Origin: Pseudomonadota bacterium
GTDB lineage: Bacteria; Desulfobacterota; Desulfovibrionia; Desulfovibrionales; Desulfomicrobiaceae
DNA length: 64,000 nucleotides
Reading direction: 5' to 3'
Assembly: GCA_018902545.1 (NCBI GenBank)
Contig: JAHIQM010000010.1
Coordinates: forward strand, 1 to 64,000
Of this stretch, positions 1-64,000 are shown in pieces. Below the pieces are notes generated by a model, which did no database searches, had not been told where the DNA came from, and saw only the letters and a program-made list of their open reading frames with translations. Every line of letters starts with the position of its first letter. Within the stretch, counting starts at the first letter, position 1. Both the position numbers and the translations under genes were made by a program.

Positions 1-1
1 C

Positions 2-1270
2 GTGACCCTGCTTCTGCTCTGGGATGAGTACAAGGCGCAGCATCCTGACGGCCTGCAATACAGTTGCTTCTGCGCTCGCTATCGAGCCTTCGTGGGCAAA
101 CTCAAGCCATCCATGCGCCAGGTCCACGTGGCCGGAGAGAAGGCCTTCATCGACTACGCGGGCCAGACCATCCCCATTCAAGACCCATTCAGCGGCGAGG
201 TTCGTGAGGCCCAAATTTTTGTGGCCGTGCTCGGCGCCAGCAACTTCACCTTTGCCGAGGCCACGTGGACACAGAGCCTGCCGGACTGGATCGGCTCCCA
301 TGTCCGTACCTTCACCTTTCTCGGCGGTGTTCCGCATCTGCTTGTCCCCGACAATCTGCGCTCGGGCGTCAATAAGGCCTGTCGCTACGAGCCCGACATC
401 AATCCAACCTACGACGACATGGCGGCCCATTACGGTGCAGCCGTCATCCCGGCCAGAGTGCGCAAACCTAAAGACAAGGCCAAGGTCGAGGTCGCCGTGC
501 AAATCGTGGAGCGCTGGATTCTGGCGAGGTTGCGCAATCGAGTCTTCCTATCCTTGAACGAGGCCAACCGTGCCATCGCCGCCTTGGTGACTGACCTCAA
601 CACCCGACCGTTCAAAAAGTTGCCCGGCAACAGGAGAGAGGCTTTCGAAACGCTGGACAAGCCGGCACTCCTGCCGCTGCCGTGCGCCCCTTACGTCTTT
701 GCCGAGTGGAAGCAGGCCACCGTCAACATCGACTACCATGTCGAAGTAGACGGGCATTATTACTCCGTGCCGTGCAGCCTCATCAAAAAACGTATCGACG
801 TCCGGATCACGGCCACCACCGTTGAATGCTTCCACAAGGGCCAACGTGTGGCTGCTCATCCCCGGTCCATGCAGAAAGGACGGCATACGACCGTCATGGA
901 GCACATGCCCAAAAGTCACCAAGAGTACGCGGGCTGGACCCCGGAGCGCCTCGCGCAATGGGCGCTAACGCTCGGCCCCAATGTCTCTGCGTTGACGGAA
1001 GCCATCATGGGCTCACGCAAACACCCCGTACAGGGCTACAGATCCTGCCTGGGCGTCATCGGCCTGGCCAAGGAGCATGGTTCCGCACGCCTGGACGCGG
1101 CCTGTGAGCGGGCACTGCATCTGGGAGCCCTTTCCCAGAAAAGTCTCAAGTCCATCCTCAAGACCGGCCTGGACCGTCTGCCGTTGCCGATCCACAACGC
1201 CGACCAGACTCCCATACCCCACGACAACGTGCGTGGTCCGGAATACTACCGCAAGGGGGCCTCATGCTGA
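2..1270 (+). CDS. istA: IS21 transposase IstA, 5' end outside window
   Basis: This is the DDE integrase-type transposase of an IS21-family element; it cuts and joins the element ends together with IstB. The visible 422 residues contain the rve catalytic core: an Asp in FIDYAGQT, a second in [10 protein letters not shown], and a Glu in [14 protein letters not shown], the usual DDE arrangement. The C-terminal region carries the HYYSVP motif found in the Mu-transposase-like C-terminal domain of IstA. IstA is normally near 500 residues and begins with a helix-turn-helix, which is missing here because the frame is open to the window edge; the GTG at base 2 is not the true start. Its stop codon lies inside the start of istB, so the two are translationally coupled. 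Confidence 0.9.
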
Positions 1271-2007
1271 GCCATCCAACCTCGCAGACTCTCAATGCCT
1301 TGGGCCTTGGCGGCATGGCCAAGGCTCTGGAGGAACAGCGGGCCATGCAGGGCATCGAAGAACTGTGCTTTGAAGAGCGCCTGGCGCTTCTCATCGACCG
1401 CGAAAAACTGCACCGCATGAACCGCCGTCTTACGACCCGGTTAAAGAAAGCAAAACTCAGGCACGCAGCCTGCTTCGAGGATATCGACCTTCACTCGCCA
1501 AGGGGGCTCGACAAGACCTTGGTCATGAGTCTGGGCTCCTGCTCCTGGGTCGGCAAAGGACACAACGTGCTCATCACCGGGGCGACGGGCGTAGGGAAGA
1601 GCTTCCTGGCCTGCGCCCTGGCTCACAAGGCCTGCCTGGAAGGCTTCGACGCCTTGTACATGCGCTTGCCTCGTCTCATGGAGGATCTACTGATCGCCAA
1701 GGCCGATGGCCGGTACGGAAAGCTCATGCGGTCCTTTGCTAAAACCCCTTTGCTCGTGATCGATGACTGGGGGTTGACCCCGATGACTCCGGCCACATGC
1801 AGGGAACTGCTTGAACTGCTCGAAGACCGCCACGGCAGGCACTCGACCATCGTCACCAGCCAACTGCCAGTGGCAGCCTGGCACGAGTACCTCGCTGATG
1901 CGACCGTGGCTGACGCTATCCTCGATCGCCTTGTACACAACGCCTACCAGCTCAACCTCAAAGGAGAATCCATGCGGAAGATGAAATCCATCATTGACCC
2001 CAACTGA
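1264..2007 (+). CDS. istB: IS21 helper ATPase IstB
   Basis: IstB is the AAA+ ATPase that assists IstA in target capture and strand transfer. The 247-residue protein has a Walker A motif GATGVGKS (about residue 106), a Walker B LLVIDDWG and the DnaC/DnaA-like core typical of the family. Length is normal for IstB. The ATG overlaps the last codons of istA by seven bases. The frame is intact. The gene ends inside the repeat-rich right terminus of the element, with the inverted copy AACTGACCAG overlapping its stop codon. Confidence 0.93.
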
Positions 2008-2127
2008 CCAGTTCCCATAGCGTCCCAAAACCAGCGTCGCTTCGCTCCGATTCTCTGGTCAGTTTCAGCCGGAACGGGTGGGCGGTTTCCCGTGGAATCA
2101 CTGGTCAGTTTGTCCGGAATGCGCACA
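2002..2127 (+). repeat. Right-end repeats of the IS21 element
   Basis: CTGGTCAGTTT occurs at 2055-2065 and 2101-2111, exactly 46 bases apart, each followed by a ...CCGGAA block. An inverted partial copy, AACTGACCAG, sits at 2002-2011. Multiple internally repeated terminal sequences are the hallmark of IS21 ends, where IstA binds. The likely final dinucleotide CA is at 2126-2127. Confidence 0.7.
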
Positions 2128-2208
2128 TGACCACCCGCTTGCCCGGCGCTTCACCTTCCCGGTGACGCACTCACACATTCCCCGCATACCCCACTCGCGC
2201 TCAATTTT

Positions 2209-3072
2209 TCAGCTTGTCTCACTCTCGACTTTTTGCAGCACCTGCGCGACGTCCTGAATGATCCAGGACGGTGTTGACGCACCGGCTGTCAGCCCGATGT
2301 GTTTAAATCGCGCCAGTTCAGCCAGGGGGAGTTCATCCGCCGTCTCGACATGAACGGCGTATATCCCAGCCTCCTGGGCTATTTGAGCCAGCCTTCTGGT
2401 GTTTCCGCTGTTTTTTCCTCCTACGACTACAAGGCCTTCAACCTTGCGAGACAATTCGCGCACTTCTTCCTGCCTGTCTTTGGTAGCCATACAGATTGTA
2501 TCGAGAATGGTCATGTCCGCATCGACGCGGACAGTCAGATACTCTTCGATGGCGTTAAAAATCTCCCTGTCCTGTGTCGTTTGGGCTGCAAGGAAATAGG
2601 TCTGGGCGCAGTCGATCACCATATTTTGCAATTCTTCCAAACTTTCGAAGATGGTGTGTTCGGGCGCGTAGCTCACCAGCCCGCGCACTTCCGGGTGATC
2701 CCGCTCGCCGAAGAGGAGCAGGTGTTTGTTCTGGGCGGCTTGTCTTTGGATCAGAATCTGGGCTTTTTTGACCTTGGGGCAGGTGGCGTCCACAATTGAG
2801 ATTTTTTGTGCTTCAAGAGCTTGCTGAATGTTTTTGGGAATCCCGTGGGCGCGAATCACGACCACATCGCCGGCCTTGAGCGGCAGGCTGCCATCCGTTT
2901 GCAATACGCCCTGGCTTTTGTACCGGGCCAGCACCTGCGGATTATGAATGATGGGCCCCAGAGTATAGATGCATGCATTTTGGGGTAGGCTTGATAACGC
3001 GTTGTCCAGTTTGTGCAGGGCCATGTCCACGCCCATGCAAAAGCCTGCTGTTTCAGCAATGGTCAGCTCCAT
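2209..3072 (-). CDS. ispH: 4-hydroxy-3-methylbut-2-enyl diphosphate reductase
   Basis: IspH (LytB) performs the last step of the MEP isoprenoid pathway, reducing HMBPP to IPP and DMAPP with a [4Fe-4S] cluster. The three cluster cysteines are visible in AGFCMGV (near the N terminus), DATCPKVKK and DTICMATKDRQ. A GGKNSGNT segment matches the substrate-binding SxN region. The ATG at 3072 is chosen because GAGGAG lies seven to eight bases upstream and because it begins one base after the upstream dihydrouridine synthase stop; an upstream in-frame start would overlap that gene. 287 residues is slightly short but complete. It is the last gene of the minus-strand flagellar run and is probably expressed from it or from a promoter near the dus gene. 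Confidence 0.95.
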   Translation of the reverse strand: MELTIAETAGFCMGVDMALHKLDNALSSLPQNACIYTLGPIIHNPQVLARYKSQGVLQTDGSLPLKAGDVVVIRAHGIPKNIQQALEAQKISIVDATCPKVKKAQILIQRQAAQNKHLLLFGERDHPEVRGLVSYAPEHTIFESLEELQNMVIDCAQTYFLAAQTTQDREIFNAIEEYLTVRVDADMTILDTICMATKDRQEEVRELSRKVEGLVVVGGKNSGNTRRLAQIAQEAGIYAVHVETADELPLAELARFKHIGLTAGASTPSWIIQDVAQVLQKVESETS

Positions 3073-3073
3073 T

Positions 3074-4048
3074 TCAGTTCTCCTCAAAGCCTGATATTTC
3101 GTTCTCAAGAATATGGAACACTTCGTCCCATGACTTGCAGAAAACGATGTCGCGGCGAAATGCCCGCGCGCCGGGCAATCCCTTCAGAAAACGTGGCACC
3201 AGGGTACGCATCTTGAGCAGTCCCAGTCGTTCCATGCCATGCTCCGCATAAAGTTCACTGAGCCTGCGGACCATGGCCGTTATGCGCAGGCAGGACTTTT
3301 CCTCGGGTTCCTGTGCCTGCCGCAGGCGCAGATACCGCGAGAAGATGGACGGATCGCTCAACGCGCCCCTGGCGAACATGATGCTGTCGACTCCCGTTTG
3401 ATCAACGCACCTCAACCCGTCTTCGGCTTGAAACAGATCCCCGCTTGCGATCACGGGGAGACTGATATTCGCTTTGAGTGTTTTCAGATGTGACCAATCG
3501 GCATGACCGGTAAAGCCCTGCGCCCCGAAGCGCGGATGCATGGTTATCCAGCCCGCCCCCAGTTCTTCAAGCTCCTTGGCCAAGGGCAGGTACACGGGCT
3601 GTCCGATGTGCCAGCCCAGCCTGATCTTGAAACCCATGCACCCGGGCTCCGTGGCGGCGATCATGGCTTTCGCGAGATGGAGCAGGTGTGCCGGTTCTTT
3701 GAGCAGAGCCGCGCCGCTGCCGGTTTTGGCGACCTTGCGAACCGGGCAGCCGCAGTTGAGGTCGAAATATCGAAATCCTTCCGCCCGCAGTCGCTCAATG
3801 GACTGTACGAGAAACGGCTCTTCCGAACCGAAGAGCTGCACGATCAAGGGGGAGTCCTGCTCGCAGGTCTGCAAAAGTTCCTTGGTGCCGGGACTCTTGT
3901 AGATGAGGCCTTTTGCGCTGATCATTTCCGTCACGGCGGTATGGCAGCCGAGGTCATGGCAAAGAAGACGGAACGGGAGGTCGGAGAAGCCGGCAAGGGG
4001 AGCCAGCCATGGTCTGTCCGGAGTGATGGGAAAAATTGGAGTGCTCAT
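3074..4048 (-). CDS. tRNA-dihydrouridine synthase (DusA/B/C superfamily)
   Basis: FMN-dependent enzyme reducing uridines of tRNA to dihydrouridine. The TIM-barrel family signatures are present: LAPLAGFSDLPFR at the N terminus (phosphate/FMN loop), DLNCGCPV with the catalytic Cys, KTGSGAALL, and FKIRLGW. 324 residues fits the family. The ATG at 4048 (MSTPIFPI...) places the barrel start where it is normally found; it has no strong ribosome-binding site, so a start at 4114 remains possible. It sits 122 bases after the last flagellar-run gene and one base before ispH, so it forms a pair with ispH. I cannot assign it confidently to DusA, DusB or DusC. Confidence 0.9.
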   Translation of the reverse strand: MSTPIFPITPDRPWLAPLAGFSDLPFRLLCHDLGCHTAVTEMISAKGLIYKSPGTKELLQTCEQDSPLIVQLFGSEEPFLVQSIERLRAEGFRYFDLNCGCPVRKVAKTGSGAALLKEPAHLLHLAKAMIAATEPGCMGFKIRLGWHIGQPVYLPLAKELEELGAGWITMHPRFGAQGFTGHADWSHLKTLKANISLPVIASGDLFQAEDGLRCVDQTGVDSIMFARGALSDPSIFSRYLRLRQAQEPEEKSCLRITAMVRRLSELYAEHGMERLGLLKMRTLVPRFLKGLPGARAFRRDIVFCKSWDEVFHILENEISGFEEN

Positions 4049-4170
4049 TGGGGACTGTTCAAGGGAGTCGTACCATCCGCCGTGGTCACGTGTATGGGGT
4101 AGCCAGCAAGGCACGGTAAGGATTCGCGATGCTGCTGCAAGGGTGATCGGCTCAGGAGGCGTCTTTGTGC

Positions 4171-4596
4171 TTAAATTTTGGGTTGGTCAAGGATGAGCTC
4201 GACTTCGTCAACGCTTAGGCCTGTGGCTTGGGCCAGCGCTGCGGGAGATTGTCCGCGTTTGAACCCGCTCAGGATAGTCTGCCGCAGGAACTGGGGAGAT
4301 TTGGTGAAATTTTCAGCCTGTTCGAGCAGGCGGCGCATTTCCACCGCACGAAAATGCAGTTTTTCCTCCAGGGCGGTCAGTTCTTCCTGGCGCTTGAGGA
4401 ATGTGCCGATGATTTCCTTTTCCAGGCGGGCGTTCACGTCCAGTTTCTGCAAGAATTCAGCCTGTCTGTCTTGTAGAGAGCGGACCACGAGTTCAGATTT
4501 TTTCAACTTCCCGTAGAACACAACGGCGAGAACGATGAGCAGGATTTCCACCAAGGTCGATGCGGCTAGGATCCAGTGCGAAATTTGCGGGTCCAT
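4171..4596 (-). CDS. Membrane-anchored coiled-coil protein, DUF2802-like
   Basis: A 141-residue protein with one N-terminal membrane helix (about residues 9-28), a long charged heptad-like region (about 30-95) and a C-terminal block, RGQSPAALAQATGLSVDEVE, resembling a short helix-turn-helix. This plan matches small DUF2802-type proteins encoded in flagellar and chemotaxis clusters; their role is unknown. The start follows the stop codon of the preceding small gene directly, so the two are co-translated. No function is proposed beyond association with the flagellar run. Confidence 0.65.
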   Translation of the reverse strand: MDPQISHWILAASTLVEILLIVLAVVFYGKLKKSELVVRSLQDRQAEFLQKLDVNARLEKEIIGTFLKRQEELTALEEKLHFRAVEMRRLLEQAENFTKSPQFLRQTILSGFKRGQSPAALAQATGLSVDEVELILDQPKI

Positions 4597-4902
4597 CTAT
4601 ACCTTTGTGTCGATCAGGTGCCCCTGATCCGATTCGAATTCGTTTTCGTGGCGCTGTTTGCGCTGTTTGCCGGAGTGCTGCCCCTGAGGAGTTTCCTGGT
4701 GTCCTTCGGGGTCAACCTCGGTTTCGGCGGCGCTGCTTTCACTTTTAGCCACCTGGTTTTTTTCCCGCCTCTGTCGACGCTGAACCAGTTCCTGAGCCAG
4801 AGCCTGCTGCGTTTCGGGATGTGCAAGCTGCGTATGGTGGATTTTCTGAGCGTCCGGAATCTGGCTGATGAGAGTTGAAAGGTTGAGATTATCGACCATC
4901 AT
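4597..4902 (-). CDS. Small hydrophilic protein of the flagellar run
   Basis: A 101-residue, highly charged and Gln-rich protein with no membrane segment. The centre and C terminus (QRRQRREKNQ, HENEFESDQG) look disordered. Its ATG overlaps the fliL stop codon (ATGA) and its stop abuts the next start, which argues strongly that it is a real gene. I do not recognise a family. Position suggests a flagellar accessory role, which is inference only. Confidence 0.6.
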   Translation of the reverse strand: MMVDNLNLSTLISQIPDAQKIHHTQLAHPETQQALAQELVQRRQRREKNQVAKSESSAAETEVDPEGHQETPQGQHSGKQRKQRHENEFESDQGHLIDTKV

Positions 4903-5672
4903 TGCACCACGTACTCTTCGATGAGAATTTCAGAAATCTGTCCGCTTTTTATGTTCTGATTGATGACGGATGCGATGTCGGTTTTCAGTTTTTCGGATTC
5001 CTGGGGATTGTCCAGAAAGGAAAGGGGCGAGTTTTTCAGGTACCGGTATATGCCGTCACGAATGAATATCTTTTTTGACTGCAATTCATCCCGCATGACT
5101 GGAGTCGTATCCGGAATGGAGAAGCGGGAGGTCAGAAAACGGGTTTTACCGTCGCGGGTATATTCGACTTGAAATTGTTCAAGGGGGAATGCGAGCAGCA
5201 GTTCTGTCTGTTGGGAGTTGGTGCTCTCGGCACCGAGGCTGGCAGCAGTACCGGTTTCAGCTACGGTGTTCTCCCCTTGCGGGCTGTCGGTGGCGGTGCT
5301 TGCCTGTTCTTCGGAAAGCGGCGGGCCTGATTTCATAAAGAAGTACGCACCTCCTGCACCAAACAGCAGGCACAGGATCGCCGCTATTCCAAAAATCCAG
5401 ATTTTTTTGCGGCCGGCCTTGGCCGACGCTTCGGGCTGGCCTTCAGCCTGTTCCCCGGATTCCAGGGCATCCTCTGGCTCGGGGAGGGATTCGATGGAGG
5501 TGCTGGCGGTGACGTCCTCCTTTTCCTCGAATTCAAGGAAAAGGGCGTCATCCAGATCAAGCTCCACTTTCTGCAACCCCTTGGGCACGCCGTCCTGCAG
5601 ACGTTCATCATCAATGGCGACTTTGCCGTCGCCAGCGGGGGGAGTCTGGGCGAGAAGGATGAGCAGGGTCAT
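4899..5672 (-). CDS. fliL: Flagellar basal-body protein FliL, long N-terminal extension
   Basis: FliL is an inner-membrane protein that surrounds the flagellar stator and supports motor torque. The 257-residue product has a cytoplasmic acidic N-terminal tail of about 90 residues, one membrane helix (IWIFGIAAILCLLFGAGGA), a low-complexity linker and the C-terminal FliL domain ending in SGQISEILIEEYVVQ. E. coli FliL is only about 154 residues, so the acidic tail is an expansion. The ATG at 5672 was preferred to an in-frame TTG at 5693. It overlaps the next gene by four bases. Lack of a clear Shine-Dalgarno makes the start uncertain. Confidence 0.85.
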   Translation of the reverse strand: MTLLILLAQTPPAGDGKVAIDDERLQDGVPKGLQKVELDLDDALFLEFEEKEDVTASTSIESLPEPEDALESGEQAEGQPEASAKAGRKKIWIFGIAAILCLLFGAGGAYFFMKSGPPLSEEQASTATDSPQGENTVAETGTAASLGAESTNSQQTELLLAFPLEQFQVEYTRDGKTRFLTSRFSIPDTTPVMRDELQSKKIFIRDGIYRYLKNSPLSFLDNPQESEKLKTDIASVINQNIKSGQISEILIEEYVVQ

Positions 5673-5717
5673 GGGGTCTGGTCCGGCCAGCAAGGCGGGC
5701 TTTGCCGGCCGGAAGGG

Positions 5718-6098
5718 TTATTCGAAGATCTTGTTGATTTTTTGGCCCAGGGTCTCCGCAGTAAAGGGCTTGACGATGTAATTGGAAACCTTTGCCTGTA
5801 CTGCTTCAATGATGTTTTCCTGCTGAGCCTCGGCCGTGACCATGAGAAAGGGCAGGTCACCGAATTCTTCGCTGGCGCGGACCTTGCGCAAGAGCTCGAT
5901 GCCCGTCATCTGCGGCATGTTCCAGTCGGAGATGATGAAGTCAATCTGGTCCTTGGACAGGATTTCCCAGGCCGAAGTGCCGTCGTCTGCTTCAACGATG
6001 TTGTTGAAGCCGAGCTGCCGGAGAATATTTTTGATGATCCGGCGCATGGTCGAAAAATCGTCGACGATGAGCACCCGCATGTTCGTATTGACCGCCAT
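5718..6098 (-). CDS. cheY: Chemotaxis response regulator CheY
   Basis: A single-domain receiver that, when phosphorylated by CheA, binds the flagellar switch. The 126 residues match CheY closely: acidic pair D13-D14 in VDDFSTMRRI, phospho-acceptor D58 in ISDWNMP, the Thr switch in MVTAEAQ, and the Lys in YIVKPF. GGAGGA five bases upstream fixes the ATG at 6098; a longer frame upstream has no such site. It sits between fliA and fliL in the flagellar run, so it is most likely the motor-acting CheY rather than a generic receiver. Confidence 0.93.
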   Translation of the reverse strand: MAVNTNMRVLIVDDFSTMRRIIKNILRQLGFNNIVEADDGTSAWEILSKDQIDFIISDWNMPQMTGIELLRKVRASEEFGDLPFLMVTAEAQQENIIEAVQAKVSNYIVKPFTAETLGQKINKIFE

Positions 6099-6144
6099 GT
6101 ATTCCTCCACATGAGCTATTCGTGAAACCGAGCAACCAAATTGA

Positions 6145-6948
6145 TCAGTTGATGTCGCCGTACTCGCGCTGAAACATTTTCTTGAGTTTTCCAAGCGCCT
6201 GGGAATGCAGCTGGGAGACCCTGCCTTCAGTGATGTCGAGGGCCAACGCCACTTCTTTCATATTGAGGTCTTCAGTGTAATACAAACTCAAGACCAGCCT
6301 TTCCCGTTCATTGAGTCTATCGATGAGATGGCCCAGCTTGTCAATGATGTCGTGGAAGGCCACGGAGGCAAAGGGTTCGCGGTGATCGTGCCCATCTCCG
6401 GCCTGGCTCCATTGGTCCTGGATCGCATCAAGGCTCAGGATGATCTGCGAATTCACCGCTTCCAGAGTGGCCTCAAGCTCATCACGGTCCTGGCCGGTGA
6501 GTTCCAGGAGGTCGCTGCGCGAGGGTGCGTGTCCGTGTTTCTGTTCGAAGTTCCTGATGATCTGTTCGAGTTTTTTGATGCGTTGCCGAAGTCCTCTGGA
6601 AAACCAGTCCATGCGCCGCAGTTCGTCCAGCATGGCCCCGCGGATACGGCTATCGGCAAACGTTTCAAAGCGGATACCCAGTTCCGGCTGAAACTTGCCG
6701 AAGGCCTCCATGAGGCCAAGCGTGCCCGCGCTGATGAGGTCGGAGAGTTCGATATGGGACGGAAGCTTTGCCTTGAGATGCAGGGCGATGATCTTGATGC
6801 GGGGGGCGAAGGCGCGGGCGATGCGATCCTTGTGCAAAGGCCCCAGGGACGCAAAGGAAATTCCCGTCTGTTCCAGCACGGACCAGACCGGTTCGGCGGT
6901 GTTATTCCGCAAAGAGGAGCTTCTTCCAGAAGAACTTGATGTTCCCAT
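6145..6948 (-). CDS. fliA: Flagellar sigma factor sigma-28 (FliA)
   Basis: FliA directs RNA polymerase to late flagellar and chemotaxis promoters. The 267-residue protein has sigma region 2 (SDLISAGTLGLMEAFGKF, FETFADSRIRGAMLDELR), region 3 and a region 4 helix-turn-helix (MKEVALALDITEGRVSQLH). Length is normal for sigma-28. The ATG at 6948 overlaps the 3' end of flhG by 47 bases, an unusually long overlap, and its Shine-Dalgarno is weak; a GTG at residue 24 is an alternative but lacks a better site. No flgM was seen in the window. Confidence 0.92.
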   Translation of the reverse strand: MGTSSSSGRSSSLRNNTAEPVWSVLEQTGISFASLGPLHKDRIARAFAPRIKIIALHLKAKLPSHIELSDLISAGTLGLMEAFGKFQPELGIRFETFADSRIRGAMLDELRRMDWFSRGLRQRIKKLEQIIRNFEQKHGHAPSRSDLLELTGQDRDELEATLEAVNSQIILSLDAIQDQWSQAGDGHDHREPFASVAFHDIIDKLGHLIDRLNERERLVLSLYYTEDLNMKEVALALDITEGRVSQLHSQALGKLKKMFQREYGDIN

Positions 6949-7717
6949 CGAGATGGTCCTGCGGTGTCCATTGCACCAGGTTGCGGGCGATGCGCTGCAC
7001 CGCCAGGGAGGCTTCGGCGTTGGGGCTGAGGTCGCAGAAGGGGCGTTGACCGATGACAGCCTGACGCACGATCTTGTCCTGAGGGATGGCTCCGACGAAA
7101 TTCAGGGAGACCCCGGTCAGGAAATGGTCGCACGCATTGTACAGCTTGGCGAAGATGTCCTTGGCCGATTTTTCACTCTGGGCCATGTTCACCACGATGT
7201 GGAATTTGTCGACCCCGTGCCGCAGTTTCAAGACTTTGATGAGGGCGTACGCGTCGGTGAGGGACGTCGGCTCCGGAGTTACCACCACCATGCGTTCCTG
7301 GGCCGCGAGGTTGAAGTAGAGCACATTGTCGTTGATGCCGGCGCCCGTATCCACGATCAAAAAATCGGTAGTGTCTTCCAGGACATCCATGGCTTCCAGG
7401 AGTTCGAGTTTCTGCCCGGTGGACAGGGACAGCATTTCGCTTACCCCGCTGGCCGCTGGCAGAATGGAAAAGCCGTATGCGGTGGGGTAGAGGATGTCAC
7501 TTAAGGAAACGCCCTCATGGAAGACATGAAAGAGGTTTCGCTCCGGAGTCAGTCCCAGCACGACATCCACGTTGGCCAGCCCGAGATCCGCGTCGAGAAT
7601 GACGCACCGTCGTCCCAATCTGCTCAGGCATAGGGCGAGGTTGACGGAAACGTTCGTTTTTCCAACGCCTCCCTTGCCGGAGGTGACCGAGATTACGATG
7701 GGGAGAGAGGAGCTCAT
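6902..7717 (-). CDS. flhG: Flagellar number regulator FlhG (MinD-like ATPase)
   Basis: FlhG (FleN/YlxH) is a MinD/ParA-type ATPase that, with FlhF, limits the number and place of polar flagella. The deviant Walker A motif SGKGGVGKTNVSVNLA lies at the N terminus, followed by DADLGLANVD and VDTGAGI. 271 residues from the ATG at 7717 gives the compact form; a longer reading would run into flhF. It lies directly behind flhF, the usual arrangement in polarly flagellated bacteria. Confidence 0.92.
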   Translation of the reverse strand: MSSSLPIVISVTSGKGGVGKTNVSVNLALCLSRLGRRCVILDADLGLANVDVVLGLTPERNLFHVFHEGVSLSDILYPTAYGFSILPAASGVSEMLSLSTGQKLELLEAMDVLEDTTDFLIVDTGAGINDNVLYFNLAAQERMVVVTPEPTSLTDAYALIKVLKLRHGVDKFHIVVNMAQSEKSAKDIFAKLYNACDHFLTGVSLNFVGAIPQDKIVRQAVIGQRPFCDLSPNAEASLAVQRIARNLVQWTPQDHLDGNIKFFWKKLLFAE

Positions 7718-7739
7718 GCTGTGTCCGGGATGAAAAAGT

Positions 7740-8798
7740 TTAGTTGGTTGCTTCGGGCAATTCATGCCGCAGCAGGAGTTTCCAGACATCCTGATCCTTG
7801 GGCTGGGCCAGGGAGTTTTTCAGGTCCGGCCCAAGAGAGAAAAGAGAAATAGGCAGCCCGGTGTTGTTGGCCTGATTGATTATTTCCCCATAATTACAAG
7901 CTTCATCAAGCTTCGTCCAGATAATGCTGGCCGCAGACTCGGAGCGAAACCTGGCCACGAAGGCGTCCATCTGGGCCGGGGCAAAAAGCGGGCTGAGGAC
8001 CATGTGCACGTGGCAGTTTGGCAGGTTGCCGCCGGACACCTCCTGCAGCCAGGAATCAAGCTGATTATGGGCGGGCAGTCCCGGCAGGTCGAGGAGCACG
8101 AGGTCATGGGACCTGGCGTCGCGTTCCAGGTCTTCCCATTGGGAGGAGTTGTCGAGCTCCCTGTAGGACAGGCCCGAGAGTTCCGTGTAGTGACGCAGGT
8201 AGAGGCGTCCCTTGCCCTGGGAGCGGTCGGCGTTGACTACCAGAATGCGCCGATTGGGATCCATTTTCTTCATGGCCAGAGCCAGGCGCAGGGTCGTGCT
8301 GGTCTTGCCGCTACCGAACGGACCGGTCAGCAGGTGGAACTTGTGCGCCCAGCTGGTGTCGAACCAGGGACGCACGGCGACCATGCCGTTCATGACGGTC
8401 AGGGTGGGCACGTCGGGCGCATGGCGGAATTTTTCCCACAGATCGAGCAGCACATCCTCGTTCACGCCTTCGCGTTCCAGGTATTCGAAAACCAGCTGCT
8501 GGCGGGGCGTCAGCAGTCGCATGTCCATCTGCGGCTTGAGTACGGACATGAGCTGCTTGCGCAGTTTGGACCATTCCTCGCGCAGACAGGCTGCATCATC
8601 CTGAGCCAGCGGCATGGCGGACTCGGCCGGGCCTTGGCGCGGCTGCGGAACATCCAGGGCGGCCATGATCTCGTAACAGGTCACGCCTTTGCGGGTCTGC
8701 TTCTGGTTGCTCAGGATGATGGCGTCGGGGCCAAGTTCGTTCTTGATCCTGGCCATGATTTCGGAGGTGCTTCTGCCACTGAATGTTCTGACCTGCAT
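7740..8798 (-). CDS. flhF: Flagellar placement GTPase FlhF (SRP family)
   Basis: FlhF is an SRP-type GTPase that marks the pole for flagellar assembly. The N terminus (MQVRTFSGRS...) is the short FlhF B domain. The NG domain carries a P-loop in GPFGSGKTSTTLRLA, a G3-type DLPG and a G4-type TKLDEA. At 352 residues it is shorter than many FlhF proteins, mainly because the linker is small. The ATG begins two bases after the flhA stop, so expression is coupled. flhF followed by flhG suggests polar flagella. Confidence 0.93.
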   Translation of the reverse strand: MQVRTFSGRSTSEIMARIKNELGPDAIILSNQKQTRKGVTCYEIMAALDVPQPRQGPAESAMPLAQDDAACLREEWSKLRKQLMSVLKPQMDMRLLTPRQQLVFEYLEREGVNEDVLLDLWEKFRHAPDVPTLTVMNGMVAVRPWFDTSWAHKFHLLTGPFGSGKTSTTLRLALAMKKMDPNRRILVVNADRSQGKGRLYLRHYTELSGLSYRELDNSSQWEDLERDARSHDLVLLDLPGLPAHNQLDSWLQEVSGGNLPNCHVHMVLSPLFAPAQMDAFVARFRSESAASIIWTKLDEACNYGEIINQANNTGLPISLFSLGPDLKNSLAQPKDQDVWKLLLRHELPEATN

Positions 8799-8799
8799 C

Positions 8800-10887
8800 T
8801 TAGATTTCCACCATGGCTACGGATTCGAGTCTGACGTCCGAAGGAATTTCGGCCTGCGAGATGACAGGCATGGTTGGCAAAAAGCGGGCAAGGAGCTGGG
8901 CAAGGTGCTGGCGGATGAGCGGAGAAGTCAGCAGCACCGGTTGTCCCTCGGCCACGATGCCCTTTTCCGCCGCCTTGTTGATGGCCTGGATGATCTTGTG
9001 CGCGAGCCCCGGCTCCATGGCCAGATAGGAGCCGTTGTCCGTGCGCTTGATGCTTTCCTGAAACGTGTTCTCGATGGCCGGTGCCAGGGAAATGATGGGC
9101 AGCAGGTTGCCTGCGCCAAGGTACGGCTTGATGATGGTGCGGGCCAGACGCTGGCGCACGAATTCCGTCAGCTGGTCGCCGTCCTTCACGGAGTGGCCGA
9201 AGTCGGCCAGACATTCCACGATGGACAACAGGTCGCGGACGGACACGTTCTCTCGCACCAGATTCTGCAGCACCTTCTGCACCGTGCCCAGGGACAGGAT
9301 GCCGGGCACCAGCTCTTCCACGACCTTGGGCGCGCGCTGGGACAGGTTGTCCATCAGGGCCTGGACTTCCTGGCGGCCCAGGAACTCGTGCAGGTTCTGC
9401 TTGAAGACCTCGGTCAGGTGCGTGGCGATGACCGTGGAGGGGTCCACCACTGTGTAGCCGGCCATGACGGCCTCGTCCTTTTTGGCGTCTGGAATCCACA
9501 GGGCCGGTAGATTGAAGGCCGGTTCCAGGGTCTCGATGCCCTTGATGGCGTGGCGGGCGTCGCCGGGATCCATGGCCAGGAAATGATCGATCATGATTTC
9601 CGCCGAAGCCACCCGGTTGCCCTTGATCTGGACCACATATTCGCCGGGTTTGAGCTGCAGGTTGTCGCGCAGGTGCAAGGACGGCACGATGACACCCATG
9701 TCGAGGGCGAACTGGCGGCGGATGGAGCGGATGCGGGCCAGCAGATTGCCGTTCTGATCCTCGTCCACCAGCGGTATGAGTCCATAGCCCACCTCCAGTT
9801 CCATGATATCGAGCGGCAGCAGGGCCTGTACCTCTTCCGGGCTGTCCGGGGTGCCCCCCTTTTTCTTTTTATCGCTCTCCGGCGGGGCGCTTTCGGCCTT
9901 GATGCGGTCAGAGAACAGCGCCACCATGAAGAGGATGCCGGAGAGGGTCATGAAAGCGAAGGTGGGCATGCCCGGCACCAGGGCGAAGAGCAGCAGCACG
10001 CCGGAGACGAGCCGCAGCGCCTTGGGGTGGTTGGTCAACTGGGCGATGAATTCCTCGCCCATGCGCGCTTCGGATGCTGCCCGGCTGACGATGATGCCGG
10101 CGGCGGTGGAGGTGATGAGCGAGGGGATGGTCGCGACCAGACCGTCACCGATGGTCAGCAGGGAAAAGGTCTGGGCCGCATCCATCCAGCTCATGTCCAT
10201 CATCAGGACGCCGATGAAGATGCCGCCGATGAGGTTGATTAAAGTGATGAACATGCCCGCGTTGACGTCTCCGGCCACGAACTTGCCCGCGCCGTCCATG
10301 GCGCCGTAGAAATCCGCTTCGCGGCGCAGATTCTCACGCTGCTTGATGGCCTGCTGCTCGTCGATGAGTCCGGCGTTCAAGTCGGCCTCGATGGCCATCT
10401 GCTTGCCGGGCATGGCGTCGAGGGTGAAACGGGCTGCAACTTCGGCGATGCGGGTGGTTCCTGCGACGATGACGGTCTTGTTCAGGATGTAGAGGATCAG
10501 AAAGATAACTGCGCCGACAACGAAATTGCCGCCGACCACGAATTGCCCGAAGGCCTCGATGACCTTTCCCGCTGCCTGTGTGCCCGTGTCTCCGTGCAGC
10601 AGGATGAGCCTGGTGGAAGCCACGTTCAGCGCCAGGCGCAGCAGGGTGGTCACCAGCAGGACCGATGGAAAAATGGAGAATTCCAGCGGCGAGGTCATGA
10701 ACATCGAGGTGATCAGGATGACCAGTGAAAAGGAAATGGAAAAAGCCAGGAGAATGTCCAGTATGATGGTCGGCAACGGCACCAGCATGACGAAGAGGAT
10801 CATGACAACGCCGCCGGCCAGGAGGATGTCGCCCTGGCGCGTGAAGCGCTTGTAGTTGAAGGTCATGTTCTCGGTGCGAGTAGCCAT
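8800..10887 (-). CDS. flhA: Flagellar type III export gate protein FlhA
   Basis: FlhA forms the nonameric export gate of the flagellar secretion apparatus. The 695-residue protein has an N-terminal half with about eight membrane helices and the FHIPEP signature region (RIAEVAARFTLDAMPGKQ), then a soluble C-terminal half. Length matches E. coli FlhA (692). The start at 10887 has AAGGACG about ten bases upstream. It lies 26 bases downstream of flhB in the same transcript. Confidence 0.96.
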   Translation of the reverse strand: MATRTENMTFNYKRFTRQGDILLAGGVVMILFVMLVPLPTIILDILLAFSISFSLVILITSMFMTSPLEFSIFPSVLLVTTLLRLALNVASTRLILLHGDTGTQAAGKVIEAFGQFVVGGNFVVGAVIFLILYILNKTVIVAGTTRIAEVAARFTLDAMPGKQMAIEADLNAGLIDEQQAIKQRENLRREADFYGAMDGAGKFVAGDVNAGMFITLINLIGGIFIGVLMMDMSWMDAAQTFSLLTIGDGLVATIPSLITSTAAGIIVSRAASEARMGEEFIAQLTNHPKALRLVSGVLLLFALVPGMPTFAFMTLSGILFMVALFSDRIKAESAPPESDKKKKGGTPDSPEEVQALLPLDIMELEVGYGLIPLVDEDQNGNLLARIRSIRRQFALDMGVIVPSLHLRDNLQLKPGEYVVQIKGNRVASAEIMIDHFLAMDPGDARHAIKGIETLEPAFNLPALWIPDAKKDEAVMAGYTVVDPSTVIATHLTEVFKQNLHEFLGRQEVQALMDNLSQRAPKVVEELVPGILSLGTVQKVLQNLVRENVSVRDLLSIVECLADFGHSVKDGDQLTEFVRQRLARTIIKPYLGAGNLLPIISLAPAIENTFQESIKRTDNGSYLAMEPGLAHKIIQAINKAAEKGIVAEGQPVLLTSPLIRQHLAQLLARFLPTMPVISQAEIPSDVRLESVAMVEI

Positions 10888-10913
10888 TATTTTGACGTCC
10901 TTGGTGCTTGCTC

Positions 10914-11981
10914 TCAGCGCGGGCGTTGTTTGGTTTTGTAGACCTGAGCCAGGATGGCGGCCACTGCCTGGTAGAATTCTTCGGGAATCGTGTCCCCGAC
11001 TTCGACCACTTTATACAAGGCCCGTGCCAGGGGTTTGTTTTCCCGAATGGGCACGTTGTTCTCCCTGGCGATATCTTTGATGCGCTGGGCCACCTCTCCC
11101 GCGCCCTTGGCCAGGACCAGAGGAGCCGGTGCTTCCAGGGAGTTGTAGCGGATGGCGATGGCCAGATGGGTGGGGTTGGTGATGACCACGTCGGCCTTGG
11201 GCACGTCCTGCATCATGCGCCGCATCATCACCGCCATCATCTTCTGGCGCTGCTTGTTTTTGATCATCGGGTCGCCTTCGGCCTGCTTGCGCTCGTCCTT
11301 GACCTCGCTCTTGGTCATCTTCAGGTTTTCCTCGTAATCCCAGCGGGTGTAGAGGAGGTCGGCGAGGCCGATGAGGATCATGGGCGCGAGGGCGTAGTAG
11401 AACATGGTCTGCCCGGCGGAGAGCACATAGGCCGCGATGCTTTCGGCCGTCTGGTAGAAAAGCGGGATGACCTCCCCGAAAGCCTGCTTGAGGACGATAT
11501 ATGGGCCAAGTGCCACGGCCGCAGCCATGAATACGCTCTTGAGCAGGCGGACGATGGTCTGCTTGCTGATGAGAAGCTTTTTGAGGCCGGATACTACGTT
11601 GAAGTTCTTGAATTTCGGCTTGAAGACCTTGGGTGCCCAGAGCTTGCCGACCTGTAGCCGCACGACGACGAATGCGGCCAGCGCGATGACCAGCATGAGG
11701 GGCATAACCATGATCGCGATGCTATACAGACAGTCGAGGAACAGGGTGTAGGTCGATGCGGGGGTCAATTCAAAAGTGAACCCTTCCGTAAAGAACCAGT
11801 GCATCAGGTTCTCGATTTCGGTGCGGATGGTGCCCAGATATATTTGGAGCATGAGCAGCCCGAAGAGCAGGGTTAAGGGCTTGGGCAGCTCCTGGCTTTT
11901 GGGGACGCTCCCCTCGCCGCGGGCCTTGTTGCGGCGTTTGGGAGTTGCGGATTCGGTGCGACTCGGATCGTGCTGTGCCAT
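10914..11981 (-). CDS. flhB: Flagellar export switch protein FlhB
   Basis: FlhB sets the switch from rod/hook to filament export. Four membrane helices are followed by a cytoplasmic domain with the self-cleavage motif NPTH in VITNPTHLAIAIRY. The 355-residue length is standard. The basic N terminus (TPKRRNKARGEGSVPKS) is typical. TAGGAC five bases before the ATG supports the start, which lies six bases after fliR. Confidence 0.96.
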   Translation of the reverse strand: MAQHDPSRTESATPKRRNKARGEGSVPKSQELPKPLTLLFGLLMLQIYLGTIRTEIENLMHWFFTEGFTFELTPASTYTLFLDCLYSIAIMVMPLMLVIALAAFVVVRLQVGKLWAPKVFKPKFKNFNVVSGLKKLLISKQTIVRLLKSVFMAAAVALGPYIVLKQAFGEVIPLFYQTAESIAAYVLSAGQTMFYYALAPMILIGLADLLYTRWDYEENLKMTKSEVKDERKQAEGDPMIKNKQRQKMMAVMMRRMMQDVPKADVVITNPTHLAIAIRYNSLEAPAPLVLAKGAGEVAQRIKDIARENNVPIRENKPLARALYKVVEVGDTIPEEFYQAVAAILAQVYKTKQRPR

Positions 11982-11987
11982 GACGTC

Positions 11988-12767
11988 CTAGCGCATCGCG
12001 CTGATGAGTTGGGAGAAAAGCAGCGGCAAGCGGGAGACGAAACCCTCCATGTACCGGCTGATGATCTCGAAGATGAGGCCGAGGAACAGAAATCCCACGC
12101 CGATTTTCAAGGGAAAACCGACAATGAGGACGTTCATCTGCGGGGATGCGCGTGAGATCAGGGCCAGGGCCAGATCCACCAGGATGATGGCGGCGATGAC
12201 GGGCGCTCCGATCTGGATGGCCAGGACAAAAATCTGACCCGACAGGCTGAATATCTGCTCCGCCAGGCGGGGGGTGATGAGGATGGCCCCTGGAGGAAGC
12301 AGGTCAAAACTCTTCATCAGCCCGCTCAGCAGGTACAGGTGTCCGTTGATGGCCAAGAATGTCAGCAAACTGACCATGTACATGAAGTGGGCCGTGACCG
12401 CCTCGGATGCCCCGGAATCGGGGTCCACCACGTTGACCATGGCGAAGCCCATCTGGAATCCGATGAGCTGTCCGCCGGTCTGGATGGCGGCGAAAACGAA
12501 GCGGACGACCATACCGAGAATGAGGCCCAGCAGGAGTTCCGCTCCGAGCATGACGGCCAGGGCGAAGGGGTGGCCGGGCATCTGGGCTCCCATGAGGGGG
12601 AGCCTCGGCCACAGGGCCAGTGTCAGGGTCAGGCAGAGGGCCGCCTTGACCGTGGCGGGCAACGCATGCCCGCCGAAAAATGGCATCAGGAACAGGACGA
12701 GGCTTATGCGCATCAGCGCTAAGATGAAGGTCAGGGTGACGTTGGGATCAAGGGAGAAGAGGTCCAT
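11988..12767 (-). CDS. fliR: Flagellar export gate protein FliR
   Basis: FliR is an integral component of the export channel with FliP and FliQ. The 259-residue product is almost entirely hydrophobic, with about six membrane helices, and shows the family motifs FFGGHALPATVKAAL and MVNVVDPDSGASEAV. The ATG at 12767 gives the normal length; the open frame reaches further upstream but that stretch is arginine/proline-rich and unlike FliR. FliP and FliQ are not in the window. It is the first flagellar gene of the minus-strand run; 138 bases with a GC-rich hairpin separate it from the ttcA-like gene. Confidence 0.94.
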   Translation of the reverse strand: MDLFSLDPNVTLTFILALMRISLVLFLMPFFGGHALPATVKAALCLTLTLALWPRLPLMGAQMPGHPFALAVMLGAELLLGLILGMVVRFVFAAIQTGGQLIGFQMGFAMVNVVDPDSGASEAVTAHFMYMVSLLTFLAINGHLYLLSGLMKSFDLLPPGAILITPRLAEQIFSLSGQIFVLAIQIGAPVIAAIILVDLALALISRASPQMNVLIVGFPLKIGVGFLFLGLIFEIISRYMEGFVSRLPLLFSQLISAMR

Positions 12768-12905
12768 ACCGGCATGAAAGCAAAACGCGGACCACCTCGC
12801 AGGGCGCGGCCTCCGCGAGCCGATTCTGGAAGGCGACGTGGCGTCGTCTGCTTGAGCCCCCGGCGCCCGGGGCAACGCAGTCCAGAACGGCTCTTGAAGG
12901 AGGGC

Positions 12906-13655
12906 CTAGATCATGCCCGGCCAGGACTCCAGCTGCCAGCGCCGCAAGGCGTTGAACATGTTGGTGCGGATGCGCTTGTCTCCCCCGCACAGAGCCAGGG
13001 CCTGATTCAGGGTCCGGCTGCGGGAGGTCTTGTCCTTGGAGGGGCAGTCGTTTTCCCAGACCGGGAGCTTCCACTGCCTGCAGGCCTGGGTGATGGTGGC
13101 CTTGTCCAGCAGCAGCAGGGGGCGGATGAGGGTCAGCCTGCCGCCGAAATAGTTTTCCTTGGGGACCAGGCCAGAGACCTTCCCGGTCCCGAGCATGTTC
13201 ATGAAGAAGGTGGACACCAGGTCGTCGGTGTTGTGTCCCAATGCGAGATGGGTCAGATTGTACTGCCTGCAGATGTCGAAAAAGCGCTTGCGGCGGTGCC
13301 AGGCGCAAAAAAAGCACGGCGATTTTTTGCGATTTTCCGGAGAATGGGCCCGGGGGCCGAAATCGGTTGTTTCCAGATGCCCGGCCACGCCGTTATCCCG
13401 CAGCCAGTCCGCCAGGGGGGCGTGGGAGGCGGAGTCGAAGCCGGGATTCAAATGGATGACGAAAAGCTCGATGGGGAAAGGGATGATGCGCCTGCGCAGG
13501 GTCATGACCTTGAGCATGACCCAGCTGTCGATTCCGCCGGAAACAGCCACTCCGATGCGTGCCCCTGGCCAGGCCATGCCGGTCTGTTGCATGATCTTGC
13601 CCGCCTGACCGAGACATGATTGCTGTGCGTACTTGAGTCTACCCCACTGGGCCAT
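12906..13655 (-). CDS. TtcA-like PP-loop tRNA thiolation protein
   Basis: A PP-loop ATPase of the TtcA/TilS group; TtcA installs 2-thiocytidine at position 32 of tRNA. Visible are the PP-loop SGGIDSW, a CFFC pair in the middle and DCPSKDKTSRS towards the end, matching the TtcA two-cysteine plus third-Cys plan. 249 residues is slightly short for TtcA (about 310 in E. coli) but normal for the shorter bacterial forms. The ATG at 13655 has AGGA upstream. The gene precedes fliR in the same direction, 138 bases away, so readthrough into the flagellar genes is possible. Confidence 0.8.
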   Translation of the reverse strand: MAQWGRLKYAQQSCLGQAGKIMQQTGMAWPGARIGVAVSGGIDSWVMLKVMTLRRRIIPFPIELFVIHLNPGFDSASHAPLADWLRDNGVAGHLETTDFGPRAHSPENRKKSPCFFCAWHRRKRFFDICRQYNLTHLALGHNTDDLVSTFFMNMLGTGKVSGLVPKENYFGGRLTLIRPLLLLDKATITQACRQWKLPVWENDCPSKDKTSRSRTLNQALALCGGDKRIRTNMFNALRRWQLESWPGMI

Positions 13656-13927
13656 GCTGTTTTCCTGGATTGCGTTGCGGGTTGAGGGGCGAAATTTCGC
13701 CAAAGGGGTTTGACAGATTCGAGACGGGTATTATGAGCCCCTTGACGCGCTGGTCAGTACAAAGAGCGAAGCGCCGTGTAAAGGGCTAGAGCAAGGAGTG
13801 TGTGAATTGTGAGTTGACAGTGCCCAGGGGTTATGCGTAGCGTGAAATGTTATTCCCGACTCGACTTTTCAGGGGGCGGGAGTTTTGTTGTTTATTCACA
13901 CATTCATATACATTTTTCGGAGGTGCA

Positions 13928-14158
13928 ATGGCCAGAATAACCGTTGAAGATTGCTTGGAAAAGGTCAACAACAGATTTCTGATCGTGCAGATGGCCATTA
14001 AACGGGTCAAGCAATATCATGAAGGATACGAACCCCTTATTGCTAGCAAGAATAAGGAGATCGTCACCGCCCTCAGGGAAATCGCCGAAGGTAAGGTGTT
14101 GCCCGACGTGGAACGCGTCGAGGATCTGGGTTTTGACGCTGACGATCAGGATGAGTGA
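13928..14158 (+). CDS. rpoZ: RNA polymerase omega subunit
   Basis: Omega helps assemble and stabilise beta-prime. The 76-residue protein begins [13 protein letters not shown] and continues [15 protein letters not shown], the conserved omega pattern. GGAGGTG stands five bases before the ATG at 13928, which excludes the longer upstream frame. It overlaps dnaJ by one base (TGATG), making an rpoZ-dnaJ operon. Upstream, TTGACA boxes occur at 13710 and 13814, but neither has a well-spaced -10 box. Confidence 0.92.
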
Positions 14159-15267
14159 TGGCTGACAAGCGTGATTATTATGAAGTGCTCGGCGTAGGCC
14201 GCAGCGCCTCGGCCGACGAAATCAAGAGCGCCTACCGCAAGATGGCATTACAATTCCATCCGGACCGCAATCCCGACAATCCGGAGGCCGAGGACAAGTT
14301 CAAGGAGGCGGCTGAAGCGTACGAGGTTCTGGGAGACGCGAACAAGCGTGCCCAGTACGACCGTTTCGGACATGCGGGCATGAACGGTCAGGGTTTTGGA
14401 GATCATTTCCATTCCTCCGAAGACGTGTTCAGCGCTTTTGGTGACATTTTCGGTGATTTCTTCGGCTTTGGGGCGGCCGCTGGCGGCCGCCGCCGTCCTC
14501 GGGCCGGGGCCGACCTGCGCTACAATCTGACAGTGTCGTTCCGCGACGCGGCCAAGGGTACGGAGGTGGACCTCAACATTCCCAAGAAGGAAGTCTGCTC
14601 CGAATGTTCCGGTTCCGGTTCGGCACCTGGGCACACCCCCGAAACCTGCCAGCATTGCCGCGGTCAGGGGCAGGTGACCCAGAGCCAGGGATTTTTCCGT
14701 ATCTCCGTGCCCTGTCCCGTGTGCCGGGGCGAGGGCAAGGTCATCAACCACCCGTGCGCCAAGTGTCGCGGTCAGGGTATCGTGCAGGCTAACAGGAACC
14801 TCAAGGTGCGCATCCCGGCTGGCGTTGACAACGGCAGTCGACTGCGTTTGCGCGGTGAAGGAGAACCCGGAGACTTCGGCGGCCCGCATGGCGACCTGTA
14901 CGTGGTCATCTATGTCGAGGAGGACAAGGTTTTCACTCGTCGTGGCCAGGACCTGGTCATCGTGGCCGACATCTCCATCGTGCAGGCCATCCTCGGGGCC
15001 AAGATCGAGGTACCGACCCTGGACGAGCCGGTGACCCTGGAAATTCCCAAGGGCACGCAGTCGGGCAAGATCCTGCGCATCAAGGGCATGGGCCTGCCGC
15101 ACCTGGGCAGCACCCAGAAGGGGGATCTGCTGGTAGAGGTCTCCGTGCGCATCCCGACCAAGGTGACCAAGAAACAGGAAGAACTGCTGCGCGAATTTGA
15201 CAAGCTCGAAGAGAGCCGCCCCCTGAACAAGGTCAAGGATTTCTTCAAGAAAGCCATGGGTGATTAA
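14158..15267 (+). CDS. dnaJ: Chaperone DnaJ
   Basis: Hsp40 co-chaperone that stimulates DnaK ATPase and binds unfolded proteins. Domain order is complete: J domain with HPDRN (residues about 32-36), Gly/Phe-rich region, four zinc motifs ([32 protein letters not shown]) and two C-terminal beta domains, 369 residues in all. The ATG at 14158 overlaps the rpoZ stop, with CAGGA upstream. dnaK and grpE are not nearby. Confidence 0.96.
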
Positions 15268-15287
15268 TCAGCAAATGTGAATCGAGC

Positions 15288-15317
15288 AGGCCGGGAGCGC
15301 ATGTTTCCGGCCTTTTC
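15288..15317 (+). terminator. Terminator after dnaJ
   Basis: AGGCCGG (15288-15294) pairs with CCGGCCT (15307-15313) around a 12-base loop and is followed by TTTT. It stands between dnaJ and the moaC start codon, so the two are probably separate units or attenuated. Confidence 0.6.
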
Positions 15318-15333
15318 TTATGCGGAGGGGAAA

Positions 15334-15813
15334 ATGGATGAGAAGCTGACGCACATCGACGAGGCCGGCAACGTGGTCATGGTGGACGTGGGGGGCAAAG
15401 CCGATACGCGTCGGCGGGCCGTGGTTCGCTGCCGGGTACTCCTGAATGCAAACACCTTCAACCTCTTGACCAGAAACGCCTTGCCCAAGGGCGATGTGCT
15501 GACCACGGCCAAGGTGGCCGGGATCATGGCCGCCAAACGGACCTGGGAGCTCATCCCCATGTGCCACCCCATCCTGCTTTCCAAGGCGGACGTGCGCCTG
15601 ACCCCGGTGCCCGCCGACCTGTCCATCGAGATCGAGGCCGAAGCTCGCACCACCGGACCTACCGGCGTTGAGATGGAAGCGCTCATGGCCGCCCAGGTCG
15701 CGGCCATGACCATTTACGACATGTGCAAGGCCGTGCAGCGTGACATCGTCATCACAGACTGCCGCCTGACGCACAAAAGTGGCGGGAAAAGCGGTGAATT
15801 CAACGCCGAGTGA
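15334..15813 (+). CDS. moaC: Cyclic pyranopterin monophosphate synthase MoaC
   Basis: MoaC makes cPMP from the MoaA product in molybdopterin biosynthesis. The 159-residue protein has the active-site MCHPI motif and [20 protein letters not shown], both diagnostic, and equals E. coli MoaC in length. GGAGGGG is placed four bases before the ATG at 15334. The other moa genes are not in the window, so it is a lone copy here, separated from dnaJ by a terminator-like hairpin. Confidence 0.95.
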
Positions 15814-16026
15814 CCTGCAAACAGGATTCTTGGCTTTTACGGCGCGTCATTTTTCATGGCCCGGCAGATCCTGCGCTCTTCTTGGCATTTTATAAGGCCA
15901 TAGCGCAGGTGCTGAACTAATTTTTACGGCCACACGGTGCTGAAGTTTGGACCGGTCGCGAAGAAGTAGCACACACCGGTCCTGACTCCGGAAAAAGGCT
16001 GATCACGAGGTGGTCGGCCTTTTTTT
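15814..16026 (+). other. Structured non-coding stretch after moaC with terminator
   Basis: This stretch has no convincing gene. It contains a perfect 8-bp stem, GGACCGGT (15949-15956) with ACCGGTCC (15975-15982), then a strong terminator hairpin AGGCTGATCAC/GTGGTCGGCCT (15996-16020) followed by seven T. Either it is a long 3' end of the moaC transcript or it encodes a small RNA. No promoter could be placed with confidence. Confidence 0.45.
15996..16026 (+). terminator. Intrinsic terminator downstream of moaC
   Basis: An 11-bp stem with G-U pairs (AGGCTGATCAC / GTGGTCGGCCT), a GAG loop and a run of seven T on the plus strand. It lies about 180 bases after the moaC stop. Confidence 0.8.
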
Positions 16027-16051
16027 CGGGGCAATGCCGGCGGCTGCAGAC

Positions 16052-16079
16052 AAAAAAGCCCCCGTCCGAAGACGAGGGC
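16052..16079 (-). terminator. Terminator of hisH-hisF
   Basis: On the minus strand GCCCTCGTC, a TTCG tetraloop, GACGGGGGC and six T form a classical intrinsic terminator 30 bases after the hisF stop. Confidence 0.88.
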
Positions 16080-16108
16080 CTTGGGCGCGGCACATTGTGC
16101 GGGGAGGC

Positions 16109-16888
16109 TCACCAAATCCTGCGCACCTTGACCCCTTTGTCCGCCATGTAGTTCTTCAGGTCCGTGACGGTGTACTCGCCGTAGTGCACGATGGACGCGA
16201 TGAGCGCGGCCGAAGCCCGGCCCGTGGTCACGGCGTCGACCATGTGCTGCGGGTTGCCCGCCCCGCCCGAGGCGATGACCGGGATGCGCACGTTGCCCGT
16301 GATGAGTCGGGTCAGGGTCAGCTCGTAGCCGTCCTTGGTGCCGTCGGCATCGATGGAATTGATGCACAGTTCTCCGGCGCCCAGTCGCTCCACTTCCTTG
16401 GCCCACCACAGGGCGTCGATGCCCGTATGCTTGCGGCCGCCGTGGATGACGATCTCGTAGCCGGACGGGATGGCCTCGCTTGCGGGCACGCGCAGCACGT
16501 CCATGCCCACGACGATGCACTGGGAACCGAAGGCCGCAGCGCCTTCGGAGATGATGTGCGGAGTCTTCACCGCGGCCGAGTTGACGGAGATCTTTTCCGC
16601 ACCGGCCAGGAGCACGTCGCGCATGTCGGCCACGGTGGAGATGCCACCGCCCACGGAAAAGGGAATGAAGATCTGGGATGCCACGGCCTCCACGACCTTG
16701 AGCATGATGCCCCGGCCTTCGTGGGAGGCGGTGATGTCATAGAAGACGATCTCGTCCGCCCCTTCCTCGTAGTAGCGCCGCGCCGTTTCAACGGGGTCGC
16801 CGATGTCGACGTTGCCTTCGAATTTGATGCCCTTGGTCAGCTTGCCGTTCCTGACATCGAGGCAGGGGATGATGCGTTTACTGAGCAT
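16109..16888 (-). CDS. hisF: Imidazole glycerol phosphate synthase, cyclase subunit HisF
   Basis: HisF uses ammonia from HisH to convert PRFAR to IGP and AICAR in histidine synthesis. The TIM barrel shows both catalytic aspartates (IPCLDVRNG near residue 11; VVGMDV near 130) and the phosphate loops GGGIST and ASGGAGN. 259 residues. GGGAGG lies seven bases before the ATG at 16888, and the gene overlaps the end of hisH by 11 bases. Only the HisF/HisH pair is present, not a full his operon; intact catalytic residues favour a true histidine enzyme over the HisF-like proteins of surface-sugar clusters. Confidence 0.93.
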
Positions 16889-17519
16889 TGGCGGCCTCCC
16901 TGCAGTAGTCATAGAAATTGGAGAGCATCCTCAGGCCCGGCCGTCCGCTTTTTTCCGGATGGAACTGGGCCGACCACAGCCCGTCGCGGCCATGCACGGA
17001 GCAGAACTCCCGGCCATAGTATGTCGTGGCGATGACATATTCCGGGGCAGGGTTTGGGTAGTAGCTGTGCACGAAGTAGAACTCGCTCTCGGCGGAGATG
17101 CCGTCGAAGAGCGGGCAGTCCTTTTTCAGCGTCACGGTGTTCCAGCCCATGTGCGGGATGTTGATGGGAGCGCCGTCCTCTTCGGTCAGGTCCGGGGTGA
17201 ACATGTCGCAGCGCCCCGGGATGAGCCCCAGGGTTTTGGTGTCGTTCTCCGGGCTGTATTCGAGCAGGATCTGGCAGCCCAGACAAATGCCCAGAAGCGG
17301 CTTCCCGGCGGCGATTTCCCTGGCCATGACGTCGTGCAGTCCGGACTGGCGCAAGTTGACCATGGCCGACCCGGCCGCGCCGACACCGGGGAAGATGAGA
17401 CCGTGGCAGTCCGCGATGACGTCTGCGTCGGCGGTGATGGTGCACGGGATGGAAAGGTAATCAAGGGCGCGTTTGACGCTGGTCAGATTGCCGGCCTTGT
17501 AGTCAAGGATGGCTAGCAT
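16878..17519 (-). CDS. hisH: Imidazole glycerol phosphate synthase, glutaminase subunit HisH
   Basis: Class I glutamine amidotransferase feeding ammonia to HisF. The nucleophile Cys is in GICLGCQIL and the catalytic His/Glu in FHPEKSG. 213 residues, standard. The ATG at 17519 ([11 protein letters not shown]) has CAGGAG six to seven bases upstream; the longer open frame upstream is not HisH-like. It overlaps hisF by 11 bases, forming a two-gene operon ending at the terminator at 16052. Confidence 0.93.
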
Positions 17520-17704
17520 GGGGAGCTCCTGTAGCATGGGGTGAAAGGAAAGGAGGTACCTTAGCCAAAGACATCCTAAAAACCAAGGCCCGGAGGGGGT
17601 CTTTTCCCGGACATCTGCCGGGGCAGCCCGGCTGCGTCCCACGTCTTGCCGCGACACGGGTTTCGGGCTAGGGGCGGGGGAAGAATTATCTTGAAGGGGG
17701 AAAT

Positions 17705-18688
17705 ATGATCATCATCACCGGCGGCGCGGGCTTTATCGGCAGCGCCATGGTCTGGGAGCTGAATCAGCAAGGGTTCAGGGACATCGTCGTGGTCGACAAT
17801 CTGGCCTCGACGAACAAGTGGCGTAATCTGGTGGGGCTGGCCTACCATCGTTATATTCAGAAGGACAAATTTCTGGACCTGCTGAACACCAGATACATGG
17901 AAGGGCGCATTGAAGCCGTGATCCATCTCGGGGCCTGCTCCGCGACCACGGAGGCCGATTGCGACTACCTCATCCATAACAATCTGGAATATTCCAAGGC
18001 CATGTGCCGCTTCGCCAAGGAGCGCAACGCCCGCTTCATCTACGCCAGTTCCGCCGCCACCTACGGCGATGGCAGCCGGGGCTTCGACGACTCGGACGAA
18101 GCCATGGAGGGCCTGCATCCGCTGAACATGTACGGCTACTCCAAGCATCTGTTCGACCTCTGGCTCAAGGGCGACAAGTTGCTGGACAAGGCCGCCGGCC
18201 TCAAGTTCTTCAATGTCTTCGGCCCCAACGAGTACCACAAGGACGATATGCGCTCCGTGATCTGCAAGGCCTTCACCCAGATCCGGCAGACCGGGAAACT
18301 CAAACTCTTCAAATCCTATCGTAAAGAGTACGCCGACGGCGAGCAGCGCCGTGATTTCGTCTACATCAAGGACTGCGTTAAGGTCATCGACTGGCTGATC
18401 AAGAATCCGGACGTGGGCGGCATCTTCAATGTGGGTACGGGGCAGGCCCGGACCTGGAACGACCTGGCGCGAGGCGTGTTCGCGGCCATGGGCCTGGAAC
18501 CGCAGATCGAATACGTGGAGATGCCGGACGCCCTGCGCGGCAAGTACCAGTACTACACCTGTGCCGACCTGACCAAACTCGCCGGCCGGGGCTGCGACGT
18601 GCCCTTCCGGCCGTTGGAGGAAGGGGTCACCGACTATGTGCAGAACTATCTGATGCAGGGCTATTCGCACCTGACATCGCGGTACTGA
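17705..18688 (+). CDS. hldD: ADP-L-glycero-D-manno-heptose-6-epimerase
   Basis: HldD (RfaD) makes the ADP-heptose used for the inner core of lipopolysaccharide. The 327-residue short-chain dehydrogenase/epimerase has the NAD(P)-binding GGAGFIGS at residues 6-13, the catalytic [15 protein letters not shown], and the [11 protein letters not shown] segment diagnostic of HldD. AAGGGGGAAAT precedes the ATG. It stands alone between a divergent hisH and a long hairpin. Confidence 0.93.
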
Positions 18689-18698
18689 CCTTCGCCTC

Positions 18699-18756
18699 GA
18701 TAACAAACAAGACAGGCGGCCTGGGGTTTTCTGGGACGCCTGTCTTGTTTGTTATC
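18699..18756. terminator. 20-bp perfect hairpin after hldD
   Basis: GATAACAAACAAGACAGGCG (18699-18718) is perfectly repeated in inverse at 18737-18756 around an 18-base loop. It starts 11 bases after the hldD stop. The arm contains TTGTTTGTT instead of a plain T tract. It probably terminates hldD and perhaps the opposing minus-strand pair, but it is longer and more perfect than a usual terminator. Confidence 0.6.
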
Positions 18757-18809
18757 GGATGTGTTTTGATTTCGGCTGGTGAACTAAGCTTGAGCCTCGT
18801 GCGGATTGC

Positions 18810-19064
18810 TCAGGCACTTTTCCGGTGCCATGAAGGCTCATCCACAATGCCCAGCAGCGCGTCTATGGATAAGTCTTCGTCGAGCAGGGGCCAGTGGATT
18901 CCGTAGCCGGAGGGCGAAACCTCGAAGGTGCCCAGTTCCCGTGGAGAGGCGTTGGCCAAGAGAGGAGAAATGGCCTTGAGCGGGAATTTTTTTTGTTCTC
19001 CATCGATACGGATCAGTAGACTGCCCGTTTCGAAACAAATATTGTCAACGACGTGCTTTTTCAT
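18810..19064 (-). CDS. DUF2442-type protein
   Basis: An 84-residue protein whose middle (FPLKAISPLLANASPREL, then SPSGYGIHWPLLDEDLSIDALLG) matches the DUF2442 family, small proteins often encoded with DUF4160 in suspected toxin-antitoxin-like pairs. The ATG at 19064 lies inside the end of the upstream DUF4160 gene, so the pair is co-translated. Base composition is more AT-rich than the flanking uvrA and hldD, suggesting acquisition. Biochemical role unknown. Confidence 0.75.
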   Translation of the reverse strand: MKKHVVDNICFETGSLLIRIDGEQKKFPLKAISPLLANASPRELGTFEVSPSGYGIHWPLLDEDLSIDALLGIVDEPSWHRKSA

Positions 19065-19314
19065 TTCTCTCACCTTGGAATACTTTCCACTGTTCTTCAA
19101 TATATTCAAAGTGTTCGAAGATTATTTTGCGGACAATCCTTTTTTCGGAGCGCGTGACATTAAAGGAGAATGCCTCTTCGATATCAAACGATTGCGTGTT
19201 GAGCCAGAATTTGCATTCCATTTCCCCTTTTCGGCAATGGATGTGGATGGGTTCGTTTCCTTCGTTGGCGTAAAAGAAAAGTCGCCAGCCAAGAAGCAGG
19301 AGGACTGTCGGCAT
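19045..19314 (-). CDS. DUF4160-type protein
   Basis: An 89-residue protein beginning MPTVLLLLGWRLFFYANEG followed by EPIHIHC and a KFWLN segment, the DUF4160 pattern. This family is usually the first gene of a two-gene module with DUF2442. AAGGA stands five bases before the second of two close ATGs, so 19314 is chosen. The gene overlaps the DUF2442 gene by 20 bases. Function is not established. Confidence 0.78.
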   Translation of the reverse strand: MPTVLLLLGWRLFFYANEGNEPIHIHCRKGEMECKFWLNTQSFDIEEAFSFNVTRSEKRIVRKIIFEHFEYIEEQWKVFQGERNEKARR

Positions 19315-19388
19315 GCTCATCCTTTTTGTTATGAATTTATTGTAGCAACATAACTCTGACTCCTGTGTTCGGCAAGCATGGCTCTTGA

Positions 19389-22130
<2,742 letters not shown>

Positions 22131-22182
22131 GAAGTCTCATTTGAGAAGGGTTAGAGGATGATATTTGACTTGCGGGATGCTT

Positions 22183-22210
22183 CCTATAACCATATGAGAA
22201 TGGCTGACAA
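22183..22210 (-). promoter_or_regulatory. Candidate uvrA promoter
   Basis: On the minus strand TTGTCA (22210-22205), 16 bases, then TATAGG (22188-22183). This puts a start site about 45 bases before the uvrA ATG. It matches sigma-70 spacing. No clear LexA palindrome was recognised. Confidence 0.4.
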
Positions 22211-22259
22211 GTGGCATTGGAAATACGCGATGAAATAGTGTTGCATTACGGAGACGTGA

Positions 22260-22838
22260 ATGAAAATTTCGCTTGGCGCAAAGACGCTGGCCCAGCCTGC
22301 GCCGTTGTGGATCGTCGGGTCGTATGATGAAGAGGGAAAGGCCAATGCCATGGCTGCGGCCTGGGGCGGCATATGCTGCTCAAAACCGCCGTGCATTGCA
22401 GTCTCCTTGCGTGAGGAACGCCACAGCTATGCATCCATCATCGCCCGCCGTGCGTTCACCATCAGCGTGCCTTCGGCCCGATACGCCGCGCAGGCCGATT
22501 ATTTCGGCATCGCATCGGGAAAAGCCGAGGACAAGTTCGCGGCTACGGGGCTGACCCCGGTGCGGTCTGAGCTGGTCGATGCCCCCTATGTGGGCGAATT
22601 TCCCCTGGTGCTCGAATGCACCCTGCTGCGCACGGTGGAGCTTGGCATGCATATTCAGTTTGTAGGGGAGATCGTCGATGTCAAGGCCGAGGAGGATGTC
22701 CTCGACCAGAAGGGCTATCCCGACGCGGCCAAGGTCCAGCCGATTATTTTCACCCCGGTGACCAGGGCCTACCACACCGTGGGCCAGTACCTGGGCCAGG
22801 CCTTCGAGATCGGCCGTCCTTTCGGCGATAAGAGCTAG
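22260..22838 (+). CDS. Flavoredoxin-like flavin reductase family protein
   Basis: A 192-residue FMN-binding split-barrel protein of the flavin reductase family. N-terminal LWIVGSYDEEGKANAMAAAW and ISVPSARYAAQADYFG follow the pattern of Desulfovibrio flavoredoxin, an FMN electron carrier linked to sulfite/thiosulfate reduction. GGAGACGT precedes the ATG. It is divergent from uvrA and followed 22 bases later by a GGDEF gene. The exact electron partners cannot be read from sequence. Confidence 0.8.
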   Translation: MKISLGAKTLAQPAPLWIVGSYDEEGKANAMAAAWGGICCSKPPCIAVSLREERHSYASIIARRAFTISVPSARYAAQADYFGIASGKAEDKFAATGLTPVRSELVDAPYVGEFPLVLECTLLRTVELGMHIQFVGEIVDVKAEEDVLDQKGYPDAAKVQPIIFTPVTRAYHTVGQYLGQAFEIGRPFGDKS

Positions 22839-22860
22839 CACCAAAATTTCGGGTGGGTAC

Positions 22861-23880
22861 ATGCAGCACGAAAACTTCTTTTGTTCGAACGATGTCGTCA
22901 AGTCTCTCATCAAGGCCAGGGTTCCGGCCAACTCCAAGTGGGGCGCGCTCATCCTCTATATGCGCTCTCTTTCGGAGTACGATTTCCTGTCCGCCGAGCA
23001 GAAGCGGCAGATGCAGACCCTGGTCATGGGTGTCGTGCGGGACGGGGATTTCTCCGAAAAGAAATTCAAGGAGATCGTGCGGCGCAAGGAGCAGATCCTC
23101 TACCAGACCTGGAACAAGAAGCTGGAGGAGACCTTCCGCGAAACTGTGGCCCTCATCGAGCACGTGCGTTCCCAGAACATCCAGCGCACCAAGGAGGTGC
23201 GCGACCTGCGGGAGACGACCATCAGCACGGTGACGGACCAGAACGCCCTGGAGGACATTGTCCTTGGGATCAAGGCCGCCTTCGAAAAGGTGCTCACGCA
23301 TATGGAGGAGGACACGCGGGATCTGGTGGAGATGAGTTATACGGACTCCCTGACCAAACTCAGCAACCGCCGGGCCTTTGATCGCTATTTTCAGACGACC
23401 CTGGTCGAGTACATGGTCACGGGCAAACCCATGAGCCTCATGTTCCTCGATATCGACCATTTCAAGGAATTCAACGACTCCTATGGGCACCGCATTGGAG
23501 ACCAGGCCTTGGTCACCGTGGCCAGCAAGCTGACGGGCTATGCGCAGAAATACGGCACCTCCCCGAACCGCAGCTTTTTCCCGGCCCGTTTCGGCGGAGA
23601 GGAGTTCGTGGTCGTCCTGCCCGGGGTGGGTCTTGCCGAGGCGGCGGATGACGCCGAGAACCTGCGTACCATCATTGAGGACTACAATTTCATCATCCGC
23701 GATCACAACGGCCAGGTGTTGCAGAAGGGCATCAAGATCACCGTGTCCATCGGCGTGGCCGAGCTGAAAAAGGACTGGGCCGACGAGCCCTCAGCCCGGC
23801 TCCTCGACGAGGCGGACAAGGCCATGTACCGGGCCAAGGGACGCGGGCGGAACAGGATCTGCACCATGGATGAGCGCTGA
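22861..23880 (+). CDS. Diguanylate cyclase (GGDEF protein)
   Basis: A 339-residue soluble protein with a helical N-terminal half of about 160 residues of no recognised family and a C-terminal GGDEF domain. The active-site motif is GGEEF at about 245-249, and FLDIDHFKEFNDSYGH carries the metal and base contacts, so activity in making c-di-GMP is likely. The RxxD inhibition site normally five residues before GGEEF is not present (the stretch reads RSFFPARF). It follows the flavoredoxin gene closely and ends at a strong terminator. Confidence 0.88.
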   Translation: MQHENFFCSNDVVKSLIKARVPANSKWGALILYMRSLSEYDFLSAEQKRQMQTLVMGVVRDGDFSEKKFKEIVRRKEQILYQTWNKKLEETFRETVALIEHVRSQNIQRTKEVRDLRETTISTVTDQNALEDIVLGIKAAFEKVLTHMEEDTRDLVEMSYTDSLTKLSNRRAFDRYFQTTLVEYMVTGKPMSLMFLDIDHFKEFNDSYGHRIGDQALVTVASKLTGYAQKYGTSPNRSFFPARFGGEEFVVVLPGVGLAEAADDAENLRTIIEDYNFIIRDHNGQVLQKGIKITVSIGVAELKKDWADEPSARLLDEADKAMYRAKGRGRNRICTMDER

Positions 23881-23906
23881 CCCAGTTGTGGGTGCCTGCA
23901 GTGGAA

Positions 23907-23935
23907 GGGCTCCCTGACCGGGGAGCTTTTTTTTT
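23907..23935 (+). terminator. Terminator after the GGDEF gene
   Basis: GCTCCC (23909-23914) pairs with GGGAGC (23921-23926), followed by nine T. It stands 27 bases after the stop codon. Confidence 0.88.
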
Positions 23936-23971
23936 GATGATGGAGGAACAGCGACGGACTGGTTTCGACCC

Positions 23972-25444
23972 TCAGGCGCTTCCCGCGATGATGGCTCTCA
24001 GGCGGACGGCGTAGGAATGCTCCGCACAGACGTGTTCCTGCCAGGCCCGGCGCAGCTCTTCCTTGCCTTTGGGGTTGGCGGCGAGGCTGCGTAGAAGTTC
24101 TGCTGCTTCACTGGGAGAGGCAAAGATCACGGCTCGGGCCAACTCCTGCGGGAATATTTTCATGCCGGGGGTGTCGTCCGTGAGCAGGAAGCCGCCGCAG
24201 GCCCACACGTCGAAGTGGCGCTGGGTCAGGCCGTGGGGCAGGAGCAGGCTGGTCAGGTTCAGGGAAAAGGACGCTCGGCGGTACACCTCGGCCAGCCCTG
24301 AGTAGTAGTCCACGGGGGACAGGAGCCTGGCTCCGGGCAGCAGCCCGCGCCACGCGTCGTCGCCGACAACAGTCAGATCGACCATTGCCGCAAGTGCGGT
24401 GAGGCAGTCCTGCCGCCATCTGGCCGAGGATGTTTCGGCGCCAAGGCCGATGGTCCGCACATCGTTTCCGGGCCAGAGCGCATGATCCGGCAGACGCTGC
24501 CTCCACCAGCCGAAGTGGGCCTCCCGACCGGACAGGGCCCGGGCCTCCTCGTCCAACTCCTGCGGAACGCGGCAGGCCGCGAAGAAGCGGTCCCGGTCCG
24601 GGAAGGCCGAGCGGCCGACAAAGGTCAGGTCCTTACCCGCCGGGCACGGCGGCCCGGGCGCGAAGAAGCGCGCGCTCGCGGCCAGGGGCAGATGTCTCGC
24701 GTCGGCCCCCAGGGTTCGCAGGGGCTCTACGAACCAGTCATCGGTGACGAAGAGGGGCAGGGTTTTCCAGAGCTGGCTTTTCTGGCCAGTGAGCAGATGC
24801 AGGGGATTGTCCACGCACCAGACAGCCACAGGCACCCCGGCCGCCTGCAGCAGGGCCTGGTTTTCCCCATACGGGTCCAGGCCGTGAAAGTTGACGCTCA
24901 GGAAAAGACCGGGTCGCTCCTGATCCAGCAAACGGATCAGGCTTTCGGGATCGAGGTTTGCGGGCAGGCGACGGGCTGCAAGGCCCATTTCCTGCGCCGC
25001 ATGGATCAGTTCGGGCATGATGAGGGCGTTCTCAGGTCCCGGCAGCCAAAGGCTTTTGTTCGGCTGGCTTAGCTGAGTTGGGCGCAGTCTGGCCAGCAGG
25101 GGGGCGAAAATGGATGGGAAGAGGCGACTTGCCGGGGTGTAGTGCAGGACGGGCATGCCGGGCGCCAGGCAGTGAGCCTGCGCGAGGGGGATGTCTTCCC
25201 AGTCGGCCGGGAGGGACGCGTGCCAGGCAGGGGGCATCTGCGAGTCGATCTCCGGCACGCGCAGCAGCAGGATCCGCCCCGCGCCGCCCGTGAACCGGGC
25301 GCAGAGTTCGGGTTCCGGACCGGGACAGGTGATGAGCAGATCCTCGCCGCGACCCTGAAGACGAAGATATTGCTCTCCTGCGGGGAGCGATGTAGAAATC
25401 CCTAGTTCGTTTTTCAACTTTACACGTATGGGTCTGGCTGGCAT
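23972..25444 (-). CDS. CgeB/DUF3880-type glycosyltransferase-like protein
   Basis: A 490-residue protein without membrane segments. The C-terminal half (LFVTDDWFVEPLRTLGADARHLPLAA, YRRASFSLNLTSLLLPHG, FDVWACGGFLLTDD) matches the glycosyl-transferase-1-like part of CgeB-family proteins, and the middle (GLFLSVNFHGLDPYGEN, VAVWCVDNPLHLL) the DUF3880 region. Such proteins are common in Desulfovibrio and near surface-glycan or flagellin-glycosylation genes; substrate unknown. It stands alone, divergent from rlmE with 47 bases between starts. Confidence 0.7.
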   Translation of the reverse strand: MPARPIRVKLKNELGISTSLPAGEQYLRLQGRGEDLLITCPGPEPELCARFTGGAGRILLLRVPEIDSQMPPAWHASLPADWEDIPLAQAHCLAPGMPVLHYTPASRLFPSIFAPLLARLRPTQLSQPNKSLWLPGPENALIMPELIHAAQEMGLAARRLPANLDPESLIRLLDQERPGLFLSVNFHGLDPYGENQALLQAAGVPVAVWCVDNPLHLLTGQKSQLWKTLPLFVTDDWFVEPLRTLGADARHLPLAASARFFAPGPPCPAGKDLTFVGRSAFPDRDRFFAACRVPQELDEEARALSGREAHFGWWRQRLPDHALWPGNDVRTIGLGAETSSARWRQDCLTALAAMVDLTVVGDDAWRGLLPGARLLSPVDYYSGLAEVYRRASFSLNLTSLLLPHGLTQRHFDVWACGGFLLTDDTPGMKIFPQELARAVIFASPSEAAELLRSLAANPKGKEELRRAWQEHVCAEHSYAVRLRAIIAGSA

Positions 25445-25491
25445 GAAGGCGCTCGCTTGGGTGGTCGGGATGCTGCCCCGGTCATAAAAGC

Positions 25492-26106
25492 ATGAAACAA
25501 TACCGCGATTACTATTTCAAAAAGGCCAAGCAGGACAATTATCCTGCCCGCTCCGTATACAAGCTTCAGGAAATGGACAAGGCGCACAAGCTCTTGCGCC
25601 AGGGCCAGAAAGTGCTTGATCTCGGCGCTTGCCCCGGTTCCTGGACTCTCTATGCCGCCGAGCGCGTCGGCGCGGGAGGGCGGGTGCTGGGCATCGACCT
25701 GAACATGCCGGACACCCGTTTTCCGGAGCAGGTCACATTTCTGCAGGAAGACATCTTTGCCCGCTCCCCACACTTTCTTGGGCATCTGCAGGCGCTTGCC
25801 CCTTTCGATGTGGTCATGAGCGACATGGCTCCCAAAACCACGGGCTCCAAGTTCACGGACCAGGCCCGCTCCATCCAGTTGGTGGAGGCGGCCTTCAATG
25901 TTGCCGAAGAATGGCTCGTCCCCGGCGGCACCTTTGTCGCCAAGGTTTTCGAGGGGCCGGATGTACAGCCCTTCGTGCAGTCCATAAAAGCCCGTTTCGC
26001 CAAGGTCGCGATGTTCAAGCCCAAAAGCAGCCGGGCGGAGAGCAAGGAGATATTCATTCTGGGACTGGGTTTTGTTCCCATGGCTGCCGAGGCTTTGCCC
26101 GCATAA
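25492..26106 (+). CDS. rlmE: 23S rRNA 2'-O-methyltransferase RlmE (FtsJ)
   Basis: Methylates U2552 of 23S rRNA late in 50S assembly. The 204-residue protein carries the SAM site LDLGACPGSWT and the K-D-K-E tetrad: Lys in ARSVYKLQ, Asp in VMSDMAPK, Lys in FVAKVFEG, Glu in SSRAESKE. The N terminus (MKQYRDYYFKKAKQDNYPAR) is typical. It begins a plus-strand run with yebC and ruvCAB. Confidence 0.95.
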   Translation: MKQYRDYYFKKAKQDNYPARSVYKLQEMDKAHKLLRQGQKVLDLGACPGSWTLYAAERVGAGGRVLGIDLNMPDTRFPEQVTFLQEDIFARSPHFLGHLQALAPFDVVMSDMAPKTTGSKFTDQARSIQLVEAAFNVAEEWLVPGGTFVAKVFEGPDVQPFVQSIKARFAKVAMFKPKSSRAESKEIFILGLGFVPMAAEALPA

Positions 26107-26127
26107 CTTTTTTTGGAGGATGATTGT

Positions 26128-26868
26128 ATGGCAGGACATAGTAAATGGAAGAACATCCAGCACCGCAAGGGGCGGCAGGATCTTAAACGCGGCAAGATGT
26201 TCACCAAGGTCACCAAGGAGATCATCCTGGCGGCCAAGGGCGGCGGCGATCCGGACATGAACGCCCGCCTGCGCGCGGCCATTGATGCTGCCAAGGCCGT
26301 GAACCTGCCCAAGGACAAGATCGAGACGGCCATCAAGAAGGGCACCGGCGAGCTGGCTTCCGAGGCGCTGGAAGAGATCATGTACGAAGGGTATGCGCCC
26401 GGCGGCGTGGCTATCCTCGTCGAGGCGGTCACGGACAACAGGAACCGCACCGTGGCCGAAGTGCGCCACATCCTCAGCAAGAACGGCGGGTCCATGGGCG
26501 CGGCGGGTTGCGTGGCCTGGATGTTCGACACCAAGGGCGTGTTCGCCTTTGACAAGGAAAAGTACACCGAGGACCAGCTGCTTGAAGCCGGACTCGAGGG
26601 CGGCGTTGAAGACATCCTCGATGATGACGATTCCTGGCAGGCGCTCTGCGCGGCCGAGGATTTCCAGACTGCCAAGGCCGCCTTCGAAGCTGCGGGCATC
26701 GAGATGATGAGCGCCGAACTGAACCGCATTCCCCAGAACACCGTGGCCGTGGACGTGGACACGGGGCGCAAGGTTATGAAGCTTTACGATGCTCTGGACG
26801 ACAACGACGACGTTCAGAACGTCTACGCCAACTTCGAGCTTCCGGCAGAACTTCTGGCCGAGATATAG
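26128..26868 (+). CDS. yebC: YebC/PmpR-family protein (TACO1-like)
   Basis: A 246-residue YebC protein beginning [18 protein letters not shown], the family signature. Family members have been described as transcription regulators or as factors helping ribosomes at proline stretches. GGAGG lies eight bases before the ATG at 26128. It is directly followed by ruvC, the common yebC-ruvCAB order, and lies 21 bases after rlmE. Confidence 0.95.
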
Positions 26869-26877
26869 CCAGGCCGC

Positions 26878-27411
26878 ATGACTGCCGAGCGCATCATCCT
26901 GGGGGTGGACCCCGGGTCACGCTGCATGGGCTACGGCCTGGTGCGGGAGCGGTCCGGGGTGTTGTCCCTGGTTGAGGCGGGGGTGGTGCGGCCGGACGAA
27001 GAGGCCATGAGCGCCCGTCTGGGGCTTATGTTCACCCGCATCGGCGAGCTCCTGCGCGCCCACGAGCCCCAGTCCGTGGCGGTGGAGAACGTCTTCTTCG
27101 CGCGCAACTCCGCCTCGGCCCTGAAGCTCGGCCAGGCGCGCGGCGCGGTGCTGGCCGCATGCGGCGTGCACGGGGCTCAGGTCTTTGGTTACGAACCGAC
27201 CCTGGTCAAGAAATCCCTGGTCGGGGCGGGGCGGGCCGAGAAGAGCCAGGTATCCTTCATGGTCGGCCAGCTCCTGGGCGTGAAGCCGGACTGGGCCGAG
27301 GACGCGGGCGACGCCCTGGCCCTGGCCATCTGCCATTTGAACCATTTTCGGTTCATGGCCGCCGTCAGTGCCGGTCAGGCCACTGGTCAAGACGGGGCAA
27401 CTCGTCTATAG
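26878..27411 (+). CDS. ruvC: Holliday junction resolvase RuvC
   Basis: RuvC cleaves Holliday junctions during recombination repair. The four acidic residues are seen in LGVDPGSR, VAVENVFFARN and EDAGDALALAICH. 177 residues, normal. It lies nine bases after yebC and nine before ruvA, in one operon. Confidence 0.95.
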   Translation: MTAERIILGVDPGSRCMGYGLVRERSGVLSLVEAGVVRPDEEAMSARLGLMFTRIGELLRAHEPQSVAVENVFFARNSASALKLGQARGAVLAACGVHGAQVFGYEPTLVKKSLVGAGRAEKSQVSFMVGQLLGVKPDWAEDAGDALALAICHLNHFRFMAAVSAGQATGQDGATRL

Positions 27412-27420
27412 CTCCCACAC

Positions 27421-28017
27421 ATGATAGCCTACCTTGAAGGAACGATCCTGCGCCGCGATGAAGAGTCTTGCGTCCTGCTTACGGCGGGGGGTGTGGGCTA
27501 TCAGGTACATCTGACCACACAGGGGGTGTCCACTCTTGGACCCGGGGCAGAGGTGGCCCGGCTTTTCATCCACACCCTGGTCCGCGAGGACGCGCTTGTT
27601 CTCTATGGATTTACATCCTGGGAGGAGCGGCAGGCCTTTGTGACCCTGCTCGGCGCGCCCAAGCTTGGGCCCAAGACGGCGCTGGCCATGCTTGGCTGTT
27701 ACGATACCGCGGAGCTGGCGGCATGCATCGCCCGCGAGGATGTCGCCGCCCTGACCCGCGTGCCCGGCATCGGCGCCAAGACGGCCAAACGCCTGCTCCT
27801 TGATCTGAAGGACAAGCTCGTGGCGCAGCCGTCCCTGGCTCCCGGCAGGATCGCGCCGAAGGTTTCGGCTGCTTCGGACTGCGCCGCTGCCCTGGCCTCC
27901 CTCGGATATGGGCGCCATGAGGTGGACGAGGTGGTCAGGACCGTGTTCGAAAAGGAGCCCGACCTCGATGCGGGCAGCGCCGTCCGGCAGGCCCTGAAGA
28001 TTTTTGCCGCCAAATAG
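27421..28017 (+). CDS. ruvA: Holliday junction DNA helicase subunit RuvA
   Basis: RuvA binds four-way junctions and recruits the RuvB motor. Domain I is the beta barrel starting [11 protein letters not shown]; domain II has the helix-hairpin-helix signatures [16 protein letters not shown] and [16 protein letters not shown]; domain III ends the 198-residue protein. The stop is one base before the ruvB start. Confidence 0.95.
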
Positions 28018-28018
28018 C

Positions 28019-28993
28019 ATGATGCAAAGTCCCAGCGAAGAGCATATCCGGCCCCGCACCCTGGACGATTTTATCGGCCAGGAGGATGTCCGCGGCAACC
28101 TGAAGATTTATCTGCAGGCCGCCAAGGAGCGTGGTCAGCAGCTGGATCACTGCCTGCTCTACGGCAACCCCGGCCTTGGCAAGACCACCCTGGCCCAGAT
28201 CATGGCCAGCGAGCTCGGCGTGAACATGGTCTCCACCTCCGGGCCGGTCCTGGAGCGCAGCGGCGATCTGGCCGCCATCCTGACCAGCCTGAACCGGCAC
28301 GACCTGCTTTTCATCGACGAGATTCACCGCATGCCGCCCATTGTGGAGGAGATCCTCTATCCGGGCATGGAAGACTTCAAGCTCGACCTCATCGTCGGGC
28401 AGGGGCCTGGGGCGCGTACGGTCAAGATAGAACTTGAGCCGTTCACCCTGGTCGGGGCGACGACCCGCATCGGGCTTTTGACGTCCCCGCTGCGCGACCG
28501 TTTCGGTGTGATCTGCCGGCTTGAGTTTTATAATCCTCAGGAATTGTCACTGATCGTGACGCGTGCCGCGCGCATCCTCGGGCTTGAGATCAGCCCTGAC
28601 GGAGCGCTCGAGATCGGCAAGCGCTCCAGAGGTACGCCGCGCATCGCCAACCGATTGCTGCGCCGCGTGGCCGATTACGCCCAAGTCGCCGGAAACGTGC
28701 TTATCGATGCGGACGTGGCAGCCAAGGGCCTTGATATCATGGATGTGGATTCGCGTGGTTTGGACATGATGGACCGCAAGATCCTCGAATGCATCATTGA
28801 CCATTTCGGCGGCGGGCCAGTGGGCGTGAAGACCATCGCGGCGGCCTGTTCCGAAGAGGTACGCACCATCGAGGATATCTACGAGCCTTACCTCATCCAG
28901 TGCGGGTTTTTGAAGCGTACCCCCCGGGGCCGGGTGGTCACGCCTAAGGCCTATCAGCACATCGACGGCGGGCTCAAGCTGCGCGGTCAGTAG
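28019..28993 (+). CDS. ruvB: Holliday junction branch-migration ATPase RuvB
   Basis: AAA+ motor that drives branch migration with RuvA. Walker A is [11 protein letters not shown], Walker [12 protein letters not shown], sensor 1 [18 protein letters not shown], and the C-terminal winged helix ends the protein ([17 protein letters not shown]). The ATG at 28019 lies one base after the ruvA stop; an in-frame TTG further upstream would overlap ruvA. 324 residues is normal. Confidence 0.95.
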
Positions 28994-29080
28994 GCAGGGG
29001 TGTCGCGCCCGGGAATTTTCCGGTTATCGGTTTCGCTCTCACTTTTTTGGATCCAGATCACATAAGCCCAGCGAGGAGTC

Positions 29081-29761
29081 ATGAAAGTCATTGATCCGTG
29101 TTTTTCCTTCATGCACCTGCCTGACGGCGAGTTTGTGCTGAGCCATCTCGAACTGGCGGCGCGGACCTGTTACAAATCCGAGGACAAGGCCAGCCCCGAC
29201 TCGGCCCGCAAGCTTCTGTCCCGCATTGTGCGCCTGGGGCATGACAGCGTTCTGGAGCACATATCCGTGACCGTGCGCATTATCTGCGACCGGGGCGTGA
29301 CCCACGAACTGGTGCGTCACCGCCTGTGCTCCTTTTCCCAGGAAAGCACGCGCTACGCCAACTACGCCCAGGACAAGTTCGGCAGCGAGATCACCGTCAT
29401 ACGTCCTTTTTTCTGGGCTGAAGATGACGAGCGCTACCAGATGTGGCTCTCGGCAATGCAGGCCTGCGAGGACGCCTACCTGCGTTTGGTGCAGGCCGGA
29501 GCCACGGCGCAGGAAGCGCGCAGTGTGCTGCCCAACAGCCTGAAGACCGAGATCGTGACCACGGCCAACATCCGGGAATGGCGGCATATCTTCAAACTTC
29601 GCTGCGATCGGGCCGCCCATCCGCAGATGCGTCAGATCATGCTTCCGTTGCTGGGCGCGTTCAAAGAGCGTATCCCCCTGCTCTTCGACGATCTGGGGGA
29701 ACGATTTTCCCAGGACATGGCCGAGTTGGCCGCCGAAGGCGCTGCCGCCCGGCTCTACTGA
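29081..29761 (+). CDS. thyX: Flavin-dependent thymidylate synthase ThyX
   Basis: ThyX makes dTMP from dUMP using FAD and methylenetetrahydrofolate. The ThyX motif runs R79-H80-R81-x2-S84 to S89-x-R91 (RHRLCSFSQESTR). 226 residues, a normal ThyX length. No thyA was seen. The gene starts 87 bases after ruvB and ends at a strong terminator. Confidence 0.95.
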   Translation: MKVIDPCFSFMHLPDGEFVLSHLELAARTCYKSEDKASPDSARKLLSRIVRLGHDSVLEHISVTVRIICDRGVTHELVRHRLCSFSQESTRYANYAQDKFGSEITVIRPFFWAEDDERYQMWLSAMQACEDAYLRLVQAGATAQEARSVLPNSLKTEIVTTANIREWRHIFKLRCDRAAHPQMRQIMLPLLGAFKERIPLLFDDLGERFSQDMAELAAEGAAARLY

Positions 29762-29790
29762 TTTTTTTCCTTCTCTAAAAAAATACCTGC

Positions 29791-29819
29791 GGGCATGTTC
29801 AAAAAACGTGCCCTTTTTT
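29791..29819 (+). terminator. Terminator after thyX
   Basis: GGGCATGTT (29791-29799) pairs with AACGTGCCC (29805-29813) around CAAAA and is followed by six T. Confidence 0.9.
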
Positions 29820-29943
29820 GTTTTTTGGATGTGAGGAAATGTCTGACAGAATCGTAGTATGCCCCGGAAACAAGCCTTAAGGCGAATTAATCTCCGTTTT
29901 GTCTTTCCATTGCAGAAAATTCGGAGCGCGTTGCTCCGTTTTT
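29820..29943 (+). other. Non-coding interval between two plus-strand terminators
   Basis: No gene is seen. The stretch ends with a second perfect terminator, CGGAGC-GCGTT-GCTCCG-TTTTT (29922-29943), which has no coding gene between it and the thyX terminator. This is the pattern expected of a short RNA gene, but a convincing promoter was not found. Confidence 0.35.
29922..29943 (+). terminator. Second intrinsic terminator downstream of thyX
   Basis: Perfect 6-bp stem CGGAGC/GCTCCG with loop GCGTT and five T. Confidence 0.75.
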
Positions 29944-30365
29944 CTAGGCCTTGATGGGTAATTTCATAGTCAAGCAGAAAAGTCAGATTACGTAGAAATA
30001 AGTATTTACGCTTATATTTGAGGTAAGTATATTTCGCGACAGTTTGTCGGCAGAGAAAGGCCTGGAAGTTTCAAGCCTTTAGAGCTGAAATATGAAATTT
30101 CAAGAAAATAGCAGAAAATAAGAGATATTATTTTTTTACCTGTGGATAAGTTTTCATCATATGTTGAAAACAAAGTGTTGACAACTCGGGAGGCCCGGTT
30201 GGCGGGATAATGTCAGCTTGGCGTCAGCGCCACAAAAGCCATAGGTAAGAGGGAAGTCTATATATTTGAACATGTTGTCCTGTATACAAAGAGATGGTCC
30301 AAGTCGCGTCTGGCTGGCAATACCGGAGTTGTCGCAGGACTGTCGCTTGGCTAGATACCTTTCCC
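29944..30365 (+). other. AT-rich leader of dnaA with a DnaA box
   Basis: About 420 bases without a gene, much richer in A and T than the surroundings, especially 29960-30140. It contains one perfect DnaA box (30141-30149), an inverted repeat TTTTCA/TGAAAA at 30151-30170, and AAAGGC/GCCTTT at 30056-30080. It could be a replication-origin segment or simply the autoregulated promoter region of dnaA. Only one perfect box was found, fewer than a typical oriC. Confidence 0.4.
30141..30149 (-). promoter_or_regulatory. DnaA box
   Basis: TGTGGATAA on the plus strand is the exact complement of the consensus TTATCCACA. It lies 217 bases before the dnaA start codon. Confidence 0.65.
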
Positions 30366-31715
30366 ATGATTGATGCGTGGCACCACATTTCCTTATCGCT
30401 TGAGAAGAAGCTCACCCCTGGCCATTTCCAGCTCTGGATCAAACCCTTGCAGGGGTGTTTCGATAACGACACCCTCGTTCTTTGCGCCCCCAACTCCTTT
30501 GTATGCACCTGGGTGCGGGAGCGCATGCTCGGCCAGATCAAGGACGCGGCGGCCGAAACCCTCGGGTTCGCTCCGGCCGTGGAGTTGCGTTCCGCCCAGG
30601 CTGAAGCCGCTCCCGTCGCGCAGATCCAGTCCGCGCCTGCCAGAAAGATCGTCACCCGCCAGATGGGACTGCCCATGGCCCATGCCGTGCAGACACAGAC
30701 CGTCCAGAACTGGCGACATCAGTTCGATGACTTCATCGTCGGCCCCTGCAACAATCTTGCGTACGTTGCTTCGCGCAGCTTTTGTCAGGATGTGCAGGGT
30801 TCGGATCAACTTTTCCTGTGCTCCGCGCCGGGTCTGGGCAAGACGCACCTGGCCCATGCCATTGGCAGCGAGATCGCCCGGCAGACCAACCGGCAGCACC
30901 TGCGGGTCTGCTACTTAAGCGGGGAGGAGTTCGCTTCCCAACTGGTCATGGCCATCAAGGCCAAGGCCGTGGAGCAGTTCAAGGCCCGCTTCCGTTCCAA
31001 CGTGGATCTGCTGCTGCTTGAGGACGTGCATTTTTTCCAGGGCAAGGAGAAAATGCAGGATGAACTCCTTAACACCTTGAAGTCCCTTCAGAATCAGGGG
31101 CGCAGGGTGGTCATGACCAGCACCTTCCTGCCGCGGGAACTGTCCGACATCGACGCCAACCTGCTCTCCCGCTTCGCCCAGGGCTTCATGGCCGTCATCG
31201 ACAAGCCCGACCACAAAACCCGCATGGGCATCATCCAGGCCAAGACCATGGCCGCTCAGGTCAGCATGCCCGGCAGCGTGGCCGAACTCCTGGCCGACAG
31301 GATCAAGACCGACGTCCGTCAGCTCGAGAGTTGCCTTAAAAACATCATCCTCAAGGCCAAGCTCCTGAACATGGATATCTCCATGGATCTGGCCTGGGAG
31401 ATACTGCAGAACTACAACCTCGACAGCGCCTCCATCGATCTCGACAAGATCATCAGCTTTGTCTGCCAGGCCTACGGGTTCGGCTTTGACGATCTGCGCT
31501 CCAAGAGCCGCAAGCGCGACCGGGTCATCGCCCGCAACACAGCATTCTACCTGGCGCGCAAGCACACCGACCTTTCTCTGGTGGACATCGGGCGGCGCTT
31601 CAACCGCAAGCATTCCACCGTTATAAAGGGCATCGCCTCCGTGGAGCAGGAAGTCAGCCGCAAGACCTCCCTTGGCAACCAGCTCGCCCGCACCATGAAT
31701 CAGCTCCAGGCCTGA
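30366..31715 (+). CDS. dnaA: Chromosomal replication initiator protein DnaA, divergent
   Basis: All four DnaA domains are present in 449 residues: domain I (ISLSLEKKLTPGHFQLWIKPL), a short linker, the AAA+ domain III with Walker A APGLGKTHL (about 155-162) and domain IV with the helix-turn-helix (LSLVDIGRRFNRKHSTVIKG). Two sites differ from the usual form: Walker B reads LLLLEDVHFF (E219-D220, where most DnaA have DD), and the DNA-binding signature reads RKHSTV (R414-K415-H416) where GRDHSTV is usual. The ATG at 30366 begins domain I properly but lacks a Shine-Dalgarno; an upstream ATG at 30294 is possible. It may be a second DnaA rather than the main initiator. Confidence 0.85.
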   Translation: MIDAWHHISLSLEKKLTPGHFQLWIKPLQGCFDNDTLVLCAPNSFVCTWVRERMLGQIKDAAAETLGFAPAVELRSAQAEAAPVAQIQSAPARKIVTRQMGLPMAHAVQTQTVQNWRHQFDDFIVGPCNNLAYVASRSFCQDVQGSDQLFLCSAPGLGKTHLAHAIGSEIARQTNRQHLRVCYLSGEEFASQLVMAIKAKAVEQFKARFRSNVDLLLLEDVHFFQGKEKMQDELLNTLKSLQNQGRRVVMTSTFLPRELSDIDANLLSRFAQGFMAVIDKPDHKTRMGIIQAKTMAAQVSMPGSVAELLADRIKTDVRQLESCLKNIILKAKLLNMDISMDLAWEILQNYNLDSASIDLDKIISFVCQAYGFGFDDLRSKSRKRDRVIARNTAFYLARKHTDLSLVDIGRRFNRKHSTVIKGIASVEQEVSRKTSLGNQLARTMNQLQA

Positions 31716-31750
31716 TGCCCCGCCGGTCGTATCCGGCATGAAAAATAGAA

Positions 31751-31784
31751 AAAGGCCCATGCGTATTTCAGCGCATGGGCCTTT
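31751..31784. terminator. Bidirectional terminator between dnaA and the adhesion operon
   Basis: A perfect 13-bp inverted repeat, AAAGGCCCATGCG/CGCATGGGCCTTT, with an 8-base loop. The minus strand continues into TTTTTC, the plus strand into CTTTG. It lies between two converging genes and can serve both. Confidence 0.88.
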
Positions 31785-31801
31785 GTGCGTTAAGGGGCGG
31801 C

Positions 31802-33874
31802 CTATTCGAACGCTTTTTCCAGCACCTTGTTGCCGCGCGATGTTTTCAAGGCCGCGGCGAGAGCCTCCACGATATGCAGGTCGTAGCTGTGCGTCGAGGC
31901 GCGCAGGTTATCGAGGGCGTGCTCAGGGCTCATGGCCGGCCTGTAGGACCTGGGCCTGATCATGGCGCAGAAACTGTTGGCCACGCTTAAGACCCGGGCC
32001 TGGATGCCGATCTCGTCGCCGTGCAGACCCTTGGGGTAGCCGCTGCCGTCGAGGCGCTCGTTCATCTGGTACACCGCCTCGAACACGGGCAGTTCGAAGT
32101 CGATCTGGCACAGGATGTCCGCCGCGTGATCCACGTGTTTTTGCACCATTTCCTTTTCTTCTTCGGTGAGCTGGTCGACCTTGGTCAAAATCGCCTTGTC
32201 GATGAAGATTTTGCCGATCTGGGACAGGTTGGAAGCGATCTCCACCGTGGACTTGTCCTCGGGGGAGAGGTCCAGGCTTTCGGCCAGCAGGGAGGACACG
32301 TCGCGCATCAGCAGGGAATGGCCCGCCAGATACGGGTCCGTGAACTCGATGGCCTTGACCAAGGCTTCCACGGTCTGGGAGATGGCCTGGCGCTTGCGCT
32401 CCTCGGCCTGGACCATGGCAGTGATATCCCTGAACACGGAGACGATGCCCTGCGGCGTGTTGAGGTCATCTTTCAGGGTGACCTTGGTGATCTGGAAATG
32501 GTGCTCCCTGGATTTGAGGAAGATGCGCTCGGAGACGGTCACGGGCTCCCCGGTCTGCAGGGTGCGGGCGTCGGACTGCTCCAGGCGCTTGCCCGTGTCG
32601 AAGCCGAACAGGGCTACATCGTCCAGGCCGAGGACTTCGTCCTCGTCGCGGCCGACGCCTTCGGCCAGGGCCGGGTTGGCATAGGTGTAGTTGCCGCTCA
32701 GGTTTTTCACGGCGATAAAATCCGGGATGGTGCCGTTGATGGAATCGAGGAAGTTGCGCTGCTGTTCCAGTTCCTGGGCCAGGTCCTGAAATTCCCCGGC
32801 GATGCGCTTATGGCTTTTGCCGATGGTCCGCCACCAGAGGGCCCCGAAGAGCAGGCTGGTGACCATGGCGATGAGCCCCGCGATGAGTACGGAGATGCGG
32901 GTGTATTCCTGCAGCCCCTTGGTCGCGTTGCCGGTGTCCACCTCCTGCACGATCCACAGGTCGATATCGGGAATCTTTACGCCAAGGGAGAAGACGGGAG
33001 TCTGGCCGCCCAAGCTGTTTCGATTTGCAAAGCCGAGGCGCCGGGCCGAGTCCAGCTCAGGCGGGGAGGCGATCGGCGCGATTCCGCCGGGGCTCCAGGG
33101 CACGATCTCCTGGAAACCGGTCTCGGTCATCTGCATGATCCGGGTTCGCTCCCCGCTGGCCGAAAGGGGCGTGTTGGAAAGCAGGGAGGTGATGGTCATG
33201 GCCGCGCTCTTGGTAAGCATGGCCACGGCCACGGCTTTCTTTTCCCCGGTTTCCTCGGCAGTGGAAAAGATGGGCACGCACATGTCGATGACCAGGCCGT
33301 TGTCGGTCTGCCGCAGGGGGGAAAAGTGGGGCAGGGGGTAGGCGAAGGTCTTCTTGATCAGGGCCGTCTGGCTGGGGGAGAGCGGAGTCACCCGCGAGTC
33401 GGAGCCGATGTAGGATTGCCCGCTGCGGTGCACGATGCGTCCGGACAGAAAGCCCGCGAAGATCGTGAAATCCGAGAAGGTCTGGTGCATGAGCGGAAAC
33501 TGGTCGGTCAGCTGCGCCATCTGGTCATAGGAATCGCCCTCGGGGATGATGCCGGTGATCAGAAAACTCGGATCCGCGTCGATGAGGTCCATGTCGGTGG
33601 CATAAAGCCGGAACAGGTCGGAGGAGATGAGCTTGTCCGTCTGTTCCACCAGGCCCGCAAGCCAGGCCGAGAGGACATCGGCGCGGCTGGTGGCCAGCAG
33701 TTCGATTCTGTCCCGGACCTGCGTCTGCAATTCTCCCTGTTTGGCCTTCACGCTCCATGCCACCCAGGTCAAGAGCGCCACGATGATCAGGGAGATGATG
33801 GCGACCCCCATGACCAGTTCGGACCTGTTCTTGCCCATGGAGGGCGGAGCTGTTCTGCTGCTTGCTGCTGTCAT
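31802..33874 (-). CDS. Two-TM sensor with PAS and degenerate HD-GYP domain (LapD-like role proposed)
   Basis: A 690-residue membrane protein: TM helix at about 20-42, a periplasmic sensor region of nearly 300 residues, TM helix at about 335-358, a PAS domain (NGTIPDFIAVKNLSGNYTYAN...) and a C-terminal HD-GYP domain. HD-GYP proteins hydrolyse c-di-GMP, but here most metal ligands are gone: the HD of HDIGKI is S551-Q552, the HHE histidines are M604-N605, and the Asp of VADVFDAL is N633. H519, H590 and the GYP loop (G612-Y613-P614) remain. It is therefore more likely a binder than an enzyme. GGAGAAGGG precedes the ATG. It is the last gene of an operon with a LapG-like protease, a fusion protein and an exporter, so a LapD-equivalent role is inferred. 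Confidence 0.8.
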   Translation of the reverse strand: MTAASSRTAPPSMGKNRSELVMGVAIISLIIVALLTWVAWSVKAKQGELQTQVRDRIELLATSRADVLSAWLAGLVEQTDKLISSDLFRLYATDMDLIDADPSFLITGIIPEGDSYDQMAQLTDQFPLMHQTFSDFTIFAGFLSGRIVHRSGQSYIGSDSRVTPLSPSQTALIKKTFAYPLPHFSPLRQTDNGLVIDMCVPIFSTAEETGEKKAVAVAMLTKSAAMTITSLLSNTPLSASGERTRIMQMTETGFQEIVPWSPGGIAPIASPPELDSARRLGFANRNSLGGQTPVFSLGVKIPDIDLWIVQEVDTGNATKGLQEYTRISVLIAGLIAMVTSLLFGALWWRTIGKSHKRIAGEFQDLAQELEQQRNFLDSINGTIPDFIAVKNLSGNYTYANPALAEGVGRDEDEVLGLDDVALFGFDTGKRLEQSDARTLQTGEPVTVSERIFLKSREHHFQITKVTLKDDLNTPQGIVSVFRDITAMVQAEERKRQAISQTVEALVKAIEFTDPYLAGHSLLMRDVSSLLAESLDLSPEDKSTVEIASNLSQIGKIFIDKAILTKVDQLTEEEKEMVQKHVDHAADILCQIDFELPVFEAVYQMNERLDGSGYPKGLHGDEIGIQARVLSVANSFCAMIRPRSYRPAMSPEHALDNLRASTHSYDLHIVEALAAALKTSRGNKVLEKAFE

Positions 33875-33893
33875 ATTCCCTTCTCCATTAAGG

Positions 33894-34904
33894 TTAGTTC
33901 GCTACAGGGATGTGTGACCATCGGTGCTCCTCGTTCAGGGAGTATTGCGGGGTATAGTGTCTGTACTTGTCATGCGTGAAAATGGCGTCGGAGACGTTGT
34001 TTAAGATGTAGGCGTCCCCGTGCGTGAACACGGCCAGGACGGCGTGGGCGATGCCCCGGATGCGGTCCTTGACCACCACGATACGCAGATCGTCCTGCGA
34101 AATGCCGAGCTCTCGCAAGGCAAAGTATTTGATGATGGCGTAATCTTCGCAATCTCCAGAAATTTTTAAAAATTCCTGGGGGGTGGCCCACCAGTCCGAG
34201 ACGCCGAAGGCATCCTGATCCAGTCGGTAGGGCCATTTGTTGAAAAAGGAATTGACCATCTTGAGCTGTTCCATGCGTTCCTGCCCCCGGGCCTGTTTCA
34301 TGATGCGTTGCCAGCTGGTCGTACCGGGCGGACAGGTCTTGGGCGCGGCGCAAGTGTTCAATGTTTGTATCTCGCCCTTGACCTTGGACAACACCCGTTT
34401 CCATTTGGGCAGGGCGTTGAAATTGCCGCGAAAGGCTGCGCTCTGGAAAAGCCGGATCGGCCCGTCACCGGTCTTTGCCGCCCCCTGCACCCGCGCCGCC
34501 GGTGTTTCGGGCCCGGACGCCGCGCCCTGGCGCCAGACCGGAGTGGGCGCACTTTCCACTCGCGCGGGCCGGGCTTCTTCCGGCGGCGTCGGCGATTGCT
34601 TCCCTTGGCGCCAGACCGGCTGGGGAGAGGATTGTTCCAATCGGTCCTGATCCTGCGGCGCGGCGTTTCCGGTTTCCCGGACGTTTGCTGTCGCCGAGGG
34701 CGCCTGTTCCGGCTGGGTCTGTGCCTCCGTGGCCCGCATGTGCTCTTTCGCCGTGGCTTCCGAGTCTGCGGCCCGACTTTCCGTTTCCGCCGTAACCCCC
34801 GTCTCCACGCCCTGCCCGGGCGCGGCTCCCATTGCCGCGAATTCGCTGGGGATGACCAAGGCCCCGGCCAGCAGCAAAAGAATGAGGCAGGCGGTCCACT
34901 TCAA
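33894..34904 (-). CDS. LapG-like periplasmic cysteine protease (BTLCP family)
   Basis: Bacterial transglutaminase-like cysteine peptidase, the family of LapG, which cuts surface adhesins near their N terminus when c-di-GMP falls. A signal peptide (MKWTACLILLLLAGALVIP) precedes a proline/glutamate-rich linker of about 120 residues that contains PVWRQG twice, then the protease domain with the triad C252 (SGDCEDYA), H287 (GIAHAVLA) and D306 (NVSDAI). The start is a TTG at 34904, needed to keep the signal peptide; the next ATG would remove it. It begins four bases after the fusion-protein stop and ends 19 bases before the HD-GYP gene. The linker is longer than in typical LapG. Confidence 0.88.
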   Translation of the reverse strand: MKWTACLILLLLAGALVIPSEFAAMGAAPGQGVETGVTAETESRAADSEATAKEHMRATEAQTQPEQAPSATANVRETGNAAPQDQDRLEQSSPQPVWRQGKQSPTPPEEARPARVESAPTPVWRQGAASGPETPAARVQGAAKTGDGPIRLFQSAAFRGNFNALPKWKRVLSKVKGEIQTLNTCAAPKTCPPGTTSWQRIMKQARGQERMEQLKMVNSFFNKWPYRLDQDAFGVSDWWATPQEFLKISGDCEDYAIIKYFALRELGISQDDLRIVVVKDRIRGIAHAVLAVFTHGDAYILNNVSDAIFTHDKYRHYTPQYSLNEEHRWSHIPVAN

Positions 34905-34908
34905 GAGG

Positions 34909-36246
34909 TCAGCGCTCCCTCAAGGCGTTCTCCTTGGCCTTGAGAATGGGTTTTAAAAGATAGTCGAGCACGCTCTTCTTGCCGGTCAGGATGTCCACGC
35001 TGGCGGTCATGCCGGGGATGATGGGCAGCTTATCGCCGCGGTAGACGATGGCCGAGGCCTGGGTGCGCAGCTTGACCTTGTAGAAGCTCTCCCCCTTCTG
35101 GTCCTTCTGGTCCTGGATGGTGTCGGCGCTGATCTGCTCCACGGAGCCTTCAAGTCCGCCGTAGATGGAGAAGTCGTAGGCCGTGATCTTGATCATGGCC
35201 TTCTGCCCGGGATGCAGAAAGGCGATGTCGGCCGGCTTGATGTTGGCTTCGATGAGCAGGGTGTCATCGAGGGGGATGATCTCAAGGATCGGTTCGCCCG
35301 GTTTGACCACGCCGCCCACGGTGTTCAGGATGACCTGCTTGACGGTGCCGCGCACGGGACTGCGCACGTCCGTGCGCGTGACGCGGTCCTGGCCTGCGGA
35401 GAGGGCGTGCATCTTGGAATTGAGTTCCACCTGGTGCTGGTTCATCTCCTGGAGCGCCGTGGCCCTGAACTCGGCCATGCGCTGGGCCTGGCGTTCCTTG
35501 ATCTCCTGGGCCGCCTGCTGGGTGCGCGGGATGGCCACGCCCAGACTCTGCAGGTCGCCGCGCAGGGAGCTGACCGCGCGCTCCAGGGACAGGTAGTCCA
35601 CCCGGGGGTACACGTTTTTTTCCATGAGCGGCTTGGCGATAGACATTTGCTCCTGGGCCAGCTTCAGGTCCTGGGCCGTCTGGTTGCGGCGGATGGCCAT
35701 CTCGCTGGCTTCCTGCACGCGCTGGGTATGCTGGCTGCGCAGGATGTTCATCTCCTGGGTCAGCTGGTCCATGCGCGCCCGGTAGATGGCCATCTGGTCA
35801 TTGACCGCCCTCGGGGCCTTGGCCTGCAGTTCTTCGGAAAATTCCGGCTCTGTGCCTGAGAACTCAGCCCCCAGGCGGGTGATGGCGGCCTGGTGCTCCA
35901 GAGCCTGGCTGGCCGTGTCCTTCAAGGTGCTCTGAGCCATTTCGTTGCTGATGCGGACCAGGATGTCGCCCTTTTCCACGATCTGGTTCTCCCGCACCAG
36001 GGTTTCCTCCAGGATGCCACCTTCAAGGTTCTGGATGACCTGCACGCGCTGGGAGGGGATGACCTGGCCCATGCCGCGCGTGACCTCGTCCAGGATGGCG
36101 AAGTGGGTCCAGAGCAGAAGCGAGCCCAGGAGCAGGCAGATGGTCGCGGAGAGCACGTAGGCCCAGCGGTGGCCCCTGCGGTACATGGCCGCATCGACCA
36201 CGCTCATGTATTCGAGATCGGATTCGGAGTAGACGGGATTACGCAT
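34909..36246 (-). CDS. Type I secretion membrane-fusion protein (LapC/HlyD family)
   Basis: Links the inner-membrane exporter to the TolC-like outer-membrane pore. The 445-residue protein has one membrane helix (about 28-50), a lipoyl-like segment (QVIQNLEGGILEETLVREN), a long coiled coil with many Gln/Glu residues (about 110-270), and the HlyD C-terminal signature (DVRSPVRGTVKQVILNTVGG). CGGAG lies seven bases before the ATG at 36246, which overlaps the exporter stop by eight bases. Context: third component of an adhesin exporter. Confidence 0.92.
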   Translation of the reverse strand: MRNPVYSESDLEYMSVVDAAMYRRGHRWAYVLSATICLLLGSLLLWTHFAILDEVTRGMGQVIPSQRVQVIQNLEGGILEETLVRENQIVEKGDILVRISNEMAQSTLKDTASQALEHQAAITRLGAEFSGTEPEFSEELQAKAPRAVNDQMAIYRARMDQLTQEMNILRSQHTQRVQEASEMAIRRNQTAQDLKLAQEQMSIAKPLMEKNVYPRVDYLSLERAVSSLRGDLQSLGVAIPRTQQAAQEIKERQAQRMAEFRATALQEMNQHQVELNSKMHALSAGQDRVTRTDVRSPVRGTVKQVILNTVGGVVKPGEPILEIIPLDDTLLIEANIKPADIAFLHPGQKAMIKITAYDFSIYGGLEGSVEQISADTIQDQKDQKGESFYKVKLRTQASAIVYRGDKLPIIPGMTASVDILTGKKSVLDYLLKPILKAKENALRER

Positions 36247-38452
36247 TTTTGGCTCCGTTACCGCGTTTCTGCAGTTCGGCCAGCACATCGTTGCGCGGCC
36301 CGTCGGCGATGATCGATCCGCCTTCCAGGGCGATGACCCGCGTGGCCAGGGACAACAGGCTTGGCCTGTGGGTGATGAGGATCAGGGTTTTGCCTTTCAG
36401 GGCCGAGGACAGGCGCAGCTTCAGCACGGCCTCAACGCCCACGTCCATGGAGCTGCTGGGCTCGTCCAGGATGACGATGTCCGGGTCGAGCAGCAGGGTG
36501 CGGGCGATGGTGATGGCCTGCCGCTGCCCTCCTGACAGGGATAGCCCCCGTTCTCCGACTTGCAGATTGAAGCCTGCGGGGTTGTTTTTGATGAAGTCCG
36601 TGACCCCGGCAATGGTCGCAGCGCGCAGCAGGGCCTGGTCGCTGACGTGGGGCGCGCCGAGGGTGATGTTCTCACGCACCGTGCCGTGGAACAGGAAATT
36701 GTCCTGGGCCATGTAGCCGATCTTGGCGCGCAGCTCCGCCGGGTCGATCTGGCGGATGTCCAGCCCTCCGATCTTCACCGCCCCTTTCTGGGGCTCGTAG
36801 AGGCCGTTGATGAGCTTGCCCAGGGTGGTCTTGCCCGAGCCCATCTTGCCGATGATGGCCACACGTTCACCGTGAGCGATGTGCAGGCCGACGTGCGAGA
36901 GGGCGTTGGTCAGGGCGCTGGGGTATTTGAAGCTGACGTCCTCGAAGGTGATGGTCGAGCGCAGGTCCTGGTGTTCCGGATGCTGCACGTCCTCGGGGCG
37001 TTCGCTGGGGATCTGCATGAGCAGGTCCAGGTTCTTGAGCGCCATGCGGCTCTGCTGCAGGCGGGTCAGCATGGCCGCCACCGCACCGAGCGGGCTCATG
37101 GCCCGGCCCACGAGGATGGAGCAGGCGATGAGGCCGCCCATGGTCATCTCGCCTTCGGAGATGCGGTACACGCCCCAGATGATGACGCCCGCGTACACGA
37201 TCTGGGATGCGAACTGGGTGAAGCTTAAGGAGAAGGTCGACAGCGACTTGGAGCGGATGGCGGACTTGGCGCCCATGCCGACGATGTTTTCCCAGCGGCC
37301 GAGCATGGAGCCTTCGGCCCGGCTGGTCTTGATGGTTTCAAGGCCGCTGACCGCCTCCACCAAGAGGGCGTTCTTCTGGGTCGACTCCTTGTAGCCACCC
37401 TCGATGGCGCGTTTGAGCGGGCCCTGCATGATGATGCCGACCAGGATGACGATGGGCGCAGCAACGGCGGGCACGATGGCCACCGGGCCGCCGATGTAGA
37501 AGATGATGGTGATGAAGAGGATCAGAAACGGCAGGTCCACCAGGGCCAGCAGGGTGGTGGAGCTGAAGAATTCGCGCAGGGAGTCGAACTCGCGCACGTT
37601 GTTGACCAGCGCACCCGTGGATTCGGGCTTGTGGTCGAGACGGATGGACAGGAGGTGGCTCATGAGCTTGCTGGCCACCAGGATGTCGGAGTTGCGCCCG
37701 GCCACGTCCACGAAATAGCCGCGCAGGTTGCGCAAGGCAAAGTCGAAGAAGAAGGCGATGCCTACGCCAAGAGCCAGCACCCACAGGGTTTCAATGGCGT
37801 TGTTGGGCACGACCCGGTCGTACACGTTCATGGTGAACAGCGGCGAGGCGATGGCCAGCAGGTTGATGAAGATCGTGGCCAGGATCACGTGCCGGTAAAT
37901 GGGCAAAAAATGCAGGATGGTGCCCCAGAACCATTTCTTGGTGTTGAAGATTTTGAGCCCCTCGGTCCTGTTGTCCAGACTGGCCTTGGGGCGGGCGAAG
38001 ACCGCGTGCCCGGTGTAGGTTTCCTTGAGCTTTTCGAGCGGGGCGTCGAAGGGGGCGTTGGGATTTTCGGGCACGATGATACGGGCCTGACCCGCTTTCA
38101 CCTCGACCAGCACGCAGGCCGAACCGTCCTGCATGAGCAGGATGCAGGGCAAGTTCAGCGGCGATATTTTGTCGATGACCGGCTTGTGCGTGATCTGGGC
38201 GTCAATGCCCTCGCGCCGGGCGGCGCGGATTACCGCGTAGGGGGTCATGCCTTCCTGAGTGCGCGGCAGTCCGGCTTCCAGGGCCGTGGCGCTGACGGGC
38301 CGCCCTTGCAGGCGGGAGATGACGGACAGGCAGCCCACCAGCGGCGGAGTGAAATACACCTGCGAGGGGTTGAGCTGGGCGGTAACAGTCGGCCGCGGCC
38401 TGGCGACTGACGGGGCAGCGGGTACTGGAACGGCGACCTTGGGATCGTTCAT
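36239..38452 (-). CDS. Type I secretion ABC exporter (LapB type)
   Basis: A 737-residue ABC transporter with permease and ATPase fused. Order: an N-terminal C39-like domain (about 30-155), six-helix membrane domain (about 180-460), and ATPase domain with Walker A GKMGSGKTTL, signature LSGGQRQA and Walker B VILDEPSSSMD. The C39-like part keeps a Cys (PLVGCLSVI) but has no His at the expected place, so it is probably a substrate-docking domain, as in LapB and HlyB, not a peptidase. It heads the minus-strand operon; the adhesin 2.3 kb away on the other strand is the expected cargo. Confidence 0.92.
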   Translation of the reverse strand: MNDPKVAVPVPAAPSVARPRPTVTAQLNPSQVYFTPPLVGCLSVISRLQGRPVSATALEAGLPRTQEGMTPYAVIRAARREGIDAQITHKPVIDKISPLNLPCILLMQDGSACVLVEVKAGQARIIVPENPNAPFDAPLEKLKETYTGHAVFARPKASLDNRTEGLKIFNTKKWFWGTILHFLPIYRHVILATIFINLLAIASPLFTMNVYDRVVPNNAIETLWVLALGVGIAFFFDFALRNLRGYFVDVAGRNSDILVASKLMSHLLSIRLDHKPESTGALVNNVREFDSLREFFSSTTLLALVDLPFLILFITIIFYIGGPVAIVPAVAAPIVILVGIIMQGPLKRAIEGGYKESTQKNALLVEAVSGLETIKTSRAEGSMLGRWENIVGMGAKSAIRSKSLSTFSLSFTQFASQIVYAGVIIWGVYRISEGEMTMGGLIACSILVGRAMSPLGAVAAMLTRLQQSRMALKNLDLLMQIPSERPEDVQHPEHQDLRSTITFEDVSFKYPSALTNALSHVGLHIAHGERVAIIGKMGSGKTTLGKLINGLYEPQKGAVKIGGLDIRQIDPAELRAKIGYMAQDNFLFHGTVRENITLGAPHVSDQALLRAATIAGVTDFIKNNPAGFNLQVGERGLSLSGGQRQAITIARTLLLDPDIVILDEPSSSMDVGVEAVLKLRLSSALKGKTLILITHRPSLLSLATRVIALEGGSIIADGPRNDVLAELQKRGNGAKNA

Positions 38453-38617
38453 GCGTGCTTGGCCTCAATGATATTGATATGATGCCTGAAACTAAGACTT
38501 GGCCCGCCATCTTGCAAGGGGAATTCGGATTTTCCCTGCCGTAACGCCCGACGTGGCGCTCATCTTTTCCGCCGATTTTTCAGTGCGGAGGAGGCGGTTT
38601 CGACTGTATACGGATCT

Positions 38618-39868
38618 TTACAGTTCAGTTGAGAACGGGTTGAAAAATTGGCGTTGCCACATCAATTTTTTATCAACCGGAGTGAGCTGGGCTTCTTCAC
38701 AGATGGTATCCCAATTGTCACGTATGGCCGTTATTACCTTGTCAATAATGCCTGCAGCATCATCGTTGGTGAGTAAGAAGAGATTTGCAGCCTCTTTGCA
38801 GGTCTTGAGCTGGCTGTATCGGTTATTGCCAACAATCAACATTGCTTGAGTTGCTTCATTGCCAGAGCGATTTTGAGGGCAAATGTCATAGGCTGGGGTC
38901 AACCTCAGTTCGCGTCCATCCCAAAATGCGGCATGGTTTCGGGCGTGATCATCCGTATTGCCGCACAGCACATTGAACACCAGGCGGCCATAGAGCTCGT
39001 GCAGCGTCTGTTTTGGATTGGCAAACCGTGCGCGAATAATCTGCGCGAAGTCCTCATAACTGGCATAGCGTGCCTGCATGTCGCTCAAACCGAACAATGT
39101 CAGGGCAGAAACCATGCTTTTGCGCGTCCATCCCGAAACAATCCGCATACGATCAAAACGTTCAATCAGAAGCACATCTTTGCCGATGGCCTTAACCAGT
39201 CTGACGGGCGCGACATTCAGGCCAGCTTTTTCAGCCAGCCTCATGGCAACATATTCGGCCTTAACCACGCTATAGGTATCTGAACTTGATGAAAACTTTG
39301 CGATATACTTTGTGCAGCGATCTTCAATCAAGGCTTTTGGCCGCGCTCCGCCGATGGAACTGCCGTGGAACAGGGCTTGGTCGAGCTCTGGTGTCAAGAG
39401 AACCCCTTTTTCCACGCGATCCGCGGATTCCAGCAATTCCTCCAACCTGGCGTTATTGGCCGATCTTGGAACGTATTCACTCGGAGATTGCTGAAAATCA
39501 AGGGCACCGATGCGGTCAGAGCCTGACTCAAGCAGGTATGTCAGCTCGCCAAGCTCTGCCGTATCCGTGTCACGGCCTCTTTTTCCCAGTTGTCGATTGA
39601 TGATAACGCGCCGCCCCCAAGCATCCGGGGAGGCATCGCGGATACAGTTAGGAAGATCAAGGCCCCCCAGAAGTGGCAAAACGCCATGCTGCAAAGGCAG
39701 TTCAACGTCGTAAACGGGGATTGCATCAGGCCTTTCCAGATAGCTGCGACCGTAGTTGAAACGAACTACTTCGCCGTCAGCTTCCAGTTTTCCACAGACA
39801 ACTGGCGTTGTTTTCCCCGGCAGCCATATCCAGACATAGGCTTCTTTGTTTTGCTCAGAAGTCATCAT
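38618..39868 (-). CDS. hipA: HipA-family kinase toxin
   Basis: HipA proteins are Ser/Thr kinases that halt growth, in E. coli by phosphorylating GltX. The 416-residue protein has the Gly-rich loop SSIGGARPKAL, a catalytic GNTDDHARNHAAF, the metal motif YDICP and the N-terminal lobe (WLPGKTTPVVCGKLE). All expected kinase motifs are present. The start is one of two adjacent ATGs at 39868/39865, inside the end of hipB. It is oriented towards the adhesin export operon, 165 bases ahead. The region is AT-richer than its neighbours, which suggests insertion. Confidence 0.92.
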   Translation of the reverse strand: MMTSEQNKEAYVWIWLPGKTTPVVCGKLEADGEVVRFNYGRSYLERPDAIPVYDVELPLQHGVLPLLGGLDLPNCIRDASPDAWGRRVIINRQLGKRGRDTDTAELGELTYLLESGSDRIGALDFQQSPSEYVPRSANNARLEELLESADRVEKGVLLTPELDQALFHGSSIGGARPKALIEDRCTKYIAKFSSSSDTYSVVKAEYVAMRLAEKAGLNVAPVRLVKAIGKDVLLIERFDRMRIVSGWTRKSMVSALTLFGLSDMQARYASYEDFAQIIRARFANPKQTLHELYGRLVFNVLCGNTDDHARNHAAFWDGRELRLTPAYDICPQNRSGNEATQAMLIVGNNRYSQLKTCKEAANLFLLTNDDAAGIIDKVITAIRDNWDTICEEAQLTPVDKKLMWQRQFFNPFSTEL

Positions 39869-40187
39869 CGGCAACTTTTGTTTGTGCTCTGATCCGTTTC
39901 GGAAGAAGGGCTATCTTGCTTTGGGTCAGGTCGATGCTGGTTTCCAGGCGCTGGCTGTCCTGCTCAAACAAGGGCACCCCCGCCAGCGTCGCGACCTCGA
40001 ACACCAGGCCGATGGCTGGTGACATCTCGCCGGCTTCAATCTTTTGCAGCGTCGCACGTGAAATCCCCGCGCGCTCCGCCAGATTCGCCTCTGACCACCT
40101 GCGCTTCTTACGGGCCAGCCTGATTTGCTGCCCCAGCAGCAAGGCGGCGTCGAGTGCATATTTCGAATAGGTTCTCAGTTTTGCCAT
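39855..40187 (-). CDS. hipB: HipB-like antitoxin, XRE-type regulator
   Basis: A 110-residue protein with an XRE helix-turn-helix (NLAERAGISRATLQKIEAGE) in the first two thirds and a C-terminal extension (KRIRAQTKVADDDF) that may contact HipA. HipB binds its own promoter and neutralises HipA. GGAG stands just before the ATG. It overlaps hipA by 14 bases. Palindromes upstream are candidate operators. Confidence 0.9.
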   Translation of the reverse strand: MAKLRTYSKYALDAALLLGQQIRLARKKRRWSEANLAERAGISRATLQKIEAGEMSPAIGLVFEVATLAGVPLFEQDSQRLETSIDLTQSKIALLPKRIRAQTKVADDDF

Positions 40188-40198
40188 GTCTCCACCAG

Positions 40199-40249
40199 AT
40201 GATCATTATTATGGCCTTAAAGCTATCTAGTGACTACTTTAATGGTCAT
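40199..40249 (-). promoter_or_regulatory. Candidate hipBA operator region
   Basis: Just upstream of hipB lie the palindrome ATGATCAT (40199-40206), the odd palindrome TAGTGACTA (40228-40236) and the related ATGGTCAT (40242-40249). Spaced palindromes before hipB are where HipB normally binds. No -35/-10 pair was assigned. Confidence 0.35.
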
Positions 40250-40337
40250 TTTGTCTTGTGTCAAAGCAAAATCGCAAAATGAGGGTCGCAGCGAACAATA
40301 TTGTAATCAACCGCCATGATCCGTCCGTCGCCCATCC

Positions 40338-40470
40338 GTAGGGGCGGCCCTGCGTGGCCGCCTCCCCGTTCCGCCAGTCCCAGACGTTCCGGGAACGGAG
40401 GCAACCACCCCGCCCTTCGGCCCTCCTCCTTGGCAGGAGGGGAATTGGCGAGGAATTTTTCGAGGACTGG
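40338..40470. repeat. GC-rich intergenic repeat-like element
   Basis: Between hipB and the adhesin is a GC-rich block unlike the AT-rich DNA on both sides. It opens with GTAGGGGCGGCC pairing with GGCCGCC (40338-40362), followed by further short stems such as CCTCC/GGAGG near 40427-40442. The GTAGGGGCG arm recurs in the 28-bp palindrome at 52683. This looks like a dispersed REP- or MITE-like element; copy number elsewhere is unknown. Confidence 0.45.
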
Positions 40471-40572
40471 AACCGTGGGCGTCATGCATAAGTATGAGTC
40501 GGTAGCACCATTTTCGGTACACCTACGCATAAGGATAGTTTTATCTACGTCATAATACCTATAAATGATTAG

Positions 40573-40601
40573 TTAAACCTGTTTTTGCTCCATATTATAA
40601 A
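40573..40601 (+). promoter_or_regulatory. Candidate adhesin promoter
   Basis: TTAAAC (40573-40578), 17 bases, TATAAA (40596-40601). The -10 box is good and the -35 poor. It would give a leader of about 130 bases before the adhesin ATG. The whole 40500-40720 stretch is AT-rich and holds no gene. Confidence 0.35.
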
Positions 40602-40736
40602 TTCATACCTCGAAAAAAATCTTTCATGCTTGACCCTAGCTATCGAACATCCCATATGAGTAATCAATATTAGTTAAAGTGGTTGTAAATAGGAAATGAG
40701 CCAATATTTTTCATAACCCCGCAGGTGGAGGACTCC

Positions 40737-43700
40737 ATGGCTGAAACGCAAAATTCCAAACAGAACGTACAGGCCCCTCAGGCCGGACAGACCGTGATCG
40801 TCAACGCGATCCCGGGTCAGGACATTGTGCTTGAGGCAGCATTTGATCAGGCCGAAGTGAAACTGGACAGCGGCAACGTCATTTTCGAGTTCGCCAACGG
40901 CGGACAGGTCGTCCTCGACTTCTCGGACATCGGCACCGCCCAGGCTCCCAACGTGGTCATGCCTGACGGCACGGTCCTGAACATGGAGCAGTTTCTCGCT
41001 TCCCTGGGCGAAAGCGATGTAGAGCCCGCAGCCGGCCCCGAGGGTGGTGCTGACGGAAGCGGTGGTGTGGGCCAGTACCGGGAAGGTGCCGGTGATTTGC
41101 TTGAGGGCGTTGCCAAGTTGGGTGTGCTGGATCCGCGGGAGTTCACTTCGGTGAGTGTGGAGGCCCTGGATGCTGACGATATCAATAGCATCCCGGAGCT
41201 TTTGGATGGAGAAAGCGTGCTGGTTGAAGACGAAAAAATGATCGAAGGCAACGACGAAGACGACGGTGGCGTCGGTTTTGTGACCGGCACCATTGTCGAT
41301 AATGTGAACTGGGGCTCCGACGGTTTCGGCGGAGTGGTCAGTTTCAACGTTGGCGGAGCGTCTTTTGCTCCCGGAACCACGGTTTTCTGGGGCCAAGACG
41401 GGGCATTTCTGGGAACTTCCAGCGGAGGGGCTGCCGCGTCCTTAATTGTGAACACCAGCGGCATCTATACCTTCACGCTGCTTCAAAACATGCTGCTCGG
41501 TCAGGGAGTGCAGGGCGAGCAGATCAATGTTCTGTCCACCGTGCAGATCATCGGGGCCGACACGACCGGCGACACGGTGTCGATTCCCCTGAATCTGAAT
41601 GTTGAGGACGATGTGCCTGAAATCCGGGATCAAATGGGGTCCGATACGGCCATTGTCGAAGACGAAAAGATGCAGAATTGGTTGGGGCGCCTTGCTACGG
41701 ATGAGCCTGATGGTTTGAAGGGTTATTTCGAGGGCACCATTGTCGACAACGTGAAATGGGGTGCCGACGGATTTGGCGGCGTGACCAAATTCAGCGTTGG
41801 CAAACAGGAGTTCACGTTCGGGCCGGAAGATACAGTGAAGACAGTTTTCTGGAAGCAAGACGGTGGCTTTCTGGGCGAAGATGGAGGGGAAGGTGCTGCG
41901 GCATCCCTGACGGTCAACAGTGACGGATCGTATCTTTTCAAGCTGCTTGACAACATGTTGCTTGGTGAAGGCGAACAGGGAGAGCAGATCGACGAACTGG
42001 CCACGGTCGTGATCACCGGCGTCGACAATGACGGCGATGAGATAGGCGTGGGCGTCGCCTTGCAGGTTCAGGACGATGTGCCCTTGTGCATCACCGTCCC
42101 GGACATCGCCATTGTCGAAGATGAAGCCATGGAGGGCGGCAATAACGAAAAGTGGGACGGCTTGAAGGGCTACGTTGAGGGCACCATCGTGAACAACGTT
42201 GCCTGGGGCGCGGACGGTTTCGGCGAAGCGACCACGTTCACCATTGATGGACATGAATTCCCTGTCGGCAACATTGTCTATTGGGACCAGAATGGCAACT
42301 TCTTGAGTGTTCCTCCTTACCTGGAGGGAGCGGTCTCGGAAACCCAGGATTACGAAGACAACGGGGGAATTCCGGAGGGCGCGGCGGCATCCTTGGTGGT
42401 CAACAGCGATGGCACGTATACGTTCAAGCTGCTCGACAACATGCTGCTGGGCAAGGGCGTTCAGGGCGAGCAGATCAACCTTCTGGATACGGTCACCGTC
42501 ACGGCCCAGGATGGCGATGGCGATAAGGTCAATGTGAAGGTGTATCTGAAGGTGCAGGATGACGTGCCTGTGGCAGTGAAAGGCGTTGAAGAAGTCAAGG
42601 TTGACGAGGACGACATCAAGACCAAGCTTTCGCAGGGCAACTATCCCGATGACGGAAACGCAGATGGCTCGTATACCGGCAATCCCGCTTACGCCACTGG
42701 CGGCCCGGCCAACGTGTCGGGGAGTGTGAGTCATCTTGTGTCTTTTGGCGCTGACGGCGGGACTTTCAGCCTTTCGGACAATTTCAAGGCCTTGGAGAGT
42801 CAGAAATTATTCTCCAAGGGAGATGCACTGGAGTATTCCCTCAATGAGGCCGGCGACACGCTGATTGCGTCCGCAGGTGGCCGCATGGTGTTTACCCTGG
42901 AATTGGAAGCTGACGGAGACTATAAATTCAGTCTTTTTGATCAACTGGATCACCCCAAGGGCGGCGGTGAAAACAATTTGCCCATTCATCTGGCCTCCGT
43001 GCTTATGGCAACGGATGGCGATGGAGACGTCTTGCTCTTGACCAAGGGTTTTGCCATCAATGTGACCGATGATGTGCCGATTGAGACTGGGCGCGCCGTA
43101 TACGGCCTTGTCGAGGAAGAGATGCTCCCCGGTGGCAATCAGGAGTGGGGAGACGGAACCAACTTCAAAGTTGCAACAGGTTCTCTGGCTTCTCAGGTTT
43201 CTTTTGGCGCGGATGACAAGGGTTCTTTTGCTCTTTCCCTCGAAGGCAAAGGGCTGCCGGCAATCTCTTCGAATGGCGAACCGGTAGTGTATTCAATCGT
43301 CAACACCATGCTCACCGCCAAGGCGGGAGATCTTGAGATTTTCACCCTTCAGTTGAGCAGCAACGGTTATTTTAAGTTCACATTGAAGGGCCCCATTGAT
43401 CACGAGCCCGGAAAGGGAGAGAATTTGCTTTTGCTGAATCTCTCCGCGTTCGTCAAAGCTACGGATTTTGACGGTGACACCATCACCCTGGGTGACGCGC
43501 TTTACATCAAGGTGATCGATGATACTCCTGTTGCCGCCTCAAAAGCCGAGTTTGTCCGTGTGAACGAAAACGACCTGTTGGCTACTCGTGGAGAGGGAGA
43601 ATATGATGGAAACGACCCCAATCCTCCGCGCGAAGCCTTGGAGATCGGTGGCGATATTAAGGACAACGTGAAATGGGGTGCTGATGGATTTGGGAAGGTC

Positions 43701-46280
43701 ACAGGTGTAACTTGGGACGGCGGTAGCGCATCGATTGCTGACGGACAGAGTTCTGTGACGGTGTATCTTGATGAATCAGGTGCCGTTCAGGCCGGTTCTG
43801 CCGAAGCCGCCGCAAGTCTGTTGGTCAAGGCGGATGGTACGTACACGTTCACCTTGTTGGACAACCTGTTGGTTGACACGAACAAGGTGATCAAGAGTTT
43901 TGCGATTCAGGCCCAGGATGCTGATGGGGACGCTGTTCCTGGCGGTATCAAGCTTAATGTGGAAATTATTGATGACCTTCCTGTGGCAAATGGTGCGCAG
44001 AATGTTGTAATAGCCAATGCGGTTGGAACCTCGGAAACTGTTCCGACTGTGACCAATCTGATTATGACGCTGGATTTGTCTGGTAGCATGGCAGGCGCCA
44101 AGTTTACGGACAGCATCAATGCGATGACTTTCCTGATTGACCAGTATCAGGCCAACGGTGGCGTCAATGTGCAGCTTACGACATTTGGAACCAATGCTGG
44201 CCCGAGCTCGGCTTGGCTCGATGCGAGCGCGGCCAAGGCCCTGCTTGCTTCTTTGAGCGTATTTACCGGTCAAGCCCGGTATACCAACTACGAAGCCGCA
44301 ATATTCCATACCATTCTTGGTGATAGTAACGACCCGGGGGTGGAGACGGATCCGTATCCGACTGCGGACCAGACCGTTGCCTATTTTGTGACTGATGGGG
44401 CCCCTAATCGAGAGTACCAAGGCGATTACGGAGTTTCCCAGACTGTGATTGATGTGTCTGGAACTGCGGTGGATTCTGGTTTTGTCACGGCTTGGCAGAA
44501 CTTTGTTGCATCGACGGTTAACCACCTTTTCGTGATCGCGGTGCAGACAAGCGTGACGGATCTGGATTTGGTGAATCTTGTGAACGGGGTTACTCCGCTT
44601 GGTGGAGGGACGGCGCAGATTGTGGCGGTTACGGATACCAGTAACATGCTCAACCTTTTGGAAGGCACGATAGTTACAGGGCCTCCTGTGCCGGTGTCCG
44701 CCACGGCAGATCTGGGAATTGCCATCGGTGCCGATGGGTGGGGCAGCGCTCTGATTTCCGATGTTGCGACAATGGATGATGGCTCTGGTAGTGTGCGATT
44801 TGTCACTGCCGTTGCTGCCAATGGAAGTCCGATCATTGCGACATCGGGCGGAGTTAAGCTGTACTATGAAGATGATGGCAATGGCGGCCTTGTCGCGAAG
44901 ACGTACGACGAAGCCGGGGAGATCGTCTTTAAGGTGACCCTGGATCAGCAGCCAGATGGCACCCCGCTTGGGACGTACACGGTTACCATGCTTGGTACGG
45001 TGGATCCCTATGTCGTGCCAGGCGCACCCGATACAACGAGTAGCACTTCAGAGACTTCCTCCGAAACATCTGGCCTTCCGGTCTCTTTGACCAAGACAGA
45101 CAGTTTGACCTTTTATGGTGCTGATAACAGTGGTGGCGGCAAGGCCCAGGTTCTCAATATATCCAAGGTTGATGCCGATACAGGAATCACGTTAAATATT
45201 CAGGCGACAGGTAGTGATAATATTTCTCCAAATGGTGAGAATTCGGACTTCGTAAACTGGTCTAGTCAAGGCATTGGGGTTGGTAATAACTTCATAAACA
45301 ATCCCAAGTGGGACCCCTCTGAGTCGTTGAAGTTGGTGTTTTCTGCGACGAACCTTCCAAGTGGCGTGACCGGAATTAAAATTGACAGCATTAGTCTGGT
45401 GTTTGACAGCCTTAGTAGTGATGAAACTGCAAGATGGGACGTGTCGCCAGGATCCGCAAATGATGGTTCAATTAGCGGCATTGGTAATGGCGCCAATGAG
45501 GCGAACGATATCCCCGTAAACATTGTTTTAGGTAGCGGTTCTACAGCGCAAGTAACATTCACGGCCAGTGATGGAAGCTCATATCGCATCGATCCAGGTG
45601 TTGGCATCAAGGTTAACTACTCTTATGTGATAGAAGTTCCAACGACTGTTGTCACGACAACGACTGTGACGACTGAGACGACAACTATCCAAGACACGGC
45701 CTATGACATTACTTTGCTTTACAAGGTTGGCGTGACTGATGGCGACAATGATTACGTATCGAGCGACTTCCATGTCACCATCGACGCGAACAATGACGGA
45801 ATCATGCACGCTGTGGGTACGGATACGGTCGTCGGCAATGCTGACTTGCAGTCAAGCTCGACGATAACAACTGTCAACAATACGTATGTGTACTATAATG
45901 ACGGCGGAAACATTGTTGACGTCAGCAATGATACGGTGACAAACGTCACGAATGAAAGCTCCAGCTCCAATGTGTCTGTGGTTGCCTCGGGAGTTGATGC
46001 CATCCTTATGGAAACTGTGGACGGTATTATCGATCCTACTGACAGCGATGTCATGGTCGCTGGTGATGATCAGGATTATGCCATGTTCGGCGGAGGCGGT
46101 GACGATATCCTGCTCGGCGGAGACGGAAACGACTTCCTGGTCGGAAACGCGGGTGATGATGTCATGACCGGAGGGGCTGGAAGCGATTCGTTCGAGCCTG
46201 CAAACGGTGCGGATACGATCACGGATTTCGAGGATGGTATTGACACGATGCTTACAACAATCAACCCAGAGTTGCCGTAA
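40737..46280 (+). CDS. Large RTX adhesin with retention module, T1SS repeats and VWA domain
   Basis: An 1847-residue secreted surface protein. The first 90 or so residues (QTVIVNAIPGQDIVLEAAFD...) form a LapA-type retention module, followed by P97-A98-A99-G100, a likely LapG cleavage site. Six related T1SS-143-like repeats follow (about residues 165-1085), each with EGTIVDNVKWGADGFGG-like and LLDNMLLG-type cores and ending in DDVP. A VWA domain starts near 1105 with the MIDAS motif DLSGSM (D1113) and VTDGAPN. A seventh repeat is split by a Ser/Thr-rich insert. Four RTX nonapeptides (GGGGDDILL, GGDGNDFLV, GNAGDDVMT, GGAGSDSFE) near 1783-1820 precede the C-terminal secretion signal. GGAGG precedes the ATG at 40737. 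Expected function is calcium-dependent attachment and biofilm formation. Confidence 0.9.
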   Translation: MAETQNSKQNVQAPQAGQTVIVNAIPGQDIVLEAAFDQAEVKLDSGNVIFEFANGGQVVLDFSDIGTAQAPNVVMPDGTVLNMEQFLASLGESDVEPAAGPEGGADGSGGVGQYREGAGDLLEGVAKLGVLDPREFTSVSVEALDADDINSIPELLDGESVLVEDEKMIEGNDEDDGGVGFVTGTIVDNVNWGSDGFGGVVSFNVGGASFAPGTTVFWGQDGAFLGTSSGGAAASLIVNTSGIYTFTLLQNMLLGQGVQGEQINVLSTVQIIGADTTGDTVSIPLNLNVEDDVPEIRDQMGSDTAIVEDEKMQNWLGRLATDEPDGLKGYFEGTIVDNVKWGADGFGGVTKFSVGKQEFTFGPEDTVKTVFWKQDGGFLGEDGGEGAAASLTVNSDGSYLFKLLDNMLLGEGEQGEQIDELATVVITGVDNDGDEIGVGVALQVQDDVPLCITVPDIAIVEDEAMEGGNNEKWDGLKGYVEGTIVNNVAWGADGFGEATTFTIDGHEFPVGNIVYWDQNGNFLSVPPYLEGAVSETQDYEDNGGIPEGAAASLVVNSDGTYTFKLLDNMLLGKGVQGEQINLLDTVTVTAQDGDGDKVNVKVYLKVQDDVPVAVKGVEEVKVDEDDIKTKLSQGNYPDDGNADGSYTGNPAYATGGPANVSGSVSHLVSFGADGGTFSLSDNFKALESQKLFSKGDALEYSLNEAGDTLIASAGGRMVFTLELEADGDYKFSLFDQLDHPKGGGENNLPIHLASVLMATDGDGDVLLLTKGFAINVTDDVPIETGRAVYGLVEEEMLPGGNQEWGDGTNFKVATGSLASQVSFGADDKGSFALSLEGKGLPAISSNGEPVVYSIVNTMLTAKAGDLEIFTLQLSSNGYFKFTLKGPIDHEPGKGENLLLLNLSAFVKATDFDGDTITLGDALYIKVIDDTPVAASKAEFVRVNENDLLATRGEGEYDGNDPNPPREALEIGGDIKDNVKWGADGFGKVTGVTWDGGSASIADGQSSVTVYLDESGAVQAGSAEAAASLLVKADGTYTFTLLDNLLVDTNKVIKSFAIQAQDADGDAVPGGIKLNVEIIDDLPVANGAQNVVIANAVGTSETVPTVTNLIMTLDLSGSMAGAKFTDSINAMTFLIDQYQANGGVNVQLTTFGTNAGPSSAWLDASAAKALLASLSVFTGQARYTNYEAAIFHTILGDSNDPGVETDPYPTADQTVAYFVTDGAPNREYQGDYGVSQTVIDVSGTAVDSGFVTAWQNFVASTVNHLFVIAVQTSVTDLDLVNLVNGVTPLGGGTAQIVAVTDTSNMLNLLEGTIVTGPPVPVSATADLGIAIGADGWGSALISDVATMDDGSGSVRFVTAVAANGSPIIATSGGVKLYYEDDGNGGLVAKTYDEAGEIVFKVTLDQQPDGTPLGTYTVTMLGTVDPYVVPGAPDTTSSTSETSSETSGLPVSLTKTDSLTFYGADNSGGGKAQVLNISKVDADTGITLNIQATGSDNISPNGENSDFVNWSSQGIGVGNNFINNPKWDPSESLKLVFSATNLPSGVTGIKIDSISLVFDSLSSDETARWDVSPGSANDGSISGIGNGANEANDIPVNIVLGSGSTAQVTFTASDGSSYRIDPGVGIKVNYSYVIEVPTTVVTTTTVTTETTTIQDTAYDITLLYKVGVTDGDNDYVSSDFHVTIDANNDGIMHAVGTDTVVGNADLQSSSTITTVNNTYVYYNDGGNIVDVSNDTVTNVTNESSSSNVSVVASGVDAILMETVDGIIDPTDSDVMVAGDDQDYAMFGGGGDDILLGGDGNDFLVGNAGDDVMTGGAGSDSFEPANGADTITDFEDGIDTMLTTINPELP

Positions 46281-46295
46281 CTACAACGGGTTGGA

Positions 46296-46325
46296 GGGAG
46301 GGGTTTTTTCCCCTCCCTTCTTCCT
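46296..46325 (+). terminator. Terminator after the adhesin gene
   Basis: GGGAGGGG (46296-46303), loop of six T, CCCCTCCC (46310-46317), then TTCTTCCTT. A short following gene begins about 30 bases on, so some readthrough is possible. Confidence 0.75.
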
Positions 46326-46352
46326 TGATGAGAATTCAAGACAACCTGTTTA

Positions 46353-46889
46353 ATGAGAAATACCATGACGGCATCCTCCTCGCACAAGCCCCTGCACGCC
46401 CAAACCGGCCATTTCCGCCTTCAGTCCGACGCGCCCGAATTTCAGCGCGTCGTCGAATTCGCGGGCTTTGAGGTTCCCGAGGACGGGCTGGTGTTGGCTC
46501 CGCCTTTCGGCGGTGAACTGACCGTGTGGCCCGATGGGCAGTATGCTTTTACTTGTCCCATGTCCGAAGACGGGGGGCTGTCCATGGTTGCCACGCATTA
46601 CAGTTACGTTGTCGAAGCCCTGGACGGTACAACCACCGTTGGTTCGTTCGCCCTTGGCGAACAGGCTCCGGAGGAGGCCATGCCTGACTTCCAGTCCTGG
46701 TCCATGGATGACATCCTGGCCTTGGAGGATGCCGTGGGTCTGGTTGTGGATTTGCCTGGTCCGGTGGCGGAGCTTTCTGCGGTTTCGGCCGGGGGATATT
46801 TGATTTCCGATCCGGGCCTGGACCTTGGAGGCGGGGATTTCACCTCTGATCTGCTTGAACATGTGATCAGGACCTCATACGAATCATAA
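46353..46889 (+). CDS. Unknown protein between adhesin and TolC-like gene
   Basis: A 178-residue acidic protein without signal peptide, membrane helix or cysteine-rich motif. The middle (GGELTVWPDGQYAFTCP ... YVVEALDGTTTVGSF) resembles one unit of the beta-sandwich repeats in large type I-secreted adhesins, where a VNxDGSYTF strand is typical. The last 40 residues (GPVAELSAVSAGGYLISDPG ... DFTSDLLEHVIRTSY) are hydrophobic to acidic and could be a secretion tail. Start at 46353; an ATG four codons later is possible; neither has a clear ribosome site. It sits inside the adhesin locus, so it may be a small cargo or accessory of the same exporter. I do not recognise a named family. Confidence 0.6.
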   Translation: MRNTMTASSSHKPLHAQTGHFRLQSDAPEFQRVVEFAGFEVPEDGLVLAPPFGGELTVWPDGQYAFTCPMSEDGGLSMVATHYSYVVEALDGTTTVGSFALGEQAPEEAMPDFQSWSMDDILALEDAVGLVVDLPGPVAELSAVSAGGYLISDPGLDLGGGDFTSDLLEHVIRTSYES

Positions 46890-46929
46890 TGCGTCTTACA
46901 TATCCTGTAAGACAGTTGTTTTTTTAGCA

Positions 46930-46954
46930 AAAAGGGAGTGCAAAGCTCCCTTTT
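46930..46954 (+). terminator. Terminator before the TolC-like gene
   Basis: A perfect 9-bp inverted repeat AAAAGGGAG/CTCCCTTTT around TGCAAAG. It separates the small unknown gene from the TolC-like gene. Confidence 0.75.
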
Positions 46955-47029
46955 CCCATTTACAAACACCCCTGCCATAGTTACAAAAAAATAAAGTCCG
47001 AGTTGTACCCTAGCAAGGAGAGAAAGTTT

Positions 47030-48361
47030 ATGAATGTAAAAAAATTGAGTCTTACCCTGGCACTGTCCGTGATGCTGTCGGCTGGCGTGGCGGTGGCCGA
47101 TGATGGCATAACTCTTCAAAAGAGCGTCATCGACACACTGCGTTATGCCCCGCGTCTGGAGATGATCAAGCACAACCGTGAAGCCGTGGCCCACGACCTG
47201 GATAAATCCAAGGGCCGCTGGTACCCCAAGCTCGACATCCGCGGCGGCTATGGTTCTGATTCCTATAACTCAAAAGGCAGTCCCCCGGATGAAGGCGACT
47301 GGATGAGCCGCGGCGAAATATCCGCCATACTGAGCCAGCGCCTCTATGACGGCGGCGAAGGTTTCAGCCAGATCCGCCTCGACGAACGCCGCGCCGCTTC
47401 CCTGGACCACCGGGTCTTCGACAACGCCGAATCCCTGGCCCTGGACGCGGTCATCGCCAATCTGGAAGTGTTCCGTCAGCGCGAGTTGCTCTTCCTGGCC
47501 GAAGAGAACGCCAAGGCGCACCGCGACATCCTGTCTTCCTTGCGTGAGCGCGAGGAGGGCGGTGCAGGCAGCGTGGCCGATGTGACCCAGACCCAGGCCC
47601 GTCTGGCCATGGCTCAGGCCTCCATTGAGAAGACCCGCACAGCCCTGCAGGCTGCGCTGAACGAATACCAGCGCCTGACCGGCGTGCTGCCCGGCAAGAT
47701 CGCCATGGCCCCCTATCCACAGAACATGCTTCCCGCCTCCCTGGACGACATGAACGCCCAGGCCCTCGGGAGCAACCCCAAGATCAACGCCGCAGGTGAA
47801 GACGTGAACGCCGAAACCGAGCGCGTGAACATCGCCAAGGCCAACTACCATCCCTATGTCTACTTTGAGCTGTCCTCCTCCTATTCCGACGGCGTCGAGA
47901 ATCAGGAGTACTGGGAGCGCACTGACGCGGCCATGGTCCGCTTCAACTGGAACCTGTTCAACGGCGGCTCCGACGTGGCGGCCCACAAGGCCACCAAAGC
48001 CCGCAAGCGCCAGGCTGAAGCCGACAAGTACGACCTGACCCTGGCCGTGGAGAACGAGACCAGAACCACGTGGGCTCAGTATCAGTCCTCCCTGAATGAG
48101 GTGAAGGAATATAACACTGCCGTGCAGTACAACCGCAACACCAAGGAAGTCTACCTGGAGCAGTTCGGCGTGGCGCAGCGCAGCCTGCTCGACGTGCTTG
48201 ATTCCGAGAACGAAGTGTTCCAGTCCTCCAGCCAGCTGGTCACCTCCAGCGTCAACGAGCAGATCGCGGCCTACAAGCTCATGGCCCTGTCCGGCAACCT
48301 GGTTTCCGCCCTCGGCGTTGATCCGGCCCTGTACAAGGATCCCGCTGCTCAGACCGAATAA
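47030..48361 (+). CDS. TolC-family outer-membrane protein (LapE-like)
   Basis: Outer-membrane channel for type I secretion. A signal peptide (MNVKKLSLTLALSVMLSAG, cut after VAVA) is followed by the two repeated TolC coiled-coil/beta halves; GAGSVADVTQTQARLA and FGVAQRSLLDVLDSENEVF are the paired conserved turns of this family. 443 residues. AAGGAG lies about nine bases before the ATG at 47030. It has its own terminators on both sides. It completes the ABC exporter and fusion protein encoded on the other strand. Confidence 0.92.
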   Translation: MNVKKLSLTLALSVMLSAGVAVADDGITLQKSVIDTLRYAPRLEMIKHNREAVAHDLDKSKGRWYPKLDIRGGYGSDSYNSKGSPPDEGDWMSRGEISAILSQRLYDGGEGFSQIRLDERRAASLDHRVFDNAESLALDAVIANLEVFRQRELLFLAEENAKAHRDILSSLREREEGGAGSVADVTQTQARLAMAQASIEKTRTALQAALNEYQRLTGVLPGKIAMAPYPQNMLPASLDDMNAQALGSNPKINAAGEDVNAETERVNIAKANYHPYVYFELSSSYSDGVENQEYWERTDAAMVRFNWNLFNGGSDVAAHKATKARKRQAEADKYDLTLAVENETRTTWAQYQSSLNEVKEYNTAVQYNRNTKEVYLEQFGVAQRSLLDVLDSENEVFQSSSQLVTSSVNEQIAAYKLMALSGNLVSALGVDPALYKDPAAQTE

Positions 48362-48407
48362 GTACCGAAAACAAGGCGTTCTTTGCCTTGAAAACTACCG
48401 CGAAAAT

Positions 48408-48438
48408 CCTTGCCGGAGTCATCCGGCAAGGGTTTTTT
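48408..48438 (+). terminator. Terminator after the TolC-like gene
   Basis: Perfect 10-bp stem CCTTGCCGGA/TCCGGCAAGG with loop GTCA, then six T within eight bases. Confidence 0.92.
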
Positions 48439-48567
48439 GCAAGACGTCCGAATTTCGTGGACAGCCTCCCTCGGGCGCGTTAGAAGTTCCGAGGTTGGTC
48501 GGCGGAGTGCGGATGCAGCCGCCCTGGCAAAGGCAATGTTTTTTTATGCGCATTTTAAGGAGCAGAA

Positions 48568-48666
48568 ATGCTTGCAGATTTTGGTAAGAGATTGGTTCTG
48601 GGCCTGGCGGTCGCGGCCTGTGTGGTGGGCGTGCATGCGGCCATAGTTTTTTCCTCCATGGGTTGA
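48568..48666 (+). CDS. Tiny membrane-peptide ORF, possibly frameshifted
   Basis: AAGGAG stands five bases before an ATG that opens a 32-codon frame encoding MLADFGKRLVLGLAVAACVV and a further hydrophobic stretch, i.e. one membrane helix. The frame stops just after a run of six T (48647-48652). Adding one T would carry the frame on to 48713 and give a 47- or 48-residue protein ending IRAALEDNPRYKNAI, a plausible amphipathic tail right before a terminator. So either a 32-residue peptide is made or the gene carries a one-base deletion. Family unknown; it lies between tolC and hicAB. Confidence 0.4.
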   Translation: MLADFGKRLVLGLAVAACVVGVHAAIVFSSMG

Positions 48667-48714
48667 TCCGCGCCGCGCTTGAGGACAACCCGCGTTACAA
48701 GAACGCCATTTGAC

Positions 48715-48745
48715 GACCCTGTGCTTTTTGCGCGGGGTCTTTGTT
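48715..48745 (+). terminator. Terminator after the tiny membrane ORF
   Basis: GACCCTGTGC pairs with GCGCGGGGTC (with wobble) around TTTTT and is followed by TTTGTTTT. It starts two bases after the extended frame of the small ORF ends, supporting that extended frame as the original gene. Confidence 0.6.
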
Positions 48746-48814
48746 TTGGTAAGGTCCGCCCTGCCATGTAGAAGGGGACCCAGGGTTCTCCGGATTATAG
48801 AGTCATCAAAGGGC

Positions 48815-48848
48815 TTGACGGTGCAAGGGTGGTGGTTATTATAACCAC
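48815..48848 (+). promoter_or_regulatory. hicAB promoter with overlapping operator palindrome
   Basis: TTGACG (48815-48820), 16 bases, TATTAT (48837-48842). A perfect 17-base palindrome GTGGTTATTATAACCAC (48832-48848) covers the -10 box and ends one base before the hicA ATG. Repression by HicB binding this palindrome is the obvious inference. The predicted start site, about 48849-48850, coincides with the start codon, so the hicA message may be leaderless. Confidence 0.65.
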
Positions 48849-48849
48849 T

Positions 48850-49032
48850 ATGGGAAGTGCCGAACTTATCAGGAAACTGGAAGCCGACGGGTGGCTGTTT
48901 CGCGGGGCCAAGGGGAGCCATCATGTGTTTGTGCATCCCGAGAAATCAGGGCATGTGGTTGTGCCGCACCCGCGAAAGGATTTGGGAAAAGGGCTGGCGC
49001 ATCAGATAATGAAAGCCGCCGGGCTCAAGTAG
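48850..49032 (+). CDS. hicA: HicA-type mRNA interferase toxin
   Basis: HicA toxins are small dsRNA-binding-fold ribonucleases. The 60-residue protein begins MGSAELIRKLEADGW and has the catalytic His in AKGSHHVF and the VVPHPRKDLGKG loop. The ATG at 48850 gives the typical N terminus; there is no Shine-Dalgarno, and the upstream in-frame GTG lies inside the promoter. hicB follows after eight bases. Confidence 0.92.
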   Translation: MGSAELIRKLEADGWLFRGAKGSHHVFVHPEKSGHVVVPHPRKDLGKGLAHQIMKAAGLK

Positions 49033-49040
49033 GAGGACGT

Positions 49041-49436
49041 ATGAAATTTGTCATCGCCATTGAACCGGGTTCTGAAACTACGGCGTACGGTGTTGTTGTA
49101 CCGGACCTGCCGGGCTGTTTTTCCGCTGGCGATACTCTGGAAGAAGCCATGGATAACGCACGGGATGCCATTGATTTATGGTGTGAGACCGCTATCGAGG
49201 CTGGCCGTGATATCCCGGCCTTCAAATCCATAACCGATCACCAGGCCCGGCCGGAGTTCGCGGGCTGGATCTGGGCTGCAGTCGAAGCTCCTGTGGAAAG
49301 GTATTTCGGACCGGCAGCCAAACTCAATATCACTCTTCCGAAACTCCTGCTGGCCAAGATTGACACCTACGCCGCCAACCATGGTCTCAGTCGTTCCGGT
49401 TTTTTGGCCGAGGCTGCCAGGAAGGCCATGCGGTAG
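49041..49436 (+). CDS. hicB: HicB-type antitoxin with ribbon-helix-helix domain
   Basis: HicB neutralises HicA and represses the operon. The N-terminal part is the degenerate RNase H-like HicB fold (VVPDLPGCFSAGDTLEEAMD) and the C-terminal part a ribbon-helix-helix DNA-binding domain (LNITLPKLLLAKIDTYAANH). 131 residues. AGGAGG is placed four to five bases before the ATG, much stronger than the signal for hicA, which fits excess antitoxin. Confidence 0.93.
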   Translation: MKFVIAIEPGSETTAYGVVVPDLPGCFSAGDTLEEAMDNARDAIDLWCETAIEAGRDIPAFKSITDHQARPEFAGWIWAAVEAPVERYFGPAAKLNITLPKLLLAKIDTYAANHGLSRSGFLAEAARKAMR

Positions 49437-49458
49437 AGGGACGGAAGTTCATGCGTTG

Positions 49459-49490
49459 ACGCCCGCTTTCGATTGGAAGTGGGCGTTTTT
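49459..49490 (+). terminator. Terminator after hicB
   Basis: ACGCCCGCTTTC pairs with GAAGTGGGCGT (G-U allowed) and is followed by five T, 22 bases after the hicB stop. Confidence 0.8.
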
Positions 49491-49499
49491 ACTGGCTAC

Positions 49500-49742
49500 T
49501 TAGTCGACAGCGACACCCTGGCTCCGCACAGCACTCTTGACTTCTTCGTGGGTCACGAGATCGCCTCCTTCGGAGGCGCGAAGACCTTTAAGCACTTCTT
49601 CAATAAACCAAACCTCTTGCTCCAGATATCTGTTCACGGCGTCGTTGATTATCCTGGAGCGTGGCCGCCCCAGGGTGTGGACAAGCTGATCAAGCAGGGC
49701 AAGCGTGTCCTGATCGAATCTGACAATGGTGTTTTTCTGCAT
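49500..49742 (-). CDS. Ribbon-helix-helix protein, orphan antitoxin-like
   Basis: An 80-residue CopG/ParD-type protein: the ribbon strand MQKNTIVRFDQDTLALLDQL and helices GRPRSRIINDAVNRYLEQEV, then an acidic tail. Such proteins are antitoxins or small repressors. GGAGGG lies just before the ATG at 49742. No ParE/RelE-like or other toxin gene lies next to it, since the downstream side is taken by hicB and its terminator. It may be a remnant of a pair or a stand-alone regulator. Confidence 0.75.
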   Translation of the reverse strand: MQKNTIVRFDQDTLALLDQLVHTLGRPRSRIINDAVNRYLEQEVWFIEEVLKGLRASEGGDLVTHEEVKSAVRSQGVAVD

Positions 49743-49845
49743 CCGCCCTCCGTATACGTTTTCCGAGAATACATCAGAGTATTTCTTGATGCAAAAGCGG
49801 TCAACTGTGCCGACGAAACGCACGGGTGGGGGCCGGAAAAGAGTT

Positions 49846-49876
49846 CGGAGCGGCAGGGCGATGCTCTGCCGCTCCG
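49846..49876 (-). terminator. Hairpin downstream of feoB
   Basis: A perfect 11-bp inverted repeat CGGAGCGGCAG/CTGCCGCTCCG with a nine-base loop. On the minus strand it is followed by AACTCTTTTCC. It lies 31 bases after the feoB stop. Confidence 0.65.
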
Positions 49877-49907
49877 GGTGGGAGGAGGGTGATGGAGGGA
49901 CAGGTTT

Positions 49908-52061
49908 CTAAAGCTTCATGCCGACCTGGTAGATTGTCACGGACACCCCGTAGGCCAGGACCGTATTGAAACCCACGGAGAAGGCGGCCCATTTCCAGCC
50001 GATCTCGCGGCCGATGACAGCTACCGTCACGAAGCACGGCGCGTAGAGCAGCACAAAGGCTATAAGGCTCACCGCCACCCAAACGTTCCAGGCCGGGTCG
50101 GAGCGCAGTTTTTCGGACAGGCCGACGCTCTCCTCGGGGTCCACTTCACCCAGTGAGTAGGCCGTGCCGAGACTCGACACGATGACTTCCTTGGCCGCAA
50201 ATCCACCCAGAAGCGCGATGTTGGTGCGCCAGTCGAATCCTGCGGGTTTGGACACAGGCTCCAGTGCCGTGCCGATCATGCCCGCCAGGGAGGTGCGCAG
50301 GGCCTCCTGGGCCTCGGCGTTGTCGATCCCGGTCAGAGCCTCTTCCAGGGCCTCGTCGCTGTCCCATGCCATGGCCTGGGTGGTTGCGCGCTGGTCTTCG
50401 AAGCGCGCGGTCTGTTCCTCAGAAGGGCCAGGGAAGGTCATGGCCGCCCAGAGCAGGATGGAGATGGCCAGAATCACGGTGCCGGCCTTCTTGATATACT
50501 GCCAGACCCGCTCCCAGGTGTGCAGGCACATGCCCTTCAAGGTGGGCATGCGGTAGGGGGGGAGTTCCATGACAAAGGGGGTTGCCTCGCCTTTGATCAC
50601 GGTGGAGCGCAGGATGCGGGCCGACAGAAGGGCCATGACCCATCCGCCCAAGGTGATCCAGAACAGGGCGCTGGCCCCGGAGCCGGGGAAAAAGGCCGCG
50701 GCCAGAAGCAGGAACACTGGGACCTTGGCTCCGCAGCTTAAGAAAGGCGCGGTAAGCACTGTGGCGATCTTTTCTTTGGGGCTGCGCAGGGTGCGTGCGG
50801 CCATGACCCCGGGCACGGCGCAGCCGCCGGGAATGCCGCCGGAGATGATGAACGGCATGACCGAGCAGCCGTGCAGACCGAAAATGCGGAATACGCGGTC
50901 GAGCATATAGGCCATGCGCGCCATGTAGCCCGAGTCCTCCAGAAAGGAGAGGAAGAAGAACATGATCAGAATGAGCGGCGTGAAGCCGAGCACACCGCCC
51001 ACGCCGTCGATGATGCCGGAGACGATGAGTGAACTGAGCAGGCCCTCGGGCAGGGTGGCCGAGGCTTTCTCGCTCAGCCAGCCGAAAAAGGATTCGACCC
51101 AGCCCATGGGCACCTCGCCCAGGGTGAAGGTCAGTTCGAACATCAGATAGATGATTGCGAACATGAGCAGCGGACCGGCCAGGCGGTTGGTCAGCACGGT
51201 GTCGAGCTTGTCTGTGAGGTCGAAGCGCGCCTGGGTCGTTGGCCTGGTCACGACGCCGTCCTTGAGCAGGCCGCTGATGAACCCGTATCGATAGTCCGCG
51301 ATGAGCGATTCGGGCTCCGTGTTCAGGGTCTTGCGGCAATGATCGGCCAAAGTGGCCGTCATTTCCCTCAGCCGCGCGTGCACGTCCGGCTTGGACTGAC
51401 CCAGGGCCAGCACCTCGGCATCGTTTTCCAGGTACTTCAGGCCGAGCCAGCGCGACGGGTAGCGGCCGTCGAGAAAATTTGAGGAATCTATGAGCTCCTG
51501 CATGGCGTCCAGGGTCTCGTCCAGGTCGTGCCCATAGGAGATGCGCAGCTCCGTGCGCGCCGGGCGCTGCTCGAGCATGGCCTTGCGTGCCTCTTTAAGC
51601 AGCGCTTCGCGTCCCTCGCCCGTGCGGGCCACCATTTCGAGGATGGGCGTGCCCAGGAGCGCGGAGAGACGAGTCGTGTCGATGCTCACGCCCTTGCGGC
51701 GCACTTCGTCCATCATATTCAGGACCACGATGACCGGGGTGCCCAGTTCGAGAATTTGCAGCACAAGGTACAGGGATCGTTCGAGGTTTGTCGCATCGAG
51801 CACCGTGACCACTGCGTCGGGATTGTTCTCGATCAGAAAGTTGCGCGCGACCAGTTCGTCCTGGGTATAGGCGGTCAGGGAATAGGTACCGGGCAGATCA
51901 ACCACGGTGATGTCGAGTTCCTCGATCTTGAGGCGTCCTTCACGCTTCTCCACGGTGATGCCGGGATAATTGCCTACATGCTGTCGCGCGCCGGTCAGGT
52001 TGTTGAACAGCGTGGTTTTGCCGGAATTGGGATTGCCCATCAGGGCCAGAGTGGCGTTCAT
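49908..52061 (-). CDS. feoB: Ferrous iron transporter FeoB
   Basis: Main Fe(II) uptake permease. The 717-residue protein has an N-terminal G domain with [12 protein letters not shown] (G1), VDLPGTYSL (G3) and NMMDEV (G4), a helical linker, and a C-terminal membrane domain with two Gate motifs ([18 protein letters not shown] and [19 protein letters not shown]). Length is near normal (E. coli 773). Its ATG overlaps the feoA stop by four bases. Ferrous uptake fits an anaerobe. Confidence 0.96.
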
Positions 52062-52315
52062 TGACGGATTTCTCCGCTTTCGTTCACGTTGACCATGATC
52101 AGATCCGCTTCATTGTTGCGCAGGGTCAGGATGAAGTCCCGCAGTTTGAGCGCCACCGGGTCCTTGAGCGGCGCGCGGCCCATGATGGTCACGGGAGTGC
52201 CGGGCACAAGCCCCATGTCGCGGATGCGCCGACCGAGTTCGCCCGTGGCGCTGACGGAATCGATGATGCCGGATTGATTGGCGTGCATGGATCTGAGGGT
52301 GATGGGTTGTTGCAT
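52058..52315 (-). CDS. feoA: Ferrous iron transport protein FeoA
   Basis: Small SH3-like cytoplasmic partner of FeoB, 85 residues, with the family core [26 protein letters not shown] precedes the ATG. Overlaps feoB by four bases. It lies downstream of the Cys-rich companion gene on the same strand. No clear Fur box was recognised upstream. Confidence 0.95.
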
Positions 52316-52400
52316 GGTCGCTCCAAGTTAGTTGAGTCTAATTGTGTGTGTAAAAAAATACCTCTTGGCAGAGGAGTGGAGGTAACGATTTTGCGTCCGG

Positions 52401-52562
52401 TCAGTCTTTTCTGGAGCAGCAGTCCTGAAGTGGCTTGGGTTCGAGATTGTTCGAACAGCCCGAGCAACCGCAGCAGGATGATTTTTTTCCAAAGTGGCGG
52501 CGCAGGAGGTAGATGGCCGCGACGGCGATGACGCCAAGGGTGATGAGCAGGTCAGGATTCAT
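52401..52562 (-). CDS. FeoB-associated Cys-rich membrane protein
   Basis: A 53-residue protein with one membrane helix (LLITLGVIAVAAIYLL) and a C-terminal cysteine cluster CCGCSGCS plus a later CC. This is the pattern of the small FeoB-associated Cys-rich proteins, sometimes compared with FeoC. GGAGAAG stands before the ATG at 52562. Order on the minus strand: this gene, feoA, feoB. Probably part of the same transcript. Confidence 0.85.
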   Translation of the reverse strand: MNPDLLITLGVIAVAAIYLLRRHFGKKSSCCGCSGCSNNLEPKPLQDCCSRKD

Positions 52563-52682
52563 GTCTTCTCCGCAAAATGTTTGTCTGGATGAAGTCATTA
52601 TGCGGCCGGGTGGTGGAAAGTCAATAAAAAAGTTAGTGTCGATGAATTATTTTTCGCGCGGATTGATAGGAAGGCGGGGCGG

Positions 52683-52710
52683 GTAGGGGCGAAAAATTTT
52701 TCGCCCCTAC
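52683..52710. repeat. 28-bp perfect palindrome
   Basis: GTAGGGGCGAAAAA is followed directly by its exact reverse complement. It lies in the interval between the Cys-rich Feo gene and the DsrE-like gene and shares the GTAGGGGCG arm with the element at 40338. It may act as a hairpin terminator for the DsrE-like gene on the minus strand, or be a dispersed repeat unit. Confidence 0.7.
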
Positions 52711-52749
52711 GAGATTACTGGTAATGGGGGATAATGACGATCGATCGGT

Positions 52750-53088
52750 TTACGGTTTGATATACGCGCAGCCCTGCTGCTGCAGTTTGATCAGGGCGAC
52801 CACACCGGCGGGGACGGTTTCGCATCCGGGGCAGAGATCTCCTTCGGGGATATCGAAGGCGCGCAGTGCGTTCTGGCATACGAAGACCGTCACTTCGGCC
52901 TGGATCAGATTTTTGATGCGCGTCAGGAATTCATCTTCGCCGTCTTTGCGGAAAAATTTAACCGCGGGTCCGTTGACCAAGAGGTTGATGCGTGCTCCGG
53001 GCTTGGCCGCGCGCAGGTTTTCCATGTTGGTCAGGGCGATGCGCAGCACCTTCTCTTCGTCCAGATCCAGGTGAAAGACGACCTTCAT
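52750..53088 (-). CDS. DsrE-family protein
   Basis: A 112-residue DsrE/F-like protein: N-terminal KVVFHLDLDEEKVLRIALTNMENL, then NLLVNGPAVKFF and VTVFVCQNAL with the Cys at the position used for sulfur relay in the family, plus a CPGC pair further on. DsrE-like proteins handle sulfane sulfur or act in redox partner exchange; the specific role here is unknown. AGGAGA is well placed before the ATG. It follows the metallo-hydrolase gene by 54 bases on the same strand, so the two may act together. Confidence 0.82.
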   Translation of the reverse strand: MKVVFHLDLDEEKVLRIALTNMENLRAAKPGARINLLVNGPAVKFFRKDGEDEFLTRIKNLIQAEVTVFVCQNALRAFDIPEGDLCPGCETVPAGVVALIKLQQQGCAYIKP

Positions 53089-53142
53089 CAGGCTCTCCTA
53101 ATAGTGTTTGGGTAACGATTATTTTCAGGGTGCGAATGCGAA

Positions 53143-53883
53143 TTACGACCCGGCGCAAAGATTGCAATTTTTCAGGTTGTCCTGATGAGTCCTGGCGTAC
53201 ATGAGCGGCGCATCATCCGGCAGCGGCAGCGGAGCTCCGTGGCGCAGCCCGTCCAAGTAGGCGATGGTGCGGTCCAGGATTTCCTTGTTTCCGGACGGAC
53301 CGTGGGACGGGATGATCGTGCGCACCCCGGCGTGCTCGCGCCAGCGCAGCAGGCTGCGGATCCATTTGTCCAGATTGCAGCCCGACGGTACGCACGGACA
53401 GGGCAGCTCTACCGCATCTCCGGCCAGCAGGAGTTTCATGCTGGGAATAAATGCCACGATGGAGTCCGAGGTGTGCCCGGGCATGGCGTGCAGGCTGACG
53501 GTGATGCCACCGAGGTCGAGATCGAGGTGGCGGTCGAAGGTGATGTTTGGCGCGATGAGTCTCACCTCGTCCCATTTGCCGGGCTCCCTGGCCTGCATGT
53601 CCGACAGGGTCTGCTGGGCCTCGCCCTGGAAGCGCTGGAGGCATTCCCGGTGTCCGATGACCAATGGGTTATTCAGCGCCGCCGTGCCCTGGATGTGGTC
53701 CCAGTCGCCGTGGCTGTATACCACGAAGCACTGCTGGCTGGCTGCGATTTCCGCAAATTGGGCCATGTCGCGCGGATGGGTCAGGGTGTCCCAGACAAGA
53801 CAGAACCGTCTGCCCTGGATCAGGATGCTGCGGACGGAAAAATCCCCGGTGCTGATCTCGTGAATAGTGCTGGCGTGGCTCAT
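53143..53883 (-). CDS. Metallo-beta-lactamase-fold hydrolase
   Basis: A 246-residue MBL-fold protein. The metal motif reads YSHGDWDHIQG, i.e. HxDxDH in place of the usual HxHxDH, with further ligands in PGHTSDS, LLAGDAVE and PSHGP. The changed second residue may alter metal site 1. The ATG at 53883 is preferred over a GTG two codons upstream. It ends in a CNLC pair. Neighbour of a DsrE-like gene, which suggests sulfur or thiol chemistry, but substrate cannot be read from sequence. Confidence 0.82.
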   Translation of the reverse strand: MSHASTIHEISTGDFSVRSILIQGRRFCLVWDTLTHPRDMAQFAEIAASQQCFVVYSHGDWDHIQGTAALNNPLVIGHRECLQRFQGEAQQTLSDMQAREPGKWDEVRLIAPNITFDRHLDLDLGGITVSLHAMPGHTSDSIVAFIPSMKLLLAGDAVELPCPCVPSGCNLDKWIRSLLRWREHAGVRTIIPSHGPSGNKEILDRTIAYLDGLRHGAPLPLPDDAPLMYARTHQDNLKNCNLCAGS

Positions 53884-53958
53884 GCCCACTGTCTATCTAT
53901 TTTTCGTCGTGCAGGGAAGTGGTTGACAGGGGCCGCATGGCCGTAAAAGAATAAAAGC

Positions 53959-54780
53959 ATGAAAATCTACACAGACGCGCCTGCATGGAACGAGCTTCAA
54001 GAAAAGCTCCGGGGAATGGGCCCTTTTACTCTGGCCTATTCCGGAGGCATTGACAGCCGTTTTCTGGCCCATGCAGCCCGCTTGGCCGCCGTGCCGGTGA
54101 ACCTCGTGCATGTCCGGGGCCCCCATGTCGCGTCCGCCGAATCGGAGTACGCCCTTGTCTGGGCCGAGGCTGCGGGGCTTTCCGTGCGCGTGCGCAGGCT
54201 TGATCCCCTGAGCCTTCCGGAGGTCGCCGCCGGATCCACGGAGCGCTGCTATGCCTGTAAGCGGTTCCTTTTCGGGCATATTCTGGCCGCCTCCGAAGGG
54301 CCTGTCTGCGACGGATCCAACGCTTCGGATGCTGTGCAATTCCGACCCGGAAGGCGAGCCCTGCTCGAACTCGGCGTCCGTTCTCCCCTGGCCGAGGCCG
54401 GGTTGACCAAGGACATGATTCGCGCCCTGGCCCGCCGGACGGGTCTTTCGCGTCCCGACCAACAGGCCCGGGCCTGCCTGCTGACTCGCCTGCCTTACGG
54501 CAGAAGGCCGGACGCCCGGCTGCTCGCTCATCTGGCTGAAGGCGAACGAGTCGTGGAGGAGATGCTGATGGCGGGGGGATTCGAGGATTTCCCTTTTCGC
54601 CTGCGTTTCTGCGACACGAATCGATGCGAACTGCATCTTGGACGCGAGATCCATTCATCGTCGATGCTCAATGAGTTGGAACACGCGCTCCTTGAAGCAG
54701 GATTTTCCTGCATTTCCGTGCGGCTTATGCGTGACTTGAGCGGTTTTTTTGACAGAACAAATGCCGGATTGGAAACGTAA
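53959..54780 (+). CDS. LarE-like ATP-dependent sacrificial sulfur transferase
   Basis: LarE uses ATP to activate a pyridinium carboxylate and donates sulfur to make the nickel-pincer cofactor of lactate racemase. The 273-residue protein has the PP-loop SGGIDSRF, a CYACK pair, CDGSNASD and the QQARACLLTRLPYG segment, whose Cys is placed where LarE carries its sacrificial Cys. larA, larB and larC are not in the window, so it may serve another enzyme. Start has no strong ribosome site. It is divergent from the MBL gene. Confidence 0.82.
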   Translation: MKIYTDAPAWNELQEKLRGMGPFTLAYSGGIDSRFLAHAARLAAVPVNLVHVRGPHVASAESEYALVWAEAAGLSVRVRRLDPLSLPEVAAGSTERCYACKRFLFGHILAASEGPVCDGSNASDAVQFRPGRRALLELGVRSPLAEAGLTKDMIRALARRTGLSRPDQQARACLLTRLPYGRRPDARLLAHLAEGERVVEEMLMAGGFEDFPFRLRFCDTNRCELHLGREIHSSSMLNELEHALLEAGFSCISVRLMRDLSGFFDRTNAGLET

Positions 54781-54823
54781 TCCGTTCTTGCAGAGAGGCT
54801 CATCAGGATGTTACAGGGCACTT

Positions 54824-54910
54824 GAGACGATTGATCAGCTCCGTTGCGTGCGCGTCATGGTGGCGCCGCGCAGGAATCCATGCTTGGAATGATCAATCGT
54901 CTCTTTTTTT
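54824..54910 (+). terminator. Long-range 14-bp inverted repeat ending in T run
   Basis: GAGACGATTGATCA (54824-54837) is perfectly complementary to TGATCAATCGTCTC (54890-54903), followed by seven T. The 52-base loop is GC-rich and can fold internally. It starts 43 bases after the larE-like stop. It may be an elaborate terminator or a small structured RNA with its own terminator. Confidence 0.5.
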
Positions 54911-55889
54911 ATAGCCAGCGGGAGCGTTTGAAGATCAGGAAGATGCCCGCTCCGGCCAGCGCGACACCCCCGCAGAATGCGGCAAAACCCCATGGGCTCG
55001 CGGCTCCGGGGATTCCGCCCACGTTGACGCCGAACAGCCCCGTCAAAAAACCCAGGGGCAGGAAAATGACCGTCACTACTGAGAGCATGAACATGCGTCG
55101 GTTCAGCTGTTCCGTGGCGTGGTTCACAAACTCCTCATGAGCGAGGGCCGCGCGTTCACGGACGGCGTCAAGATCTTCAATGTGGCGAATGAGTTCGTCC
55201 GTGGTTTCGCGGATGCGGAAGTGATCATCCGGGCTCATCCATGGAACCCGCTCGGTGGTGAGTCGCGACAGGGCTTCGCGTTGCGGTGCGAGGTAGCGGC
55301 GCAGGGCGATGGCCTGCCTGCGCAGATCCGCCAGGCTTGCTCGGGCCTTGGCACCGTGATGCTCGACGATTCTCTCTTCCACCTCGGCCATTTGGTCTTC
55401 TAGTGTTTCGATGACCTCTCCAATGTTCTCGGTCATGAGCCTCAGCAGCATTGCCAGGAATTCCCCGCTGCTGCGCGGGCCTTCTCCCGCGCCAAGCATG
55501 GCCTGGACAGATTTCACAGACTTGAGTTGGCGCTTGCGTGTGGAGATGATCCGGCCGTCTTCGATCCATAGCCGTATGGAGACCATGTCCTCGGGTTCGG
55601 CACCGGGGTTGAGATTCACTCCTCGCAGTGTCAGCAATAACCCCTCACCATGATGCAGCACGCGGGGCCGTGTTTCCTCGTCGAGCAGTGATTCTGCCAC
55701 CGGAGTGCTCAGCAGTCCGGATCGCAGCAGCCAGTCGCGGGCTTGTGGGTCGGTGTAGTTCAGATGGAACCATGCAAGACCAGTGTCATGCGGCAAGTCT
55801 TGTTCCGGCTGCCAGGCCAGAAGCTGTCCATGTCCCTGACCGTCAAGAATCCAGTAGGCGTTGGGTGCCGATGAGTCTGGTTCGGTCAT
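54909..55889 (-). CDS. ZntB/CorA-type metal ion transporter
   Basis: A 326-residue 2-TM-GxN transporter: a long cytoplasmic N-terminal domain, helix alpha7, two C-terminal membrane helices and the loop GVNVGGIPG, in which GxN is followed by GGIP as in ZntB. ZntB moves zinc; CorA relatives move Mg2+ or Co2+. The ATG at 55889 has GGAG nine bases upstream; a start nine codons earlier has none. It follows the GGDEF-receiver gene by 43 bases on the same strand. Confidence 0.88.
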   Translation of the reverse strand: MTEPDSSAPNAYWILDGQGHGQLLAWQPEQDLPHDTGLAWFHLNYTDPQARDWLLRSGLLSTPVAESLLDEETRPRVLHHGEGLLLTLRGVNLNPGAEPEDMVSIRLWIEDGRIISTRKRQLKSVKSVQAMLGAGEGPRSSGEFLAMLLRLMTENIGEVIETLEDQMAEVEERIVEHHGAKARASLADLRRQAIALRRYLAPQREALSRLTTERVPWMSPDDHFRIRETTDELIRHIEDLDAVRERAALAHEEFVNHATEQLNRRMFMLSVVTVIFLPLGFLTGLFGVNVGGIPGAASPWGFAAFCGGVALAGAGIFLIFKRSRWL

Positions 55890-55932
55890 TTCATGCGCTC
55901 CACTGTCATCATGCATTGGCTTTGACAGGGGC

Positions 55933-56958
55933 CTAGCTCCACGGGGATTTGCAGGCCACAGGCACGCAGTCGGCGCGGACCCAGCGGTCGCGGCCGGCTT
56001 GTTTGGCTTGGTACAGTCCCTGGTCCGCCGCCTGGATCAGGTCCGAAGAGGTGCATCCGGGAATCGGGATTACGGAGCTGATCCCCAGGCTGACGGTGAC
56101 CACGCTTTGGACCGGCGAGTCCGCATGTTCGATTTCAAGTCCGGCCACGGTAAGGCGCATGCTCTCCGCCACGATCTGCGCCCCTTCTATGCTGGTGCCC
56201 GGCAGGATGGCCGCGAACTCCTCGCCGCCATAGCGGGCGATCATGTCCGCGGGCCGCCGCATCATGGCGTCCAGTGACTCCGCCACGCGCCGCAGGCAGC
56301 AGTCGCCAGCCAGATGTCCGTAGCGGTCATTGTAGTTCTTGAAGTGATCCACATCCAGGATGATGAGCGAAAGGGGAAGTTTTTCGCGCGCCATGCGATT
56401 CCATTCCACACCGAGCATTTCGTCGAACTGGCGGCGGTTTGGGATGCCGGTCAGCCCGTCCAGGGAGGAGAGGAGCTGCAACTGGTGGTTTTTCTTCTCC
56501 AGCTCGGCCTGCAGCATGTTAAGTTCTGAGATCCTGGCGTCGAGTTCCCGCGTCTTGGCCTGCAGGGCCTGGCGCTGGCGGTGTATTTCAAGGAAGATGC
56601 GCACTTTGCAGAAGAGCATCTGCGGGTCCAGGGGCTTGAACAGGTAGTCGACAGCCCCGGAATCGTATCCGCGAAATATGTGTTGGCGTTCGGTGTGATT
56701 GGCGGTGACAAAGATGATGGGGATGTTCCGGGTGCGTTTGTTGCTCCGCATCAGCTCCGCCGTCTCGAACCCGTCCATTTCCGGCATCTGCACGTCGAGA
56801 AGTACCAGGGCGAAGTCGTGGTCCAGGAGACGAGCCAGGGCCTCCTGCCCGGAATTCGCGCGCACGATGCGCAGCTCCGGGCTGTCCAGGAGGTGCTCCA
56901 GGGTCAGCAGGTTTTCCGGGCGGTCGTCCACGATGAGGATATCAATGGGTGTTGTCAT
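55933..56958 (-). CDS. Response regulator with GGDEF output
   Basis: A 341-residue protein: receiver domain with D11-D12 and phospho-acceptor D55 (LVLLDVQMPEMDG), a coiled-coil linker (about 125-165) and a GGDEF domain with active-site GGEEF at 244-248. The RxxD inhibition site (R235-P-A-D238) lies exactly five residues upstream, so product feedback is expected. It is a c-di-GMP synthase gated by phosphorylation. The ATG at 56958 overlaps cheB by 17 bases; a longer frame starts with TTG and is not favoured. It is the last signalling gene of the operon led by the hybrid kinase. Confidence 0.92.
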   Translation of the reverse strand: MTTPIDILIVDDRPENLLTLEHLLDSPELRIVRANSGQEALARLLDHDFALVLLDVQMPEMDGFETAELMRSNKRTRNIPIIFVTANHTERQHIFRGYDSGAVDYLFKPLDPQMLFCKVRIFLEIHRQRQALQAKTRELDARISELNMLQAELEKKNHQLQLLSSLDGLTGIPNRRQFDEMLGVEWNRMAREKLPLSLIILDVDHFKNYNDRYGHLAGDCCLRRVAESLDAMMRRPADMIARYGGEEFAAILPGTSIEGAQIVAESMRLTVAGLEIEHADSPVQSVVTVSLGISSVIPIPGCTSSDLIQAADQGLYQAKQAGRDRWVRADCVPVACKSPWS

Positions 56959-57532
56959 GGCTGGATCCAATCAGTTTGTTCAGAAATGGGGCGATTTCGT
57001 GTAGGGGCAGCACATGGTCCACGCTGGTGGACTCCAGGGCGGCCCTGGGCATGGCGTCCGCCTGGGCCGAATCCGGAGACTGCACGATGGCCAGCCCCCC
57101 GCGACGTTTGATGCGGGCCAGCCCTCTGGCTCCGTCCTGGTTGGCCCCGGTCAGGATCACGCCGACGAGCTTGTCCGCAAAGGCGTCGGATGCGGTCTCG
57201 AAGAGAACATCCACCGAGGGCCGTGAAAAATTGACCTTGGGGTCCACGCTTAAAGTCAGGCTGCCGTCCACCTCTACCAGCAGGTGGTAGTCGGGCGGGG
57301 CCACATAGACCACACCCGCTTGCAGGATCTCCTTGTCTTCGGCCTCTTTGACCAAAAGGGCGCTGACCTCGTCCAGGCGCGTGCTCAGGTACGAGTCCGC
57401 CTGCGCCGAGAGGTGCTGCACGATGAGCACCGGCACGCCAAAATCAGGGCGCAGGACCGGGACAAGGGTTTTGAGCGCTTCGAGTCCTCCGCTGGACACG
57501 CCCATGACCACGGCCTTGAATATCCGCTTCAT
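56942..57532 (-). CDS. CheB-type protein-glutamate methylesterase, no receiver domain
   Basis: A 196-residue CheB catalytic domain with the Ser/His/Asp triad in GVSSGG, VQHL and LTGANQDGA. The normal N-terminal receiver is absent, so its activity must be controlled another way, perhaps by the neighbouring kinase. It overlaps cheR by four bases (ATGA). Proteins of this kind often occur next to CheR in non-motility signalling operons. Confidence 0.92.
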   Translation of the reverse strand: MKRIFKAVVMGVSSGGLEALKTLVPVLRPDFGVPVLIVQHLSAQADSYLSTRLDEVSALLVKEAEDKEILQAGVVYVAPPDYHLLVEVDGSLTLSVDPKVNFSRPSVDVLFETASDAFADKLVGVILTGANQDGARGLARIKRRGGLAIVQSPDSAQADAMPRAALESTSVDHVLPLHEIAPFLNKLIGSSHDNTH

Positions 57533-58358
57533 GCGTCCCTGCGCTTGCGGAAAATTTTCTCCTTCTCCCGCACGGGCTCGAATTTGTCAGCATGCCTGGA
57601 GAACTTGAGACTCTCCTTGCTTCCCAAACACAAAAACCCCCCAGGGCAGAGGCTGTCAACAAAAAGTCCCACCACCCGATCCTGCAGCTCGCGGTCGAAA
57701 TAGATGAGTACGTTGCGGCAGACGACCAGGTGCATTTCCCCGAAAACTCCGTCCGTGACCAGGTTGTGCTCGGAAAAAAAGATCCGCTCTTTCAGGAAGG
57801 GCCGCAGCAACGCCCGTTTGTTGTTGGCCGTGTAGTAATCTGCAAAGGAGTTTTCCCCGCCCGCCTGCTGGTATTTGGCCGTGTAGTCCTTGAGCTGCGC
57901 CAGCGGGAAGGCAGCCTCCTGGGCCTGCTTCAGGATGGCGCGGTTGAAATCCGTGGCGTAGATCTGCCCACGGTCGCGCATCCCGGCCTCGTGCAGCAGG
58001 ATGGCCATGGAGTACACTTCCTGCCCGGCCGAACAGCCCGCGTGCCAGATTTTAAAAGACGGATAGGTGCCGAGCATGGGCAATATCTCGTCCCTGAGCG
58101 CTTTGTAGAATGATGGATCCCTGAACATCTCGGAGACATTGATGGACAGGTCCTGCAGAAAGATGCGGAACATGGCCTCGTCATGCAGCACGGCGTGCTG
58201 CAGCATCGAGATGGAGGCAAACCCGGAGAGACTCAGGCGGTGCTCGATGCGGCGCTTGAGGTGGGCCATGGAGTAGTTGCGAAAATCGTACCCGTACTTG
58301 AGGTGGACGGCTTCCAGCAACAGGCTGAGCTCGATGCGTTCGGTCTCGGGATGCACGT

Positions 58359-58362
<4 letters not shown>
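57529..58362 (-). CDS. CheR-type glutamate methyltransferase
   Basis: A 277-residue SAM-dependent methyltransferase with the helical CheR N-terminal domain (HLKRRIEHRLSLSGF), the SAM motif WHAGCSAGQEVYSMA and VVCRNVLIYFD. CheR normally methylates receptor glutamates. It lies between a hybrid kinase and a receiver-less CheB, overlapping both by four bases, with no chemoreceptor gene nearby. Confidence 0.93.
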
Positions 58363-62432
<4,070 letters not shown>

Positions 62433-62720
62433 GGTTCACCCTGCAGCTATGTGAAAAGATCTGGGCCTGTGGTCGCGAAAAGGGATCCGCGACAAAATAA
62501 TTGACTGCTCTTATGTCAAATCGCCGCCAAGGGCAACGCATCCAACGTGCATTTCAGGAACTTTTCCAGGTGCAATGGGTGAACTCCCGTTCCGGGGCTT
62601 TCAGCAGTCTGGAGAGATGTAATTCTTGGACAGTCAGACAGAACATGACAAGGCGGACCGGAAACGGCCCGCCTTTTTTTCGCGATGAGAACCTTGGCGA
62701 GAATGTGCCGGATGGCTGGA
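62433..62720 (+). other. Non-coding interval with plus-strand terminator
   Basis: Both flanking genes run on the minus strand, yet the interval ends with a strong plus-strand terminator at 62651-62681. No gene with codon support was seen. It contains the kinase promoter region on the minus strand and may hold a small plus-strand RNA. Confidence 0.35.
62651..62681 (+). terminator. Plus-strand intrinsic terminator without an upstream gene
   Basis: AGGCGGACCG pairs with CGGCCCGCCT (one A-C mismatch) around a GAAA tetraloop and is followed by eight T. On the minus strand the same hairpin is followed only by TTGTC, so it is a weak terminator for the peptidase gene. Confidence 0.75.
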
Positions 62721-64000
62721 TTACTGTACGGAAACTTCAGTCCGGGGCAGGGACGCGGCGCGCACGTGCTCCTCAAGTTGTTCCCGGTAGGCTGCGATTT
62801 CGGCCTTGAAGGCGGGCATTTCCTTGGCGGTGATGGGATCGGCCGGAATGCTTTTGAGCTGCAGGGGGTTCATGGGTTTTCCGTTCAGCCGCATCCGGAA
62901 GCACAGGTGTGGCCCCGTGGCCAGGCCCGTGCTGCCTACGTGTCCGATGATGATGCCCTGTTTGACTTTGGCACCTTTCTTGGTGCCTTTGGCGAACTTG
63001 CTCATGTGGTTGTAGGTGGTGTCGTAGCCGTTGGCGTGTACGATACGGACGTAATTGCCCTGGGAGTTGTTATACCCTGCCTCGGCGATGGTTCCGTCGG
63101 CCACGGCGCTGATGGGGGTGCCCGTGGGGGCGGCGTAGTCGATGGCCGGGTGGGGACGGCTAAAGCCCAGGATGGGGTGTTTGCGATTCATGGAGAAACC
63201 GGAAGAGATGCGCGAGAAGGGCAGCGGGGCCTTGAGAAACGCCTTGCGCAGGGGGCGGCCGCTTTGGTCATAGTATGCGGTGTTGCCTTTGGAGTCCGTG
63301 AATCTGTAGGCGTAGTAGGTCTGGCCCTGGTTGCTGAAGCTGGCAGCGAACAGCGTGCCGTATCCGGAGAAGGTGCCCTCGCGATATTTTTTTTCGACGA
63401 TGACGTTGAAGTTGTCGCCCGCGCGCAGATCGCGGAAGAAATCGATGTCGTAGGCGAAGACGTTGGCCAGTCGTACCGCGAGATCCTCATTCTCCCCGAT
63501 TTTGAGAACTGATCCGAAGAGGCTGCTTTCGATGACGCCGGTCAAGGTCGACGTTTCGACTTCGTAAGGGATGGGTTCCCGCCGGAATTCGTATCCAGAG
63601 TCGGTCATGGCGACAACAAGGCGTTCGGAGGTGTCGATTTCGTACTCAAGGCCGATGAGGGCGCTGTCGGAATAGATCATCGTCCAGGGCTGGCCTGCCT
63701 TCAGTCTGTCCAGCGGATAGACGTCGCGGATCTCGTCGCAAAGGGAGTAGATGTCCGCGAGGGACAGGTGCCCGTCGAGCAGGGTGGTGGGCGTGTCCCC
63801 GCTTTTGACGGTGTCGGTCATGCGCACGAGTTCCGGCTCGCGCAGCAGGTCGTCCGCGATCTGCTTCGCGCTGACCGGAGGGCAGGCCTGGGCCGGGTCG
63901 TCGATCTGGGCCAGATAATCCTGCGCAGCGTTGTCGCCGGGAATGCTTCGCTCGATGTTCGACTGGGTCTCGTCAGGGGTCATGAAATTAAGGGAGATCG
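62721..64000 (-). CDS. M23 peptidase, 5' end outside window
   Basis: A murein endopeptidase of the LytM/M23 type, MepM-like in layout: an N-terminal region with an OapA/LysM-like part (DTVKSGDTPTTLLDGHLSL), a beta-rich middle and the C-terminal M23 domain. Metal residues are seen in RPHPAIDYAAP (HxxxD) and TGPHLCFRM. The last motif is HLC where the classical form is HLH, replacing the second His, a zinc ligand, by Cys. The frame stays open past the ATG at 63983 to the window edge, and no signal or membrane segment is visible, so the true start and membrane anchor probably lie beyond the window. Confidence 0.85.
   Translation of the reverse strand, partial: ISLNFMTPDETQSNIERSIPGDNAAQDYLAQIDDPAQACPPVSAKQIADDLLREPELVRMTDTVKSGDTPTTLLDGHLSLADIYSLCDEIRDVYPLDRLKAGQPWTMIYSDSALIGLEYEIDTSERLVVAMTDSGYEFRREPIPYEVETSTLTGVIESSLFGSVLKIGENEDLAVRLANVFAYDIDFFRDLRAGDNFNVIVEKKYREGTFSGYGTLFAASFSNQGQTYYAYRFTDSKGNTAYYDQSGRPLRKAFLKAPLPFSRISSGFSMNRKHPILGFSRPHPAIDYAAPTGTPISAVADGTIAEAGYNNSQGNYVRIVHANGYDTTYNHMSKFAKGTKKGAKVKQGIIIGHVGSTGLATGPHLCFRMRLNGKPMNPLQLKSIPADPITAKEMPAFKAEIAAYREQLEEHVRAASLPRTEVSVQ

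Follow-up and report, generated by a model that had tools for sequence, protein, structure and literature searches.

A Desulfomicrobium locus with a degenerate HD-GYP receptor, predicted to be orthologous to the Dvh (Bfs) adhesin-release system of Desulfovibrio vulgaris

The locus described here lies within a window of 64,000 nucleotides (the whole stretch of DNA that was analysed). By our reading it is orthologous to the adhesin-release system called Dvh or Bfs in Desulfovibrio (Nitratidesulfovibrio) vulgaris Hildenborough (DvhD, DVU1020; DvhG, DVU1019; DvhA, DVU1012) and would work as a c-di-GMP switch; we put the probability of this reading at about 0.93. The reading rests on matches of the receptor to the crystallised DvhD chains, the same residue changes, the retained c-di-GMP contacts, placement in one degenerate clade, the cleavage motif, synteny and dN/dS, and also on the single LapG of the genome and the lack of any LapD_MoxY_N match there, the controls being positive. 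Counting against it in the sequence are an Asn in place of the protease Asp, a changed guanine contact and a diverged bridging site. Its sequence identifies the receptor as orthologous to D. vulgaris DvhD, and sensing by a dead HD-GYP domain is already published and not new. The original prediction had presented the inactive HD-GYP domain as an independent solution to the task of LapD; an HD-GYP receptor does occupy the LapD position, but the locus belongs to a published system rather than being a new solution.

In the proposed mechanism, the exporter, the fusion protein and TolC would carry the RTX adhesin to the surface, and the N-terminal retention module of the adhesin would remain in the periplasm and hold it there. 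When c-di-GMP is abundant, the receptor in the inner membrane would bind it with its inactive HD-GYP domain and would keep the LapG-type protease in check, probably by way of its dCache domain in the periplasm. A drop in the messenger would allow the protease to cut at EPAAG and the adhesin would be released. Binding, lack of hydrolysis, cleavage and c-di-GMP-dependent control have been shown for D. vulgaris (PMC13090378, PMC11784015). By analogy, we infer the same binding, cleavage and control in Desulfomicrobium.

Gene content and organisation

Four minus-strand genes lie head to tail between 31802 and 38452, with gaps of at most 19 bases or a short overlap (Table 1). The gene order and coordinates originally given for this operon were confirmed, and Pfam and NCBIfam identified its products. 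The adhesin and TolC genes on the plus strand (40725-48361) and a HipBA-like pair were absent from that earlier description. With these genes included, the locus is predicted to hold a complete adhesin release system. Gene content agrees with that of Dvh/Bfs, as do the dCache-PAS-HD-GYP receptor, the SQ and Met-Asn changes, the protease family and the cleavage motif; unlike in Dvh/Bfs, the transporter operon and the adhesin-TolC genes of the window are divergent, with the HipBA-like pair between them. The named relatives of the locus are Desulfomicrobium, at 79-81% identity, and its synteny is conserved. The system would work like the Pseudomonas fluorescens Lap system (LapA, LapB, LapC, LapE, LapD, LapG), which has homologues of the exporter, the fusion protein, TolC and the LapG-family protease. 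In the ABC transporter the C39 peptidase domain scored weakly (PF03412, 20.3 bits, below the cut-off).

Table 1. Predicted components of the locus (positions in the window; parts of the receptor in residues)
Predicted product	Position	Strand	Evidence
DvhD/BfsD orthologue, 690 aa, two-TM	31802..33874	-	phmmer against DvhD chains, Pfam, residue mapping, TM
Parts of the DvhD orthologue	TM1 16-45; periplasmic dCache; TM2 324-348; PAS ~383-486; degenerate HD-GYP ~495-675		
DvhG/LapG-type cysteine protease, 336 aa	33894..34904	-	Peptidase_C93, E 2.5e-20
HlyD/LapC-type membrane fusion protein	34909..36288	-	TIGR01843, 380 bits
LapB-type (LssB-type) T1SS ABC transporter	36239..38452	-	TIGR03375, 921 bits
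Large RTX adhesin, 1851 aa	40725..46280	+ (divergent from exporter operon)	Pfam/NCBIfam, cleavage motif
178-aa protein between adhesin and TolC genes	46353..46889	+	synteny
TolC/LapE-type outer membrane channel	47003..48361	+	TIGR01844, 253.6 bits; PF02321

The adhesin consists of an N-terminal retention module, T1SS-143 repeats, a VWA-like domain and C-terminal RTX repeats. An EPAAG motif at residues 100-104 comes after the retention module and fits the cleavage motif of the adhesin family, [T/A/P]AAG (PMC13090378). On contig 1 of the same genome (~211119-213029, minus strand; 11120-13030 of locus L123) there is a second gene, whose retention module shares 67% identity with the one in the window adhesin and whose 636-aa product carries the same EPAAG motif without RTX repeats. 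This protein is likely a second substrate of the protease or a shortened adhesin. The 178-aa protein gave no Pfam or NCBIfam match and belongs to no known family. Its gene neighbours adhesin genes in relatives. In one relative a copy of it stands beside successive adhesin genes (locus L116, 2147-2704 and 5569-6120), and its role may be that of an adhesin partner, or else it may be secreted as a single-domain product.

Several neighbouring genes were noted besides. The gene at 30294-31715, next to the operon, looks like dnaA from a reading of its sequence. A HipA-like kinase (PF07804, E 1.1e-51) is encoded on the minus strand within 38618-40202, between exporter and adhesin, accompanied by a small helix-turn-helix HipB-like ORF (~39858-40202, minus). 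The exporter-adhesin gap in relatives is ~0.2-1.1 kb and gave no HipA match. Just downstream of the TolC gene lies a HicB-like antitoxin gene (PF15919, E 3.5e-45; 48891-49436, plus).

The receptor domain and the protease core

Pfam assigned PAS and HD_5 (E 5.9e-40) domains to the receptor, and a weak dCache_1 match fell below the Pfam cut-off. Searched with phmmer against the crystal chains of DvhD (PDB 9RBZ, 9RC0 and 9RC2; PMC13090378), the receptor matched the PAS/HD-GYP chain 9rc0 with E 7.9e-90, the HD-GYP chain 9rbz with 3.9e-58 and the dCache chain 9rc2 with 4.9e-46. Alignment with active HD-GYP domains showed that HD is replaced by S551-Q552, HH by M604-N605 and the late Asp by N633, while GYP (612-614) and H519 are retained; the receptor thus lacks the HD, HH and late Asp metal ligands of a catalytic HD-GYP phosphodiesterase. 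The residue numbers of the lost ligands and the presence of two TM segments are as they had been predicted. DvhD likewise has SQ for HD and Met-Asn for HH; it binds c-di-GMP with sub-micromolar affinity, does not hydrolyse it and changes conformation, and in the published model it restrains DvhG (PMC13090378). When the D. vulgaris proteins were reconstituted in P. fluorescens, control of DvhG was c-di-GMP-dependent (PMC13090378, PMC11784015); the earlier cell work dates from 2024 and is summarised in PMC11784015. The original proposal of an inactive HD-GYP domain as c-di-GMP sensor in the LapD position agrees with these experiments on the orthologue.

At the canonical c-di-GMP site, eight of the nine DvhD residues compared are identical in the window receptor: Y523, L577, K582, Y621, M646, R650, Y652 and R653 correspond to Y515, L569, K574, Y613, M638, R642, Y644 and R645. 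The exception is E668, a guanine contact, which is S660 in the window. At the bridging site all three residues differ, K520, P567 and R569 of DvhD being T512, D559 and A561. Orthologues differ widely at K520 and R569; the bridging contacts of D. vulgaris are therefore not general, and we treated this third c-di-GMP site as variable, not defining, for membership of Dvh/Bfs. Most other rows have Pro at position 567; the wider clade of the window, which comprises 18 rows (14 of the genus and four more distant; support 97/88), has Asp. In D. vulgaris DvhD the P567T change weakens stabilisation by c-di-GMP (PMC13090378). It is conceivable, if somewhat doubtful, that the window lineage carries a variant of the Dvh switch that has lost the bridging site (P567D, with K520 and R569 changed), so that the dimer would bind two rather than three c-di-GMP molecules with different cooperativity, and would act on a Cys-His-Asn protease.

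The protease has an N-terminal hydrophobic segment (1-28, a signal peptide or anchor), a long linker and a catalytic core at ~190-330, and it is the single LapG in this genome. It also matches 4u65 (E 5.8e-23) and 4fgo (E 8.4e-19). The core carries D251-C252-E253, H287 and N302. C252, H287 and the Ca ligand D251 are each present in 52/52 HD-GYP-linked LapGs and the second Ca ligand, E253, in 51/52, and all four residues occur in each of the 12 LapD-linked LapGs. An intact C252-H287-D306 triad had been predicted; C252 and H287 are indeed invariant, but position 306 is a variable alignment column and the conserved Asp column is 302. We regard column 302 as the catalytic Asp because of its invariance and because its spacing presumably fits that of the Legionella LapG triad. 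In the window protease and the five nearest Desulfomicrobium genomes this residue is Asn, a further difference from Dvh/Bfs. Of the C-H-D triad and Ca ligands expected of a Dvh/Bfs BTLCP protease, D251, C252, E253 and H287 are thus present and the Asp column is Asn302. Strong purifying selection on the catalytic core leads us to read the protease as a probably working enzyme with a predicted Cys-His-Asn triad. Across the computed comparisons dN/dS was ~0.04-0.13, and both the HD-GYP domain and the protease core are under purifying selection.

Receptors beside LapG genes

We searched 297 genomes from the order and 395 from the phylum for PF06035 and retrieved 60 loci besides those of the genus. 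The survey ran through PF06035 matches; a scan with the single protein gave only five close loci. Where a c-di-GMP-type protein was present beside LapG in the surveyed loci, it was either HD-GYP or GGDEF-EAL. All 51 LapG-adjacent HD-GYP domains compared have lost HD, which is replaced by SQ in 46 domains, by CQ in three and by CN in two, and all 51 have Asn for the late Asp. With these counts and a dN/dS of ~0.1 for the HD-GYP domain of the receptor, the changes are not due to chance. An intermediate with intact HD beside LapG, named beforehand as a refuting result, was not seen in the 51 loci.

Against a background of 34 other HD-GYP domains, the LapG-adjacent domains, the window receptor and DvhD formed one clade (100/97), the only intruder being a second HD-GYP gene, just as degenerate, that lies near one LapG. 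Two loci outside the order (L023 and L028) have CN for HD and Lys at the first His, and in the midpoint-rooted tree their domains are sister to all other LapG-adjacent HD-GYP domains. We also observed one subclade, from another family of the order, whose LapG-adjacent HD-GYP domains lack both Y621, the Tyr of GYP, and Y523 (loci L043, L049, L050, L054, L055, L060, L068, L070, L071 and L075); both are c-di-GMP contacts in DvhD (PMC13090378), and messenger binding may be different in this subclade.

P. fluorescens LapD combines a LapD_MoxY_N periplasmic domain with a degenerate GGDEF-EAL module. No match to LapD_MoxY_N was obtained in the window genome, nor in the six other DvhD-type genomes searched, and four EAL-type control genomes did match; canonical LapD was thus not found in this genome, and an HD-GYP protein stands beside lapG instead of a degenerate GGDEF-EAL module. 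In the LapG tree, the EAL-linked LapGs, including those of P. fluorescens and Legionella, formed one clade (100/99) on a long branch, apart from the HD-GYP-linked LapGs. Receptor type and protease branch go together, so co-inheritance would fit better than a recent receptor swap, on a protease alignment that is short. A single origin of the HD-GYP-linked LapGs was dropped, these not being resolved as one clade in a tree of only 141 columns.

Alternative readings and implications

The strong HD_5 match and the retained GYP and H519 could also suit a protein that is no sensor but a working phosphodiesterase, depleting c-di-GMP in its vicinity. We consider this extremely improbable: the window receptor and almost all relatives have lost the HD, HH and late Asp ligands, and DvhD, with the same changes, does not hydrolyse c-di-GMP (PMC13090378). 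The dCache domain might instead provide the main input by sensing an external ligand, c-di-GMP binding being secondary. Such domains usually bind small molecules, but no ligand density was seen in the dCache domain of DvhD, and DvhG is controlled in cells in a c-di-GMP-dependent way (PMC13090378); we consider this very unlikely.

The remaining alternative concerns the protease. Column 302 is Asp in 12/12 LapD-linked and 46/52 HD-GYP-linked LapGs and Asn in the clade of the window; if Asn302 left the enzyme dead or weak, the adhesin would be held permanently and the receptor would have no partner. Against this stand the dN/dS of the catalytic core, ~0.04-0.06 relative to the five nearest genomes, the intact C252, H287 and Ca ligands, and the persistence of the cleavage motif in two retention-module genes. 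The third catalytic residue of papain is likewise Asn. A dead or weak protease seems very improbable, and we retain the Dvh/Bfs orthologue as the preferred reading.

What this analysis adds to the published system, namely the survey, the correction of the triad and the Pro-to-Asp change, is modest. LapD and DvhD are c-di-GMP receptors of unrelated kinds that do one job over one protease family. The survey suggests that the HD-GYP-type receptor had a single origin, that its metal ligands were gone by the time it spread and that it accompanies LapGs outside the LapD-linked branch; this bears on the published idea of a transfer of a Lap system followed by replacement of its LapD. The Desulfomicrobium branch would offer a natural test of the need for the third c-di-GMP site in DvhD.
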